The translations under genes and the position numbers were made by a program. Of a DNA stretch of 51,546 nt, positions 1 to 51,546 are shown piece by piece (within the stretch, counting starts at the first letter, position 1; every line of letters begins with the position of its first letter). The notes beneath the pieces are model-generated. The model was given only the letters and a program-made list of their open reading frames with translations, did no database searches and was not told the origin of the DNA. The stretch is taken from the NCBI GenBank assembly GCA_903861145.1, contig CAIOTH010000112.1:1-51546 (forward strand). Direction: 5' to 3'. The stretch is from an uncultured Bacteroidota bacterium (GTDB taxonomy: Bacteria > Bacteroidota > Bacteroidia > Chitinophagales > LD1).

Positions 1-1580
1 ACTTTATAAGCTACTCCATCCATTCGTATCAAAAGAAATAACGAAAACGCCATAATTACAAGGGGGGCATAATATGCTTTTATCCTTTTCGAAAACAACA
101 TAAAACTGAAGGCAAGTACATATGGAACCAGCCGTACTTTGCCAAGATTATTAACAAGGTTTTCGGCGGCTAATTTATTATGGCTATAAAACAAGGAAAA
201 TACTATCAGCGCCAAAATAATAGCATATAAAATACGCATTCGCCGGTTGTCATATTTGCTATGCAAAACAAACAAACCCAAAAGCGTTATACCTCCCGGT
301 CCCATTTGCATCAATTTTATTGCAGAAGAAAGAATGATGAAAACACCGAAGAGTAGAAATGTTTTTCGTAAATTATGGATGTTATAATAATACAGTAACC
401 CGATGATTGATAAGGAAAGTAAATAGGTGTAGTTATTAAGAAACGTTAAGTTAATTAAGCATATAATAATAATAAATACCAATAAGTTTAATATTTGCAA
501 TACCCTGATACGGCTTATCATAAATAACCCAATTGCTGCTATCGCCGGTACCGTTAGTAACATAATGTTTTTCTGAAAAAATATTGCAAAGGCCACCAGG
601 TTAACAACACTCAATGTCCATAACAGCAACATATTAGGTTTGCTGCTCTTTCCTAAAGTTGGTGTGGCATCATCACTGGCAATTGAGGCTTTTGTATAAA
701 TTGCGTGGCTTAAATCAAGCAACGGCTTAAATACACGCAGCCCCCTATCCGGATTTTTATTACCCCACCAAACATAAGCGCCCACAAAAATAAAAGCAAT
801 AAAAAAAAGCATTTCAAAATGCTGCATAATAATCCCCGGGTTAACCGCAATTCCGCATACAAGCAAAAACAAAGCGGTTATTACCGTTGGTAGTATTTCG
901 CCACTATACACAATTAGGAAGACAGGTATTACAAGGCCGAATGTTAAAATAGATTTTTTTGATAATATACCCAGAGTAAAGAAAAATGTCATCAACAGTA
1001 AATCCTTGTAATTTTTCCTGTCGGCAAAAAGCATGGCATACCTCCAACTCAATACTCCAAAAAGCATGGCTAACAGTTCGTCCCGGTTTTTAATACTGCA
1101 AACAACTTCAGTGTGTATAGGATGAAAGGCGAAAACCAGGGTAATAATTAAGGAAAACAGGTAACTGGTGCCTTTAAAAAAACGCCGCAAGCAACGGTAC
1201 AACAGAAAGCACAAAAGAGAATATAATAACACGTTAATAAAATGGCTAACATGTGGATCGTCACCAAAAAACTGGTGTTCAATTGCAAAAGTTGTCAAAA
1301 CAACAGGACGATACTCATACGAATAGCCCATGTTATCGGCGTAATAATTGCTTCTGAATATTTCCGGTATTGCACTTATACCTTGTGATGTGAGCCGGTG
1401 ATTCTGAGTAACAAGAGTATCGTCAAGGTTATATCCGTTTTTTATTGACGAGACATATAAAAGAAAGGGTAACGCGAATGCAATTAAACAATAATTCCAC
1501 CTAAAAAAAGTGCCGTTTTTAATTGAATTCCAAATGTTTTTTTTCTTTGTTTTTGATATCTGTTTCGCAGCGTTTGCCAT
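1..1580 (-). CDS. Polytopic GT-C (TMTC-like) membrane protein, 3' end outside window
   Basis: The reverse frame is open from an ATG at 1578-1580 to the window edge, about 526 codons, so the gene is cut off by the window rather than broken. After a basic N-terminus comes a membrane segment and the motif NGYNLDDTLVTQNH. Further on are YEYRPVV and FHPIHTEVVCSIKNRDELLA, followed by many hydrophobic helices. The same blocks in the same order occur in the full-length protein at 29950-32874. The acidic pair in the first luminal loop and the HTE-V-x-S-x-x-x-RDE block resemble TMTC-type O-mannosyltransferase-like GT-C proteins. A lipid-linked sugar transferase role in the inner membrane is inference. 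Whether it ends in TPRs like its paralogue cannot be seen. Confidence 0.85.
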   Translation of the reverse strand, partial: MANAAKQISKTKKKNIWNSIKNGTFFRWNYCLIAFALPFLLYVSSIKNGYNLDDTLVTQNHRLTSQGISAIPEIFRSNYYADNMGYSYEYRPVVLTTFAIEHQFFGDDPHVSHFINVLLYSLLCFLLYRCLRRFFKGTSYLFSLIITLVFAFHPIHTEVVCSIKNRDELLAMLFGVLSWRYAMLFADRKNYKDLLLMTFFFTLGILSKKSILTFGLVIPVFLIVYSGEILPTVITALFLLVCGIAVNPGIIMQHFEMLFFIAFIFVGAYVWWGNKNPDRGLRVFKPLLDLSHAIYTKASIASDDATPTLGKSSKPNMLLLWTLSVVNLVAFAIFFQKNIMLLTVPAIAAIGLFMISRIRVLQILNLLVFIIIICLINLTFLNNYTYLLSLSIIGLLYYYNIHNLRKTFLLFGVFIILSSAIKLMQMGPGGITLLGLFVLHSKYDNRRMRILYAIILALIVFSLFYSHNKLAAENLVNNLGKVRLVPYVLAFSFMLFSKRIKAYYAPLVIMAFSLFLLIRMDGVAYK

Positions 1581-1692
1581 TGCAACGAAGGTATATTTTT
1601 CCCACTTAATTTAATAGTACGTGCAATCTTATCCTTGCGCATCAATTATTATGCGGGTAAACCCCGGCTTTCGCCGAACCGGCCATTGATTT

Positions 1693-1700
1693 TATATTTG
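1693..1700 (+). promoter_or_regulatory. Candidate Bacteroidota -7 promoter element
   Basis: TATATTTG matches the Bacteroidota -7 consensus TAnnTTTG exactly. It lies 31 bases before the ATG of the SGNH-like gene, a sensible distance for a short leader. No convincing -33 element was identified, so the call is tentative. Confidence 0.35.
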
Positions 1701-1731
1701 CCTCATTCATTTTTGCTATAATGGAAACTAT

Positions 1732-2727
1732 ATGAAAAAGAAAATCGCTTTTGCTGCGTTGATTGGTGTTTTGGTTTTGCTGGAAGTTGGTTTCCGGGCC
1801 TTTGGTTTTCGCGCTAAAGATACCAGTGGAAAATCGGCTATGCACATTCTGCCAAATACTATGTTTTCCATCGATTCGGTTTTTGGTGTTAAGCTGAATC
1901 CCGGCCACTATACAATTTTTCAACCTCATACCCAATATAGCGTTACAATTGAACCCTCCGGTCATCGCGCTACTTGCAATAATGACTCAAATGCTAGTTC
2001 AAAACATCCTGCAATTGTGTTTTTAGGTGGGCCATCCATGTTTGGCCATGGGATAGATGACAATGAAACTTGTCCCTATTTCTTTCAATCTCTTTTGCCC
2101 GGCTATAAAGTCAGAAATTTGGCCAGCCTTAAATCCGGACTGGCTGATAATTTTGTTGAGCTTAACCATTTAACCAATTTGCAGCAAGGCGATCTGGTAG
2201 TTTATGTTTATCAATCAATACACGACAATCGCGGTAAAATGTTTAACCGCAAATCGTTCTCTGAGGCTAATTCGAACTTACCTCTTAAACAGTTCCGATA
2301 TCTTACTCTTGATAGTGGTTTGGCGGTACATTTTAATGATTACCGGCACATCTCATTCCCACTAAATAGTTATTCAGCGGCAATCAACTTCTTCGAAAAT
2401 TACTATAACAGCTATATCACCAGGCCTACCGAAGAGAGCCATCTAATAGCAAAGCGCGCCATTTTAAGCATGAGCGATTGGTGCAAAAAGCAAGGGTGTA
2501 ATTTTGTGTTGGTTTATTGGTATAATGATAAGTATACGGATGAAACCCTCGAATTTTGCCACCGGCACGATATAAAGGCGATGTTGGTTAAAGGCGATAT
2601 ACGCTTTAAACAAACAAGTGGTCATCAGTCTCTTGCCGATGGCAACAAGGCTTTTGCTGATAGCTTAATCAATCGCTTCGTGTCCGAACGGTTAATTGAT
2701 GCTTCCCAAAACCAGGCAACCCGTTAA
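1732..2727 (+). CDS. SGNH/GDSL hydrolase-like membrane-anchored protein
   Basis: The 331-residue protein starts with KKK and one hydrophobic helix (about residues 5-18), suggesting an inner-membrane anchor with a periplasmic body. The block FLGGPSMFGHGIDDNET at about 97-113 has the form of SGNH block I, with Ser102 as candidate nucleophile. A later strand (DLVVYVYQS) and the C-terminal GHQSLADGN could give the block V His, although the usual D-x-x-H spacing is not clear. Family members act as esterases or acyltransferases on lipids and glycans. The substrate is unknown. It is divergent from the GT-C gene on the left, which hints at a shared cell-envelope glycan role, but that is inference. 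ATG is preferred because the next in-frame start would remove the anchor. Confidence 0.6.
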   Translation: MKKKIAFAALIGVLVLLEVGFRAFGFRAKDTSGKSAMHILPNTMFSIDSVFGVKLNPGHYTIFQPHTQYSVTIEPSGHRATCNNDSNASSKHPAIVFLGGPSMFGHGIDDNETCPYFFQSLLPGYKVRNLASLKSGLADNFVELNHLTNLQQGDLVVYVYQSIHDNRGKMFNRKSFSEANSNLPLKQFRYLTLDSGLAVHFNDYRHISFPLNSYSAAINFFENYYNSYITRPTEESHLIAKRAILSMSDWCKKQGCNFVLVYWYNDKYTDETLEFCHRHDIKAMLVKGDIRFKQTSGHQSLADGNKAFADSLINRFVSERLIDASQNQATR

Positions 2728-2820
2728 AATATTTTGAAGTAATGCTTTGCATCGCATAGCCTCGGTCCTGCAATTATGTTTTCTTCCTACAATTTCACCG
2801 CAACTTGGTAACTATAAAAT

Positions 2821-2857
2821 AAAATGCCCCAAACAGATTACTGTTTGGGGCATTTTT
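2821..2857 (-). terminator. Bidirectional intrinsic terminator
   Basis: Two perfect 16-base complementary arms (2821-2836 and 2841-2856) flank an ATTA loop. They are A/T-rich at the base and G/C-rich in the middle, with T-rich runs on both exits. It lies between the convergent SGNH-like gene and the lipoprotein gene and can stop transcription from both sides. Confidence 0.9.
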
Positions 2858-2871
2858 AATATTTATTTGTT

Positions 2872-3744
2872 TTACTGCTTAACTATGCTTGTAACCCCGT
2901 TTTCGGTTACTGCCATTTGCCCACTGCAACCACCCGGATTGCTATAATCTATCGATTTAATTATCGTTGAACCGTTTGCAATTGAAACCGATGTGCCTTG
3001 AATATAGAAGTTGCAACCGTCTGTTTTGCAGTTTTTGATCAATGGAGTTGTAATCGAATCAACACCGGTAATGCCGTTCGGAAATGAACCTGAAGTGTAG
3101 CCGGTTACGCTGAATTGAAGATTTGAAAGCGGTGATGAATTTGAACCGGCAATCCATTCATATTGATAATTAAAATTAATGGTTGCAGCTAATGAATCCA
3201 TACCGGTGTAACCGCCGGTTTCAGTTATAACCAGGTTGCCGTTTCCGTTAGTGCCTATATTGGTTAGGTTAATGTTGCCGTTAAGTTGGGTTATTGGGTA
3301 ACCTGTTATGCTATAGTTTTGAAAAGTCAGGGTATAGGTGTTGTTAACCATAGTCAAGTCAGTATTGTCGTACGATATAATTGCAACTCCCGACCTTGTT
3401 TTTCCATCAGCCCCGGTGCAACCCGTTCCGTAGTTATAAGTTGTTGAATATGGTTTGGTAATTGTATCAACACTAATAGTAACACCACCACTGGTGTCCG
3501 CTATATTAAGATGGACTCCCATTCCCTTTTCCTTTTTCGACCGTGCCGACGAAAAAACCATACTGTTAATTTCATTTAGCAAAATGCTCATTGAAACCGT
3601 AGGAGTTTTCGATGTTGCCTTTCCCGTACTTATTGTTTTTGGCTTAATGACCTCTTTTTGACACGAATTTAATGTCACAGCCGTTATTAAAGAAATAAGG
3701 CAGAGTGTTAGCAAAGTAACTTTAGTTAGTGAACGAGTTTTCAT
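2872..3744 (-). CDS. Secreted lipoprotein of unknown function
   Basis: The 290-residue protein begins with a basic N-terminus, a hydrophobic core and the lipobox TLNSC, giving lipidation at Cys28 and signal-peptidase II processing. Mature residues are QKEV, followed by a Lys/Thr/Ser-rich linker. The rest is rich in Thr, Asn, Gly and Tyr with alternating hydrophobic residues, as in beta-sheet surface proteins. Three or four scattered cysteines occur (YGTGCTG, NCKTDGC, GGCSG), some perhaps in disulfides. No enzyme motif was recognised. It ends 16 bases from a strong terminator and is probably monocistronic. Outer-membrane attachment is inferred from the Bacteroidota context. Confidence 0.8.
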   Translation of the reverse strand: MKTRSLTKVTLLTLCLISLITAVTLNSCQKEVIKPKTISTGKATSKTPTVSMSILLNEINSMVFSSARSKKEKGMGVHLNIADTSGGVTISVDTITKPYSTTYNYGTGCTGADGKTRSGVAIISYDNTDLTMVNNTYTLTFQNYSITGYPITQLNGNINLTNIGTNGNGNLVITETGGYTGMDSLAATINFNYQYEWIAGSNSSPLSNLQFSVTGYTSGSFPNGITGVDSITTPLIKNCKTDGCNFYIQGTSVSIANGSTIIKSIDYSNPGGCSGQMAVTENGVTSIVKQ

Positions 3745-4195
3745 TTTGTTTTGTTTAATTACATTAATCTATACCAACTTTACGCGCACCCGCAATAATT
3801 GTTGCGGGGCGCATTAATAAGCGGGCAACACCTCCCCATGTTTAATAGTTTGTCCCCGGTTTTTTGAAACAGCGCATGCATTACAATATGCTGGTAATGA
3901 ATATATTGTTCCACCGCAACTCATGCCCTGTCATCACGTCCACAAGGTGTCGTTTGTTCTTCACCAATTATGGCAATCATTGCTACTTATAGCTATTGTG
4001 CTAAAGCGGTCATGTCAATTAAGTAGGGTTGCTGTCATTATTCTTACCGCAGCTTTTGGAATTCAGATTAAGTCTTACCGGCATTTTATTTTACCTCCTC
4101 TATAATAATCATGTATTTGAGTTTAGTCTTTCCTATTTTTACGGCAAGCGGTAAGTTTAAATCCCGCAAGCAGATATCCTAGAATAACAGTCACC
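3745..4195. other. Gene-free stretch with a stem-loop
   Basis: About 450 bases separate the lipoprotein gene from the ABC exporter genes, which are divergent. A G/C-rich stem-loop sits at 3784-3812 (left arm 3784-3795, right arm 3802-3812, one bulged A), in the leader side of the lipoprotein gene. It lacks a T-run, so it is not a clear terminator. A 60-codon open frame at 3923-4105 has no recognisable features and was not called. Nothing else stands out. Confidence 0.5.
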
Positions 4196-5017
4196 ATGCC
4201 CTTCACTACAAAAACAATAACATCCGAAGCTGAATCTCCCTTGGCTTACTTTGAGAAATGCTGGAATAGTAGGTCCTTACTGGTTTTAATGGTAATGCGT
4301 GAGTTAAACATAAAATATGCTGGTTCTCAGGTAGGTAAATGGTGGCTATTGATTTATCCGCTGGTCACCTTATTTATTTACAAGCTAATATCGCAGTATG
4401 TTTTTAAAGTGCAATCCGAAGGGGTCCCCTATGTTTTGTTCGCTCTAAGCGGTATTATTCCCTGGATGTTTTTTTCTTCCGTAGTAGCCAACTCTGCCAG
4501 TGTATTCCCGGCCAATCGCGACCTCGTAAAAAAATCATACTTCCCCCGCGCCCTTCTTTTAATTGTTAAGGTGGTTGTTGGCGTTCTCGAAATGGGAATA
4601 ACCCTCCTAATCTATTTTTTATTGATGCTCATATTTCAGTTTCAACCCACCACCAAACTACTGCTTTTGCCGCTGGCCATTGCCTGCAATGCAATTGTGG
4701 CTTTTTCTTTTTCATTATGGATAACCGTTCTTTCAATGCGGTTTAGAGATATTTTTCAGGCCGTACCCCTGCTGGTAAATCTTATGCTTTGGTTAACCCC
4801 CGTATTTTACCCGGTAGCAATGATTCCCAAAAAATTTCTTCCTCTCGCATATTTTAATCCAATGACATTTGTTGTCGATGCTTATCGTTTTGTATTAATC
4901 GGGGCAACATTCCAACCTTTTAATTGGGTTATCTCACTCATCGTTTCAATACTTATGTTCATTACAGGAGTATTGGTTTTTATTAAGCGCGAGGACCGGT
5001 TGGTCGAAAATTTATAA
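4196..5017 (+). CDS. ABC-2 type polysaccharide exporter permease (Wzm-like)
   Basis: The 273-residue protein has about six membrane segments. The N-terminal region SRSLLVLMVMRELNIKYAGS is followed by GKWWLLIYPLV, the layout of Wzm/TagG/KpsM-type ABC-2 permeases. Other matches are the loop VFPANRDLVKKSYFPR and the segment WLTPVFYPVAMIP, both characteristic of the family. It pairs with the ATPase starting 14 bases downstream to form an inner-membrane exporter of glycans or glycolipids. No Wzx, Wzy or O-antigen polymerase lies nearby, so the cargo may be a product of the accessory cluster downstream rather than classical O-antigen. Confidence 0.88.
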   Translation: MPFTTKTITSEAESPLAYFEKCWNSRSLLVLMVMRELNIKYAGSQVGKWWLLIYPLVTLFIYKLISQYVFKVQSEGVPYVLFALSGIIPWMFFSSVVANSASVFPANRDLVKKSYFPRALLLIVKVVVGVLEMGITLLIYFLLMLIFQFQPTTKLLLLPLAIACNAIVAFSFSLWITVLSMRFRDIFQAVPLLVNLMLWLTPVFYPVAMIPKKFLPLAYFNPMTFVVDAYRFVLIGATFQPFNWVISLIVSILMFITGVLVFIKREDRLVENL

Positions 5018-5031
5018 AGCTGGCAACGCTC

Positions 5032-6222
5032 ATGGACGTAATTCAGGTTTCCGATATATCAAAAAGCTTTTCGCCTCCGGGAGAGCAACATCCTTTTTGG
5101 GCCTTAAATAACATTTCCTTTAGCTTAAAGCAGGGCGATTTGTTGGCCATAATCGGTAAAAATGGAAGCGGCAAATCAACCTTACTCAAAATATTATCCG
5201 AAATATATAAGCCAACATCGGGTAAGGCACTTATTAAAGGTAGAGTTGCTTCTGTCCTCGATTTTGGTACAGGTTTTCATCCCGATTTAACCGGGCGCGA
5301 AAATATTTTCTTTTATGGGGCTTTAACCGGTTTCAAACACAGCGAGCTGGTTTCAAAATTTGATGAAATCCTGGATTTTAGCGGGCTAGCTGCATTTATA
5401 GATACACCGTTAAGAAATTATTCAAACGGTATGTTTGTTCGGCTTGCTGTTTCAGTCATCTTATCGCTACGCTACGATGTACTAATTTTAGATGAAGTGA
5501 TTGGCGCTGGCGATTCTGAATTCAGGTTAAAAATGTCCGAGCGATTAAAGAGTTTTAGCGAAAATGGCACCACCATATTAATAGCCAGCCATAATATGAA
5601 CGAGTTATTTAATTGTAATGCGGTTTTGTGGCTCGAAGCTGGAAGAATGAAAAGGTTTGGGTACGATAAAAATACTTTGGTTGAATATATGGAAGAAACC
5701 ATCGGGGCATATAGGCAAAACCTGGCGGCAAAAGAAAGTGGTAATCAGGTAAGCATTGCTAAAATGGGTATAACCTACGGTGGGTTTAAATTGAACGAAT
5801 TATGGCTCAGCGATAAAGGCCAAAATCCTAAATCAATGTTTGCCTACGATGAAGATATTTTTTTGCAGGTGAAAGCAACTACACTTCAACCGGGGGCATC
5901 ATTCCCTTTCCAGTTTGGGGTTTTTGATTCTATGTCAAATTTATTGTTTGGCACATCTTACCAGCTTTTTAACCCTGATTTTAAGACAAAGCAGGTTGGC
6001 GATGAAATCTCGTTTACAGCCCTTTTTCCTAAATCGCTTTTCAACTTAGGGTCCTATTTTATTAATTTGTATGGATTGCATGATGATGGCAGATTTAAAG
6101 ATCTGGGCAAAAATGTGGCCGCCTTTACAATTATTGCAGCCGAAAAGACCGCCTTTGCACCAAGGGGCAGTTTTATGCCCGGCGTTATTCGCCCCTTTAT
6201 TAATTGGCAAATAACACAATAG
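5032..6222 (+). CDS. ABC exporter ATPase with C-terminal Wzt-like domain
   Basis: The nucleotide-binding domain fills about residues 1-235. It has Walker A GKNGSGKST (42-50), the Wzt/TagH-type signature YSNGM near 130, Walker B ending in D154-E155, and the switch His187 in ASHN. Residues from about 240 to 396 form an extra beta-rich domain with the pattern of Wzt C-terminal carbohydrate-binding domains, e.g. EDIFLQVKA and FGVFD. In characterised O-antigen exporters that domain recognises a terminal modification on the finished glycan. Its presence suggests that cargo is checked for a chemical cap before export. Transcription is likely shared with the permease gene upstream. The three halogenase-like genes follow on the same strand after 128 bases. 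Confidence 0.9.
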   Translation: MDVIQVSDISKSFSPPGEQHPFWALNNISFSLKQGDLLAIIGKNGSGKSTLLKILSEIYKPTSGKALIKGRVASVLDFGTGFHPDLTGRENIFFYGALTGFKHSELVSKFDEILDFSGLAAFIDTPLRNYSNGMFVRLAVSVILSLRYDVLILDEVIGAGDSEFRLKMSERLKSFSENGTTILIASHNMNELFNCNAVLWLEAGRMKRFGYDKNTLVEYMEETIGAYRQNLAAKESGNQVSIAKMGITYGGFKLNELWLSDKGQNPKSMFAYDEDIFLQVKATTLQPGASFPFQFGVFDSMSNLLFGTSYQLFNPDFKTKQVGDEISFTALFPKSLFNLGSYFINLYGLHDDGRFKDLGKNVAAFTIIAAEKTAFAPRGSFMPGVIRPFINWQITQ

Positions 6223-6288
6223 CAATGCGCAGCATAAAAAATTCCTTCGGCATCTGTTCGCAATAATTCAATTGGTGCAAATAAATTT

Positions 6289-6296
6289 TAATTTTG
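6289..6296 (+). promoter_or_regulatory. Candidate Bacteroidota -7 promoter element before the halogenase-like genes
   Basis: TAATTTTG fits TAnnTTTG and lies 54 bases upstream of the first halogenase-like gene, in the 128-base gap after the ABC ATPase gene. A TTG at 6272-6274 is closer than the usual -33 spacing. It suggests the three-gene array can be transcribed independently of the exporter. Confidence 0.35.
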
Positions 6297-6350
6297 ATAA
6301 AATAGCCTGAAGGTTAAATAGCATAAAGAAATTAAAACCGATACATAACT

Positions 6351-7184
6351 ATGAACCATTTAGTAGTTAAAAGGCCCGATTTTGGGTTTGCAAAAGACTC
6401 TTTAAACGCGCTCCGAAATACAGAATTGAAATATCTTATAATCGAGAACTTCTTTAACGAAGATGAGATTAAGTCTATTATTCACGATTTAAGGGCTTTG
6501 CCGAAAGATCTTTATTCCGAAACCAAGCCGGGATTTACGGTTTTCCCCCGTCATGCATTTAATATATCCAACCGCGATGAAGACATGCATGTTTATTTTT
6601 CTGTTTCAAACAAGGCAATTGATGATCTTAAGAATAATGTGCAGGTTGATGTGGTGCAGCGGTTTGATGACGTATTTAAAGAAGTGAACAATTCCAACCC
6701 GGTTGAAATTCTGGATGGCCCTGGCGATGGAATTAAATTTATTCCTGTAAACTTTCGGTTAATGACATCCGAAGTTGGTGCCAAGGCAACGTCAGGCATT
6801 CATAACGGCTCTCATGTTACTGCCCGGTGCGTTAATAGTACCTATAAACACCTTAACGGGCTTATTGATTTTGACAATCAGCTAAGTTTTTTCTGCTTGC
6901 TTCAAAACTGTAATGAAGGTGGCGACCTTACAATATATGACTACAAAGTGGATGACTACCCCAGCCTTTCCGATGGCCGGTACCTTACCAAACCCGGTAG
7001 CAATGTAGATTTACAGACCACAAAAAACAAATGCACAGTACATATGGAGCCCGGTGATTTAATAATATTTCCAGGTGGCCAGTTATGGCATAGGGTTGAA
7101 GTGGTGAAAAAAGGTGAACGCATTTCGCTTGGTGGTTTTGTTGCGGCAAGGTATAGCGATAATAGCTGGCACTATTGGAACTAA
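6351..7184 (+). CDS. WelO5-like 2OG-Fe(II) halogenase-type protein, copy 1
   Basis: The 277-residue protein has the double-stranded beta-helix pattern of non-haem iron 2-oxoglutarate enzymes. The position that usually reads HxD reads H151-N-G153. The distal ligand is H247 in GGQLWHRV and the 2OG-binding Arg is probably R257 in GERISLGGF. Spacing, ending and surrounding blocks (PVEI..GP, DQLSFF, EGGDLTIY, PGDLIIF, HYW) follow the fatty-acid-size indole-alkaloid halogenase WelO5 as I recall it. In WelO5 a Gly replaces the metal-binding Asp, leaving a site for chloride. Chlorination of a C-H bond is therefore the leading hypothesis. Substrate is unknown, and azidation, hydroxylation or an inactive role cannot be excluded. 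First of three tandem paralogues. Confidence 0.72.
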   Translation: MNHLVVKRPDFGFAKDSLNALRNTELKYLIIENFFNEDEIKSIIHDLRALPKDLYSETKPGFTVFPRHAFNISNRDEDMHVYFSVSNKAIDDLKNNVQVDVVQRFDDVFKEVNNSNPVEILDGPGDGIKFIPVNFRLMTSEVGAKATSGIHNGSHVTARCVNSTYKHLNGLIDFDNQLSFFCLLQNCNEGGDLTIYDYKVDDYPSLSDGRYLTKPGSNVDLQTTKNKCTVHMEPGDLIIFPGGQLWHRVEVVKKGERISLGGFVAARYSDNSWHYWN

Positions 7185-7256
7185 ATAGCTGCAACAACTA
7201 ATCAATTGATTTTATAATAAGCCGGAAGGCTCGATGGATAAATTCACTTTCATACA

Positions 7257-8090
7257 ATGAATCACTTAGTTATTAAAAGGCCGGATTTCGGATTTGCCAA
7301 AGACTGCTTAAATGCGCTAAAAAAAACTGAGTTAAAGTATTTGTTGGTACAGGATTTTTTTACCGGCGATGAACTTAAAACTATTATTAGAGATCTAAGA
7401 GCGCTACCAAACCGGCTTTATACAAAAGCTACACCCGGTTATACGGTTTTCCCAAGGCCTGCTTTCAACATGGTAAATCCGGCAGAGGATGTGGAGGTCT
7501 ATTTTACCGAGGCCAAAGAGGCCTTTATTAACCTCAAAAAATATATCGGTATTGATGTTGTGGCCCGCTTTAATGATGTGTTTAAACAGCTTAATAGCGC
7601 AAAGCCGGTTCAGGTATTACCTGGGCCCACTGATGGCTCAACGTTTATGCCAATAAACTTCCGGATTATGACTCCTGAGATAGGTACTAAGGCAACCTCG
7701 CACATTCATAATGGCTCAAATATAACCGCACGTTGTGTAAACGGAACATATAAGCACCTTGCTGATGTTGTTGATTTTGAAAATCAACTCAGCTTTTTCT
7801 GTTTACTCCAAAATTGTGCTGTTGGCGGAGATTTAACCATATATGATTTTAAACGGGAAGATTACCCCGCGTTGGTTGATGGCAGATATCTTATTAATGG
7901 AGATATTAAAATTGACCTGGAAACAACAAAAGAGAAATGCACAGTTCATATGGAACCCGGCGATTTAATAGTATTTCCGGGTGGCCAGCTATGGCACCGT
8001 GTTGAAGTTGTAAAAAAAGCCGAGCGCATATCGTTAGGTGGTTTTGCTGCCTCATCCTTTGCTGGTAGTAATTGGTACTATTGGATATAA
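7257..8090 (+). CDS. WelO5-like 2OG-Fe(II) halogenase-type protein, copy 2
   Basis: The 277-residue paralogue aligns end to end with copy 1; 37 of the first 50 residues are identical. The iron-site residues are again H151-N-G153, H247 and R257, so the missing carboxylate is conserved and not a single-copy mutation. Differences concentrate in residues 75-125 (e.g. NPAEDVEVYFTEAKEAF), in the 200-225 loop, and at the C-terminus where FAASSFAGSNW replaces FVAARYSDNSW. In WelO5-type enzymes the lid and substrate pocket lie in comparable regions, so distinct substrates or positions are plausible. It starts 72 bases after copy 1 and belongs to the same array. Confidence 0.72.
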   Translation: MNHLVIKRPDFGFAKDCLNALKKTELKYLLVQDFFTGDELKTIIRDLRALPNRLYTKATPGYTVFPRPAFNMVNPAEDVEVYFTEAKEAFINLKKYIGIDVVARFNDVFKQLNSAKPVQVLPGPTDGSTFMPINFRIMTPEIGTKATSHIHNGSNITARCVNGTYKHLADVVDFENQLSFFCLLQNCAVGGDLTIYDFKREDYPALVDGRYLINGDIKIDLETTKEKCTVHMEPGDLIVFPGGQLWHRVEVVKKAERISLGGFAASSFAGSNWYYWI

Positions 8091-8125
8091 AACATGATTT
8101 TTAAGCGATAAATCCGTTCCATCTT

Positions 8126-8965
8126 ATGAACCATTTAGTAGTTAAAAGGCCCGATTTCAAATCTGCTCACGATAGCTTAAATGCACTTACAAGTTTAGAT
8201 GTTAAGTATCTTTTAATTAAAAACTTCTTTGACGATGATGAGGTTAAATCAATTGTCAAGGATCTGAAAGCCTTACCACCCGAGCTTTGTACTGTCATTA
8301 AAACCGGATTCACTGTTTTCCCCCGTCAGGCATTCAACATTGCCGATCCGGGCGAGAAGTTAGATGTATACTTCTCGGCCACCGCCGAAGCCACTAATGA
8401 TTTGAAAGCCCACTTTGGTGTTGATGTGGTGCAACGGTTTGACGAGGTTTTTAAGGAAATAAACAACGGCAATACCGTACAGGTGCTTAACGGGCCTGGC
8501 AACGGCACTAAATTTACACCGGTAAACTACCGCTTGGTTACGCCGGAAGGAGGAGGATTGAAGGGACCCTCCATTATTCACAACGGGTCAAATATTACAG
8601 CGCGATGTGCAAATAGCACTTATAAGCACCTCACCGGATTAATCGATTTCGATAACCAGTTAAGTTTTTTTACCCTTCTTCAAAACGCTCAGGAGGGAGG
8701 CGACCTTACAATCTTTGATTTTAAACGCGATGATTACCCGTCTATTGAACAAAACCGGTACATTATAGGCCGAAACGGCACAAAAGTGGATCTTGAAGCA
8801 ACCAGCGAAAAATGTACGATACATATGGATCCCGGCGATTTAATGGTTTTTTCAGGCGGACAACTTTGGCATAAGGTAGAAATAGTTCAGAAGGGTGAGC
8901 GTATAACATTAGGTGGTTTCACCGCAATCAGGTACAGCGATAAAACGTGGCATTATTGGATTTAG
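8126..8965 (+). CDS. WelO5-like 2OG-Fe(II) halogenase-type protein, copy 3
   Basis: This 279-residue paralogue carries two extra residues. The triad region reads I-H152-N-G154-S, with H249 in GGQLWHKV and R259 in GERITLGGF. A one-residue insertion and a Gly-rich change precede the first ligand (EGGGLKGPSI instead of EVGAKATSGI), next to the active site. Its first 32 bases are identical to those of copy 1 although the genes diverge elsewhere. It starts 35 bases after copy 2. Its stop overlaps by four bases the stop of the convergent radical SAM gene. As with the other copies, halogenase activity is inferred from the H-x-G signature. Confidence 0.72.
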   Translation: MNHLVVKRPDFKSAHDSLNALTSLDVKYLLIKNFFDDDEVKSIVKDLKALPPELCTVIKTGFTVFPRQAFNIADPGEKLDVYFSATAEATNDLKAHFGVDVVQRFDEVFKEINNGNTVQVLNGPGNGTKFTPVNYRLVTPEGGGLKGPSIIHNGSNITARCANSTYKHLTGLIDFDNQLSFFTLLQNAQEGGDLTIFDFKRDDYPSIEQNRYIIGRNGTKVDLEATSEKCTIHMDPGDLMVFSGGQLWHKVEIVQKGERITLGGFTAIRYSDKTWHYWI

Positions 8966-10365
8966 GTGCGGGCCGGCAACTGTGGTCCATTCGCAAATTT
9001 AATTTTAGGTATTACCCTGTCAATCGGTGCATGTAGCAAATCACCTGCTATAAACTCCACTGGTATAAACATCATTTCGGTTAACGATTTTCTTACAACA
9101 GTTTCGTCAATTTCAGCAAGTATTTTACTCAGCCGGTTGTAAACCTCTTCTTTCTTTTCGGCCATCGCTCCTTCCGATAAAACATTGTAATTGTACAGTC
9201 GCTGAATAAATTTTTCTTTCAACGCGTCCAGGCTTTCTGCACCCAATTCCGATTTGGAGGTTTCATATTTATCTGCGCCTTCCGCCCATTTTTTAACCTT
9301 ACCGCTAAGCGATTTAAACTTATTGATGTTCAATTGGGCAACATCTGTTTTAGCCCTGGCAAACGAAGCCATGTCGTACGCCGCGCCAACAATCTCCAGG
9401 TTATTTCTGCCCCAATTCCATAACGAAGTATGAAAAGGATAATGTACGTAATGGAACACCAACGGAATATTTCTTGTGTTGCAAAAGTTTACAAAATCGG
9501 GCATCTCGTGCCAGTTTTGGCGCATCACACAAACGTTTAAACTAATGTGCCTTTTCATTTTAGCCGAAAGCTCATAAATAGTATTAAATCCATTCATTAC
9601 CCTTTCCAGGTTGCCGTTCTTTCTTACAACCGGGTAGTTCTCTTTATCTAATGAGTCAATCGAAAAGGAGATATTGAAATTACCGCTTTTAAACAAATCA
9701 ATAATACGCTGGTTAACCAACGAACCATTAGTAAGAACCGATATCCTGGCCTTGGGATTAACCTTAACCAGTTCATCCCAAATGTCATAGTGCAGGTCAA
9801 TCATAAAAGGCTCGCCGCCTACAAACCGCGCTTCATTTATATGTGGAAGAAATTCACTTAGCTGGGCTACAAATTGCTTGTCGTAAACCTGTTTAAAGGC
9901 AGGCTGCTTCTCACGGTTAACTCTTATAGACGATGAATACTCCCCGTTGCACATTATGCATTCGTAATTACAAGTATTACCTATTTCAAAATCAAGCATT
10001 AAGGGGTAATTCCCCTTGCTCTCTGCCGCCAGGTAATCATAATTTCTTAAAGCAGCACTATAGTAATTCGAATCAGCGATGTCCTTACCACATAAAGCGC
10101 ATCCTTTTGAAAAATCGTTTAACTCCAAATGGCTTCTTAATTCCTTCAGTGTATCACCAAACCATATGTCACGTATGCTTTGGTTCGAAATGTTGCCTAA
10201 AATATGTTGGCGGTTATGGCTACACGCCAAAACATTACCGGAATGCGCAAACCTTAACGACGAAAACGGGGCATGGCAAATTTTGGCCAGGGCCCGTTTT
10301 TCCCGGGTATCATTATAGTCTTCAATACTTTTTTTATTTGGCCTTAAGGCGTCAGGTGCCCGCAT
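8962..10365 (-). CDS. Radical SAM protein with N-terminal SPASM/twitch-like domain
   Basis: The 467-residue protein has the radical SAM cluster motif C132-x3-C136-x2-C139 in GNTCNYECIMCN and the GGEP motif in RFVGGEPFM. Before the core, residues 30-92 contain C30-x-P, G-x-V-x-x-C48, the IW of IRDIW, and GC89-x-x-C92. This is the cysteine layout of a SPASM/twitch domain, normally found C-terminal to the barrel. Such proteins usually modify peptides or act in unassigned pathways. No precursor peptide was identified nearby. It is the third gene of a compact minus-strand operon with the HTTM-like protein (two-base gap) and a small membrane protein. The product is unknown. Confidence 0.85.
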   Translation of the reverse strand: MRAPDALRPNKKSIEDYNDTREKRALAKICHAPFSSLRFAHSGNVLACSHNRQHILGNISNQSIRDIWFGDTLKELRSHLELNDFSKGCALCGKDIADSNYYSAALRNYDYLAAESKGNYPLMLDFEIGNTCNYECIMCNGEYSSSIRVNREKQPAFKQVYDKQFVAQLSEFLPHINEARFVGGEPFMIDLHYDIWDELVKVNPKARISVLTNGSLVNQRIIDLFKSGNFNISFSIDSLDKENYPVVRKNGNLERVMNGFNTIYELSAKMKRHISLNVCVMRQNWHEMPDFVNFCNTRNIPLVFHYVHYPFHTSLWNWGRNNLEIVGAAYDMASFARAKTDVAQLNINKFKSLSGKVKKWAEGADKYETSKSELGAESLDALKEKFIQRLYNYNVLSEGAMAEKKEEVYNRLSKILAEIDETVVRKSLTEMMFIPVEFIAGDLLHAPIDRVIPKIKFANGPQLPART

Positions 10366-10367
10366 AA

Positions 10368-11474
10368 TTACAATGTTTTTTCTTTCTGTTTTCCGGTGGC
10401 AAAAAGAAAACCGTTTAGCGTAATATACTCAATAAAAAAAATTGACATCAGCCCGTAAGTTATGAATAACGATATTGATACCTCATCGGGATAACCATTC
10501 AGCCAACCACTAAAGCCACGGGCATAAAACACTACCATGTAAATCACGTAAATTAAAACGAAGCAATACCAGTTCCCAGGTCTAAAAAAGGAAGCGACGT
10601 TTTTATCAAAAAAATTTACGGTTCTTCTAACTATCACCGAACGTTTCCAATCAACTATAAATACGGTTAAAAGAAGAGGGTAATAGCCAAAACTAATATT
10701 CAATCCCAAAAACACCAATATATGGAACGTTGCAATGCAAAAAAGACTTAGCCTGAAATATCGTGGATAAAGTAACGTTAGCAGTGGACTTACCTCGGCA
10801 ATCGCCGTAAAATAATCTCCGGCTTCCCAAAATAGTTTTGAGTGAAAGTGAATTAAAAAGGGGGCAAGTATTGCGGTTCTATGTGTAACGTAGTAATTAG
10901 TAACAAGGTAACCATACGTGGCCTGCGACGAAACCGAAAGCCATCCGCCGGCTATCTTTATAAAGCCGCTTGTAAAGTATGCAAATGCAATAAACATAGC
11001 CGAGTAATTAACCCAAAAGGTTGAGTTGTTGCTATTTTTTTTCAGCCCTTTATCTAAATAAGCATCTATCGAATATTTGTCCCCCCAGCCTGTTGGCGCC
11101 ATTAAAAATGTGAATAATGGTACCAGGATGGTGCTGTTTATTTGCCCGAAAGCCCATGCAAACGAATAGCATATTATGAAGGAAATCGCAAAGCCGTACG
11201 ATGCCAGTTTTGTTTTATAGCCGGCTAATAACATGACTGCAAAAAGTGGTATCGAAAAATTAAACAGGTGCAGCACTAACACAGGGGGAAACCGATGAAA
11301 GAAAAACGCAAAGCTGGGATACGCATGAAAAAATACAGGTGGAAATTCGCCCATCCACTCAAAATGATACATACCCGCAAAAAGCAGAAAGGAGGCAGAT
11401 GTTGCTATCCTTACGAGTGCCAATTGCTCTGGGCTTAATTGATATTCCCCTAACCATGCCGAAAATCTATCCAT
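10368..11474 (-). CDS. HTTM/gamma-carboxylase-like integral membrane protein
   Basis: The 368-residue protein has roughly eight or nine hydrophobic helices. The start LALVRIATSASFLLFAGMYHFEW resembles the beginning of HTTM (horizontally transferred transmembrane, vitamin K-dependent carboxylase-like) proteins, as does the repeated pattern of short loops with aromatic residues. Known members carboxylate glutamate, but most bacterial ones are unassigned. Its ATG begins directly after the TAG of the upstream small gene, implying translational coupling, and its stop lies two bases before the radical SAM start. The three genes probably act together. A DoxX-like assignment is the main alternative. 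Confidence 0.6.
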   Translation of the reverse strand: MDRFSAWLGEYQLSPEQLALVRIATSASFLLFAGMYHFEWMGEFPPVFFHAYPSFAFFFHRFPPVLVLHLFNFSIPLFAVMLLAGYKTKLASYGFAISFIICYSFAWAFGQINSTILVPLFTFLMAPTGWGDKYSIDAYLDKGLKKNSNNSTFWVNYSAMFIAFAYFTSGFIKIAGGWLSVSSQATYGYLVTNYYVTHRTAILAPFLIHFHSKLFWEAGDYFTAIAEVSPLLTLLYPRYFRLSLFCIATFHILVFLGLNISFGYYPLLLTVFIVDWKRSVIVRRTVNFFDKNVASFFRPGNWYCFVLIYVIYMVVFYARGFSGWLNGYPDEVSISLFITYGLMSIFFIEYITLNGFLFATGKQKEKTL

Positions 11475-11948
11475 CTATAATGTTATATGTTGAACTCTCG
11501 TTCGCTTCGTTTCAGCAATATTTATTGAGTCCGAAAATCCATACCGCTTTTCAACTTTGTAGAAATCAATCGAGGTAATATCGCTTCTTCCCGAAAGCAT
11601 ATACGTTTTTTGCCGTAACCACTTTATAAAAAGAGAGTCATGCGCCAGCTCAGGCCGCTCATTTTCTAATATCCAATGGGTACTTGTTGCCCGTATGGGT
11701 TTCGGCATATCTCCTAAAAGGTCGTGGTGGCTGTATGTAAGTGTATCTCTATTATTAAAATGTACAACAACAAGTGGTTCGGTGGTAGGTATATTTTGCA
11801 TATCAAATTTACCATACCCAAACATTGGCATTACAACGGCAGGATAAAATTTGGTACGATTTACATACACAAAAAACTGCACAAACAGGCACAGCAATGA
11901 TATGCTGAAAAATATCTTAAGTCTTTTTTCTGAATTACTGAAAACCAT
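11475..11948 (-). CDS. Small membrane-anchored protein, partner of the HTTM-like gene
   Basis: The 157-residue protein has one N-terminal hydrophobic helix (about 12-28) followed by a soluble domain with PMFGYGKFD, VVVHFNNRDTLTYSHHD and a C-terminal region rich in polar residues. I do not recognise a family. The soluble part has strand-like alternation and no catalytic motif. It is the first gene of the three-gene minus-strand operon and abuts the HTTM-like gene without a spacer. A subunit or accessory role for the membrane enzyme is inference. Confidence 0.65.
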   Translation of the reverse strand: MVFSNSEKRLKIFFSISLLCLFVQFFVYVNRTKFYPAVVMPMFGYGKFDMQNIPTTEPLVVVHFNNRDTLTYSHHDLLGDMPKPIRATSTHWILENERPELAHDSLFIKWLRQKTYMLSGRSDITSIDFYKVEKRYGFSDSINIAETKRTRVQHITL

Positions 11949-12084
11949 AAAGCTTACAACGAAAGATAAGCATTTTGAATCGGGTCAATTATTATATTTA
12001 CCATGAGTGTTTCTAAATTAGATAACCTTTTGCCATAAAGTATTTTCAGCCAAAGCTAAAAGTGCGCAATTAAATTACGGTATT

Positions 12085-13455
12085 GTGAACAATTTTGGAA
12101 AAGCAATTATCACGCAACGCGAATATTTTGTTGCCGGCCACACCCGCGATATCGCTTTTAGGATTGAGGTGCTTAAGAAGCTGAAAAGCTTAATATCCAA
12201 ATTCGAGCTCGAAATAATAAATGCCCTCAAGGCTGATTTGGGCCGAAGCGGCTATGAAAGTTTTATTACCGAGAATATTGTTGCATTTGACGAATTGAAC
12301 GCTGCAATTACCAATCTTAAAAAATGGAGCGCTCCTAAATCTGTAGGCACGCCGGTGCAATTGTTTCATTCTAAAAGTCAGGTGGTTTATGAGCCGTTGG
12401 GTTTGGTGCTTATTATTTCGCCTTGGAACTTCCCTTTCCATTTAACTTTTGCGCCCTTGGCGGGTGCCATCGCCGCAGGTAATTGCTGTATGATAAAGCC
12501 TTCCGAGTTGGCTCCTAATTCCTCTGCTATCATTGCTAAAATCGTAAACGACAATTTTGATGCCGGTCACTTATTGGTTCACCAGGGTGGGCATGAGGTA
12601 ACCCAATCTTTATTACAATACAGGTTCGACCATGTTTTTTTTACCGGTAGCACCGCAAATGGTATCGAAATTTATAAAATGGCCGCCGCAAATCTTACGC
12701 CGGTAACTATGGAGTTAGGAGGTAAATGTCCCTGTATTGTCGAACCGGATATAAATGTTGAAATAGCCGCAAAGCGCATTGCCTGGGGCAAGTTTTTAAA
12801 CGCCGGCCAAACCTGCCTGGCACCCGATTATTTATTGCTGAATAAAAAAGTTGCAGCGCAATTTATTTCTCAATTTAATTCAACAATCGAATCGTTTTTT
12901 GGTAAAAGCCCACTTGATAATGACGACTGGCCGCGAATGATTAGCCCAAAGCATTTTAACCGGGTTCTGGATTTAATGAAGGATGGCAAAGTAAGTTACG
13001 GGGGTAATCATAGTGTCGAAAGTTTAAAAATAGCGCCAACCATTTTAGTAGATGTTTCTCTGCAGTCAAATATTATGCGCGAAGAGATTTTTGGGCCTGT
13101 TTTACCCATCGTTCTATACGAAAAAGTAGATGAGGCGATTGCAATAATAAATTCTTTAAGCAAGCCGCTTGTAGCATACGCATTTACGGGTAATGACACA
13201 ATCAAACAGCGAATTGTAAATGAAACTTCATCTGGTGCGGTATCATTTAATGAATGTCTTATGCACGGCGCCAATGGCAATTTGCCTTTTGGTGGCGTTG
13301 GCCATAGCGGCATAGGGCGTTACCATCATCGTTTCAGCTTCGAAACATTCTCAAATGCAAAAAGCGTGTTCTCCCGCTCATTTTGGCCAGACCCTGGTTT
13401 TAGATACTCACCTTATAAGGGAAAAGATACCGCGTTTATCAAAAAGTTCATTTAG
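12085..13455 (+). CDS. Aldehyde dehydrogenase (class 3/fatty-aldehyde type)
   Basis: The 456-residue length and missing long N-terminal extension fit the ALDH3/YwdH/CalB group, which oxidises fatty or aromatic aldehydes with NAD(P). Catalytic residues are visible: N115 in SPWNFPF, E210 in MELGGKCP and nucleophile C244 in NAGQTC. FTGSTANG provides the nucleotide-binding turn, and EEIFGPVLP and PFGGVGHSGIGRYHH are family blocks. The chosen start is GTG at 12085, fitting the usual N-terminus of the group. It is convergent with the sulfotransferase gene at the end of the lipid operon and divergent from the radical SAM operon. A fatty-aldehyde substrate made by the neighbouring acyl-activating genes is plausible inference. 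Confidence 0.9.
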   Translation: MNNFGKAIITQREYFVAGHTRDIAFRIEVLKKLKSLISKFELEIINALKADLGRSGYESFITENIVAFDELNAAITNLKKWSAPKSVGTPVQLFHSKSQVVYEPLGLVLIISPWNFPFHLTFAPLAGAIAAGNCCMIKPSELAPNSSAIIAKIVNDNFDAGHLLVHQGGHEVTQSLLQYRFDHVFFTGSTANGIEIYKMAAANLTPVTMELGGKCPCIVEPDINVEIAAKRIAWGKFLNAGQTCLAPDYLLLNKKVAAQFISQFNSTIESFFGKSPLDNDDWPRMISPKHFNRVLDLMKDGKVSYGGNHSVESLKIAPTILVDVSLQSNIMREEIFGPVLPIVLYEKVDEAIAIINSLSKPLVAYAFTGNDTIKQRIVNETSSGAVSFNECLMHGANGNLPFGGVGHSGIGRYHHRFSFETFSNAKSVFSRSFWPDPGFRYSPYKGKDTAFIKKFI

Positions 13456-13481
13456 TGAGCGCGTAGTAAAGGATGGAGATA

Positions 13482-14276
13482 TCACCTGCCGGTCAAAAGT
13501 TCAAACTTCTTTTCTATTCCCTTAATTTGGGGGTGATAGCTGTCAAAAAAATGAGCATGGTCTTTAGTCCAATCAGTCGTATTGGGCCCTTTATTTTCAT
13601 GCGTCCTTTTAGCATCTATTAAACTAGTGTCAACTTCCAAAAATGCAGCCAGGTTTAAAACATTTGAAGATATCTCGTTGGTCCGTAGCAACAAAACATC
13701 CTTGTCAGCAATAAAATCAAGTATTTTATTGTTTTGGTTAATCCAATAGTTAATTAGCTTGGGAATAAACAGATTGGCTTTCTCTATCACCCTTTCAATG
13801 TTGCCGAACTCCGGCTTTAAAATTGTCTTTTCAAAAAGTAAATCAACATACATTTCGTGCCATATTTCGCTTGGCAAAACAGCTAACTGGTATGCTGTAA
13901 AATTTACAAAAGAATTAATCCACGATTTGCAGTCACGAAAGCTATATATGTATTTTACATTTTGCTCGGTATTTGATAACGATGGAATAAAATAATGATT
14001 GAACGTAGATATATCAGGCTTAAACTCGTTGGCGTGGTTGCGTGAATTTATAAAATCATGCCAGGCCTCATCTGGTAAATTCTCCTTGGTTCGCATCCAA
14101 ATAGTATTCATGGCCTCAGCAAACATAAACTCGTGATTTGGGCCAAAATTGTATAACATGGCATATATGCTCGACGAGCCTGTTTTGGGCAGGCCTATGT
14201 AATAAACTTTGTGGTTTAAAGTTTTGAATGACTCAACCGAAGCCCCGCTATTCTTAAATAATCTATGAATACTCAT
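13482..14276 (-). CDS. PAPS-dependent sulfotransferase family protein
   Basis: The 264-residue protein has the 5'-phosphosulfate-binding loop GLPKTGSSS at 28-36 with Lys31. A second block KYIYSFRDCKSW fits the 3'-phosphate-binding strand and helix (R-x-x-x-S form). The C-terminal DWTKDH and surrounding region fit the sulfotransferase fold. Family members transfer sulfate from PAPS to hydroxyl or amino groups of lipids, sugars or small molecules. It is the last gene of the minus-strand operon 20399-13482, 30 bases after the GNAT-like gene. In context it would add a late sulfate decoration. The acceptor is unknown. Confidence 0.8.
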   Translation of the reverse strand: MSIHRLFKNSGASVESFKTLNHKVYYIGLPKTGSSSIYAMLYNFGPNHEFMFAEAMNTIWMRTKENLPDEAWHDFINSRNHANEFKPDISTFNHYFIPSLSNTEQNVKYIYSFRDCKSWINSFVNFTAYQLAVLPSEIWHEMYVDLLFEKTILKPEFGNIERVIEKANLFIPKLINYWINQNNKILDFIADKDVLLLRTNEISSNVLNLAAFLEVDTSLIDAKRTHENKGPNTTDWTKDHAHFFDSYHPQIKGIEKKFELLTGR

Positions 14277-14306
14277 ATCAACACTAATCTGAAAAATTCA
14301 GAAAAT

Positions 14307-14972
14307 TCAATTCTCTATTTCAACTTTTACTTTACTCCTTATATCACTGGGCAAGTGATTTGCCAGCGATAAAAATAAATTACGGCATAATTCATTATCA
14401 ACCAATTTATCCATCACAATCGTTATATCAAACCTGTAATCGTATAGTGTACCAAGGGCTTTTCTTATTTTATTAGTCGATTGCTCATACGGCTGGCTCT
14501 CTGTCTCTGTCAAGGTAATCTCATTTTTATCTTTGTTAATCTCTTTATCGGCCCCAAACCATTCGTAATTAGTAAGCGCCCTATTGTTGGTAGCCAAAAC
14601 ATTGCCATAAAATTTTTTAATGCCAAACAGAAACCGGCAAATATCCATAAAGCTTATCATAAACAGTGCCGCCATCGAAGAGTCAAATAAATCTTCCGTT
14701 GCAATAAAAGTGCCCGGCTCTGCCAAACTAACTTCGTAATCAATATGGCGCAACAGGCAGTAGCCTATTACACCGTTATTTTTTTTGGCAATAAAATAGT
14801 GGTTGTTGATTGTATCTTCTTTTTTAAACCAGGCAATTTGCTGCTCTTCCGAAACCTCACCTTTGTTAACCAGGTAGTTTTGTATTACCGGTGTGTTGCG
14901 CAATAAGCGAAGCTCTTCCAGGTTTTTCCAATTTACCTTTTCAAACTCAAAATGGTTGGTTTTTATTATCAC
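14307..14972 (-). CDS. GNAT-family N-acyltransferase
   Basis: The 221-residue protein shows the GNAT order: an N-terminal substrate strand (RLLRNTPVIQNYL), a central beta4 region (HYFIAKKNNGVIGYCLLRHID), an acidic strand and the C-terminal N-x-x-A segment (ATNNRALTNYEWFG) typical of RimJ-like enzymes. A tail of about 60 residues beyond the core is unusual. It starts with GTG overlapping the TGA of the carrier protein gene by three bases, so the two are translationally coupled. Acyl transfer from the carrier protein or CoA to an amine is the likely role. The substrate is not evident. Confidence 0.72.
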   Translation of the reverse strand: MIIKTNHFEFEKVNWKNLEELRLLRNTPVIQNYLVNKGEVSEEQQIAWFKKEDTINNHYFIAKKNNGVIGYCLLRHIDYEVSLAEPGTFIATEDLFDSSMAALFMISFMDICRFLFGIKKFYGNVLATNNRALTNYEWFGADKEINKDKNEITLTETESQPYEQSTNKIRKALGTLYDYRFDITIVMDKLVDNELCRNLFLSLANHLPSDIRSKVKVEIEN

Positions 14973-15199
14973 CGCTTGCTTAATGAACTAATAAGAGAAT
15001 ACAAATCAGCAACAGTTTTGCACGATTTAATTTGCTGATCCGAAAGTTTAACGGCGAAAGTTTCTTGCACCTTGGCACGTACAATAACAATGTTTAGCGA
15101 ACTCCATCCCAGCAATTCTAACAAGTCAGAATCTGCCACAATGAGTCCAACCTTAATTTCAGCAAATTCTTCGCGCAAAGCGTTTATTAGTTTGTCCAT
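14969..15199 (-). CDS. Acyl carrier protein-like protein
   Basis: I start this gene at the ATG at 15197-15199, four bases after the TAG of the ligase gene. That gives a 76-residue protein of normal carrier length. A longer frame from 15247 would overlap the ligase by 44 bases. The phosphopantetheine site reads LLGWSSLNIV: the attachment Ser is present, but the usual Asp just before it (DSL) is Ser. Helices 1 and 2 and the C-terminal KTVADLYSLI fit the carrier fold. Placed between an acyl-adenylating ligase and a GNAT enzyme, it probably receives the activated acyl chain. Whether the altered motif is still pantetheinylated cannot be seen. Confidence 0.75.
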   Translation of the reverse strand: MDKLINALREEFAEIKVGLIVADSDLLELLGWSSLNIVIVRAKVQETFAVKLSDQQIKSCKTVADLYSLISSLSKR

Positions 15200-15203
15200 A
15201 ACA

Positions 15204-16952
15204 CTATGCGTAAATTTCAACCAGGGCGTTTTTGAACTTGTGTTCAATTTCGTGTCTCTTTAATTTCATGCTTGGCGTAAGTTCACCGTTTTCAATAGTA
15301 AAGCTCTCGCTCAATAATTTAAACCCGCGAATCTGCTCCGATTCGCTATAATCAATATTATACTCGTCAATAATTTTTTGTATTTCGCTCAACACCCGTT
15401 CATCATTTATTATTTGGTTTGATGTCAATGTACCCGAAGCATCATTGAGGATGAACTTTTTGATATTGATAAAGTTAGGCACTATCAATACCGAAATAAA
15501 TTTTTCATTCGCCCCCGCTACAATGCATTGCTGAATGTATAACGAACTATTTAGCCTTTTCTCTATAACCTCGGGTGCTACATATTTACCCGCTGTTGTT
15601 TTGAAAATATCCTTTAGCCTGCCTATTATTTTCAGGTATTTGCTGTCAACAAGTAAACCTTTATCCCCGGTTTTGAAAAACCCCTCGTCATCAAAACAGC
15701 TATTACTATACTCTGGCATTTTATAGTAACCCGAAAACATGTATGGGCTACGGCACAACACCTCACCGCTATCTTCTATTTTTATTTCTACATCCCTAAA
15801 CAAAGGTCCAACGGTGTTAAACTTAATACCTCTTTTATCGCAGTTCACCGAAATTACGTGGCACTCTGTCATGCCAAATCCCTCATACACGGGTATACCT
15901 GCCATCCAAAAAAACTTCATTATTTCGGGTGGTATGGCAGCTCCTCCGGCCATAATAAATCGCACCTGTCCGCCCATAATACCTCGTATTCTTTCGTACA
16001 CTATTTTGTCAAAAAGCTTTCGCAATAACCGGGCGCTTACTGATAATTTTGCCTGCGGTTCGTACCGTGCGGTAAAATCTATAGCAGCTTTAAAAATGGC
16101 TCTCGAAATCCCCTTTAACTCACCGGTCTTCTCAATTGTACCGGTGCGCACTTTTTCAAGTAACATAGGCGAGCCCAAAAAAATGGTAGGCTTAATTTCC
16201 TGCATATTTTGAATAATGCTTAGCATGCTCTCCGCGTAATAAGTGCATATGCCATTTAACTGGTAAAAGTAGTTAAGCGATCTTTCCGAGCTTACGCTTA
16301 ACGGCGCGTAACTAATAGCCCGGTCGGTATAATTAATGTCATAAATATCTTTAAGTGCATTTACCGTTTTCACTATGGCACTATGCGAAACCATGGCCCC
16401 CTTGCTCTTACCCGTGGTACCCGATGTTAAATAAATCGAACAAATATCACCGGGCTTAACGGCGCCTTTATACCAGGCTAGCATTTTGGAGTCTTCCCTG
16501 GTACTGGTAAACTCCATCAAGTCATATATTGATTTTGAATAACCGCAATTTTCAAAACTGTAGATGCCTTTAATTTTTGGGTTGTGCTGTTGTATCTTTT
16601 TTACCTGGTCATAAAGTAATTTACCGCTTACAAAAACAAATTCCGCATCGGTATACTCTAAAGAATAGCTCAAATCTTCAAAGTTAAAATTGGGATATAA
16701 CGCTACATGTATTGCCCCGGTTTGTAGAATGGCCATATCCAGTATGTTCCACTCAGGCTTATTAAAGGTTACTGAGGCCACCTTGGTTTCTTTTACTACG
16801 CCGGCGTGAATAAGCGCTATGCTTAACCGGTTGGCCATTTGGCCGTATTCGGTAAACGAAATCGTTTCCCACCGGTTATCTTTTTTGAAACCGAAGGCGG
16901 CCTTGTTGGGATTTATTTGTGCCTGTTGCTCAAGTATGTCAAAAACTCTCAT
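15204..16952 (-). CDS. Long-chain fatty acyl-CoA/acyl-AMP ligase
   Basis: The 582-residue adenylate-forming enzyme has the AMP-binding P-loop YLTSGTTGKSKGAMVSH (174-190). It also has GFGMTECHVISVN, the C-terminal hinge DGFFKTGDKG-like block (DEGFFKTGDKGLL) and a GRLKDIFKTTAGKYVAPE segment typical of long-chain acyl-CoA synthetases. It activates a carboxylic acid with ATP. The carrier protein gene follows after four bases, so loading of an acyl chain onto that carrier is the simplest model, with CoA as the alternative acceptor. It sits 38 bases after the diiron-enzyme gene in the same operon. Confidence 0.9.
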   Translation of the reverse strand: MRVFDILEQQAQINPNKAAFGFKKDNRWETISFTEYGQMANRLSIALIHAGVVKETKVASVTFNKPEWNILDMAILQTGAIHVALYPNFNFEDLSYSLEYTDAEFVFVSGKLLYDQVKKIQQHNPKIKGIYSFENCGYSKSIYDLMEFTSTREDSKMLAWYKGAVKPGDICSIYLTSGTTGKSKGAMVSHSAIVKTVNALKDIYDINYTDRAISYAPLSVSSERSLNYFYQLNGICTYYAESMLSIIQNMQEIKPTIFLGSPMLLEKVRTGTIEKTGELKGISRAIFKAAIDFTARYEPQAKLSVSARLLRKLFDKIVYERIRGIMGGQVRFIMAGGAAIPPEIMKFFWMAGIPVYEGFGMTECHVISVNCDKRGIKFNTVGPLFRDVEIKIEDSGEVLCRSPYMFSGYYKMPEYSNSCFDDEGFFKTGDKGLLVDSKYLKIIGRLKDIFKTTAGKYVAPEVIEKRLNSSLYIQQCIVAGANEKFISVLIVPNFINIKKFILNDASGTLTSNQIINDERVLSEIQKIIDEYNIDYSESEQIRGFKLLSESFTIENGELTPSMKLKRHEIEHKFKNALVEIYA

Positions 16953-16990
16953 TGGGTTCTAAAAGTTAAGCAGTTGGTTGAAAGCAAAAG

Positions 16991-17704
16991 CTATTGTAAC
17001 TTTATATTGTTCACGGTGTCAAAAAACGCCCATATGCCTGCAAATAATTCATATGCCGCATGCATGGCCGCATCTAAATTCTCTCTCTCATTGGGAATTA
17101 ATTCGGCAAGTTCAAACGAATCCTGAACGTGTCCTTCTTCTAATTCATTATGCGATGTAATCCAAATTAAATCCTGTGCATTGAATTTAATCTCGCTGTT
17201 GAGGGTAATGTCTTTTATGTAATCGAAAATGGGTTGTACTACTAATTCGTTAGCCACTGCAACGCCAAGGGCTTTATAAGGGTGGTTGGTTTTAAAAAGA
17301 CGATCATATATCTTACCCAAATCATCATAAGCCGCCTCCAAAGCAGGCAAATCTTCAGCGTTTATTTTGCAGTATGGATTCACTGCATTCAAATATCTGC
17401 CTATTAATTTTACATGTATGTTTTCCGATTTTCCGCCACCCAATTCATCATATAACTGCGGCACAAGTTTGCAACGAACCTCCAGGTTATCCGAAATGGA
17501 GATAAGATGAGCCAAAAAAGCCGTTATATCTAATCCACGCCCGTTTTCCATAATAACACTTACGTAGCCAATGTTTTTATTGTCGGTTCTTTGAAAGAAG
17601 GGATGGGCAGAAATTTGATGGTCAATAAAAAACTGGGCAAGTGCTTTGCCGTTACTTACAACCGGTAGTTTGGGCATGCTGTTCATAGGTTCCGCTATTG
17701 TCAT
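16991..17704 (-). CDS. Haem-oxygenase-like diiron oxidase/oxygenase (HDO)
   Basis: The 237-residue all-helical protein carries a full set of candidate diiron ligands in the HDO order: E87 and H97 (DELGGGKSENIH), E153 (VANELV), and H185-x3-E189-x2-H192 (SHNELEEGH). The H-x3-D/E-x2-H spacing, and the 32 residues between E153 and H185, agree with what I recall of CADD-type members. UndA, BesC and SznF belong to this superfamily and perform oxidative C-C cleavage, desaturation or N-oxygenation. Here the enzyme lies between a UbiA-type gene and an acyl ligase, so a lipid or amino-lipid substrate is plausible. Three bases separate it from the upstream gene. Confidence 0.75.
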   Translation of the reverse strand: MTIAEPMNSMPKLPVVSNGKALAQFFIDHQISAHPFFQRTDNKNIGYVSVIMENGRGLDITAFLAHLISISDNLEVRCKLVPQLYDELGGGKSENIHVKLIGRYLNAVNPYCKINAEDLPALEAAYDDLGKIYDRLFKTNHPYKALGVAVANELVVQPIFDYIKDITLNSEIKFNAQDLIWITSHNELEEGHVQDSFELAELIPNERENLDAAMHAAYELFAGIWAFFDTVNNIKLQ

Positions 17705-17707
17705 ACA

Positions 17708-18631
17708 TCAAAGGTTTTTAAGCATAAATAAAGTGATAAGCGTATAAAGCCTGGTGCCATTAAAAACTACATCCGGCACCTTAAGCCTCCAAAGATAATT
17801 CAATTTGGCCGAACGTATTAGCACAATTGTAATCTCAACCAACAGTCGGATTATTATACCCGGGGCGAACGCAAATCCTATCCATAAGCGTAATGTTTCA
17901 TCCGCCATACTTCGCACATAAAACAAGCCAATCAGCGAAAGTACACAAAGGAAGATTGCAAGTAATGAGGCCCTCGTATTCCCTAAAATAGCTACCATTG
18001 TTTTAAGCTGCAGTTTCTTTTCTTCCACCGAATCAGCTGAACTTTCTACTAAAAAAAGCGAATATTCCGAAAGCGAAACCAGAAAGAAAACGATAAACAA
18101 CAATTTGTGGTTATAAGCTGAAGTTGCCGGTTCCCCACAATAATACCCAGCGAGCCACAATGAAAAGTAGCCAATCATCAAAACTCCAAAATGGCCCCAC
18201 CAAAATATTTTTAACCTGTTTTCAGCCTCCTTACCGGGTATAAAAAAATTGTACGAGTACAATATGGCAACCGCCGTAAATATGAAAATGAAAAGGGCTG
18301 GCAAATAAGCGCCGGTAAGTAGTAATAGCAGTAACCCCAGTGCAACCACTAACAACTCTACAATAAGAACTGTTTTAGTAATTTTTTTATCCTGGCTCAG
18401 TAATTTATATAAGTCAGGCTTTTTCGCGGCATCCAGCTCCTTATCGGTTATGATGTTTAAGTGTGTCATAAAGGCCGATGAAAAGCTAACGGTAAATAAG
18501 GCTATTAATATAGTTAGGTAGTCGCCCTTATGATATGTAATGGCGTAGCCACTAATTAGCAAAAAAAGCAAGGGAAGATTCTTCCAAATGCGGGCAGCCA
18601 GTATTACGGAAAACAGAGCAGACCAATTCAT
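17708..18631 (-). CDS. UbiA-family prenyltransferase-like membrane protein
   Basis: The 307-residue protein has about eight or nine membrane helices. Motif 1 reads N59-IIT-D63-KEL-D67-AAKKP, the first aspartate-rich region of UbiA enzymes. The second conserved region appears as YSYNFFIPGKEAENRLK, matching the YS...K form, although the second DxxxD is weak. Members attach prenyl groups to aromatic acceptors, or cyclise them. It follows the toroid protein gene by one base and precedes the HDO gene by three. This suggests one pathway in which a prenyl or isoprenoid unit is handled. The weak second motif leaves activity uncertain. Confidence 0.75.
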   Translation of the reverse strand: MNWSALFSVILAARIWKNLPLLFLLISGYAITYHKGDYLTILIALFTVSFSSAFMTHLNIITDKELDAAKKPDLYKLLSQDKKITKTVLIVELLVVALGLLLLLLTGAYLPALFIFIFTAVAILYSYNFFIPGKEAENRLKIFWWGHFGVLMIGYFSLWLAGYYCGEPATSAYNHKLLFIVFFLVSLSEYSLFLVESSADSVEEKKLQLKTMVAILGNTRASLLAIFLCVLSLIGLFYVRSMADETLRLWIGFAFAPGIIIRLLVEITIVLIRSAKLNYLWRLKVPDVVFNGTRLYTLITLFMLKNL

Positions 18632-18632
18632 A

Positions 18633-20399
18633 TTATTGCAATGGGATATTGGCGTTCATGTATGGGATAAGGGCAGCCATTTCTATATATTCTAAATGGG
18701 TTTTGCAGGTGTATCTCAAGGGTGTTGGTATGTGCTCAACAAAATCATTTTCATTTTGTCCGCTTGGTTTGTCCAAATTTAATGCCATTACAACGGCTGC
18801 CAGGTAAACCATATTATATGAATCTTCGTGAAACGACAATGCCAGGTCGTAGCCATTTACCGATACCTTTCTCCCTTTAAAGCTTTTATCCCCGGTAATT
18901 AGCGATGAATAAAACGGAATGCTACTTCCGTTAAGGTGGCGTTCGTAATTTAAAGCTATAAATGTTTGAATTGACTCAATCGCTTTGCCCCGGTAACCGG
19001 CCTCGTTCAAAGCCAGGCACGCAAAAGCTGAAGACAATACATGGTCGAATTTGCCGGCGCTTCCATCACTGTTAAGAGCAGCTAATATTTCTTTACATAA
19101 TAGCTCTTTATAGTTGTTTGCTTTGTTTATATATGAAAGGCCTTGCGCAAATGTCCAATCAACTAAAAACGGATTTGCAAAATAAAGGCCACTACGGATA
19201 TTGAAATTATCGAGTAGATATTGCTCTGTTTTAACTTCAGGTTCAAAACCGGCTTTTCTCCTCAGTGCATAAATCAGGGCCGTAGGCGCAAGGTCAGTCT
19301 GGCACCAATGCCTTTTCTCGGGTACAAATTGCATTTCGCCCGCTACAGGATTCATAGACCATAATTGCGGATAATACCCACCCGTACCATCGCTGAATTT
19401 TTCAATCAGGCTGGCAGCCTTTGCGTCGTTCAATCCTTGCATTACAAGTGCCGAATCAATCGAGGTTTCAAGATCATCCATCTCGAACGACCACAAACCA
19501 CGCAGTTTTTTTTCCAGTAATCTTTTTTCCACTCGTTCCTGAAGTTCAGTTAGCCCCGTTTTCTTTAAAGCTCTGCTTACAAACCCAAGCGGCACCAAAT
19601 CTCCAAACGGAAATTTTTCGTTGCCTTCAGGGGGCAGCCAACTCATCGCAAGCTTTTCAATAAGCGCCCTTTCCGCAACTTCGGCCAGCAAAAGCTCGGC
19701 TTTCGCGCGCTGTCTTTTAGCCCTTCCTTGTACCGCCATCGATAACCCCTTAAATAAGTTGGCATCTATATTACCATGCTTGAAGAAAAAATAATTACAA
19801 CTATCTGTGCGCGTAAAGTCTGCAAAAATAGCTGACTCAATATGAACCGGTAACAGATTTTCATATTCGGCAACAAAAACATCGCCCTTAAATTTGCCGC
19901 CTTTGTAATTTACACCAATCGCCGGCAATAGTTCATAATGTTGCTGCGATGGCTCGTTGGTAAATAAGCTTGTTGCATGTGCAGTGCTACCATCAATCTT
20001 AACAAATAAAAAAACATCTCCGTATTCATCATCTTGCCCATAAGCCAGGGTGTCTACACTATCTATGGCAAACTTATCCTGCACCCTTGCAAATCTGGTT
20101 TTTAGCGTATCCGGTCCTGTGTAGGCATAATCCACAAGATTTTCTCCATGAAACAAATCAGCGGTTTCCTTTTTTGGAGCAAGGTACCTGCCCTGGCTGG
20201 TCAGTACTACATAACTGTGCGATGAAATATCAATTGCCTCGTTCAGAAAGTACATTTTTTTTATCGTTTCCTCTGTCGCAATTTCCTTTATAGCATCAAG
20301 ATTAAACAACACCATCCATTGCAACTCACCCGGTAATTTATCAAGAATATTTTCTATTTTCACGATGACGAAATTATGCCAATTTTGCTTAACCTCCAA
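18633..20399 (-). CDS. Alpha/alpha-toroid (prenyltransferase/terpenoid-cyclase-repeat-like) protein
   Basis: The 588-residue protein has an N-terminal region of about 290 residues without recognised motifs. A helical part follows with toroid-type repeats: RGLWSFEMDDLETSIDSALV near 300, HWCQTDLAPTALIYAL near 365, and FDHVLSSAFACLALNEAG near 480. This fold includes terpenoid cyclases and protein prenyltransferase beta subunits. The class II cyclase motif DxDD is not present at the expected place; only the last Asp (SIDSA) remains. Enzyme activity is therefore uncertain. The longest frame starts with TTG; a GTG at 20361-20363 is a good alternative. It is the first gene of the minus-strand operon and divergent from the TauD-like gene. 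Confidence 0.6.
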   Translation of the reverse strand: MEVKQNWHNFVIVKIENILDKLPGELQWMVLFNLDAIKEIATEETIKKMYFLNEAIDISSHSYVVLTSQGRYLAPKKETADLFHGENLVDYAYTGPDTLKTRFARVQDKFAIDSVDTLAYGQDDEYGDVFLFVKIDGSTAHATSLFTNEPSQQHYELLPAIGVNYKGGKFKGDVFVAEYENLLPVHIESAIFADFTRTDSCNYFFFKHGNIDANLFKGLSMAVQGRAKRQRAKAELLLAEVAERALIEKLAMSWLPPEGNEKFPFGDLVPLGFVSRALKKTGLTELQERVEKRLLEKKLRGLWSFEMDDLETSIDSALVMQGLNDAKAASLIEKFSDGTGGYYPQLWSMNPVAGEMQFVPEKRHWCQTDLAPTALIYALRRKAGFEPEVKTEQYLLDNFNIRSGLYFANPFLVDWTFAQGLSYINKANNYKELLCKEILAALNSDGSAGKFDHVLSSAFACLALNEAGYRGKAIESIQTFIALNYERHLNGSSIPFYSSLITGDKSFKGRKVSVNGYDLALSFHEDSYNMVYLAAVVMALNLDKPSGQNENDFVEHIPTPLRYTCKTHLEYIEMAALIPYMNANIPLQ

Positions 20400-20452
20400 A
20401 GTAGGTTCAGGAGTTATGATGGTATAAATAACCGGTGTTTTAATCTAAACGT

Positions 20453-21244
20453 ATGAATTTTATTAAACGCGTCAGGTATTACGATGGCTTGCTTGCTGAT
20501 ATCAAAAACCTCGTTTCTACCAATAAGGTGGTTCACATAAGTGATGTCCCTTCCTCAGTTGATATAGATAAATTTTATATTGAGATGGGAGACCAGCTGG
20601 GTATGCTGTTCAGAAAAGACGTTGATCCGGCAACCCGTCAATTAGTTCACGATTCATGGACAATTGTAAAATATGATGTAAGGTACCTGCACGATACATA
20701 TAAACACAGTAATAAAGCGCAACCATTGCATACTGATTACTGCAATGCAAGCATAGCGTTAGATGTGGTAGAGTTAATATGCGTTGAGGCGGCCCCGTTC
20801 GGTGGGGCAACTATCTTTATGGATTCAATTCTTTTGCTTGAATTATTGAAGAAATTCAAACCCGGATTGATGAAACAACTACAGGATAAGGAGGTGATTT
20901 TTGGAAAAGCTCCCCATCCCCTGTTTCGTAATACGGCTAGGGTGATTAGCTATGATGACGATGGCCCATTGCTTTATTGGAACTACGCTGTAGTGGCTCC
21001 CGATAACACCCCCGATGTATTGCAGATGTGCGAAGAGTTCCACGATTTTTTAGAGTCGTATGTTGTGCGTGGGGGCTTATGTACTCCAATTAATTTAGCC
21101 CCCCGCGAAGGTGTGTTTATGCAGGATAAAAGAATTTTACATGGGCGGAATTCATTTTTGGGCGATAGGCACCTTTTAAAAGGTGGCATAGCAACTAAAG
21201 ATTTGGAAATGGTTCAGGAAAAAGTACACAAAATTTTTGGTTAA
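20453..21244 (+). CDS. TauD/CAS-like 2OG-Fe(II) dioxygenase
   Basis: The 263-residue protein has a standard iron triad: H93-T-D95 (PLHTDYCN) and the distal H230 (RILHGRNSF), with R239 a candidate 2OG ligand. Between them EAAPFGGATIFMDS is the typical strand-turn of the TauD/clavaminate synthase superfamily. Family members hydroxylate, desaturate or cyclise amino acids, sulfonates and natural-product intermediates. It is divergent from the lipid operon, with only 53 bases between starts, so regulation may be shared. Its TAA overlaps the ATG of the GT2 gene by one base. The intact HxD here contrasts with the HxG of the three WelO5-like proteins. Confidence 0.85.
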   Translation: MNFIKRVRYYDGLLADIKNLVSTNKVVHISDVPSSVDIDKFYIEMGDQLGMLFRKDVDPATRQLVHDSWTIVKYDVRYLHDTYKHSNKAQPLHTDYCNASIALDVVELICVEAAPFGGATIFMDSILLLELLKKFKPGLMKQLQDKEVIFGKAPHPLFRNTARVISYDDDGPLLYWNYAVVAPDNTPDVLQMCEEFHDFLESYVVRGGLCTPINLAPREGVFMQDKRILHGRNSFLGDRHLLKGGIATKDLEMVQEKVHKIFG

Positions 21245-22197
21245 TGGGCAATGTCGGTACGTTGCCAGTAGTAAGTGTTTGTGTTCTTGCATATAACCAT
21301 GCAAAATATATAGGCGAGGCGTTGGACAGTGTCTTAAACCAAAAAGCCAATTTCAACTTCGAAATTTTGGTGTTTGATGATGGTTCATCCGATGACACAC
21401 CTGGCATTCTTCAAAGTTATTCTGGCAGATTTCCTGGAAAAGTAAAAGTGTTCCTATCGGATAAAAACGCCGGAAATTACTCCAATGCGCAACGCATAAA
21501 ACCAAACGTTGAAGGAAAGTATATTGCCTTTTTGGATGGTGATGATAAATGGCTTGATGAAAATAAACTTCAGCATCAAATTGATTTTCTAAATAACAAC
21601 CCCGACTTTGCTGGTGCTTTTCATGATGCCGTTATTGAAAGTTCATATCTTAGCGAGGCGCAGCAATACGATCCAAACCGGCTGTACAAGGGCTTTAAGT
21701 ATTACTCGCAAATGTATCGCTACAACGATATTTATTATCCTCACGATAGTCTCCGGCGCACTATAATTCCTCATAGCAGTTTAGTTTTTCGCCGCGAGCT
21801 TTTTGACAAAGCAATGGCTACTTTCCCCAAAATACACTTTTCGGGTTCATGGTTATTGCAACTTATGGTTTTGCAAAACTCAAAATTCAAATATATGAGC
21901 CAAACGTGGTCGCTTTACCGCGATCACCCGCTGGGTTTAACAAAGGTAAATGCTGTATCAAAATTTAACTTTAGCAATATTAAAATATTGGAGCATCTTT
22001 TAAATCACCCTTATTATAAGTCGCACAAAACACTCTATCAAGCCATCGCTGAGGAATACAACTATTACGCTTATAGTGACGAATTTGCCAATCTCTCTCT
22101 CTTTAAGAAAATGAAGGTTTTAACCCGTTTGGGCTGGTATTATGTTCTCTATGTTTTAAAAGAGATAAACTTTCATTTGCATTCCCGCCCGAAATAA
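21244..22197 (+). CDS. Family 2 glycosyltransferase
   Basis: The 317-residue protein begins with VSVCVLAYNHAKYIGEALDS, a GT-A family 2 start. It has the nucleotide-binding VFDDGSSDDT (D45-D46) and the metal-binding DxD as LDGDD (98-101). The central RRTIIPHSSLVFRRELFD fits acceptor-side GT2 elements. It would move a sugar from a nucleotide donor to a lipid, glycan or small-molecule acceptor at the cytoplasmic face. Translationally coupled to the TauD-like gene through a TAATG overlap, it supplies the only clear glycosylation step of the accessory region. Confidence 0.88.
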   Translation: MGNVGTLPVVSVCVLAYNHAKYIGEALDSVLNQKANFNFEILVFDDGSSDDTPGILQSYSGRFPGKVKVFLSDKNAGNYSNAQRIKPNVEGKYIAFLDGDDKWLDENKLQHQIDFLNNNPDFAGAFHDAVIESSYLSEAQQYDPNRLYKGFKYYSQMYRYNDIYYPHDSLRRTIIPHSSLVFRRELFDKAMATFPKIHFSGSWLLQLMVLQNSKFKYMSQTWSLYRDHPLGLTKVNAVSKFNFSNIKILEHLLNHPYYKSHKTLYQAIAEEYNYYAYSDEFANLSLFKKMKVLTRLGWYYVLYVLKEINFHLHSRPK

Positions 22198-22211
22198 TCG
22201 GTGAAAAATAG

Positions 22212-22283
22212 TAGCCCCGAGCAGAATCGAACTGCTATCAAAAGTTCCGGAAACTTTCGTTTTATCCATTAAACTACGGGGCC
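22212..22283 (-). tRNA. tRNA-Arg (anticodon CCG)
   Basis: On the minus strand a complete cloverleaf forms: acceptor GGCCCCG/CGGGGCT (first pair G-U), D stem GTTT/AAAC, anticodon stem AAAGT/ACTTT with loop TTCCGGA, T stem AGCAG/CTGCT with loop TTCGATT, and discriminator A. The anticodon CCG reads Arg CGG codons. CCA is not encoded. The gene is 72 bases long. Confidence 0.93.
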
Positions 22284-22391
22284 GTTAGGCAAATTATTGG
22301 GTGGCAAATATAGAAAAAAAGAGGTCAGAATCTCTGTTTACCTTAATCAATGAGCGATGCTCAAAAGAGGCTTTCCCATTTATGTACGTTC

Positions 22392-22439
22392 TTAAAAATA
22401 AAAAAGGCGAATGGAACTGGTTTCCCATCCATCCGCCTT
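22392..22439 (-). terminator. Intrinsic terminator of the giant T9SS gene
   Basis: Two 12-base arms (22404-22415 and 22428-22439) pair with one A-C mismatch around a 12-base loop. On the minus strand the stem is followed by a T-rich run, and it lies 19 bases beyond the stop codon of the giant gene. It separates that gene from tRNA-Arg. Confidence 0.8.
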
Positions 22440-22457
22440 CGCAACTTCTTTTACCTA

Positions 22458-25400
22458 TTATTCGGACTTAACAAAGCGCTTGCTTACCGTAGTTCCATTT
22501 ACATTGAATTTTATCCAATACATGCCCGCTGATAGGTTGCCCGTGTTGAAGGTAATTTTATCGGCCTGTAGGTTAAAGCTAATCTCCGCTACTTTTCCGG
22601 TTATATCATACACTACCGGCAAAGTATTGCTATTGGCAAATATTCCGCTTTGTGCAATAACCATGTTATTGGCTGGGTTAGGATAAATTGATATACCTTC
22701 TTCAAGGGCCATGTCATCAATACCTAAGCACGATTCAACAACAAGGTTTTTCGTTACTGCATTGCTGCAACCCTCACTATCAATATAAGTATATGTAACC
22801 GGGTAAGTTCCCGAACCACTAACTGTAAGCACCAAACCATTCAACCCGGTGCCGGTTAAAATACCCCCACTCGGACTTGGACCTGCAATAGTAATTTGCG
22901 TAGCACTGTTATTATCGCAAACAGTATCGCTCTGTGGCCATGTTATAGCTGGTGGTGCTTGTACCGATAAATTGAGTGTTATTACACTATCACATCCCGA
23001 TTGGGTAGATAACGTATCAAGATAAGTACCGCTAATGGCAATAAAATGACCGTTAAAATTATAACTGCTACCTGTACAAATCGAATCGCTAACTGTAACA
23101 CTAACACCCTGGCTCAGGCTCAGATTCAGGGTAACAACGCTATCACAACCGCCTTGTGCAGTTAATGTATCAGTATAGGTACCTGCTGTAGTTAAGTTTT
23201 GACCATTGAAAGGGAAAGAGCTGCCACTGCATATAGTTGCATCAACGGTAATCGGAATTATGGCGTTTATAGCCAGGTGTAAAACCGATATGCTATCGCA
23301 ACCGCTTTGTGTGGTAAGGGTATCATAGTAGGTTCCGCTTACGGTTAGCTGTTGGCCGTTAAAATCATAGCTGGTTCCTGCGCAAATAAATGCCTGGGTG
23401 GTGTGGGTAATAATCGGGTTTTCAATCAAGCTCAAAATAACAATACTATCACAGCCCCCTTGCGCGGTTAAAGTATCAGTATAAGTACCTGTGGTAGTTA
23501 ATGTCGTTCCATTAAAACTATAACTGCCACCATGGCAAATATTTGCTGCGGTGTTGGTGGTTATAAACGAGTTTACCTGCAAGTTCAGTGTTGCAATGCT
23601 ATCACACCCATTGCTACCTATCAAATCAGCGAAATACGTACCGGTTTGGCTTAAATGCTGCCCATTAAATAAGTAAGTGCTTCCAACACATATCGCGGCA
23701 TTTATTGTACTGCCGGTAGGCTGGCTAACCGTCAGGGTTAAGGTTACAATACTGTCACAACCGCCAAGCGCTGTCAAGGTATCTTTATAAACACCACTAA
23801 TGGTCAAAAACTGTCCATTAAAATCATATGAGGAATTCTGGCAAATGGCCGCGCTTATTGCAGAAGTAACGTATGGATTAATTTGAAGTGATAGGTTAAC
23901 AACACTATCGCATCCATTACTGCCGGTTAAGGTTTCCGAATAATTGCCCGCTGCGGTTAAATTTTGGCCATTAAAGAAATAGCTTCCACCGGCACATATG
24001 CCCGCATGAATAGTACTTGACGTGCTCTGGTTAACGGCCAGCGCTAATATTACAATACTGTCGCAACCTCCTTGCGAAGTTATGGTGTCACGATAAGTTC
24101 CCGCAGTCCCTAATTGCTGTCCGTTAAAATTATATGGATGTCCCTGGCAAATTGTAGCACTAATATTGTTGGTAACAAACGATGTTATCTGTAAAACCAG
24201 TGTTACCATACTATCACATCCGGCTTCAGAGGTATAATGCGCATAATAGGTACCTGCAGTATTTAACTGCTGCCCGTTAAACAGGTAAGTGGTGCCTACA
24301 CAAATACTGGCATGAATGCCGGTACGGATAGGCGAATCTACAGTTAGGTTAACTACCACAATACTATCGCAGCCAAATCGGTTGCTTAGCGTATCATAAT
24401 AAAGGCCTGATGCACTTAATTGCTGGCCGCCAAAAGAATAAGTCGTACCAAAACAAATGGACGGGCTGGAGTAAGATCCTGTAATCGGATGAACGGTTAA
24501 GTTGACAGTAACGATGCTGTCACAACCACCGGTTGTTTGCAACGTGTCGTTAAAGCTTCCGGCTGTAGTTAAATTCCGGCCATTAAAATTGAAAGTATCG
24601 CCCGAACAAATTGCCGCGCCATAGCTGTGTGTTACTGTTGTTATTATGGTCAGGCGAAGTGTAATAATACTATCGCAACCTAAAGCGTTCTGTAGCGTGT
24701 CATAATAGGTGCCGGCTGTATTAAGCGTTTGCCCGTTAAAACTGTAACCCTGGTTAGGGCAAATAGTAGCACTAACCGAACTGGACGATGGCTGATTAAC
24801 CGTGATATGGATATTGGCAACGCTATCGCATCCGTTGGCTCCGGTAAGGGTAGCACTGTAATTGCCGCCGGTGGTTAATGATAATCCGTTAAAATGATAG
24901 GTCTCTCCCTGGCAAATACTTGCCGAAGAGTTACTTGAAGTAGGTTGCTTAACAGATAAAGTAAGTGTAACAATACTATCACACCCGCCTTGTGTTGACA
25001 GGGTATCTTTATAAGTGCCCGCACTGCTTAATAAAGTTCCATTAAAGTTGTATGACGTCGACGCGCAAAACGCATCGCTATATGCGAATGTTATTGGAGC
25101 ATTAACCGATAAGGTTAGGGTTATAATGCTGTCACAGTTGTTTGCATTGGTCAAAGTATCTTTATAAACGCCTGCAGCGCTGATCAGCCGGCCATTAAAG
25201 TTATAATGTCCTCCTTCGCAAATGCTTCTGCTCAGACTAGAGCTGGTCGGTAGGTGAACAGTTAACCTGGCGCCGTTAGATGAAGCATTTCCACAATTGC
25301 TGTTTGCATTGCAACTGTACGTACCGGTGTCCGTAGTAGCCACGGCGTTTATTGTATATGTTGACGAAGTGGCGTTTGCAATGTTCTGTCCGTTTTTCTG

Positions 25401-28400
25401 CCATTGATAAGTGGTATTTACTCCATTGGCCACTACTGTAAAGCTTACGCTATTTCCAACGCACGCGCTTTGCGAAACTGGTTGTTGCGAGAATGTTAAC
25501 GAACCGGTAACCGATAAGCTCGCGATATTCGAGGTATCTGTTCCACAAACCCCTGTTATAACTACCCTGTAGTTACCGGTATCGGCAAATGCAGCTGCCG
25601 GGATATTATAACTGGTACCCGTTTGGCCATTAATGTTAATACCGTTTTTCTGCCATTGATATGTAATGTTGTTTCCGCCGGCTACAACACTAAAAGTTAC
25701 CTGCCCGTTAATACAAGTTAATTGGCTTACAGGCTGAGTACTGATTATGGTAGCGCTATTAAGCGTTACAACGGTGGCCGAGCTAGCCGCTGAGCACTGA
25801 TTGCTATTGGTTATGGTAACTGTATAGCTACTCCCCTGACTTACGTTTATGCTTTGAGTAGTTGAGCCATTGCTCCAAAGATAAGTTAACCCTGCTGCAG
25901 CTGTAAGGGTTACACTACTACCGGGGCAAAAAGTTGTTGGCCCGTTTGCTGTTACCGTGTTATTAGGCAGGGCATTAACTACAACATTTGTTGGTGCAGA
26001 AACAGCGGTACAGTTATTTCCGTTTGCAACCGTTACCGTAAAATTACCCGTTTGGTTCACTGTAATTGATTGGGTAGTTGCACCGGTACTCCAGCTATAA
26101 CTTAAACCTGCTGTAGCCGAGAGTATAACATTGCCACCGGTGCAGAAAGTGGTTAACCCGTTAGGGGTAACCGTATTGCTTGGGTTTGAATTTACGGTAA
26201 CAACAACCGGAGTTGCTGTCGCAGTGCAGTTATTACTGCCCGTAACAGTAACCGAATAACTACCTGATTGGGTGGCTGTAATACTTTGTGTTGTTGCACT
26301 GTTGCTCCACTGATAACTTTGTCCCGTAGGAACAGTAAGAACCACATTGCCTCCGGCACAGAAGATTGTTGGTCCATTGGCCGAAATAGTATCTGTGGGG
26401 CTCGAGTTAATGGTAACCACCGAAGGAGAGGAAACTGCGGTACACTGATTTGCATTGGTTACTGTAACATCATAACTACCTACTTGCGTTACCAGAATAC
26501 TTTGCGTAGTGGCGCCATTACTCCAACTATAGGTTAATCCCGCTGCAGCTGTCAAAGTTACACTACCTCCTGAGCATAAAGTGAGTGGGCCGTTAGCAGT
26601 AATTGCAGTATTGGGTAAGGCATAAACGGTAACATTCGTAGCCGCCGAAACCGCACTACAGTTATTTCCGTTGGTAACGGTTAGTGTATATGCCCCGGTT
26701 TGTGTTGCTGTTATACTTCGGGTGGTGGCCCCGTTACTCCAAACATAAGTAAGTCCTGCTCCACCGCTAAGCACTACGCTGCCGCCTGCACAAAATGAGG
26801 TAGCACCATTTGCTGAAATAGTATCATTAACGGGTGCACTACTTGTTACCGAAACCGATGAAACCGCCGAGCAATTGTTGCTATTACTTACAGTTAAGGT
26901 ATACGTTCCGCTTTCGGTTGCTGTAACACTTTGAGTAATACTTCCGTCACTCCAATGATAAGTCAATCCGGCTGCCGCAGTTAAAACAACGCTACCGCCG
27001 TTGCAAAAAGTAAGGGATCCGTTGGCAGTAATAGTGTCATTAGGAAGCGCATAAGCCGAAACCAATATTGCACCCGAAACTGCGCTGCAATTATTGCCAT
27101 TGGTAACCGTTAGGTTATATGAGCCCGTCTGCGTTACTGATATGCTTTGTGTAGTGGCTCCAGTGCTCCAGTGATATGTAACCCCCGAAGCTTCGCTACT
27201 TAAAGTCACACTTCCTCCGGCGCAAAAATTAGTAGGCCCGCCAGCGGCAATGGTATCATTGGGTACCGAGCCAACAGTTGTGGTTGCAGAAGTTGAAACC
27301 GCCGAACAGTTATTGCTATTCGTAACTGTAAGTATGTACGTATTAGCCTGGGTAACAGTAATACTCTGCGTGGTGCTTCCATCACTCCAGTGATATGAGC
27401 TTAGTCCCGGCGGGCCGCTTAAAATAACGCTTCCTCCCTGGCAAAAGGCAAGTGGTCCGTTAGCCGTAATAGTATCCGTGGGAAGAGGATTGACTGTTAC
27501 AGTTAAACCCGATGAAACTGCACTACATCCGCTGCTATTTGTTACAGTAACAATATAAGTTCCGGAAGTAGTTGCACTAATGCTATTGGTAGTAGCCCCT
27601 GTGCTCCAGTGATAACTCGTACTGCCGCTTGGAACGCTCAGCGTTACACTGCCTCCCTGGCAAAAAGTAGTAGGCCCTCCCGCAGTAATAGTGTCTCGTA
27701 TGGTAGTAACACTAATCGTTTTTGTTGCCGTAGCCGAAGTACAATTTCCATATACGGTAACAGTATAAGTTCCTGCAGAACTTACTGAAATGGAAGAACT
27801 GGAAGCGCCATTGCTCCATAAATAGGCATAGTAATTGTTACCCGTAGCGGTTAAAGTGGTACTACCACCGCCGGGGCATAAATTATTGCCTGTAATAACA
27901 GGGGCAGTTAATGTTCCCGCATGCGAAGCCGTATTGCCTGCAGCAAGCGTATCAACCAGCGGACAAGGTCCGTTAGGTAACTTTACCCGTACATAAAATC
28001 TAAGTCCTTGTGCCGAAAGATCCTGGTTGCCGGCTGTAAATGGAAATATCCCCACCTGTACGTTTGCATCAACTATAATATGTAACAGATATTCTCCTGG
28101 CGCGTCGAATGTTGTGCCCGATAATTTAAGGCACCCCGTGGCATTACCGGCAATTTGGAAATTGGATGCACCCATGGCCCAACACATACCGCAAGGCAGG
28201 TTGTTAAGAGTATCTATCTTAATATAATTTAGGTTATAAGTGGAACCTCCGCTGGTAACTGTTGCAGGGGTATGCACATTTATTATTTGGCTATAAGGCT
28301 GGCCAATAATAATACATGGCAAACTATCCTCCGGGGGTTCGAAACCTTCAGTATGTAGTGTAGTTATTGCTGTACAAATATTGCTTCCCGAAGCTCCGCC

Positions 28401-28475
28401 ACAGTACTGTGCATGTACCACCGTAGAAAATAACAATCCGGTGGCAAAGAACATTAAAAGTAAAACCTTCTTCAT
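22458..28475 (-). CDS. Giant repetitive T9SS-secreted surface protein
   Basis: I start at the ATG at 28473-28475 because it begins a proper signal peptide (KKVLLLMFFATGLLF...VHAQ); the longer frame adds 15 residues upstream of it. The 2005-residue protein has an N-terminal domain (about 20-190) shared with the protein at 44541. It continues with ten tandem units of about 71 residues around ANGPTTFCAGGSVTL...TYHWSNGATTQSI (about 195-905) and two Ig-like units with TYQWQKNG (about 908-1080). Fifteen units of about 51 residues follow, carrying ICxGxxYxFNGQ and GCDSIVTL (about 1083-1848). The last about 80 residues (ISIYPNPANN...) are a type A T9SS sorting domain. Likely a surface adhesin or matrix protein. 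Confidence 0.92.
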   Translation of the reverse strand: MKKVLLLMFFATGLLFSTVVHAQYCGGASGSNICTAITTLHTEGFEPPEDSLPCIIIGQPYSQIINVHTPATVTSGGSTYNLNYIKIDTLNNLPCGMCWAMGASNFQIAGNATGCLKLSGTTFDAPGEYLLHIIVDANVQVGIFPFTAGNQDLSAQGLRFYVRVKLPNGPCPLVDTLAAGNTASHAGTLTAPVITGNNLCPGGGSTTLTATGNNYYAYLWSNGASSSSISVSSAGTYTVTVYGNCTSATATKTISVTTIRDTITAGGPTTFCQGGSVTLSVPSGSTSYHWSTGATTNSISATTSGTYIVTVTNSSGCSAVSSGLTVTVNPLPTDTITANGPLAFCQGGSVILSGPPGLSSYHWSDGSTTQSITVTQANTYILTVTNSNNCSAVSTSATTTVGSVPNDTIAAGGPTNFCAGGSVTLSSEASGVTYHWSTGATTQSISVTQTGSYNLTVTNGNNCSAVSGAILVSAYALPNDTITANGSLTFCNGGSVVLTAAAGLTYHWSDGSITQSVTATESGTYTLTVSNSNNCSAVSSVSVTSSAPVNDTISANGATSFCAGGSVVLSGGAGLTYVWSNGATTRSITATQTGAYTLTVTNGNNCSAVSAATNVTVYALPNTAITANGPLTLCSGGSVTLTAAAGLTYSWSNGATTQSILVTQVGSYDVTVTNANQCTAVSSPSVVTINSSPTDTISANGPTIFCAGGNVVLTVPTGQSYQWSNSATTQSITATQSGSYSVTVTGSNNCTATATPVVVTVNSNPSNTVTPNGLTTFCTGGNVILSATAGLSYSWSTGATTQSITVNQTGNFTVTVANGNNCTAVSAPTNVVVNALPNNTVTANGPTTFCPGSSVTLTAAAGLTYLWSNGSTTQSINVSQGSSYTVTITNSNQCSAASSATVVTLNSATIISTQPVSQLTCINGQVTFSVVAGGNNITYQWQKNGININGQTGTSYNIPAAAFADTGNYRVVITGVCGTDTSNIASLSVTGSLTFSQQPVSQSACVGNSVSFTVVANGVNTTYQWQKNGQNIANATSSTYTINAVATTDTGTYSCNANSNCGNASSNGARLTVHLPTSSSLSRSICEGGHYNFNGRLISAAGVYKDTLTNANNCDSIITLTLSVNAPITFAYSDAFCASTSYNFNGTLLSSAGTYKDTLSTQGGCDSIVTLTLSVKQPTSSNSSASICQGETYHFNGLSLTTGGNYSATLTGANGCDSVANIHITVNQPSSSSVSATICPNQGYSFNGQTLNTAGTYYDTLQNALGCDSIITLRLTIITTVTHSYGAAICSGDTFNFNGRNLTTAGSFNDTLQTTGGCDSIVTVNLTVHPITGSYSSPSICFGTTYSFGGQQLSASGLYYDTLSNRFGCDSIVVVNLTVDSPIRTGIHASICVGTTYLFNGQQLNTAGTYYAHYTSEAGCDSMVTLVLQITSFVTNNISATICQGHPYNFNGQQLGTAGTYRDTITSQGGCDSIVILALAVNQSTSSTIHAGICAGGSYFFNGQNLTAAGNYSETLTGSNGCDSVVNLSLQINPYVTSAISAAICQNSSYDFNGQFLTISGVYKDTLTALGGCDSIVTLTLTVSQPTGSTINAAICVGSTYLFNGQHLSQTGTYFADLIGSNGCDSIATLNLQVNSFITTNTAANICHGGSYSFNGTTLTTTGTYTDTLTAQGGCDSIVILSLIENPIITHTTQAFICAGTSYDFNGQQLTVSGTYYDTLTTQSGCDSISVLHLAINAIIPITVDATICSGSSFPFNGQNLTTAGTYTDTLTAQGGCDSVVTLNLSLSQGVSVTVSDSICTGSSYNFNGHFIAISGTYLDTLSTQSGCDSVITLNLSVQAPPAITWPQSDTVCDNNSATQITIAGPSPSGGILTGTGLNGLVLTVSGSGTYPVTYTYIDSEGCSNAVTKNLVVESCLGIDDMALEEGISIYPNPANNMVIAQSGIFANSNTLPVVYDITGKVAEISFNLQADKITFNTGNLSAGMYWIKFNVNGTTVSKRFVKSE
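22965..25226 (-). repeat. Fifteen tandem 153-bp coding repeats
   Basis: The giant gene carries fifteen consecutive units of about 51 codons, each with IC at the start, a YxFNGQ turn, AGTYxDTL and GCDSIVTLxLxV. Copies diverge in DNA sequence but keep length and the two cysteines per unit, which could form one disulfide per repeat. Approximate boundaries were read by eye. Confidence 0.85.
25750..27885 (-). repeat. Ten tandem 213-bp coding repeats
   Basis: Ten units of about 71 codons precede the 51-codon series in the giant gene. Each has FCxGGSVxL, YxWSNGATTQSI, GxYTVTVTN and NNCSAVS blocks, an Ig/PKD-like beta sandwich pattern with two cysteines. Approximate boundaries were read by eye. Confidence 0.85.
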
Positions 28476-29028
28476 AATCTGATAATTTAGGACAGTGAAT
28501 ATATGAAAGTATGCCTCCACCGCTAAATTTTCATCAAATTAAGGCGACTAAAAGGTACGCTGATTAACCATTCTTAATAAGATGGCGACATGGGCATTTT
28601 ACTATTGAAAGAAGGTTCAAATTCGTTTTAATAATCAGGATATTAAAACTACAGTAATCTGGCCTCAAACATGAAGGCTAAAGAAGCAGCAAAGGAAAAG
28701 GCCGAAGAAAAAGGGCTAACAGGGAACTTCCCCTTCATCCCCTGTTAGTGGGGATGAGAGGGGTCGCCCTTCCGTTTTGCTGACAGGTGCAATTTAGTCA
28801 ATTATACCAATACATGGTTGTTCTGAAAGATAAATGATAATATAAATTTGAAGCTTCATTGCGGAGATTTGAAAAGGGAAGAATATATTCAAAAAAATCC
28901 TGAGTGTTTCACCTTTTTAGTCAATCACTTAAATCAAGTTGGCTCCTCTTGTGTTAACATGCCCATAGATGTTGAAAATATTTTCGGCTGAAACTGGAGT
29001 TTAGTAATTAGCCCGTTATTTTTGAGCT
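28476..29028. other. Gene-free stretch
   Basis: About 550 bases between the divergent giant T9SS gene and the LD-carboxypeptidase gene. It contains an inverted repeat with 9-base arms at 28716-28724 and 28740-28748 but no following T-run. A 25-codon open frame at 28672 looks incidental. A TAnnTTTG word at 29017-29024 is only five bases before the carboxypeptidase ATG, too close for a normal leader. No RNA gene was recognised. Confidence 0.5.
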
Positions 29029-29928
29029 ATGCTATTGCGCCCGCCATCTTTAAAAAAGGGAGATTGTGTCTGTATACTCAGCACTGCCCGTAAAATTACT
29101 TTATCCGAAATAACTCCGGCCATTCAAACTTTTGAGCAATGGGGACTTAAAGTTATTATCGGCGACACCATAGGGATTGAAGACCACCAATATGCTGGCA
29201 CCGATGCCCAACGATTAATGGATTTTCAAAAGGCGTTGGATAATCCTACCGTTAAAGCCATTATTTGCGCCCGCGGCGGGTATGGAACCGTACGAATGAT
29301 GGATGATATTAATTACGATGAGTTTATGAAAAACCCTAAATGGGTTGTAGGCTTTAGCGATGTTACTTATCTCCACACCCATATTTCAAACAACATTGGT
29401 ATTCAGTGCATTCATTCTATCATGCCGGTTCAGTTTCTAAAAAGTACTCCTCAGGCTATCGAAACACTGCGCTGCGAACTCTTCGGTGAGGCAAACAATT
29501 TTATTCTTGACCCCCATCCTTTAAATCGCGCTGGCACATCTGAAGGCATATTGATTGGGGGAAATCTTTCAATCCTGTATAGTATCACGGGTACCAGGTC
29601 TGGTATAAATACTTTCGGTAAAATCTTATTTATTGAGGATATAGATGAGTACCGCTACCATATCGACCGGATGATGATTAACCTTAAACGCTCTGGTAAA
29701 CTACATAATCTTGCCGGGGTTATCGTGGGTTCATTCTCTGAAATAAAGGACAACCCAATTCCATTTGGTAAAGACGCTTACGAAATTGTTGCAGAGCACC
29801 TACATCAGTTTGATTACCCCGTGTGCTTTGGTTTTCCTGCAGGGCATATTGCAGATAGTCGTGCCATTGCCATTGGCAAAACCTACAAAATGAATGTTGG
29901 AACGGAAGGCGCAAAAATTACCTCCTGA
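29029..29928 (+). CDS. LD-carboxypeptidase (peptidase family S66, MccF/LdcA-like)
   Basis: The 299-residue protein shows the S66 nucleophile block KWVVGFSDVTYLH with Ser110. An upstream ICARGGYGTVRM turn, the acidic FIEDIDEYRYHIDRM and a C-terminal GHIADSRAI supply the Glu and His of the Ser-Glu-His triad. Members cut the L,D bond of murein tetrapeptides in cytoplasmic peptidoglycan recycling, or inactivate microcin C-type compounds. Length matches the family. It appears to be a single-gene unit, and its end faces the GT-C/TPR gene. The housekeeping recycling role is more likely than immunity because no microcin genes are visible. Confidence 0.9.
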   Translation: MLLRPPSLKKGDCVCILSTARKITLSEITPAIQTFEQWGLKVIIGDTIGIEDHQYAGTDAQRLMDFQKALDNPTVKAIICARGGYGTVRMMDDINYDEFMKNPKWVVGFSDVTYLHTHISNNIGIQCIHSIMPVQFLKSTPQAIETLRCELFGEANNFILDPHPLNRAGTSEGILIGGNLSILYSITGTRSGINTFGKILFIEDIDEYRYHIDRMMINLKRSGKLHNLAGVIVGSFSEIKDNPIPFGKDAYEIVAEHLHQFDYPVCFGFPAGHIADSRAIAIGKTYKMNVGTEGAKITS

Positions 29929-29949
29929 TTTACGATATAGAATAAACCA

Positions 29950-32874
29950 TTATTTGCTCTCGCCCTTTGCCTTTAACTGCTCAATCAATGATTTTACACC
30001 GGGGTTGTTGGGCTGAATGGCTATTGCCTGTTGCAGGTAAATCATGGCACTATCGGGCTGATTCATCACCATATATGTTTTCGCAATGTTCACCGTGGGA
30101 AAGAAAGCCTCACCTGTCATTTTTATAGCGCGCCTGTTGGTGGCTATCGAATTTTCAAAATCATTCAATTGAAAATAAGCAAAGCTTAAATTGGTGTAGG
30201 CTTCCAGCTGTTTCGGGTATTGGGTAAGGAACTTTTCATACATCGCAATTGCTGCAGCGTATTGGCCCTTATTGTGCATAATGGCGCCCATGTTAAAATA
30301 CGGGGCAACAAAGGTGGTGTCCAGCTTTATAGTGTTTTGAAACTGAGCAAGGGCCTCATCTTTTTGTTCAAGGGCCTCATAAACCCTTCCCAAATCGTAC
30401 GATGCATTTAAAAAGTCGGGGTAAATCTCGAGCGCCTTTTTAAGATGGGGTATGGCTTCTTCGCGCAATTGTTTTTGTACGGTGGCATCTTTTTCTTGGT
30501 TCGAAATCAGGAACAGGTGCACCCCAAGTAGGTTTTGCGCCTGTGCCGAATTTTCTACCACATTAATATCATGCCTGAACAAAGTAAGGCGATCTTTCCA
30601 TTGCGTATTTCTCGAAAATGTAAGTCCCGAATAAGCGACCAACAATATGGCTAACGATATTTTTAACGGATTGCTTAATGATCTTAGCTCTGCTTTTTCA
30701 TTTTCAAAACTTTGCTTAAAAACTATCGAAAGGATATATAAAACCAATGCGCAAAAACCAATTGAGGGGATTAGCAAAAAACGGTCACCCACCATACCCG
30801 GTATAGGTGCTACCATATTTGAGAAGACGGCTATCGAAATAAGGTAAAACAAGATGGAGAACGACAAAACCGGCCTCTTATTGAAAAAGTAAATGGCTAT
30901 ACCAAACAAAAACAAGTGCACTAAAAGGCTGATTATCGGCAGCGGTTCAAAAATTGTTTCGGGTATCAAAATCGGGTAACCATAATAATAGCTCATGGGG
31001 TAGGGTACAATCACCATACGCAGATATTTGCCCAAAACTTCCATGGCAGTTCCAAACTTTATCGAAAAATGATCGGTGTTGTTTAACGGATACTCAAGAA
31101 ACTTAAGTGGCCTTAACGATTGCACCGGTATCGGGTCGGCAGCCTTTACGCTATTTACCTTATAATAAACTCTTTGCACGCCGTAATAGGCACTCGTATT
31201 TACTGCAGGCTGTATAAAGGCAAAATATGCAATCAAAAATACAGGTAAAGTTAATGCCGCAATATTTAAAGCTTGTTTCCAACCCTGTTTCCAAAGTAAT
31301 CCAACAAATATATAGATGATTGGAAACAGCATAAATCCATTCATCATAAATGGCTGGCCGTGCATTATGCCCACTAATTTTTTGAAGAATAATATTGCCG
31401 AGAGGCCGATAAGAACCAGGGTAGCAACAAAGAATTTTCGGTTGATAAATCCTACGAAAATGAGGGCATATAGAAAGTGAAAGGAGTGGAGCCATATTAT
31501 CGATGCTGTGGCGTACAACACATAATTGAATACGCCCACTATAATAAAAGCCCTTTGTCCTGAAAACAGCTGGACGCTTAAAAAAACAAGCAATGCGGTT
31601 TCAATTAATCCGGCTGAAGGATGAAATCTTACAACGGCATATAATGCCGCTAGCGCCAATGGTGTAGTAAATAAAACCTTCAATTCATTGCTAGCCAATA
31701 CATATAAAATACTGAGCACCAGCAGTGGCAAACAAGCTAACCATACATTGTAAATATGTACCCCAAAAACCGAAAGAGCCAATGCCATTGTCGCCACCGC
31801 AGCAATGCCAATTGAATTAATGGGGTTTTTTAAAAATTGGAAATCAAGACCCTGATTTGAATCTGGTTGTATTAAAGCCGGGCTTTTAAAGTATTGATAT
31901 GAATTGCTGAATGTTTTTTTGAAATCTCCCCAAAATGTGGCTCTGTTTTTAAGAATATACAAGCATGTAACAGCGCAGAAGAAAACTATTGAAAGTGATA
32001 TTTGCTGAACCGCCGAGTACAACCGGGCATAAAAAACCGCCGGCACCGCCAAAAACGTCACAAGCAACAAAAGTTTAGAATAACTACTGTTTGTAAAGAA
32101 CACAACGCACAGCGGAATAAGCAACGCAAAAACAATAGTGGTAGGTTTTGACAGAATGCCCAACACAAAAAATAGCAGTATCAAAACCAATGTAGCCGGC
32201 TTGCTCCTTTCAATAAAAATCAACGAAACCCGCAAACTCAACAATCCGAAAATGAGTGCAAGAATTTCATCCCTGTTTTTTATACTCGCAACCACTTCCG
32301 TATGCATTGGGTACGCCGCAAATAATAAAGTGATGATGAACGGAAAGAGAACCGTATAATTTTTAAAAAGCGCGCATAGCGTTAAAAACAGCAGTAAACA
32401 CAAAAGCGCATACAGCACCACATTTATAAAATGGCTTATTGCGGCGCTGTCTGTTTCAATCTCCTGGCCATTCACAAATTCCTTTTTTGCAAACAAGGCA
32501 TGTTCCAATGCAAAGCTGGCAAATACCATCGGTCGGTACTCATACTTAAAACCTGCTTTGTCCTGGTAATAAGGAACCCTGAAAACAACCGGCAAAAAGT
32601 ATTTTACTTTTTGCCTAAAGCTGCTGTCTTTTAACTCTAGGCTATTAAAGGCATCAAAATTCAACTTTAAAACATTCCAGCCCTTCGATGTTATTTGATG
32701 GTTTTGGGTAACCAGCTCATCATCCAGGTTGTAATCATTAAACACAGTATTAAAGTACAGCCCAAAACTGAAAGCAAAAATAATGATGGCGTATAACCTC
32801 TTTCCGCTAAGCCAATTATTGCTTACCGCGTTAGGTCTTGATGCTGCTTTTTGTTCCTTTTTCTGCTTGGCCAT
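29950..32874 (-). CDS. TMTC-like GT-C membrane protein with C-terminal TPRs
   Basis: I use the ATG at 32872-32874 (MAKQKKEQ), which mirrors the basic start of its paralogue at the left edge; an upstream in-frame ATG would add 16 residues. The 974-residue protein has a luminal loop YNLDDELVTQNH and YEYRPMVFASFALEH. It also has HTEVVASIKNRDEILALIF and a long series of membrane helices. About five tetratricopeptide repeats follow in the last 170 residues, e.g. ASYDLGRVYEALEQKDEAL and APYFNMGAIMHNKGQY. GT-C plus TPR is the architecture of TMTC O-mannosyltransferases, so a periplasmic protein-glycosylation role is plausible. Bacteroidota do O-glycosylate exported proteins. The sugar and target are unknown. 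Confidence 0.8.
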   Translation of the reverse strand: MAKQKKEQKAASRPNAVSNNWLSGKRLYAIIIFAFSFGLYFNTVFNDYNLDDELVTQNHQITSKGWNVLKLNFDAFNSLELKDSSFRQKVKYFLPVVFRVPYYQDKAGFKYEYRPMVFASFALEHALFAKKEFVNGQEIETDSAAISHFINVVLYALLCLLLFLTLCALFKNYTVLFPFIITLLFAAYPMHTEVVASIKNRDEILALIFGLLSLRVSLIFIERSKPATLVLILLFFVLGILSKPTTIVFALLIPLCVVFFTNSSYSKLLLLVTFLAVPAVFYARLYSAVQQISLSIVFFCAVTCLYILKNRATFWGDFKKTFSNSYQYFKSPALIQPDSNQGLDFQFLKNPINSIGIAAVATMALALSVFGVHIYNVWLACLPLLVLSILYVLASNELKVLFTTPLALAALYAVVRFHPSAGLIETALLVFLSVQLFSGQRAFIIVGVFNYVLYATASIIWLHSFHFLYALIFVGFINRKFFVATLVLIGLSAILFFKKLVGIMHGQPFMMNGFMLFPIIYIFVGLLWKQGWKQALNIAALTLPVFLIAYFAFIQPAVNTSAYYGVQRVYYKVNSVKAADPIPVQSLRPLKFLEYPLNNTDHFSIKFGTAMEVLGKYLRMVIVPYPMSYYYGYPILIPETIFEPLPIISLLVHLFLFGIAIYFFNKRPVLSFSILFYLISIAVFSNMVAPIPGMVGDRFLLIPSIGFCALVLYILSIVFKQSFENEKAELRSLSNPLKISLAILLVAYSGLTFSRNTQWKDRLTLFRHDINVVENSAQAQNLLGVHLFLISNQEKDATVQKQLREEAIPHLKKALEIYPDFLNASYDLGRVYEALEQKDEALAQFQNTIKLDTTFVAPYFNMGAIMHNKGQYAAAIAMYEKFLTQYPKQLEAYTNLSFAYFQLNDFENSIATNRRAIKMTGEAFFPTVNIAKTYMVMNQPDSAMIYLQQAIAIQPNNPGVKSLIEQLKAKGESK

Positions 32875-33152
32875 GCTGGTGACTACCTCATCCTTTATAA
32901 GGGTAAAAGCGAAGTAATTCAATTCTAATTAAATGGACCCAATTTTTTTGAGGCTGACTGGCAAAATCCTGTGCGCGGCGAAATTATATTGCCAGGTTCT
33001 TTAAACCGCTTTTTGCCATAGCCTTAGTGTAAGAGGCATTGCCAGTGTCAATTAACTCAGCGGCCCCATAAAGCTCAAATACCGAGCAACCGTTTCTAGT
33101 AACTTCAACTAAAGTAGGAAAGCGATAAGTAAAACTGGTAAGTATACGGCTA

Positions 33153-33509
33153 CTAAAACCTTCCGTAAGCTACAAATACCATGATGGCCAATAAAACCAG
33201 GTTGAAGCCAATTTCGCGATACTCCTTGTGATTAAAATGGTAGATCGCTGCAAAAACCATAACCACACCTAATGCAACGGCAGATATAGGTGTAAGTATG
33301 GGTGCAATTCCTGTAAGCCATGGTAATACCAGTCCTAAGCCTCCTAAAAGTTCCGAAATTCCTATCAATCTAACCGGCGTTGCCGAATAATCATTTACCC
33401 ACGGCATTTTTTCAGCCAGCTTTTCTTTAGGCCGAGTCGATTTTACAATACCCGCCATAATAAACATGGCTGCCAAAACTCCCTGTGCAATCCAAAGTGC
33501 TATATTCAT
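33153..33509 (-). CDS. DoxX-family membrane protein
   Basis: The 118-residue protein has four predicted membrane helices. The N-terminal ALWIAQGVLAAMFIMAGIVK is the classical DoxX start, with GISELLGGLGLVLPW in helix two. DoxX-like proteins are linked to redox and thiol stress and to quinone metabolism, but their biochemistry is poorly defined. It is divergent from the HxlR regulator across a region holding a perfect inverted repeat, and so is the probable regulated target. Confidence 0.85.
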   Translation of the reverse strand: MNIALWIAQGVLAAMFIMAGIVKSTRPKEKLAEKMPWVNDYSATPVRLIGISELLGGLGLVLPWLTGIAPILTPISAVALGVVMVFAAIYHFNHKEYREIGFNLVLLAIMVFVAYGRF

Positions 33510-33566
33510 TTTTTCATTTTTTGTTTATAGCGCAAAGGTACCTACATTTGCTATACTTTAGTAAGT

Positions 33567-33602
33567 GGTATACTAATGTATACTGATATACATTAGTATA
33601 CC
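33567..33602. promoter_or_regulatory. Perfect inverted repeat, probable HxlR operator
   Basis: Arms of 15 bases (33567-33581 and 33588-33602) are exact reverse complements around a 6-base spacer. The arms read GGTATACTAATGTAT and its complement. The site lies between the divergent DoxX and HxlR starts, 12 bases before the regulator ATG. A related partial word (CTATACTTTAGTA) lies just left at 33551-33563. MarR/HxlR-type dimers bind such palindromes, so autoregulation plus control of DoxX is likely. Confidence 0.8.
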
Positions 33603-33614
33603 AACAATGATAAT

Positions 33615-34064
33615 ATGCCAAAAACAATCAAAAACCAGCCCAAAGCCGAGCCGCATACGCAGTGCAACCAGTACGTTTTGCCGGTTCGCGATACCCTTGA
33701 TATTTTAAGGGGCAAATGGAAGTTGCCTATTATTGGTACGCTAATGATGGGTAACAAACGCTTTAAAGAAATGGAGCGAGAAATACCTAAAATAACAGCC
33801 CGCATGCTTTCCAAGGAGTTGAAGGAATTAGAGATAAACCAATTGGTTAAGCGTACCGTTTACGATACAATTCCGGTAAGTGTAGAGTACGAACTAACTC
33901 CCTACGGGGCATCATTAAAAGAGGTGCTTATTGTTTTGGGCAATTGGGGCATTAAACACCGCAGCCGTATACTGGGTAAAAAGAAAGAGATAACTATGCC
34001 ACCACCAACTAGTAGTAAACTACCACCCGCCGAACGGCCGACTCGTTCCCGCCCTCAAGGTTAA
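33615..34064 (+). CDS. HxlR-family transcriptional regulator
   Basis: The 149-residue protein contains the HxlR winged-helix domain at about residues 18-118: DTLDILRGKWKLPIIGTL, FKEMEREIPKITARMLSKEL, and the wing YELTPYGASL. One Cys (CNQYV) precedes the helix, as in redox- or electrophile-sensing members such as HypR. The last 25-30 residues are a Pro/Arg-rich tail beyond the usual domain end. They are encoded antisense to the C-terminus of the T9SS protein. Aldehyde, quinone or disulfide stress sensing is the inferred role, with DoxX as target. Confidence 0.9.
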   Translation: MPKTIKNQPKAEPHTQCNQYVLPVRDTLDILRGKWKLPIIGTLMMGNKRFKEMEREIPKITARMLSKELKELEINQLVKRTVYDTIPVSVEYELTPYGASLKEVLIVLGNWGIKHRSRILGKKKEITMPPPTSSKLPPAERPTRSRPQG

Positions 34065-35610
34065 ATACATAAACACCGGGGGCCAAGGTCGTTTTAACTA
34101 ATACCCGGTTATATCCGCTAACACTTTCTATTTGCTGCTTTTCTAATATCCTACCGGTTATATCATAAACCTTTAGAGTAACGTCTTGATTGCTAACAGA
34201 AGTGAATCCAATGTTTGTGGCAGATGAAAACGGGTTTGGAAAAACACTCAGGTCGTGCGTTAAATCCGAAACAGGTCTAATTGCGGTTTCTACCGAATCA
34301 TTCGCCCCATTACCTACTCGCCCCAAAAACCAGGTGCTGGTAGTGTCAGCGGTTGTATTGGTAGCTAAAAAGAGGTCGGTAAAATTATTAACCTGCATTA
34401 TCAATCCGCTGTTATTGGCCGAATTGTCGAAACTCCGGTTCCAAACCACTATGCCGCTATCTGGCGTTAATTGCGTAAACGAAAAGTCAGAGTAATAGGG
34501 CGAAATGGCCGAAGGCGTTTTAGTAGTTCCTAAATAAACGTTGTTGAATATATCTACCTGTGCACTTGCGTTGTTCACCAAAAACTGGCTGTCAATAACC
34601 GACCAGCTTACACCACCTGTACTGTAAACTTTGTAAAGTGCACCATATTGCCATGCATCTGTATCATCGGCATACGGCCCCGAAATAATTACATCACCTA
34701 AATTATCAAGCAAGAAACTATTTACTGTGTTGGAATGCCCTTTGGTTGAGTTGCACATGGTAGAAACAATCAGGGCACCGGTAGTATCAAATTTATCAAC
34801 CACCAATTGCGTTCTTCCCGATGAATCCACACCGGTAGCCGCCAAAAAAATATTGCTTGCCGGATCAACCAGCACTTTAATAAAGTTATCGTTAACCGGT
34901 AAGCTGCTAACATGCGTATTAAATGCCGGTAGCTCATCGCCGGTAGCCATGTCATATCTGCGAATCATCACTTGCCCAGTAGCGCTGTCCAAAACACCGG
35001 CTACTACACTGCCGTAATTATCAAAATTAATACTGCCTACCTCGTTGTTATAGTCGTTATGCAGTGGGGCCGACCATAAAACACTACCGTTATTATCGCA
35101 CTTAAAAATCTTCGAAACACTATTTAACTGCCCCAGCATGTAGTAATCCGAGGCCCCATCATAAATAACGCCGAATGGATAAGTTTTGCTTCCCGCCGCC
35201 GTATCTCCAACAAAAACATCTTTAACTAAAATACCCGAAGGGTCGTAACTTAAAAGGTGGGTTAAAATGGCCCGCCCATTAACATAAGCCACCATGGTAA
35301 CTCCGGCCTGGTTGTCGGGAAACAAGCCAACTGGCTTATCTATTACGTTATTAGTTGGAACGTTTGTATAAATCCGGTTCCATTTTAAAAGGCCCACCCC
35401 ATCGTACTGGTTAATAATGATATTACCATAATTGCCAAAGTCTACAAACCCTGCCACAAACATGTTGTCGTAATTATCTATGGCCATTACCAAAACCTGT
35501 TGGTTCAATATCGACTCCCCATAGACTTGATGCCAAACAAGTTGCGGCGAACCGCCAAATAGCAGCGCCGAATTCAAACCCATTAATAAAAGCAGTGTAT
35601 ATCTTTTCAT
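34009..35610 (-). CDS. T9SS-secreted beta-propeller-like protein
   Basis: The start at 35608-35610 gives a signal peptide (KRYTLLLLMGLNSALLFGG); a frame ten codons longer does not. The mature part holds several repeats of about 50 residues with DNxGNVxxxG-like turns (VAGFVDFGNYGNII, DNYGSVVAGVLDS, DNLGDVIISG, DIFNNVYLGTT). This is the SBBP-type propeller pattern. The last about 80 residues (LSVFPNPFSSATNIGF...VYDITGRILE) are a type A T9SS sorting domain. Its 3' end overlaps the convergent HxlR gene by 56 bases. Likely exported and surface-bound, with no known ligand. Confidence 0.9.
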   Translation of the reverse strand: MKRYTLLLLMGLNSALLFGGSPQLVWHQVYGESILNQQVLVMAIDNYDNMFVAGFVDFGNYGNIIINQYDGVGLLKWNRIYTNVPTNNVIDKPVGLFPDNQAGVTMVAYVNGRAILTHLLSYDPSGILVKDVFVGDTAAGSKTYPFGVIYDGASDYYMLGQLNSVSKIFKCDNNGSVLWSAPLHNDYNNEVGSINFDNYGSVVAGVLDSATGQVMIRRYDMATGDELPAFNTHVSSLPVNDNFIKVLVDPASNIFLAATGVDSSGRTQLVVDKFDTTGALIVSTMCNSTKGHSNTVNSFLLDNLGDVIISGPYADDTDAWQYGALYKVYSTGGVSWSVIDSQFLVNNASAQVDIFNNVYLGTTKTPSAISPYYSDFSFTQLTPDSGIVVWNRSFDNSANNSGLIMQVNNFTDLFLATNTTADTTSTWFLGRVGNGANDSVETAIRPVSDLTHDLSVFPNPFSSATNIGFTSVSNQDVTLKVYDITGRILEKQQIESVSGYNRVLVKTTLAPGVYVFNLEGGNESAVRRVVVYY

Positions 35611-35725
35611 CAATAAAAAGTGTTTTGTAAAATCAATCAATCGTCATAAAAGTAAATCAAATTTATGTGAGAATAGTGAAGTCCCATTCTCAAAGGTATT
35701 GCATAAGTTGGGTGGTTTGCATTGG

Positions 35726-35756
35726 CCTTGGTTTCCCCTTTAGGGAACGGAAGGGG
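35726..35756 (+). repeat. Dispersed 31-base repeat, copy 1
   Basis: The segment matches 29 of 31 bases with 37496-37526; the core is GGTTTCCCCTTTAGGG followed by ACGGAAGGGG. It is G/C-patterned and partly self-complementary (CCCCTT with AAGGGG), as in small intergenic repeats. Confidence 0.7.
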
Positions 35757-35908
35757 TGAGACTGGTGCAAATAAAAGGGGTTTTTAATTATGCGGCAATT
35801 TGAGGCACACCGCTATCCTGCCATGGGAAATTGAACGCATTAAAAATCGCGTTGCTGTCAACTTTTAAGCAGAAAGAAAAGGGCCAATAGCGCCCAAAAT
35901 TAGGGGAT

Positions 35909-35984
35909 GGGGGTATCACTTTAAAAACAGAATACCATTGATTATCAATGATTAATGTAATTTTAAGGCCAAAATGATACCCCC
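35909..35984. repeat. Nested palindromic element (76 bp)
   Basis: Outer arms of 10 bases (GGGGGTATCA at 35909-35918, complement at 35975-35984) enclose weaker TTTAAAA/TTTTAA complementarity. In the centre is a perfect palindrome CATTGAT-T-ATCAATG at 35936-35950. Both strands would fold similarly. It could be a small non-coding mobile remnant or an RNA hairpin downstream of the desaturase-family gene, which ends at 36029. Confidence 0.65.
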
Positions 35985-36028
35985 CCTGCTGGCAAACTTG
36001 CTCTTATTGCCATGGGTTTACACTTAAC

Positions 36029-36862
36029 CTAAACTTCCTGGTATGCAGGTTTACGGGCAGCAGCTTTTTCTGCTTTCATCCTTTGGGTGTGCGCAGTAAC
36101 TTGCTCAAAGGTTTCGTTATACTTTGCATGGTTGGTGCCCATCACCCTATCCCAAAAATTAAAATACAAACCGTAATTACCCATAGCATATTTATGATGC
36201 ATGTTATGGTGCGTAGAGGTATTATGCCATTTGCTGATTTTACCTGAGGTAAATCCCGATGGGAAAAACTCAAATCCCGAATGCCCCATCACATTCAAAA
36301 ATGTTTGGTACAAGCCCCATACCAAAATAGCCAACGGATGAACCGGCAAAATGAATATCATGATAGGAAAAATACCGGCTTGTATAACTGCCTCTAACGG
36401 ATGAAATGCATAAGCCGCCCAAGGCGTTGGGTCGTGGCTTAAGTGATGTATCTTATGCACGTACGGATAAATCTTTTTCCAGTGCATAAACCGGTGGGTC
36501 CAGTAAAAATAAAAGTCGTGGGCAACAATAAAAGCCAGTATCGAAAAAGCAAAATAGCCCCAGCTATGTGCATGTATGTCCGAATACATTTTGGTTATGC
36601 CCAAACGGTAGCAGGCAACAACACCCACACCCACCAAAGCAAAAATAGTTAACGAAAGCAGAGAGTATTTTAATTCGCGCCATATATGTTTCCTTTCGGG
36701 ATGCTTTTGCTGAATTTTACGACGAAAGAAAAACGTTTTACCCAGCCAGTAAAGCACAATAAAGGTTAAACCCGCAAAAGCGAAATAACGGAAGGTCTCC
36801 GCAGAAAAGTCCTGCATAAAATCTTCAACAAAGGTGTGCCAGGTATAGGCCTGTGGTAACAT
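36029..36862 (-). CDS. Sterol desaturase/fatty acid hydroxylase superfamily protein
   Basis: The 277-residue membrane protein has the diiron histidine boxes of the superfamily. These are H115DFYFYWTHR with RFMH, HKIHHLSHDP near 136-145, the HPLE motif at 154, and HNTSTHHNMHHK near the C-terminus. Four or so membrane segments surround them. Members hydroxylate or desaturate lipids, carotenoids or sphingolipids using O2 and electrons. A lipid hydroxylase role is likely; the substrate is not evident. The gene appears monocistronic, divergent from the thiamine operon. Confidence 0.9.
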   Translation of the reverse strand: MLPQAYTWHTFVEDFMQDFSAETFRYFAFAGLTFIVLYWLGKTFFFRRKIQQKHPERKHIWRELKYSLLSLTIFALVGVGVVACYRLGITKMYSDIHAHSWGYFAFSILAFIVAHDFYFYWTHRFMHWKKIYPYVHKIHHLSHDPTPWAAYAFHPLEAVIQAGIFPIMIFILPVHPLAILVWGLYQTFLNVMGHSGFEFFPSGFTSGKISKWHNTSTHHNMHHKYAMGNYGLYFNFWDRVMGTNHAKYNETFEQVTAHTQRMKAEKAAARKPAYQEV

Positions 36863-37037
36863 AGTGGTTTGATTATTTCGATTCGTTCATCTGAGCAAAC
36901 GCATGAGATCATTAAAGATAGTAAAATACCGTTTATTAACGAATTGAAGGTCATTTTATTTGGCTTTTGGAGCATAGCTATCGTTCCCAACATTATTTTA
37001 CGAACTTCCGATTATTAATTACCTTCGAATCAAGAAA

Positions 37038-37112
37038 CTTTAGGGGTGCCTTAATATACGGCTGAGAACATACCCTATAACCTGAACAGGATAATGCCTG
37101 CGAAGGGAAAAG
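37038..37112 (+). ncRNA. TPP riboswitch (THI element)
   Basis: The conserved core is present in order: GGGGTGCC, CTGAGA, ACCC, AACCTGA, CAGGATAATGCCTGCG and AAGGGAA. These are the P2/P3 strands and the pyrimidine- and pyrophosphate-sensor loops of the thiamine pyrophosphate aptamer. It precedes thiS by about 170 bases and should repress the operon when TPP is plentiful. No intrinsic terminator directly follows, so translational control is a fair guess. Confidence 0.95.
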
Positions 37113-37194
37113 TAGCAAGAGGGTTACGCACCGCCATCTTTTGTCTTCCCTGAAGTTTTAGTGGTAAAAAAATTAGCAAAGCGAACGCATTTCC

Positions 37195-37250
37195 CCTCTC
37201 TATCGCTTGCGATGGAGAGGGTCGACCAGCGAAGCGCAGTCGGGGAGAGG
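37195..37250. repeat. Hairpin element in the thi leader
   Basis: CCTCTCTATCGC (37195-37206) pairs with GCGATGGAGAGG (37209-37220) over a two-base gap with one G-T wobble. A second GAGAGG at 37245-37250 can pair with the same left arm, giving an alternative fold. It lies between the TPP aptamer and thiS and resembles small REP-like intergenic repeats. Confidence 0.6.
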
Positions 37251-37280
37251 CCTGTATTGAGAGATGCAAAATAAGTGGGA

Positions 37281-37484
37281 ATGGAATTAATAGTCAACAA
37301 CAAAACCGAAAAATTGCAAAATGGCAATAAACTGTCAGCCATGCTTTTGCAGCTAAACCTGTTAGACAAACGGGGCATTGCCGTAGCAGTTAATAATGCC
37401 GTAATTTCTAAACCCGATTGGGAAGAATTTGAGTTAAAAGAAAACGATAAAATCACCATTATAAGGCCAACACAAGGAGGATAA
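37281..37484 (+). CDS. thiS: Sulfur carrier protein ThiS
   Basis: The 67-residue protein begins ELIVNNKTEKL and ends in the diglycine of PTQGG that becomes adenylated and thiocarboxylated. It has the ubiquitin-like spacing, with NNAVISKPDWEEFELKENDKI as the second half. I chose the ATG at 37281; an in-frame GTG two codons earlier is possible. It delivers sulfur to the thiazole synthase ThiG. It is the first gene after the TPP riboswitch and about 100 bases before thiC. Confidence 0.92.
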   Translation: MELIVNNKTEKLQNGNKLSAMLLQLNLLDKRGIAVAVNNAVISKPDWEEFELKENDKITIIRPTQGG

Positions 37485-37495
37485 ACCAAAACATG

Positions 37496-37526
37496 CCCTG
37501 GTTTCCCCTTTAGGGGACGGAAGGGG
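37496..37526 (+). repeat. Dispersed 31-base repeat, copy 2
   Basis: It matches 29 of 31 bases with 35726-35756, in the same orientation, and sits in the gap between thiS and thiC. The placement inside an operon shows that the element is tolerated in transcribed spacers. Confidence 0.7.
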
Positions 37527-37578
37527 CTGGCTGTTAAAATTTAATCATAATAAATCAGCGTTCTATAAACAAGAATAA

Positions 37579-39468
<1,890 letters not shown>

Positions 39469-39485
39469 TAAAGAAATGATGCAAA

Positions 39486-40253
39486 ATGAGTGCCTTGCCC
39501 GATAGCCCGATAGTATTGACCATTGCCGGTTTCGACCCCAGTGGTTGCGCCGGGGTATTGGCCGATATTAAAACCTTCGAGGCAAACGGAGTTCACGGCA
39601 TGGCAGTTTGTACCGCAAATACCGAGCAAAATGTTGGCTCATTTAAAAAAGCCAATTGGATTAAGCGCGAAGAAATAACAAGCCAGTTAAATCTGTTGCA
39701 ACAAGAGGTGACTTTTGAATTTGTAAAGATTGCGTTGATAGAAAACTTTGAGTTGCTGAATAATTTGGTTGCTGAATTAATTAGCCGAAACCCCGCGGTA
39801 AAAATTATCTGGGACCCGGTTTGTAAAGCCAGCGCGCAATTCATTTTTCATTCAGAGATTGAAAAGAAGCTGCTTGAAATCGTTTGCGCTAAGCTTTACC
39901 TGATTACACCAAACTTAGAAGAACAGGCAATATTAGCTCCGGGTATGGAAACGGAAGCAGCAGGTAAATATCTATCGCAATTCTGTAACACGTTGGTTAA
40001 AGGCGGACATTGCACCACAGGGTATTCTACGGATATCCTTTTTGCAAAAGACGGAGTGAATTATTTGGAGGCTGAAAAGTTGGAAGATTTTTCGAAGCGA
40101 GGCACGGGTTGTGTTTTGTCATCAGCTATCCTTGCAAACCTTGCCAAGGGCGAAAGCTTATTGCAATCATGTGTAAACGCCAAACAGTATATCTATCACT
40201 ATTTAACCAGTAATCGTTCCCTGGTAGGAATGCACAGTTATGAAAATCAGTAG
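39486..40253 (+). CDS. thiD: HMP/HMP-P kinase ThiD
   Basis: The 255-residue ribokinase-fold protein opens with LTIAGFDPSGCAGVLADIKTFE, the substrate-binding start of ThiD. It continues with ITPNLEEQAIL, VKGGHCTT and the catalytic-anion-hole block KRGTGCVLSSAI. It phosphorylates HMP-P to HMP-PP. Its last 14 bases overlap thiE, implying coupled translation. The usual glycine-rich IQADLK of E. coli reads LADIK here, within family variation. Confidence 0.93.
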   Translation: MSALPDSPIVLTIAGFDPSGCAGVLADIKTFEANGVHGMAVCTANTEQNVGSFKKANWIKREEITSQLNLLQQEVTFEFVKIALIENFELLNNLVAELISRNPAVKIIWDPVCKASAQFIFHSEIEKKLLEIVCAKLYLITPNLEEQAILAPGMETEAAGKYLSQFCNTLVKGGHCTTGYSTDILFAKDGVNYLEAEKLEDFSKRGTGCVLSSAILANLAKGESLLQSCVNAKQYIYHYLTSNRSLVGMHSYENQ

Positions 40254-40875
40254 GCTCCATTATATAACCGCAAGCCCCGCCCATGCCGAAGAAGCCTGTA
40301 AGGGTGGTGTGGACTGGATACAACTGCGTGTTAAGAATAAGAGTGAAGATGAGTGGAAGCTAATTGCCGAGGAGGCAAAAAAAATTTGCAGAAAGTACGC
40401 CGCTAAGTTAATAGTGAACGACAGTGTTAAACTGGCCAAGATGATAGGAGCGGATGGTGTGCATTTAGGTAGGGAGGATATGCCGCCTGATGAAGCACGA
40501 AAATTATTAGGGCCAGACTTTATTATTGGCGGCACCGCCAATACGCAGGAGGACATTCAACGTCTTGCTTCGCTAAAGGTAAACTACATTGGGTTAGGTC
40601 CTTTTCGATTTACCCAAACCAAAAAGAATCTGAGTCCATTGTTGGGATTGCAGGGTTATGCCGATTTAATGAAAGAGTATGCTGCAGAAAATTTAATTGT
40701 ACCCATCATTGCCATCGGCGGAATACAGTTGAATGATGTGGAAGCCCTTTTTGGCACGGGCCTTTATGGCATTGCCGTCTCATCGGCCATAAGCGATGCC
40801 CCTAACGTATCTGAAGCGGCAAAAAGTTTCATTGATAAAATCGAAAACAACTTGTTATGCAAAACAGCGAATTAA
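40240..40875 (+). CDS. thiE: Thiamine phosphate synthase ThiE
   Basis: The 211-residue TIM barrel has [39 protein letters not shown] and [11 protein letters not shown], the pyrophosphate- and Mg-binding elements. [17 protein letters not shown] and PIIAIGGI complete the ThiE set. It joins HMP-PP with thiazole phosphate to give thiamine phosphate. It overlaps thiD by 14 bases and thiG by 19 bases. Confidence 0.96.
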
Positions 40876-41636
40876 AAATTGGGGACAAAATATTTACCAG
40901 CCGCCTGTTTACCGGCACCGGTAAGTTTAGTTCATCGGCTTTGATGGAGGAAGCACTATTAGCTTCTGGCTCCGAACTGGTTACTGTTGCATTAAAACGG
41001 GTGGACGCACAAAACCACGAAGACGATATATTAAAACATCTTGCGCACCCTCAGTTTAATTTGCTGCCCAATACTTCAGGTGTAAGAACGGCTAAGGAAG
41101 CTGTATTTGCCGCACAAATGGCTCGCGAAGCGTTAGAAACAAACTGGCTGAAACTCGAAATTCATCCCGACCCTAAATATTTGTTACCCGATCCGATTGA
41201 AACATTAAAGGCCGCAGAGGAATTAGTAAAGCTTGGCTTTATCGTACTACCATACGTTCATGCCGACCCGGTTTTATGTAAGCGATTAGAGGAAGTTGGC
41301 GTAGCCGCAGTAATGCCTTTGGGCTCGCCTATTGGTAGTAACAAGGGCTTAAGAGCAAAAGATTTTTTGGAAATCATAATAGCGCAAAGTAAAGTATCGG
41401 TTATTGTTGATGCAGGCATTGGCGCACCATCGCATGCCGCCGAGGCAATGGAAATGGGCGCAGATGCCGTGTTGGTCAATACCGCAATTGCCGTTGCCGG
41501 TGATCCGGTTCGAATGGCCGTAGCTTTTAGAAAGGCCGTTGAAGCCGGCCGTATGGCTTACGAAGCGAAGTTGGCTAAGCCTTCGGGTTTAGCCATGGCA
41601 AGCAGCCCGCTAACGGCTTTTTTGGAAGAGGAATAA
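40857..41636 (+). CDS. thiG: Thiazole synthase ThiG
   Basis: The 259-residue protein has [14 protein letters not shown], the lysine-bearing block [18 protein letters not shown] with the Schiff-base Lys, and [16 protein letters not shown]. It also has [25 protein letters not shown], recognised as the phosphate site, split here only by family spacing. It builds the thiazole ring from DXP, dehydroglycine and ThiS-thiocarboxylate. It lies between thiE and thiH as in other Bacteroidota-type thi operons. Confidence 0.97.
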
Positions 41637-41647
41637 AGTAGGAAATT

Positions 41648-42772
41648 ATGTTCAAGGAGTTATTTGATAGTTACAATTGGGAAGAAACGCAAGCTTCCAT
41701 TTACGCCAAAACGCAGCGTGACGTGGTAGAGGCTTTGAATAAAACCCATCGCGATTTGGAAGATTTTAAAGCGCTTATTTCGCCTGCCGCTGCGCCGTAC
41801 CTTGAGCAGATGTCGCAATTAAGCCACCGGTTAACTTTAAAGCGCTTTGGCCGGACGATGCAGATGTATGTGCCGCTATATCTCTCAAACGAGTGCCAGA
41901 ACATTTGCACTTATTGTGGTTTCAGTTTTCACAATCACATTAAGCGCAAAACACTTACCGATGAAGAAATACTAAAAGAAGTAGCTGCAATTAAAGCATG
42001 GGGTTATGAGCATGTGCTATTGGTTACCGGTGAGGCCAACCAAACCGTTGGCGTTGATTATCTAAAAAATGCCATTAGGTTAATAAGGGAGCAATTCGCC
42101 AATATTTCAATTGAAGTGCAGCCGCTGGAGCAGGACGAATATGAATCACTCGCAAACGAAGGGTTGAACTCCGTTTTGGTTTACCAGGAAACTTATCACC
42201 TTGATAACTACAGGACGCATCACACCAAAGGCAAAAAATCAAATTTCTATTACCGGTTAGATACGCCTGACAGATTAGGCAAGGCCGCAGTTCATAAAAT
42301 CGGTCTTGGTGTTTTGTTGGGATTAGAAGACTGGCGCGTGGATAGCTTTTTCACCGCGTTGCATTTAGATTACCTGGAGAAAACGTATTGGCAAACTAAA
42401 TACGCTATTTCATTTCCTCGCCTGAGACCGGCAGAAGGCGTTCTTCCGCCCAAGATGGAATTAAAGGATAAGGAACTAGCCCAACTAATTTGTGCTTACC
42501 GAATATTTAATGAAGAGGTGGAGCTTTCTATTTCCACCCGCGAAAACGAGAAGTTCCGGAACAATATTATCAAGTTGGGTATTACATCCATCAGCGCCGG
42601 CTCAAAAACGAACCCGGGCGGCTATGCCGTCGATCCTGAATCGCTTGAGCAATTTGCGATTTCTGATGAACGTACACCTAACGAAATTGCGATCATGCTT
42701 AAGCAACAGGGATATGAGCCTGTTTGGAAAGATTGGGATTTAGCCTTAATGACCACCGGCCATGACCACTGA
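41648..42772 (+). CDS. thiH: 2-iminoacetate (dehydroglycine) synthase ThiH
   Basis: The 374-residue radical SAM enzyme has SNECQNICTYCGFS, the C-x3-C-x2-C cluster motif, and LLVTGEANQTVGVDYL. It also has YQETYHLDNYRTHHTKGKK and ISAGSKTNPGGYAVD, as in ThiH. It cleaves tyrosine to dehydroglycine and p-cresol. Use of ThiH and the absence of a ThiO gene in the operon point to the oxygen-independent route. It overlaps thiF by 11 bases. Confidence 0.97.
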   Translation: MFKELFDSYNWEETQASIYAKTQRDVVEALNKTHRDLEDFKALISPAAAPYLEQMSQLSHRLTLKRFGRTMQMYVPLYLSNECQNICTYCGFSFHNHIKRKTLTDEEILKEVAAIKAWGYEHVLLVTGEANQTVGVDYLKNAIRLIREQFANISIEVQPLEQDEYESLANEGLNSVLVYQETYHLDNYRTHHTKGKKSNFYYRLDTPDRLGKAAVHKIGLGVLLGLEDWRVDSFFTALHLDYLEKTYWQTKYAISFPRLRPAEGVLPPKMELKDKELAQLICAYRIFNEEVELSISTRENEKFRNNIIKLGITSISAGSKTNPGGYAVDPESLEQFAISDERTPNEIAIMLKQQGYEPVWKDWDLALMTTGHDH

Positions 42773-43820
42773 AGAATTAAACAGATACAACCGCCATATT
42801 ATTCTCCCTGAAATTGGTTTAGAAGGACAGGAGAAACTAAAGCAGGCCAAAGTATTGGTAATTGGTGCTGGCGGCTTGGGTTGCCCGGTTTTGCAATACC
42901 TGGTTGCTGCAGGGGTTGGCGACATTGGCATTGTTGATGACGATAAAGTGGATGAAAGCAATCTTCAGCGCCAAATACTTTATACCACCAATGATGTTGG
43001 AAAACCCAAGGCCCAGGTTGCTGTTGAGAAATTATCGGCTCAAAACCCTAATTGCCAATTCAAGTCATACCTGCAACGATTAAACTCTGGAAATGCTCTT
43101 GAAATTATTTCAGACTATGATATTGTGGTAGATGGGTCTGATAATTTCCCTACCCGCTATTTGGTAAATGATGCTTGCGTAATGTTGAATAAGCCCCTGG
43201 TATTTGGTTCAGTGTTTAAGTTTGAGGGACAGGTGGCAGTTTTTAATTACAACGGCAGCGCAACTTACAGGTGTTTGTACCCCCAACCACCTTCATCTGA
43301 TGAAGTGCCAAACTGCTCTGAAATTGGGGTGCTGGGTGTTCTTCCGGGAACCGTGGGGCTTTTGCAGGCAACGGAAGTAATTAAAATTATCACCGGTATT
43401 GGCGAGGTTCTCAGCAATAAACTCTTGAGGTTTGATGCGCTTAACATGACTTTCGAAACCTTCTCATTCAGTTTAAATCCTAAAAACCAGGAGATAAAGG
43501 CATTTACTGATTACGAGCAATTTTGTGGGGTTGCGGTTAAAGAAATATCGGCTGAACAGTTAAAAGAAAAACTCCGTCTGCACGAAGAAATGCAGATTAT
43601 AGATGTGCGCGAGTCTGAGGAATATGCTGTTAAAAATATAGGTGCTATTCTTATACCTCTCGGAACGTTAGCGGATAACCTCGATAAAATCAATCCCAAC
43701 GTCCCCATCATTGTCCATTGTCAGGGTGGGGGAAGAAGTAAAAAGGCTGCTCAATTATTGATGGAAAAGGGCTTCACCAATGTTGTTTCATTAAAGGGTG
43801 GAATGCGGGAATACAACTAA
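42762..43820 (+). CDS. thiF: ThiF/MoeB-type adenylyltransferase fused to rhodanese
   Basis: The 352-residue protein has an E1-like domain (about 1-245): NRHIILPEIGLEGQEKL, the nucleotide loop GAGGLGCPV, DDDKVDESNLQRQ, and the catalytic region VPNCSEIGVLGVLPG. A rhodanese domain (about 262-352) follows with IIDVRESEEY and the active-site loop VHCQGGGRSKKAA. It adenylates the ThiS C-terminus and probably passes sulfur from its own rhodanese Cys. Only one Cys of the first MoeB zinc pair (YRCLYP) is seen and no second CxxC, so zinc is probably lost. MoeB-like dual use for molybdopterin cannot be excluded. Confidence 0.9.
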   Translation: MTTEELNRYNRHIILPEIGLEGQEKLKQAKVLVIGAGGLGCPVLQYLVAAGVGDIGIVDDDKVDESNLQRQILYTTNDVGKPKAQVAVEKLSAQNPNCQFKSYLQRLNSGNALEIISDYDIVVDGSDNFPTRYLVNDACVMLNKPLVFGSVFKFEGQVAVFNYNGSATYRCLYPQPPSSDEVPNCSEIGVLGVLPGTVGLLQATEVIKIITGIGEVLSNKLLRFDALNMTFETFSFSLNPKNQEIKAFTDYEQFCGVAVKEISAEQLKEKLRLHEEMQIIDVRESEEYAVKNIGAILIPLGTLADNLDKINPNVPIIVHCQGGGRSKKAAQLLMEKGFTNVVSLKGGMREYN

Positions 43821-44434
43821 TTGCCCTGTATTACTGCCTGTATTTCTGAAAACGCTTTTACCGGATTTTCCCCTTGCCAAACCGAACCCACCAATGCCGC
43901 TCCCGAAAAGCCTGCTGATTTTAGTGCAAGAATGTTTAGCGCGTTTATTCCTCCAAGGCCAATTGCTTTAGGCGTTGAAGAGTTTTGCAGTTTCAATTCA
44001 CCCAGCCCCTGTGCTAATAATTTTAAATCGAAATTACTTTTGTAGCCCGCTTTACTAATGCTATCAAATATTGGGCTCAGGAAAACATACTCGTAAGGAA
44101 AAGCATTTGCCTTTAAGTCTTCCAGTGTATGAAAAGAAGCAGAAATGATTTTGTACTTACTTAATTGCCCGGCATTAGGCTTGTTTTTCTCATTCAAATG
44201 AATTCCTTTAAGCTCGAAATTTTTGGCTAGTTCAAAATGGTTGTGCAGCACTACGCGATTATGAAACTCTTTAGGTAATTGCTTTATCCATTGTTGAGTT
44301 TTTTCGGCAGACCAATCAGGTTTCCTCAGGTGATAAGTCGTTAGGCCATGATTAAATAGTTGAACGAGAACTTCTATTTCATCTTTCAAATCCTGCTCGG
44401 GAGAAATAAGTAAAAGGTCAAACAATAGCGTCAT
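43817..44434 (-). CDS. ThiE/TenI-like TIM-barrel protein
   Basis: The 205-residue protein resembles thiamine phosphate synthase/TenI: YHLRKPDWS at the start, VVLHNHFELAKNFELKGIHLNEKN, a mid KIISASFHTLEDL, YVFLSPIFDSISK and AIGLGGINALNI. The HMP-PP contacts of a full ThiE are less complete than in the operon copy, for instance HL(N)E instead of HLGxxD. An aminothiazole tautomerase (TenI) role is therefore favoured. It is convergent with thiF and overlaps it by four bases, so it lies outside the riboswitch-controlled transcript. Confidence 0.82.
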   Translation of the reverse strand: MTLLFDLLLISPEQDLKDEIEVLVQLFNHGLTTYHLRKPDWSAEKTQQWIKQLPKEFHNRVVLHNHFELAKNFELKGIHLNEKNKPNAGQLSKYKIISASFHTLEDLKANAFPYEYVFLSPIFDSISKAGYKSNFDLKLLAQGLGELKLQNSSTPKAIGLGGINALNILALKSAGFSGAALVGSVWQGENPVKAFSEIQAVIQGN

Positions 44435-44540
44435 TTCAATCGAAATGTAACAATAAAACGGTGACGATAGCGTATCTGTTCATGACACCAGGTTACAAAT
44501 TCACCCCATTAATTCTCTATCTTTAAATTTTAAGAATGCC

Positions 44541-46340
44541 GTGAGAAAGATTACAACGCTGTTTTTTTGTATGAACTTGTTTTTCGCTGTGTCAGCGCAA
44601 TATTGCGGCACTTCCGATTCCTCGATATGCACCGCCACGGGTATGCCGGCGAATCCTGGCTTTTATCCCCCAACCGATTCTTTTCCTGCATTTCTCAATA
44701 ACTTTTTGACCTCAGCTACAATCCAGTTCCGCAATTTCGACACTATTTTATTTGGCAACGAAGTTTTGCCGGTTTACTCACTTAAATGGGATACCATCGA
44801 AAACCTGCCACCGGGCCTGTGCTGGTCAACTAATAAATCAAATAACACATATGCGCGGGGCGAAACCGGTTGCATCCATTTCAGTGGCTTAGCCTGCGGG
44901 CCAACCGGTCAATATAAACTTTCAACATTGGTTACTGTAGATATAGGAATACCGGTTGAAACTAATGGCGACCCCGGCGGCTTAAAGTATTTTATGCGCT
45001 TACAGAACGCCGGCGATGCCGACATACCGGTAGATACAACGCAAACCGACTCAGCACCATTTATTCCTTATGGTGGCATTTGTCAAACCTTATCCCCACC
45101 TGTGACCAATGTCGGGCCCGATCAAACTGTTTGCGCAGGCAGCATTGTTACATTAAATCCTGTTATAACTGGTGGGCAACCGCCTTATACATACCTGTGG
45201 CAGTCGCTTGGAAGCAATATTATTTGCACTACTTGTGCCAACGCTTCAGTTTCAGTTAGCGAAAACTCAACCTACATTTTAAAAGCCACAGATGCAAGTG
45301 GCGGCTTTGGATATGATACTGTCAACATTGTGGTAACAGGCACTGCCTATAATTTTCAAATAACCGCGCCGGTACCAAGCACCTTTTGCGGAGGAGGTAC
45401 GGTAACTATAATTGGCAACCCAAACGATTCGTTAAGTTTCCAGTGGTATAATAACTCCGATAGCCTTGTAGGAGAAACCGGTGACAATCTTACCATCACC
45501 GACTCTTCGGGCGCCTATTATTTGGTATATACCGAAGCCGGTATTTGCCGTGCAACAAGCAATATTGTTAACCTGCTCTTTTATGACACTACCCCTGTGT
45601 TAATTACCTCACTCAGTTCAGATACTATTTGTGTAGGAGGGGCTGTTACTTTGGTGGCCATTGCAACCGGTTCCGGTTTAAGTTATGAATGGTTAGAAAG
45701 TGATAGTAGTCTAAGCCATATCAATTCTTCATTTGTGGCATTCAGCGCGGGTTTCTACCAGGTCGCAGTAACCAATTTAGCCGGTTGTACCGATACAAGC
45801 GTGGGGGTATTGGTAGTAGCAAGCCCTAATTTTCCGCCGATACTTAGTTATACTCAGTTTATTGATGATACGGTCTGCAACAATACTTCAACAATAACGC
45901 TTACCGGCGGCAAACCATCGGGCGGTTATTATTCGGGCACCGGTGTAATGGATAGTATCTTCAATCCTTATGCAGCCCGCATAGGCTTGAATTTTGTATA
46001 CTATAATTATACCGATAGCACCGGTTGCGGTAATTCAGTGTTCGATACTGTAGTTGTTTTGCTTTGCACCGGAATTCAAAACGCAGGCATGGAAGAGTCC
46101 GTAAACCTTTTCCCCAACCCGGCCTCCAATCAATTAACCATTCAAACTGACTTGTTACTCTCCAAAAATGTTGACGTATCTATTTTCGATATTACCGGGA
46201 AACGGTTGATCGTATCTCATCAACATAATGCAGGAGATAAAATTCAACTTAATATCGGCGAGCTTGCCGCGGGTTGTTATTTTGTTCAACTGGCTGTTGC
46301 TGATAAGCAATTAACGCGGCGCTTTATGAAGGCTGATTAA
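44541..46340 (+). CDS. T9SS-secreted protein sharing the N-terminal domain of the giant protein
   Basis: The start is GTG, since the ATG five bases earlier runs into a stop. A signal peptide (RKITTLFFCMNLFFAVSAQ) precedes a 180-residue domain opening QYCGTSDSSICTAT. It also has NLPPGLCWSTNKSN, TGCIHFSG and GGLKYFMRL; the giant protein has the same blocks (QYCGG..., NLPCGMCWAMGASN, TGCLKLSG, GLRFYVRV). Three Ig/PKD-like units follow, then a type A T9SS sorting domain (VNLFPNPASNQ...FDITGKRLIV). The 599-residue protein is probably surface-attached. The common domain is likely a shared binding or targeting module. Confidence 0.9.
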   Translation: MRKITTLFFCMNLFFAVSAQYCGTSDSSICTATGMPANPGFYPPTDSFPAFLNNFLTSATIQFRNFDTILFGNEVLPVYSLKWDTIENLPPGLCWSTNKSNNTYARGETGCIHFSGLACGPTGQYKLSTLVTVDIGIPVETNGDPGGLKYFMRLQNAGDADIPVDTTQTDSAPFIPYGGICQTLSPPVTNVGPDQTVCAGSIVTLNPVITGGQPPYTYLWQSLGSNIICTTCANASVSVSENSTYILKATDASGGFGYDTVNIVVTGTAYNFQITAPVPSTFCGGGTVTIIGNPNDSLSFQWYNNSDSLVGETGDNLTITDSSGAYYLVYTEAGICRATSNIVNLLFYDTTPVLITSLSSDTICVGGAVTLVAIATGSGLSYEWLESDSSLSHINSSFVAFSAGFYQVAVTNLAGCTDTSVGVLVVASPNFPPILSYTQFIDDTVCNNTSTITLTGGKPSGGYYSGTGVMDSIFNPYAARIGLNFVYYNYTDSTGCGNSVFDTVVVLLCTGIQNAGMEESVNLFPNPASNQLTIQTDLLLSKNVDVSIFDITGKRLIVSHQHNAGDKIQLNIGELAAGCYFVQLAVADKQLTRRFMKAD

Positions 46341-46372
46341 CCTAATCTTCCTTTTTATGGCAATGAAATTAG

Positions 46373-46445
46373 TGCGCAATATAGGACTCGAACCTATGAC
46401 CCTTTCCACGTCAAGGAAATGCTCTACCAACTGAGCTAATCGCGC
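46373..46445 (-). tRNA. tRNA-Val (anticodon GAC)
   Basis: On the minus strand the cloverleaf has acceptor GCGCGAT/ATTGCGC, D stem GCTC/GAGC, anticodon stem TTTCC/GGAAA with loop TTGACGT, T stem ATAGG/CCTAT with loop TTCGAGT, and discriminator A. The anticodon GAC reads GUC/GUU valine codons. CCA is not encoded. Confidence 0.95.
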
Positions 46446-46478
46446 TTGTATGGCAAACCTATGGTAAATAGCCCGAAA

Positions 46479-48968
46479 CTAAAAGCCCGGGTAAACCATA
46501 AACTTAACCGTAAAATTTGCCGCATCGGGATTATTGCGATAAGTTACCCGCCAAAGAAAATCGATGTGTATTAAATTTAATATATTTTCAATGCCGCAAC
46601 CTACCTCAATATATGGTACAGGTGATGGGGTCCGCATCCCTGCCGGCAGAGGAATTAATGCAGCGTTATGATTACTATAACCTCCATAAAGCGCTTTAAT
46701 CTGAATATACTCTCTTAAATGCAAACGGCTAATGTAGGGTATGCGGTTAAAGAAAAAACCATCAAAATAATGCTCCCACCAGGCCATAATAAATTTATCG
46801 CTTACAAATTCGAAAGGAGCAGTACTTTGAAAAGAATAGTCGTCGCGCAAAATACTGGTATTGCTTGATGCTATGTAAGAAACGGGGTACGGGGCATTGC
46901 CAAAAGTATAGCCCGTGCGCACCATTATTTTTGAATAACCAATAGCCGGCCATTGTATACGTTGTACTAACTTTAAAGCTAATTTGTAGTAAGTGTAATC
47001 GCCGTTAAAAAGCGGGTTCTTTATCCCCATTACAGAACTAAAGGTTATGCTTGGTGTTTTTGTTTGTAACGGCGAACGGTAAGTGTACGTTTGGAAGTAA
47101 TAATCGGTTTTGCAATAACGCAGGTCTGCTGAAACCTCGGTGGTATTAAAACTTGGCAAGTAAACAAAATTGCCATGCCCGTCAGGCTGTGTAAAGTTAA
47201 ACACCCCGGGCACCGAATAGAACGTTTTACTGGATAAAGTGATGTTGCTGGAAAGTCCTTTTATCCAGTCGCGCTCGTAGTATAGGTTAAGCTGCTTTAC
47301 GCGCATTACTTTACTAAACGTGTTACCGGTTAGTAGTGATGTAATATTATCGTATGATACCACCGGGTTTTCATCACCCAATACCAGCATGTCGTTTCTG
47401 TATTCTAATTCAATGGCATGCCACCGGTCGAATTTTGAGGGTAGCAGGTATCGGAAATTGGCTGAATATTTAAAGGCTTTATCGCGGGTGCCATAAGCGC
47501 CGTAAAACCCCAACAACAAATGGTCGTCCAGGTCGGCGTTCGTTCTTACACCCATTCGAACCCTATAGCCCTCAACATTATTTACACTTATACTATTATA
47601 CAAACGTCCAAAATCTACAGGGCCGGCCTTTATATTGGCCGTGGTTATTAAAGTAGTAAATACGCGCAAAGCCTGGTAAGTAGGAACCTTTTTAATTGTA
47701 TCGAAGTGGTGGTAAACTGCTTTTTCTGCACCGGTTAGTGTATCTAATCGCAATGAATCAATGTAAGGTTTTTTCCTTCGGTATGCATCTTTATCCACTA
47801 TATCGTCACTACGTTTCATTACCGAATCCGGTATGGCTACGTTTGTAGTTACATTATTGCGTATTGTAGTTTTTGCAATACGTATGGTTTGTTGTTTCGG
47901 GTTTTTAAGCGCATTAGCTTCAAGCGTAAGGTTTTCCTTTACCATTAGCCAGTGGTTGTTAAACATTTCAAAGTTTTGCTCTTCCAGCAAACCATATATA
48001 TAGTTCAGGTTAGCCTTCTCGTTGGGGCGATACGAAATAAATTTAATAGCCCATGTAGCCGAATCTATATCGGCAAAACCTTTTACGCATAAATCTTCTT
48101 TATTTCTTCCTACAAAATTTAAGCGGTAGGTGGTGCGGCCTTCAATTTTAGCGGTGTCAATAACGTGGTAATTATATAGTAGGTTGGCACCCGGCGAAAA
48201 CGGCGAAATAAAAGATTTCTCCAGTACGATATGTACGTTTTCATAAGCGTCGGTAACTTCAAAGTGGTAACCTATCAGCTTAACAAACATAGGCCCTTTT
48301 ATGCCCGACATTTTTCGATAATGTACAATGCTTATCTTTTTCTTGGGATCTTTACGATAATAGGTTTCCTTAAACTCTTCTTCAACAAACAAAGGTATAA
48401 AGGGCATACCGTTTTCCGAAGTATCAACTTTTTCAAAAAAGAATTTATACGGTTTAAATACCCCGGCCGTCACAACTTTTTGCGATGGGTTTCCGTACGA
48501 ATAAACCATTTTTGTATACTCGTTGTAATGATAGCTGCCAATGGTTGTGGCCTTATAAAAATCTTTATTGGCTACTACGTGTCGGTATATATACATGGCA
48601 GTAGTATCAATTTCTTTCTTCTTTCTTTTGCCCGGCTTTACAACTAACTCTTTAAGATTAATGTTTTGCGATTTAAGTTGAACGTCGATATGGTTAGCAC
48701 CCGGCTGAACCGGTATTTCGGTATTTTGATAGCCCAGGTATGTTATTAAAAGCGACTTTACTTTACCGGTGGTACTTATTTTGAAATAGCCCGCAGTATC
48801 GGTCTTAACTCCGCTAAACGAACCTTTAAACCTTATACTTGCGTAATCCAGCGGCTCATGTGTGGTTTGGTCGGTTACCTTTCCTTCAACAACTGTAACA
48901 ACTTGCGAAAAGCTTACCCACGAGCAACATAGAAAATAAAAGAGAAAAAATATTTTGGCAGGCTTCAT
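46479..48968 (-). CDS. Outer-membrane protein with CarboxypepD-reg-like plug and DUF5686-type barrel
   Basis: I start at the second Met (KPAKIFFLFYFLCC...SQ) to give a clean signal peptide; an ATG two codons upstream is equally possible. Residues 25-115 form a carboxypeptidase-regulatory-like beta-sandwich (EGKVTDQTTHEPLDYASIRF, LLITYLGYQNTEI). The following roughly 700 residues are strand-rich with aromatic turns and end in FTVKFMVYPGF, an outer-membrane barrel ending in Phe. Such proteins are common and mostly uncharacterised in Bacteroidota. No SusD-like partner is adjacent, so a classical SusCD pair is not indicated. A transport or envelope-assembly role is inference. Confidence 0.85.
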   Translation of the reverse strand: MKPAKIFFLFYFLCCSWVSFSQVVTVVEGKVTDQTTHEPLDYASIRFKGSFSGVKTDTAGYFKISTTGKVKSLLITYLGYQNTEIPVQPGANHIDVQLKSQNINLKELVVKPGKRKKKEIDTTAMYIYRHVVANKDFYKATTIGSYHYNEYTKMVYSYGNPSQKVVTAGVFKPYKFFFEKVDTSENGMPFIPLFVEEEFKETYYRKDPKKKISIVHYRKMSGIKGPMFVKLIGYHFEVTDAYENVHIVLEKSFISPFSPGANLLYNYHVIDTAKIEGRTTYRLNFVGRNKEDLCVKGFADIDSATWAIKFISYRPNEKANLNYIYGLLEEQNFEMFNNHWLMVKENLTLEANALKNPKQQTIRIAKTTIRNNVTTNVAIPDSVMKRSDDIVDKDAYRRKKPYIDSLRLDTLTGAEKAVYHHFDTIKKVPTYQALRVFTTLITTANIKAGPVDFGRLYNSISVNNVEGYRVRMGVRTNADLDDHLLLGFYGAYGTRDKAFKYSANFRYLLPSKFDRWHAIELEYRNDMLVLGDENPVVSYDNITSLLTGNTFSKVMRVKQLNLYYERDWIKGLSSNITLSSKTFYSVPGVFNFTQPDGHGNFVYLPSFNTTEVSADLRYCKTDYYFQTYTYRSPLQTKTPSITFSSVMGIKNPLFNGDYTYYKLALKLVQRIQWPAIGYSKIMVRTGYTFGNAPYPVSYIASSNTSILRDDYSFQSTAPFEFVSDKFIMAWWEHYFDGFFFNRIPYISRLHLREYIQIKALYGGYSNHNAALIPLPAGMRTPSPVPYIEVGCGIENILNLIHIDFLWRVTYRNNPDAANFTVKFMVYPGF

Positions 48969-49083
48969 TATCAAATAACTGGAACAAGCATTTTTGTTGC
49001 GTGGAAAATGCAGGAATTTTTACGATTGAAAAGTTAAATTTTACCCATGTAATATAGCGAAATCTAACCATTGGCCTTTTTAA

Positions 49084-49995
49084 CTACGCCACAAGTGCCG
49101 CAGCGCCGAAAACCCCGGCACTATCGCCCAAAGCCGGTTTTACTATAGGCACGTTAACAATGGGGTTAAAAATAAATTCTTTAAGGCTTTCAATTCCCTT
49201 ATCATATAACACATCAATGTTGCCAACGCCACCCCCAATAACAATCACGTCAGGGTCAAGCAAATTGGTTACAACCGATACCGCCTTGCCAAAAAAATGG
49301 CAAAGCCGCTCCATTGTTTTTATCGCCGCTTCATCGCCGCCCTGCTTATGAGCCAATACTATTTCAGGAAGCTTTAAAGATTTTGAGGTAAGGCCCAAAT
49401 AATATTTCTCGAGCGCGGGGCCGCTTATAACACTTTCAACACAACCTATTTTACCGCAATAGCACCGTCCTCCCGATTCGTCTAAAAAATTATGGCCCCA
49501 TTCGCCGCCAATGCCATGGTGGCCGTTCCATACTTTTCCGTCAATCACAATTCCTCCGCCCACACCGGTGCCCATAATAATTCCGAAAACCATTCGGGCA
49601 TCAGCATATTTTTGTTTTACTATTCCCCAATGCGTTTCGGCCAAGGCAAAGCAATTGGCATCGTTAGCAACCGTAACCGGCATTTGTAAAAGCGCTTCTA
49701 TGTCTTTTTTAAACGGCTTACCTATTAATGCTGTGCTGTTGCAATTCTTCATCAGGCCCGTTGATGGTTCTTCAGCACCCGGTGTACCTATGCCAATGGT
49801 TAAGGGGATAAGGCCCGATTTCTCTTTCATCTCGTCAACCAGTACTTTAAGCTGGCCCAAAATATGTTCGTATCCCAGTTTCGACCCGGTTTCTACTCGT
49901 AATCTTACTACCGGATCAGGGTGATTTAATGAGGGAATAATCGCCCCTTCTATTTTGGTTCCGCCTAAATCAATGCCCCATATTGGTTGCTGCAT
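49084..49995 (-). CDS. ROK-family sugar kinase (glucokinase-like)
   Basis: The 303-residue protein has the ATP-binding start GIDLGGTKIEGAI. The catalytic Asp appears in VANDANCFALAE, with GTGVGGGIVIDG. The zinc-binding signature is GEWGH followed by CYCGKIGCVES (C-x-C-G-x2-G-C). A second nucleotide block VIVIGGGVGN is near the C-terminus. No DNA-binding extension is present, so it is a kinase rather than a repressor. It most likely phosphorylates glucose or an amino sugar. It is divergent from the APC transporter gene with 139 bases between. Confidence 0.92.
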   Translation of the reverse strand: MQQPIWGIDLGGTKIEGAIIPSLNHPDPVVRLRVETGSKLGYEHILGQLKVLVDEMKEKSGLIPLTIGIGTPGAEEPSTGLMKNCNSTALIGKPFKKDIEALLQMPVTVANDANCFALAETHWGIVKQKYADARMVFGIIMGTGVGGGIVIDGKVWNGHHGIGGEWGHNFLDESGGRCYCGKIGCVESVISGPALEKYYLGLTSKSLKLPEIVLAHKQGGDEAAIKTMERLCHFFGKAVSVVTNLLDPDVIVIGGGVGNIDVLYDKGIESLKEFIFNPIVNVPIVKPALGDSAGVFGAAALVA

Positions 49996-50134
49996 GCTAA
50001 TGAATTGAAAATATAACTACTTAAAAGCTGTCCGAATATAGAAACTATGGTTGCAAAACGCAGCTTTGAATTGCCGATATCCGGCATGCAAGAATTATTT
50101 CCTGTATTTTCGGTTATATCATTAACAACAATAC

Positions 50135-51466
50135 GTGAGGATAAAACCAAAGCTGGGCCTTTTTGATTTAACTATGATTATAGTTAGCCTGGTTATCGGT
50201 ATAGGCATATTTCGCAGCCCCGCCATTGTCGCTCAAAAAGCTGGTTCGCCTGCTATATTTTTTACCGCCTGGATATTAGGGGGCCTTATAAGTATTTGCG
50301 GTGCCTTAACTTTTGCCGAAATAGGCTCCAGGTTTCCGGTGGCGGGTGGGTTTTACAAAATTTTTTCGCATTGCTATCATCCGGCTTATGCCTTTATGTT
50401 GAACTGGAGCCTCGTTATTACCAATGCCGCCAGCGCCGTCGGCGTCGCCATTGTCGGCGCCGAATATATAAACCCTATACTGCTTCCTGCCTCTTTGCAA
50501 AACGGTTTAGGCATAAAGCTTACTGCCGTTACTGCCATTGTGCTTCTGTTTACACTCAACTACCTCGGTATAAAAATGGGGGCCCGTGCTCAAAATGTTT
50601 TAAGCATGGTGAAAATTGCAATGCTGCTTATTTTTTGTTGTGCTTTGTTTGGCCCGCATAAGCCGCTTATGGTAACAGGCTTTTACGGCAGCGGTAATAG
50701 TTTAGATTTTGTAAAGGCGCTGGGCGTAAGCTTAATCGCCGTGTTTTTTACTTACGGTGGATATCAAAATACTATCAATTTCGGGGCCGATATCCAACAA
50801 CCTGCGCGCAATATTCCACGGGCTATTTTTGCCGGGGTAGGCATTGTTATTGTGCTATACATTACCATCAATTTTGCCTACTGCAGTGTGTTGGGCTTTG
50901 AAAAAGTACAACAATCCAAACTATTGGCGGCCGAGTTGGCCGGTTCTTTTTTCGGGCCATGGGGTTATACCCTGGCATGCCTGGCTATTTTTATTTCGGT
51001 GCTTGGCTTTATCAATACCAGCCTTATGAGCAATCCGCGCATTTATTATGCCATGGCTGAGGATAAAATAGTGCCCGCCCATTTTATGCGCCTCAACCAA
51101 AAAACAATGACACAGGAATTCGGCCTCACGTTTTTTGTGGCCCTCATGCTCATTTCCCTATTCCTGCTGGGCACCTTCGATAAAATTGTGAATTATGTGA
51201 TGTTTATCGACAGCCTTTCACTAGTATCTGCGGCTGGTACAATTTTCATTTTCCGCAAGCGGGCTAAGGAAAGTGGAGTTCAAACGCCGGGCGACGTATT
51301 TCAATTGCGATTTTATCCCTGGGTGCCAATTTTATTTATGCTTGTGCTGTTTATTGTAATGATAAACGTGGTTACCTCCGATGCCCAGGCTGCCATGTTT
51401 GGCATTATTATTTTTTTGGCAGGATACCCCTTATACCTGCTTTTAAGGCGGGTAGTAGCCAAATGA
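50135..51466 (+). CDS. APC-superfamily amino acid permease
   Basis: The 443-residue protein begins at GTG (MRIKPKLGLFDLTMIIVSLVIGIGIFRSP), with the helix-1 motif GIGIFRSP of amino acid/polyamine/organocation transporters. WILGGLISICGALTFAEIGSRFPVAGGFY covers helix 2. About twelve membrane helices are evident. LAT/basic amino acid exchangers of the YfnA/SteT type look nearest. The solute cannot be told from sequence. The gene stands alone before the window end. Confidence 0.9.
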   Translation: MRIKPKLGLFDLTMIIVSLVIGIGIFRSPAIVAQKAGSPAIFFTAWILGGLISICGALTFAEIGSRFPVAGGFYKIFSHCYHPAYAFMLNWSLVITNAASAVGVAIVGAEYINPILLPASLQNGLGIKLTAVTAIVLLFTLNYLGIKMGARAQNVLSMVKIAMLLIFCCALFGPHKPLMVTGFYGSGNSLDFVKALGVSLIAVFFTYGGYQNTINFGADIQQPARNIPRAIFAGVGIVIVLYITINFAYCSVLGFEKVQQSKLLAAELAGSFFGPWGYTLACLAIFISVLGFINTSLMSNPRIYYAMAEDKIVPAHFMRLNQKTMTQEFGLTFFVALMLISLFLLGTFDKIVNYVMFIDSLSLVSAAGTIFIFRKRAKESGVQTPGDVFQLRFYPWVPILFMLVLFIVMINVVTSDAQAAMFGIIIFLAGYPLYLLLRRVVAK

Positions 51467-51546
51467 TTTTTTAAACTTTAATTTAATTCCGAATCTTGCT
51501 CAATATTCATTTATAAATGCCGTTACATTTGCCTTGAGTTTAAGAA

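Follow-up and report, generated by a model that had tools for sequence, protein, structure and literature searches.

Three tandem genes of an uncultured Bacteroidota bacterium encode proteins that carry H-N-G where Fe(II)/2OG oxygenases carry HxD at the iron site, which raises the question whether these proteins are C-H halogenases. The window, meaning here the whole analysed stretch of 51,546 nucleotides, is contig C112 of a genome of 4.70 Mb in 174 contigs (98.65% complete, 1.83% contamination). On its forward strand copy 1 (6351..7184, 277 aa), copy 2 (7257..8090, 277 aa) and copy 3 (8126..8965, 279 aa) are separated by gaps of 72 and 35 bases, respectively, and 128 bases lie between the end of the preceding ATPase gene and copy 1; coordinates, lengths and motifs of the three ORFs are all as an earlier note on this DNA gave them. 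Relative to copy 1, copies 2 and 3 show 65% identity each, and the three copy pairs exhibit pN/pS values of 0.25, 0.26 and 0.32 at saturated synonymous differences (pS 0.79–0.82). The low pN/pS together with this saturation indicates that the duplications are old and that the proteins were kept under purifying selection. Furthermore, the x+2 glycine was retained although copies 2 and 3 each differ from copy 1 at about one third of the positions, and along with the purifying values in all pairs this sustains the view that the common motif is selected and not a lesion. Decayed or frameshifted genes are ruled out by the three open frames and the purifying selection. When the motif columns were left out of the tree calculation, the copies grouped as a single clade (100/100), which was found in no other genome among those searched.

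All three copies match the Pfam profile PF22814 ('carrier-protein-independent halogenase WelO5', curated cut-off 27 bits) with 136.6, 145.5 and 144.7 bits for copies 1, 2 and 3, respectively, and with E-values of 1.6e-39 to 3.1e-42, far beyond chance. The matches extend from profile positions 10–13 through 276 of 277. In an NCBIfam search with the three copies all matches were far under the cut-offs, and matches to PhyH (E 0.012 for copy 1 and 0.041 for copy 3) were below the cut-off as well. Searching the PDB with a profile of the three copies placed the six WelO5-type sequences at the top (1.4e-15 to 1e-14), followed by the next family only at 0.0029. The AlphaFold2 model of copy 2, derived from a 17-row alignment (pLDDT 84.6, pTM 0.87), was compared with known structures: rows 1–17 of the Foldseek result are all WelO5-type chains, and VIA-align superimposed ten WelO5-type entries with Z 27.4–29.0 over 244–259 residues (rmsd 2.2–2.9), the next family appearing at Z 16.3. 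The identity between the model and the WelO5 structures is only 21–22%.

The site residues are H151-N-G153, S179, H247 and R257 in copies 1 and 2 and H152-N-G154, S180, H249 and R259 in copy 3. Alignment with WelO5* matches H164, G166, Q187, S189 and H259 in all three copies, which contradicts the alternative that a different H-x-D forms the metal site. Profile, copy 2 model and alignment thus back the assignment to the WelO5 family and the HxG iron site, as proposed in the earlier note, and the intact distal His and Arg and the residue numbers proved correct in all three copies; as a minor correction, the block quoted there as DQLSFF reads NQLSFF in the window. The residue after the glycine is Ser in the window copies (HNGS) and Asn in WelO5* (HVGN), and 3 to 4 extra residues directly before the motif are absent from the other 34 aligned rows, WelO5* included. 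Close to these residues the model of copy 2 is less certain (block means 63 and 73). Among the copies the position of WelO5* 162 varies (G, H, I), and the strongest divergence is found in residues 201–220, which face WelO5* position 221 (14 of 20 variable). At the level of sequence this divergence at both places fits different substrate pockets, and a division of labour among the three copies, with different substrates or positions, is possible.

The glycine could in principle be compensated by a carboxylate from elsewhere in the protein. The sequence alignment contains 21 columns that are acidic in all three copies. Most strongly linked to HxG is D236 (22/22 other HxG rows, 6/11 acid rows), an equivalent of which is present in WelO5* too, followed by E250 (19/22 HxG and 3/11 acid rows), where WelO5* has Ser. 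Judged from these columns, neither D236 nor E250 appears convincing as a substitute ligand in the third facial position. The S179-equivalent Ser is present in 10 of the 11 HxD/E relatives; consequently, an S189-type Ser is no halogenase mark. Q177, found in 25/26 HxG rows versus 3/11 acid rows, was likewise dropped as such a mark, because Q also occurs in 8/8 further HxD proteins of family f3, which belongs to the same order. In two H-C-G members (L059 4448-5266 and L087 1435-2253) the S189-equivalent is V or A.

The third ligand varies within the protein family itself. The family profile matched 40 ORFs, and removal of two duplicates and two fragments of <150 aa left 36 proteins. At x+2, 25 of them carry Gly, 7 Glu and 4 Asp (HxD or HxE in 11/36), two of the seven Glu (L089, L090) having been assigned by eye with the motif shifted to H-Q-E; the distal His and Arg are kept in 36/36. 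On the tree without motif columns Gly and acid were exchanged at least five times; several branches are long, so that the deep order of the tree is unsure. Later loci contributed further proteins, namely eight HxD members from f3, in which Ala occupies the S189 position, and two with the shifted H-Q-E. Since HxD and HxE members occur within the same protein family, Gly seems to be an alternative that has been retained rather than the default. The natural H-x-E/H-x-D members in the organism's own bacterial family (L023, L024, L025, L026, L027) are ready hydroxylase-type comparisons.

Given the family score, the fold of copy 2 and the conserved H164, G166, S189 and H259, C-H halogenation is the likeliest chemistry predicted for the triplet. 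We consider it probable that the copies are WelO5-family paralogues working as two-His Fe(II)/2OG enzymes, which take up halide at the open site and halogenate C-H bonds. The iron would be held by two histidines, and chloride or bromide would take the third facial position, which the glycine would open. Reaction with 2OG and O2 would generate a ferryl intermediate that would abstract hydrogen from a carbon of the substrate, whereupon the halide, rather than hydroxyl, would be transferred to this carbon. Both halide binding and halogenation by the triplet are thus predictions. In QM/MM work cited by PMC13244439, S189 is an obstacle to hydroxyl rebound, and a passage of the same paper describes a BesD-related hydroxylase in which a single Gly exchange did not yield efficient halogenation. 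Therefore, the HxG dyad alone should not be given too much weight; a passage of PMC8406957 expresses similar caution for this enzyme class. In the triplet, the dyad is accompanied by membership in a family of which the solved representatives are WelO5-type halogenases. For WelO5 a G166D variant is deposited (PDB 5iqu, according to its PDB title).

The copies have the fold (copy 2), the H-x-G dyad, S189, the distal His as well as GGF and YW near the C-terminus in common with WelO5, WelO5* and Wi-WelO15 (PDB 5iqs, 8aut and 6gem). They differ from these by the low identity over the model (21–22%), by HNGS instead of HVGN, by the extra residues before the motif, by standing three in tandem and by their phylum: in the papers drawn on here, the WelO5-type halogenases described are cyanobacterial and valued for chlorinating unactivated carbon on free substrates. 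H-C-G proteins of uncultured Chitinophagales-related bacteria correspond to the copies in Pfam family and x+2 Gly, with HxG rows 23–29% identical to copy 1; they mostly lie beside PhyH-like genes, whereas none was found in the searched part of the window. AdeV/AdaV, BesD and SyrB2 are halogenases with Gly or Ala for the carboxylate as well, according to passages in PMC8407142, PMC11186838 and PMC13244439, but belong to families other than that of the window copies; a passage in PMC8407142 gives 15% similarity to WelO5 for AdeV and 11% identity for BesD. The triplet represents a new branch within an already known kind of enzyme, and the earlier note read its family and its iron site correctly.

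A missing carboxylate is no proof of halogenation, since human AspH, likewise with iron bound by two His, hydroxylates. The main rival reading accordingly regards the copies as AspH-like two-His hydroxylases with water at the carboxylate position. A passage in PMC13168262 describes AspH with iron on two His and water in the third site, without halogenation of its substrate; the WelO5-like relatives sit among hydroxylase-type oxygenases, the locus of one relative also encodes an AspH-family protein (PF05118), and even WelO5* with 12-epi-hapalindole C gave ~50% hydroxylated and 25% chlorinated product, as stated in a passage of PMC8766452. However, AspH, a hydroxylase with third-site water, represents another family, and none of the copies matched PF05118 at E up to 1. 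Moreover, the nearest solved relatives of the copies are WelO5-type halogenases, and the HxD and HxE siblings, which make Gly appear a kept alternative, speak against this reading, which we regard as rather unlikely. That the open site serves a different fate of the ferryl, for instance desaturation, cyclisation or the transfer of some other anion, is less probable still: HXG/A nucleotide halogenases also take Br− and N3− (PMC11186838), but nothing points specifically to such an outcome here. Non-catalytic pseudo-oxygenases, suggested by the missing carboxylate ligand, are highly improbable in view of both His and the Arg being intact in three copies and of pN/pS values of 0.25–0.32.

If the triplet consists of C-H halogenases, its neighbourhood may hint at the substrate. 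It lies directly downstream of, and on the same strand as, a Wzm/Wzt-type pair, namely an ABC-2 (Wzm-like) export permease (4196..5017, + strand; PF01061, 59.7 bits) and a Wzt-like export ATPase with the Wzt C-terminal domain (5032..6222, + strand; PF00005; PF14524, 31.7 bits vs cut-off 30.4). From this position we infer that the triplet may act on a product of the adjacent exporter. On the opposite strand a radical SAM/SPASM protein of the 'twitch' type follows as a possible partner (8962..10365; PF04055, PF13186), whose match to NF033640 (152.9 bits) is under the cut-off of 170. Further possible partners, putatively linked to the triplet, are encoded on the minus strand: a sulfotransferase-like protein (13482-14276) and a GNAT-like protein (14307-14972), both with Pfam matches below cut-off, an acyl carrier protein about 6 kb off the triplet (ACP, 14969-15247; PF00550), an AMP-dependent acyl ligase (15204-16952; PF00501), a haem-oxygenase-like iron protein (16991-17704; PF14518), a UbiA prenyltransferase (17708-18631; PF01040) and a 588-aa protein (18633-20399). 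The last remained without matches in Pfam (E up to 0.1) and in the PDB (E up to 1) and is present in 1/248 genomes of the order, that is, the organism's own. A TauD-family 2OG oxygenase (20453..21244, + strand; PF02668, 52 bits) may be linked in the same way. The genes at 13.5–20.4 kb, from the sulfotransferase-like gene through that of the 588-aa protein, may belong to the same pathway as the triplet. To read a chlorosulfolipid-like or acylated-glycan product from the genes for the ligase, the ACP and the GNAT-like and sulfotransferase-like proteins would be speculative. Farther along, at 22458-28520 (− strand), lies a gene for a 2020-aa repeat-rich protein. By analogy with other such proteins it may be secreted, with a C-terminal sorting signal.

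For comparison, another contig of this genome, C113, combines an array of PhyH genes with genes of the Wzm, Wzt, glycosyltransferase, MBOAT, sulfotransferase and radical SAM types. Its proteins are related to those of the window (permease 37%, radical SAM protein 40% and a 290-aa protein 62% identical), and because of these common proteins the window locus resembles a sister of the C113 export locus; judging by the arrangement, the HxG triplet would stand in place of the HxD hydroxylases of C113.

Similar arrangements were found around the relatives. The survey comprised 31 neighbourhoods with a WelO5-like gene, of which L059 and L086 overlap; G769 was left out (no profile match), and the window was represented by ORFs starting up to 30000. 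PhyH-like genes, between one and nine of them, occurred in 26/31; those without are C129, C73, G414, G567 and the searched part of the window. The own genome has 13 PhyH matches in 4.7 Mb, and even spacing would lead one to expect ~0.06 per 20 kb. Among 150 PhyH-like domains read, some of them counted twice owing to the overlap of L059 and L086, 140 are HxD, 5 HxN and 1 R/E, and 4 have no letters at the site; hence HxG or HxA occurs in 0/146 domains with letters there, in contrast to HxG in 25/36 WelO5-like proteins, and these domains serve as an internal control for the reading of the triplet. Relatives of the Wzt-like ATPase were present in 15/30 other neighbourhoods, relatives of the permease in 5/30 and either of them in 17/30. 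In the own bacterial family WelO5-like genes usually occur singly, as H-C-G, with PhyH oxygenases of the HxD type nearby and in many cases with export genes of the Wzm/Wzt type. Some loci of relatives also contain B12 radical SAM proteins, a multihaem cytochrome, AspH-type and cupin/JmjC proteins. In the neighbourhoods L031-L091, and also in L094 and L095 of the own genome, the PhyH-like genes stand in groups of up to nine, often with Wzm/Wzt-like genes. Some PhyH-like proteins are long (~540–650 aa), and L033:13233-14948, the example that was tested, contains two PhyH stretches. At L085 15678-19602 (G581) an H-C-G gene adjoins proteins like the GNAT-like protein (26%) and the ACP (33%) of the window.

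The own genome contains five PF22814 matches, the triplet and one H-C-G protein each on C129 and C73. The C73 gene is truncated by the contig end; its other part gave no match in four C113 stretches (80 kb of 85 kb) with an N-terminal query from a relative. The PF22814 cut-off was passed in 3/395 genomes of an even sample of the phylum, own included, in 27/396 genomes of the order and in 18/30 genomes of the own bacterial family, own included. The earlier note did not regard WelO5-type proteins as standard in the phylum; this holds for the phylum sample but not for the own bacterial family, in which WelO5-type genes are more widespread than assumed there. Sixteen of the 18 positive genomes have one match (12 H-C-G, 2 H-C-E, 2 HxD). 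For f3 the count was 15/398 genomes, nine of these 15 being weak matches (E 1e-10 or above). The named relatives comprise 14 loci, all MAGs, labelled Bacteroidetes, Bacteroidota or Chitinophagales; one is labelled Chitinophaga pinensis and one Chryseobacterium gleum. A contig scan with patterns drawn from the N-terminal half returned no relative, and the open PMC literature yielded no paper joining WelO5, halogenase and Bacteroidetes. On C103 of G581 (L108, L110) a second WelO5-like gene (HCGN) lies in two frames with stops between and is apparently decaying.

Placement of the contig in a wrong genome is unlikely, ThiC on C112 being 95%, 94% and 97% (86 residues) identical to that of three same-genus genomes; the next ThiC, at 81%, comes from another family. 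The GC content of the window is 0.41 versus 0.41–0.42 in four other stretches of the own genome. Carriage by a plasmid or virus was rejected, as neither a plasmid collection (tblastn, copy 3 as query) nor viral contigs (alignment-based scan) gave a match. The genes may be an older gain by transfer. Of the same-genus stretches around ThiC, one stops soon after ThiC and the other shows no alignment upstream.

A broader picture, which we put forward tentatively and regard as possible at best, is that uncultured Chitinophagales-related bacteria export to their surface a glycan or lipid that is densely oxidised at C-H positions, in which an exchange between HxD and HxG members of a single enzyme family would swap OH for halogen at selected positions, the triplet being a dedicated poly-halogenating version. 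The bacterial family, rich in WelO5-type genes with HxD and HxE siblings, provides a set in which to ask what besides the carboxylate decides between halogenation and hydroxylation. The reading also predicts halogenated metabolites in uncultured Bacteroidota, which are open to mass spectrometry, and a poly-halogenating locus, if true, would mean a halogenated cell-surface molecule in Bacteroidota.
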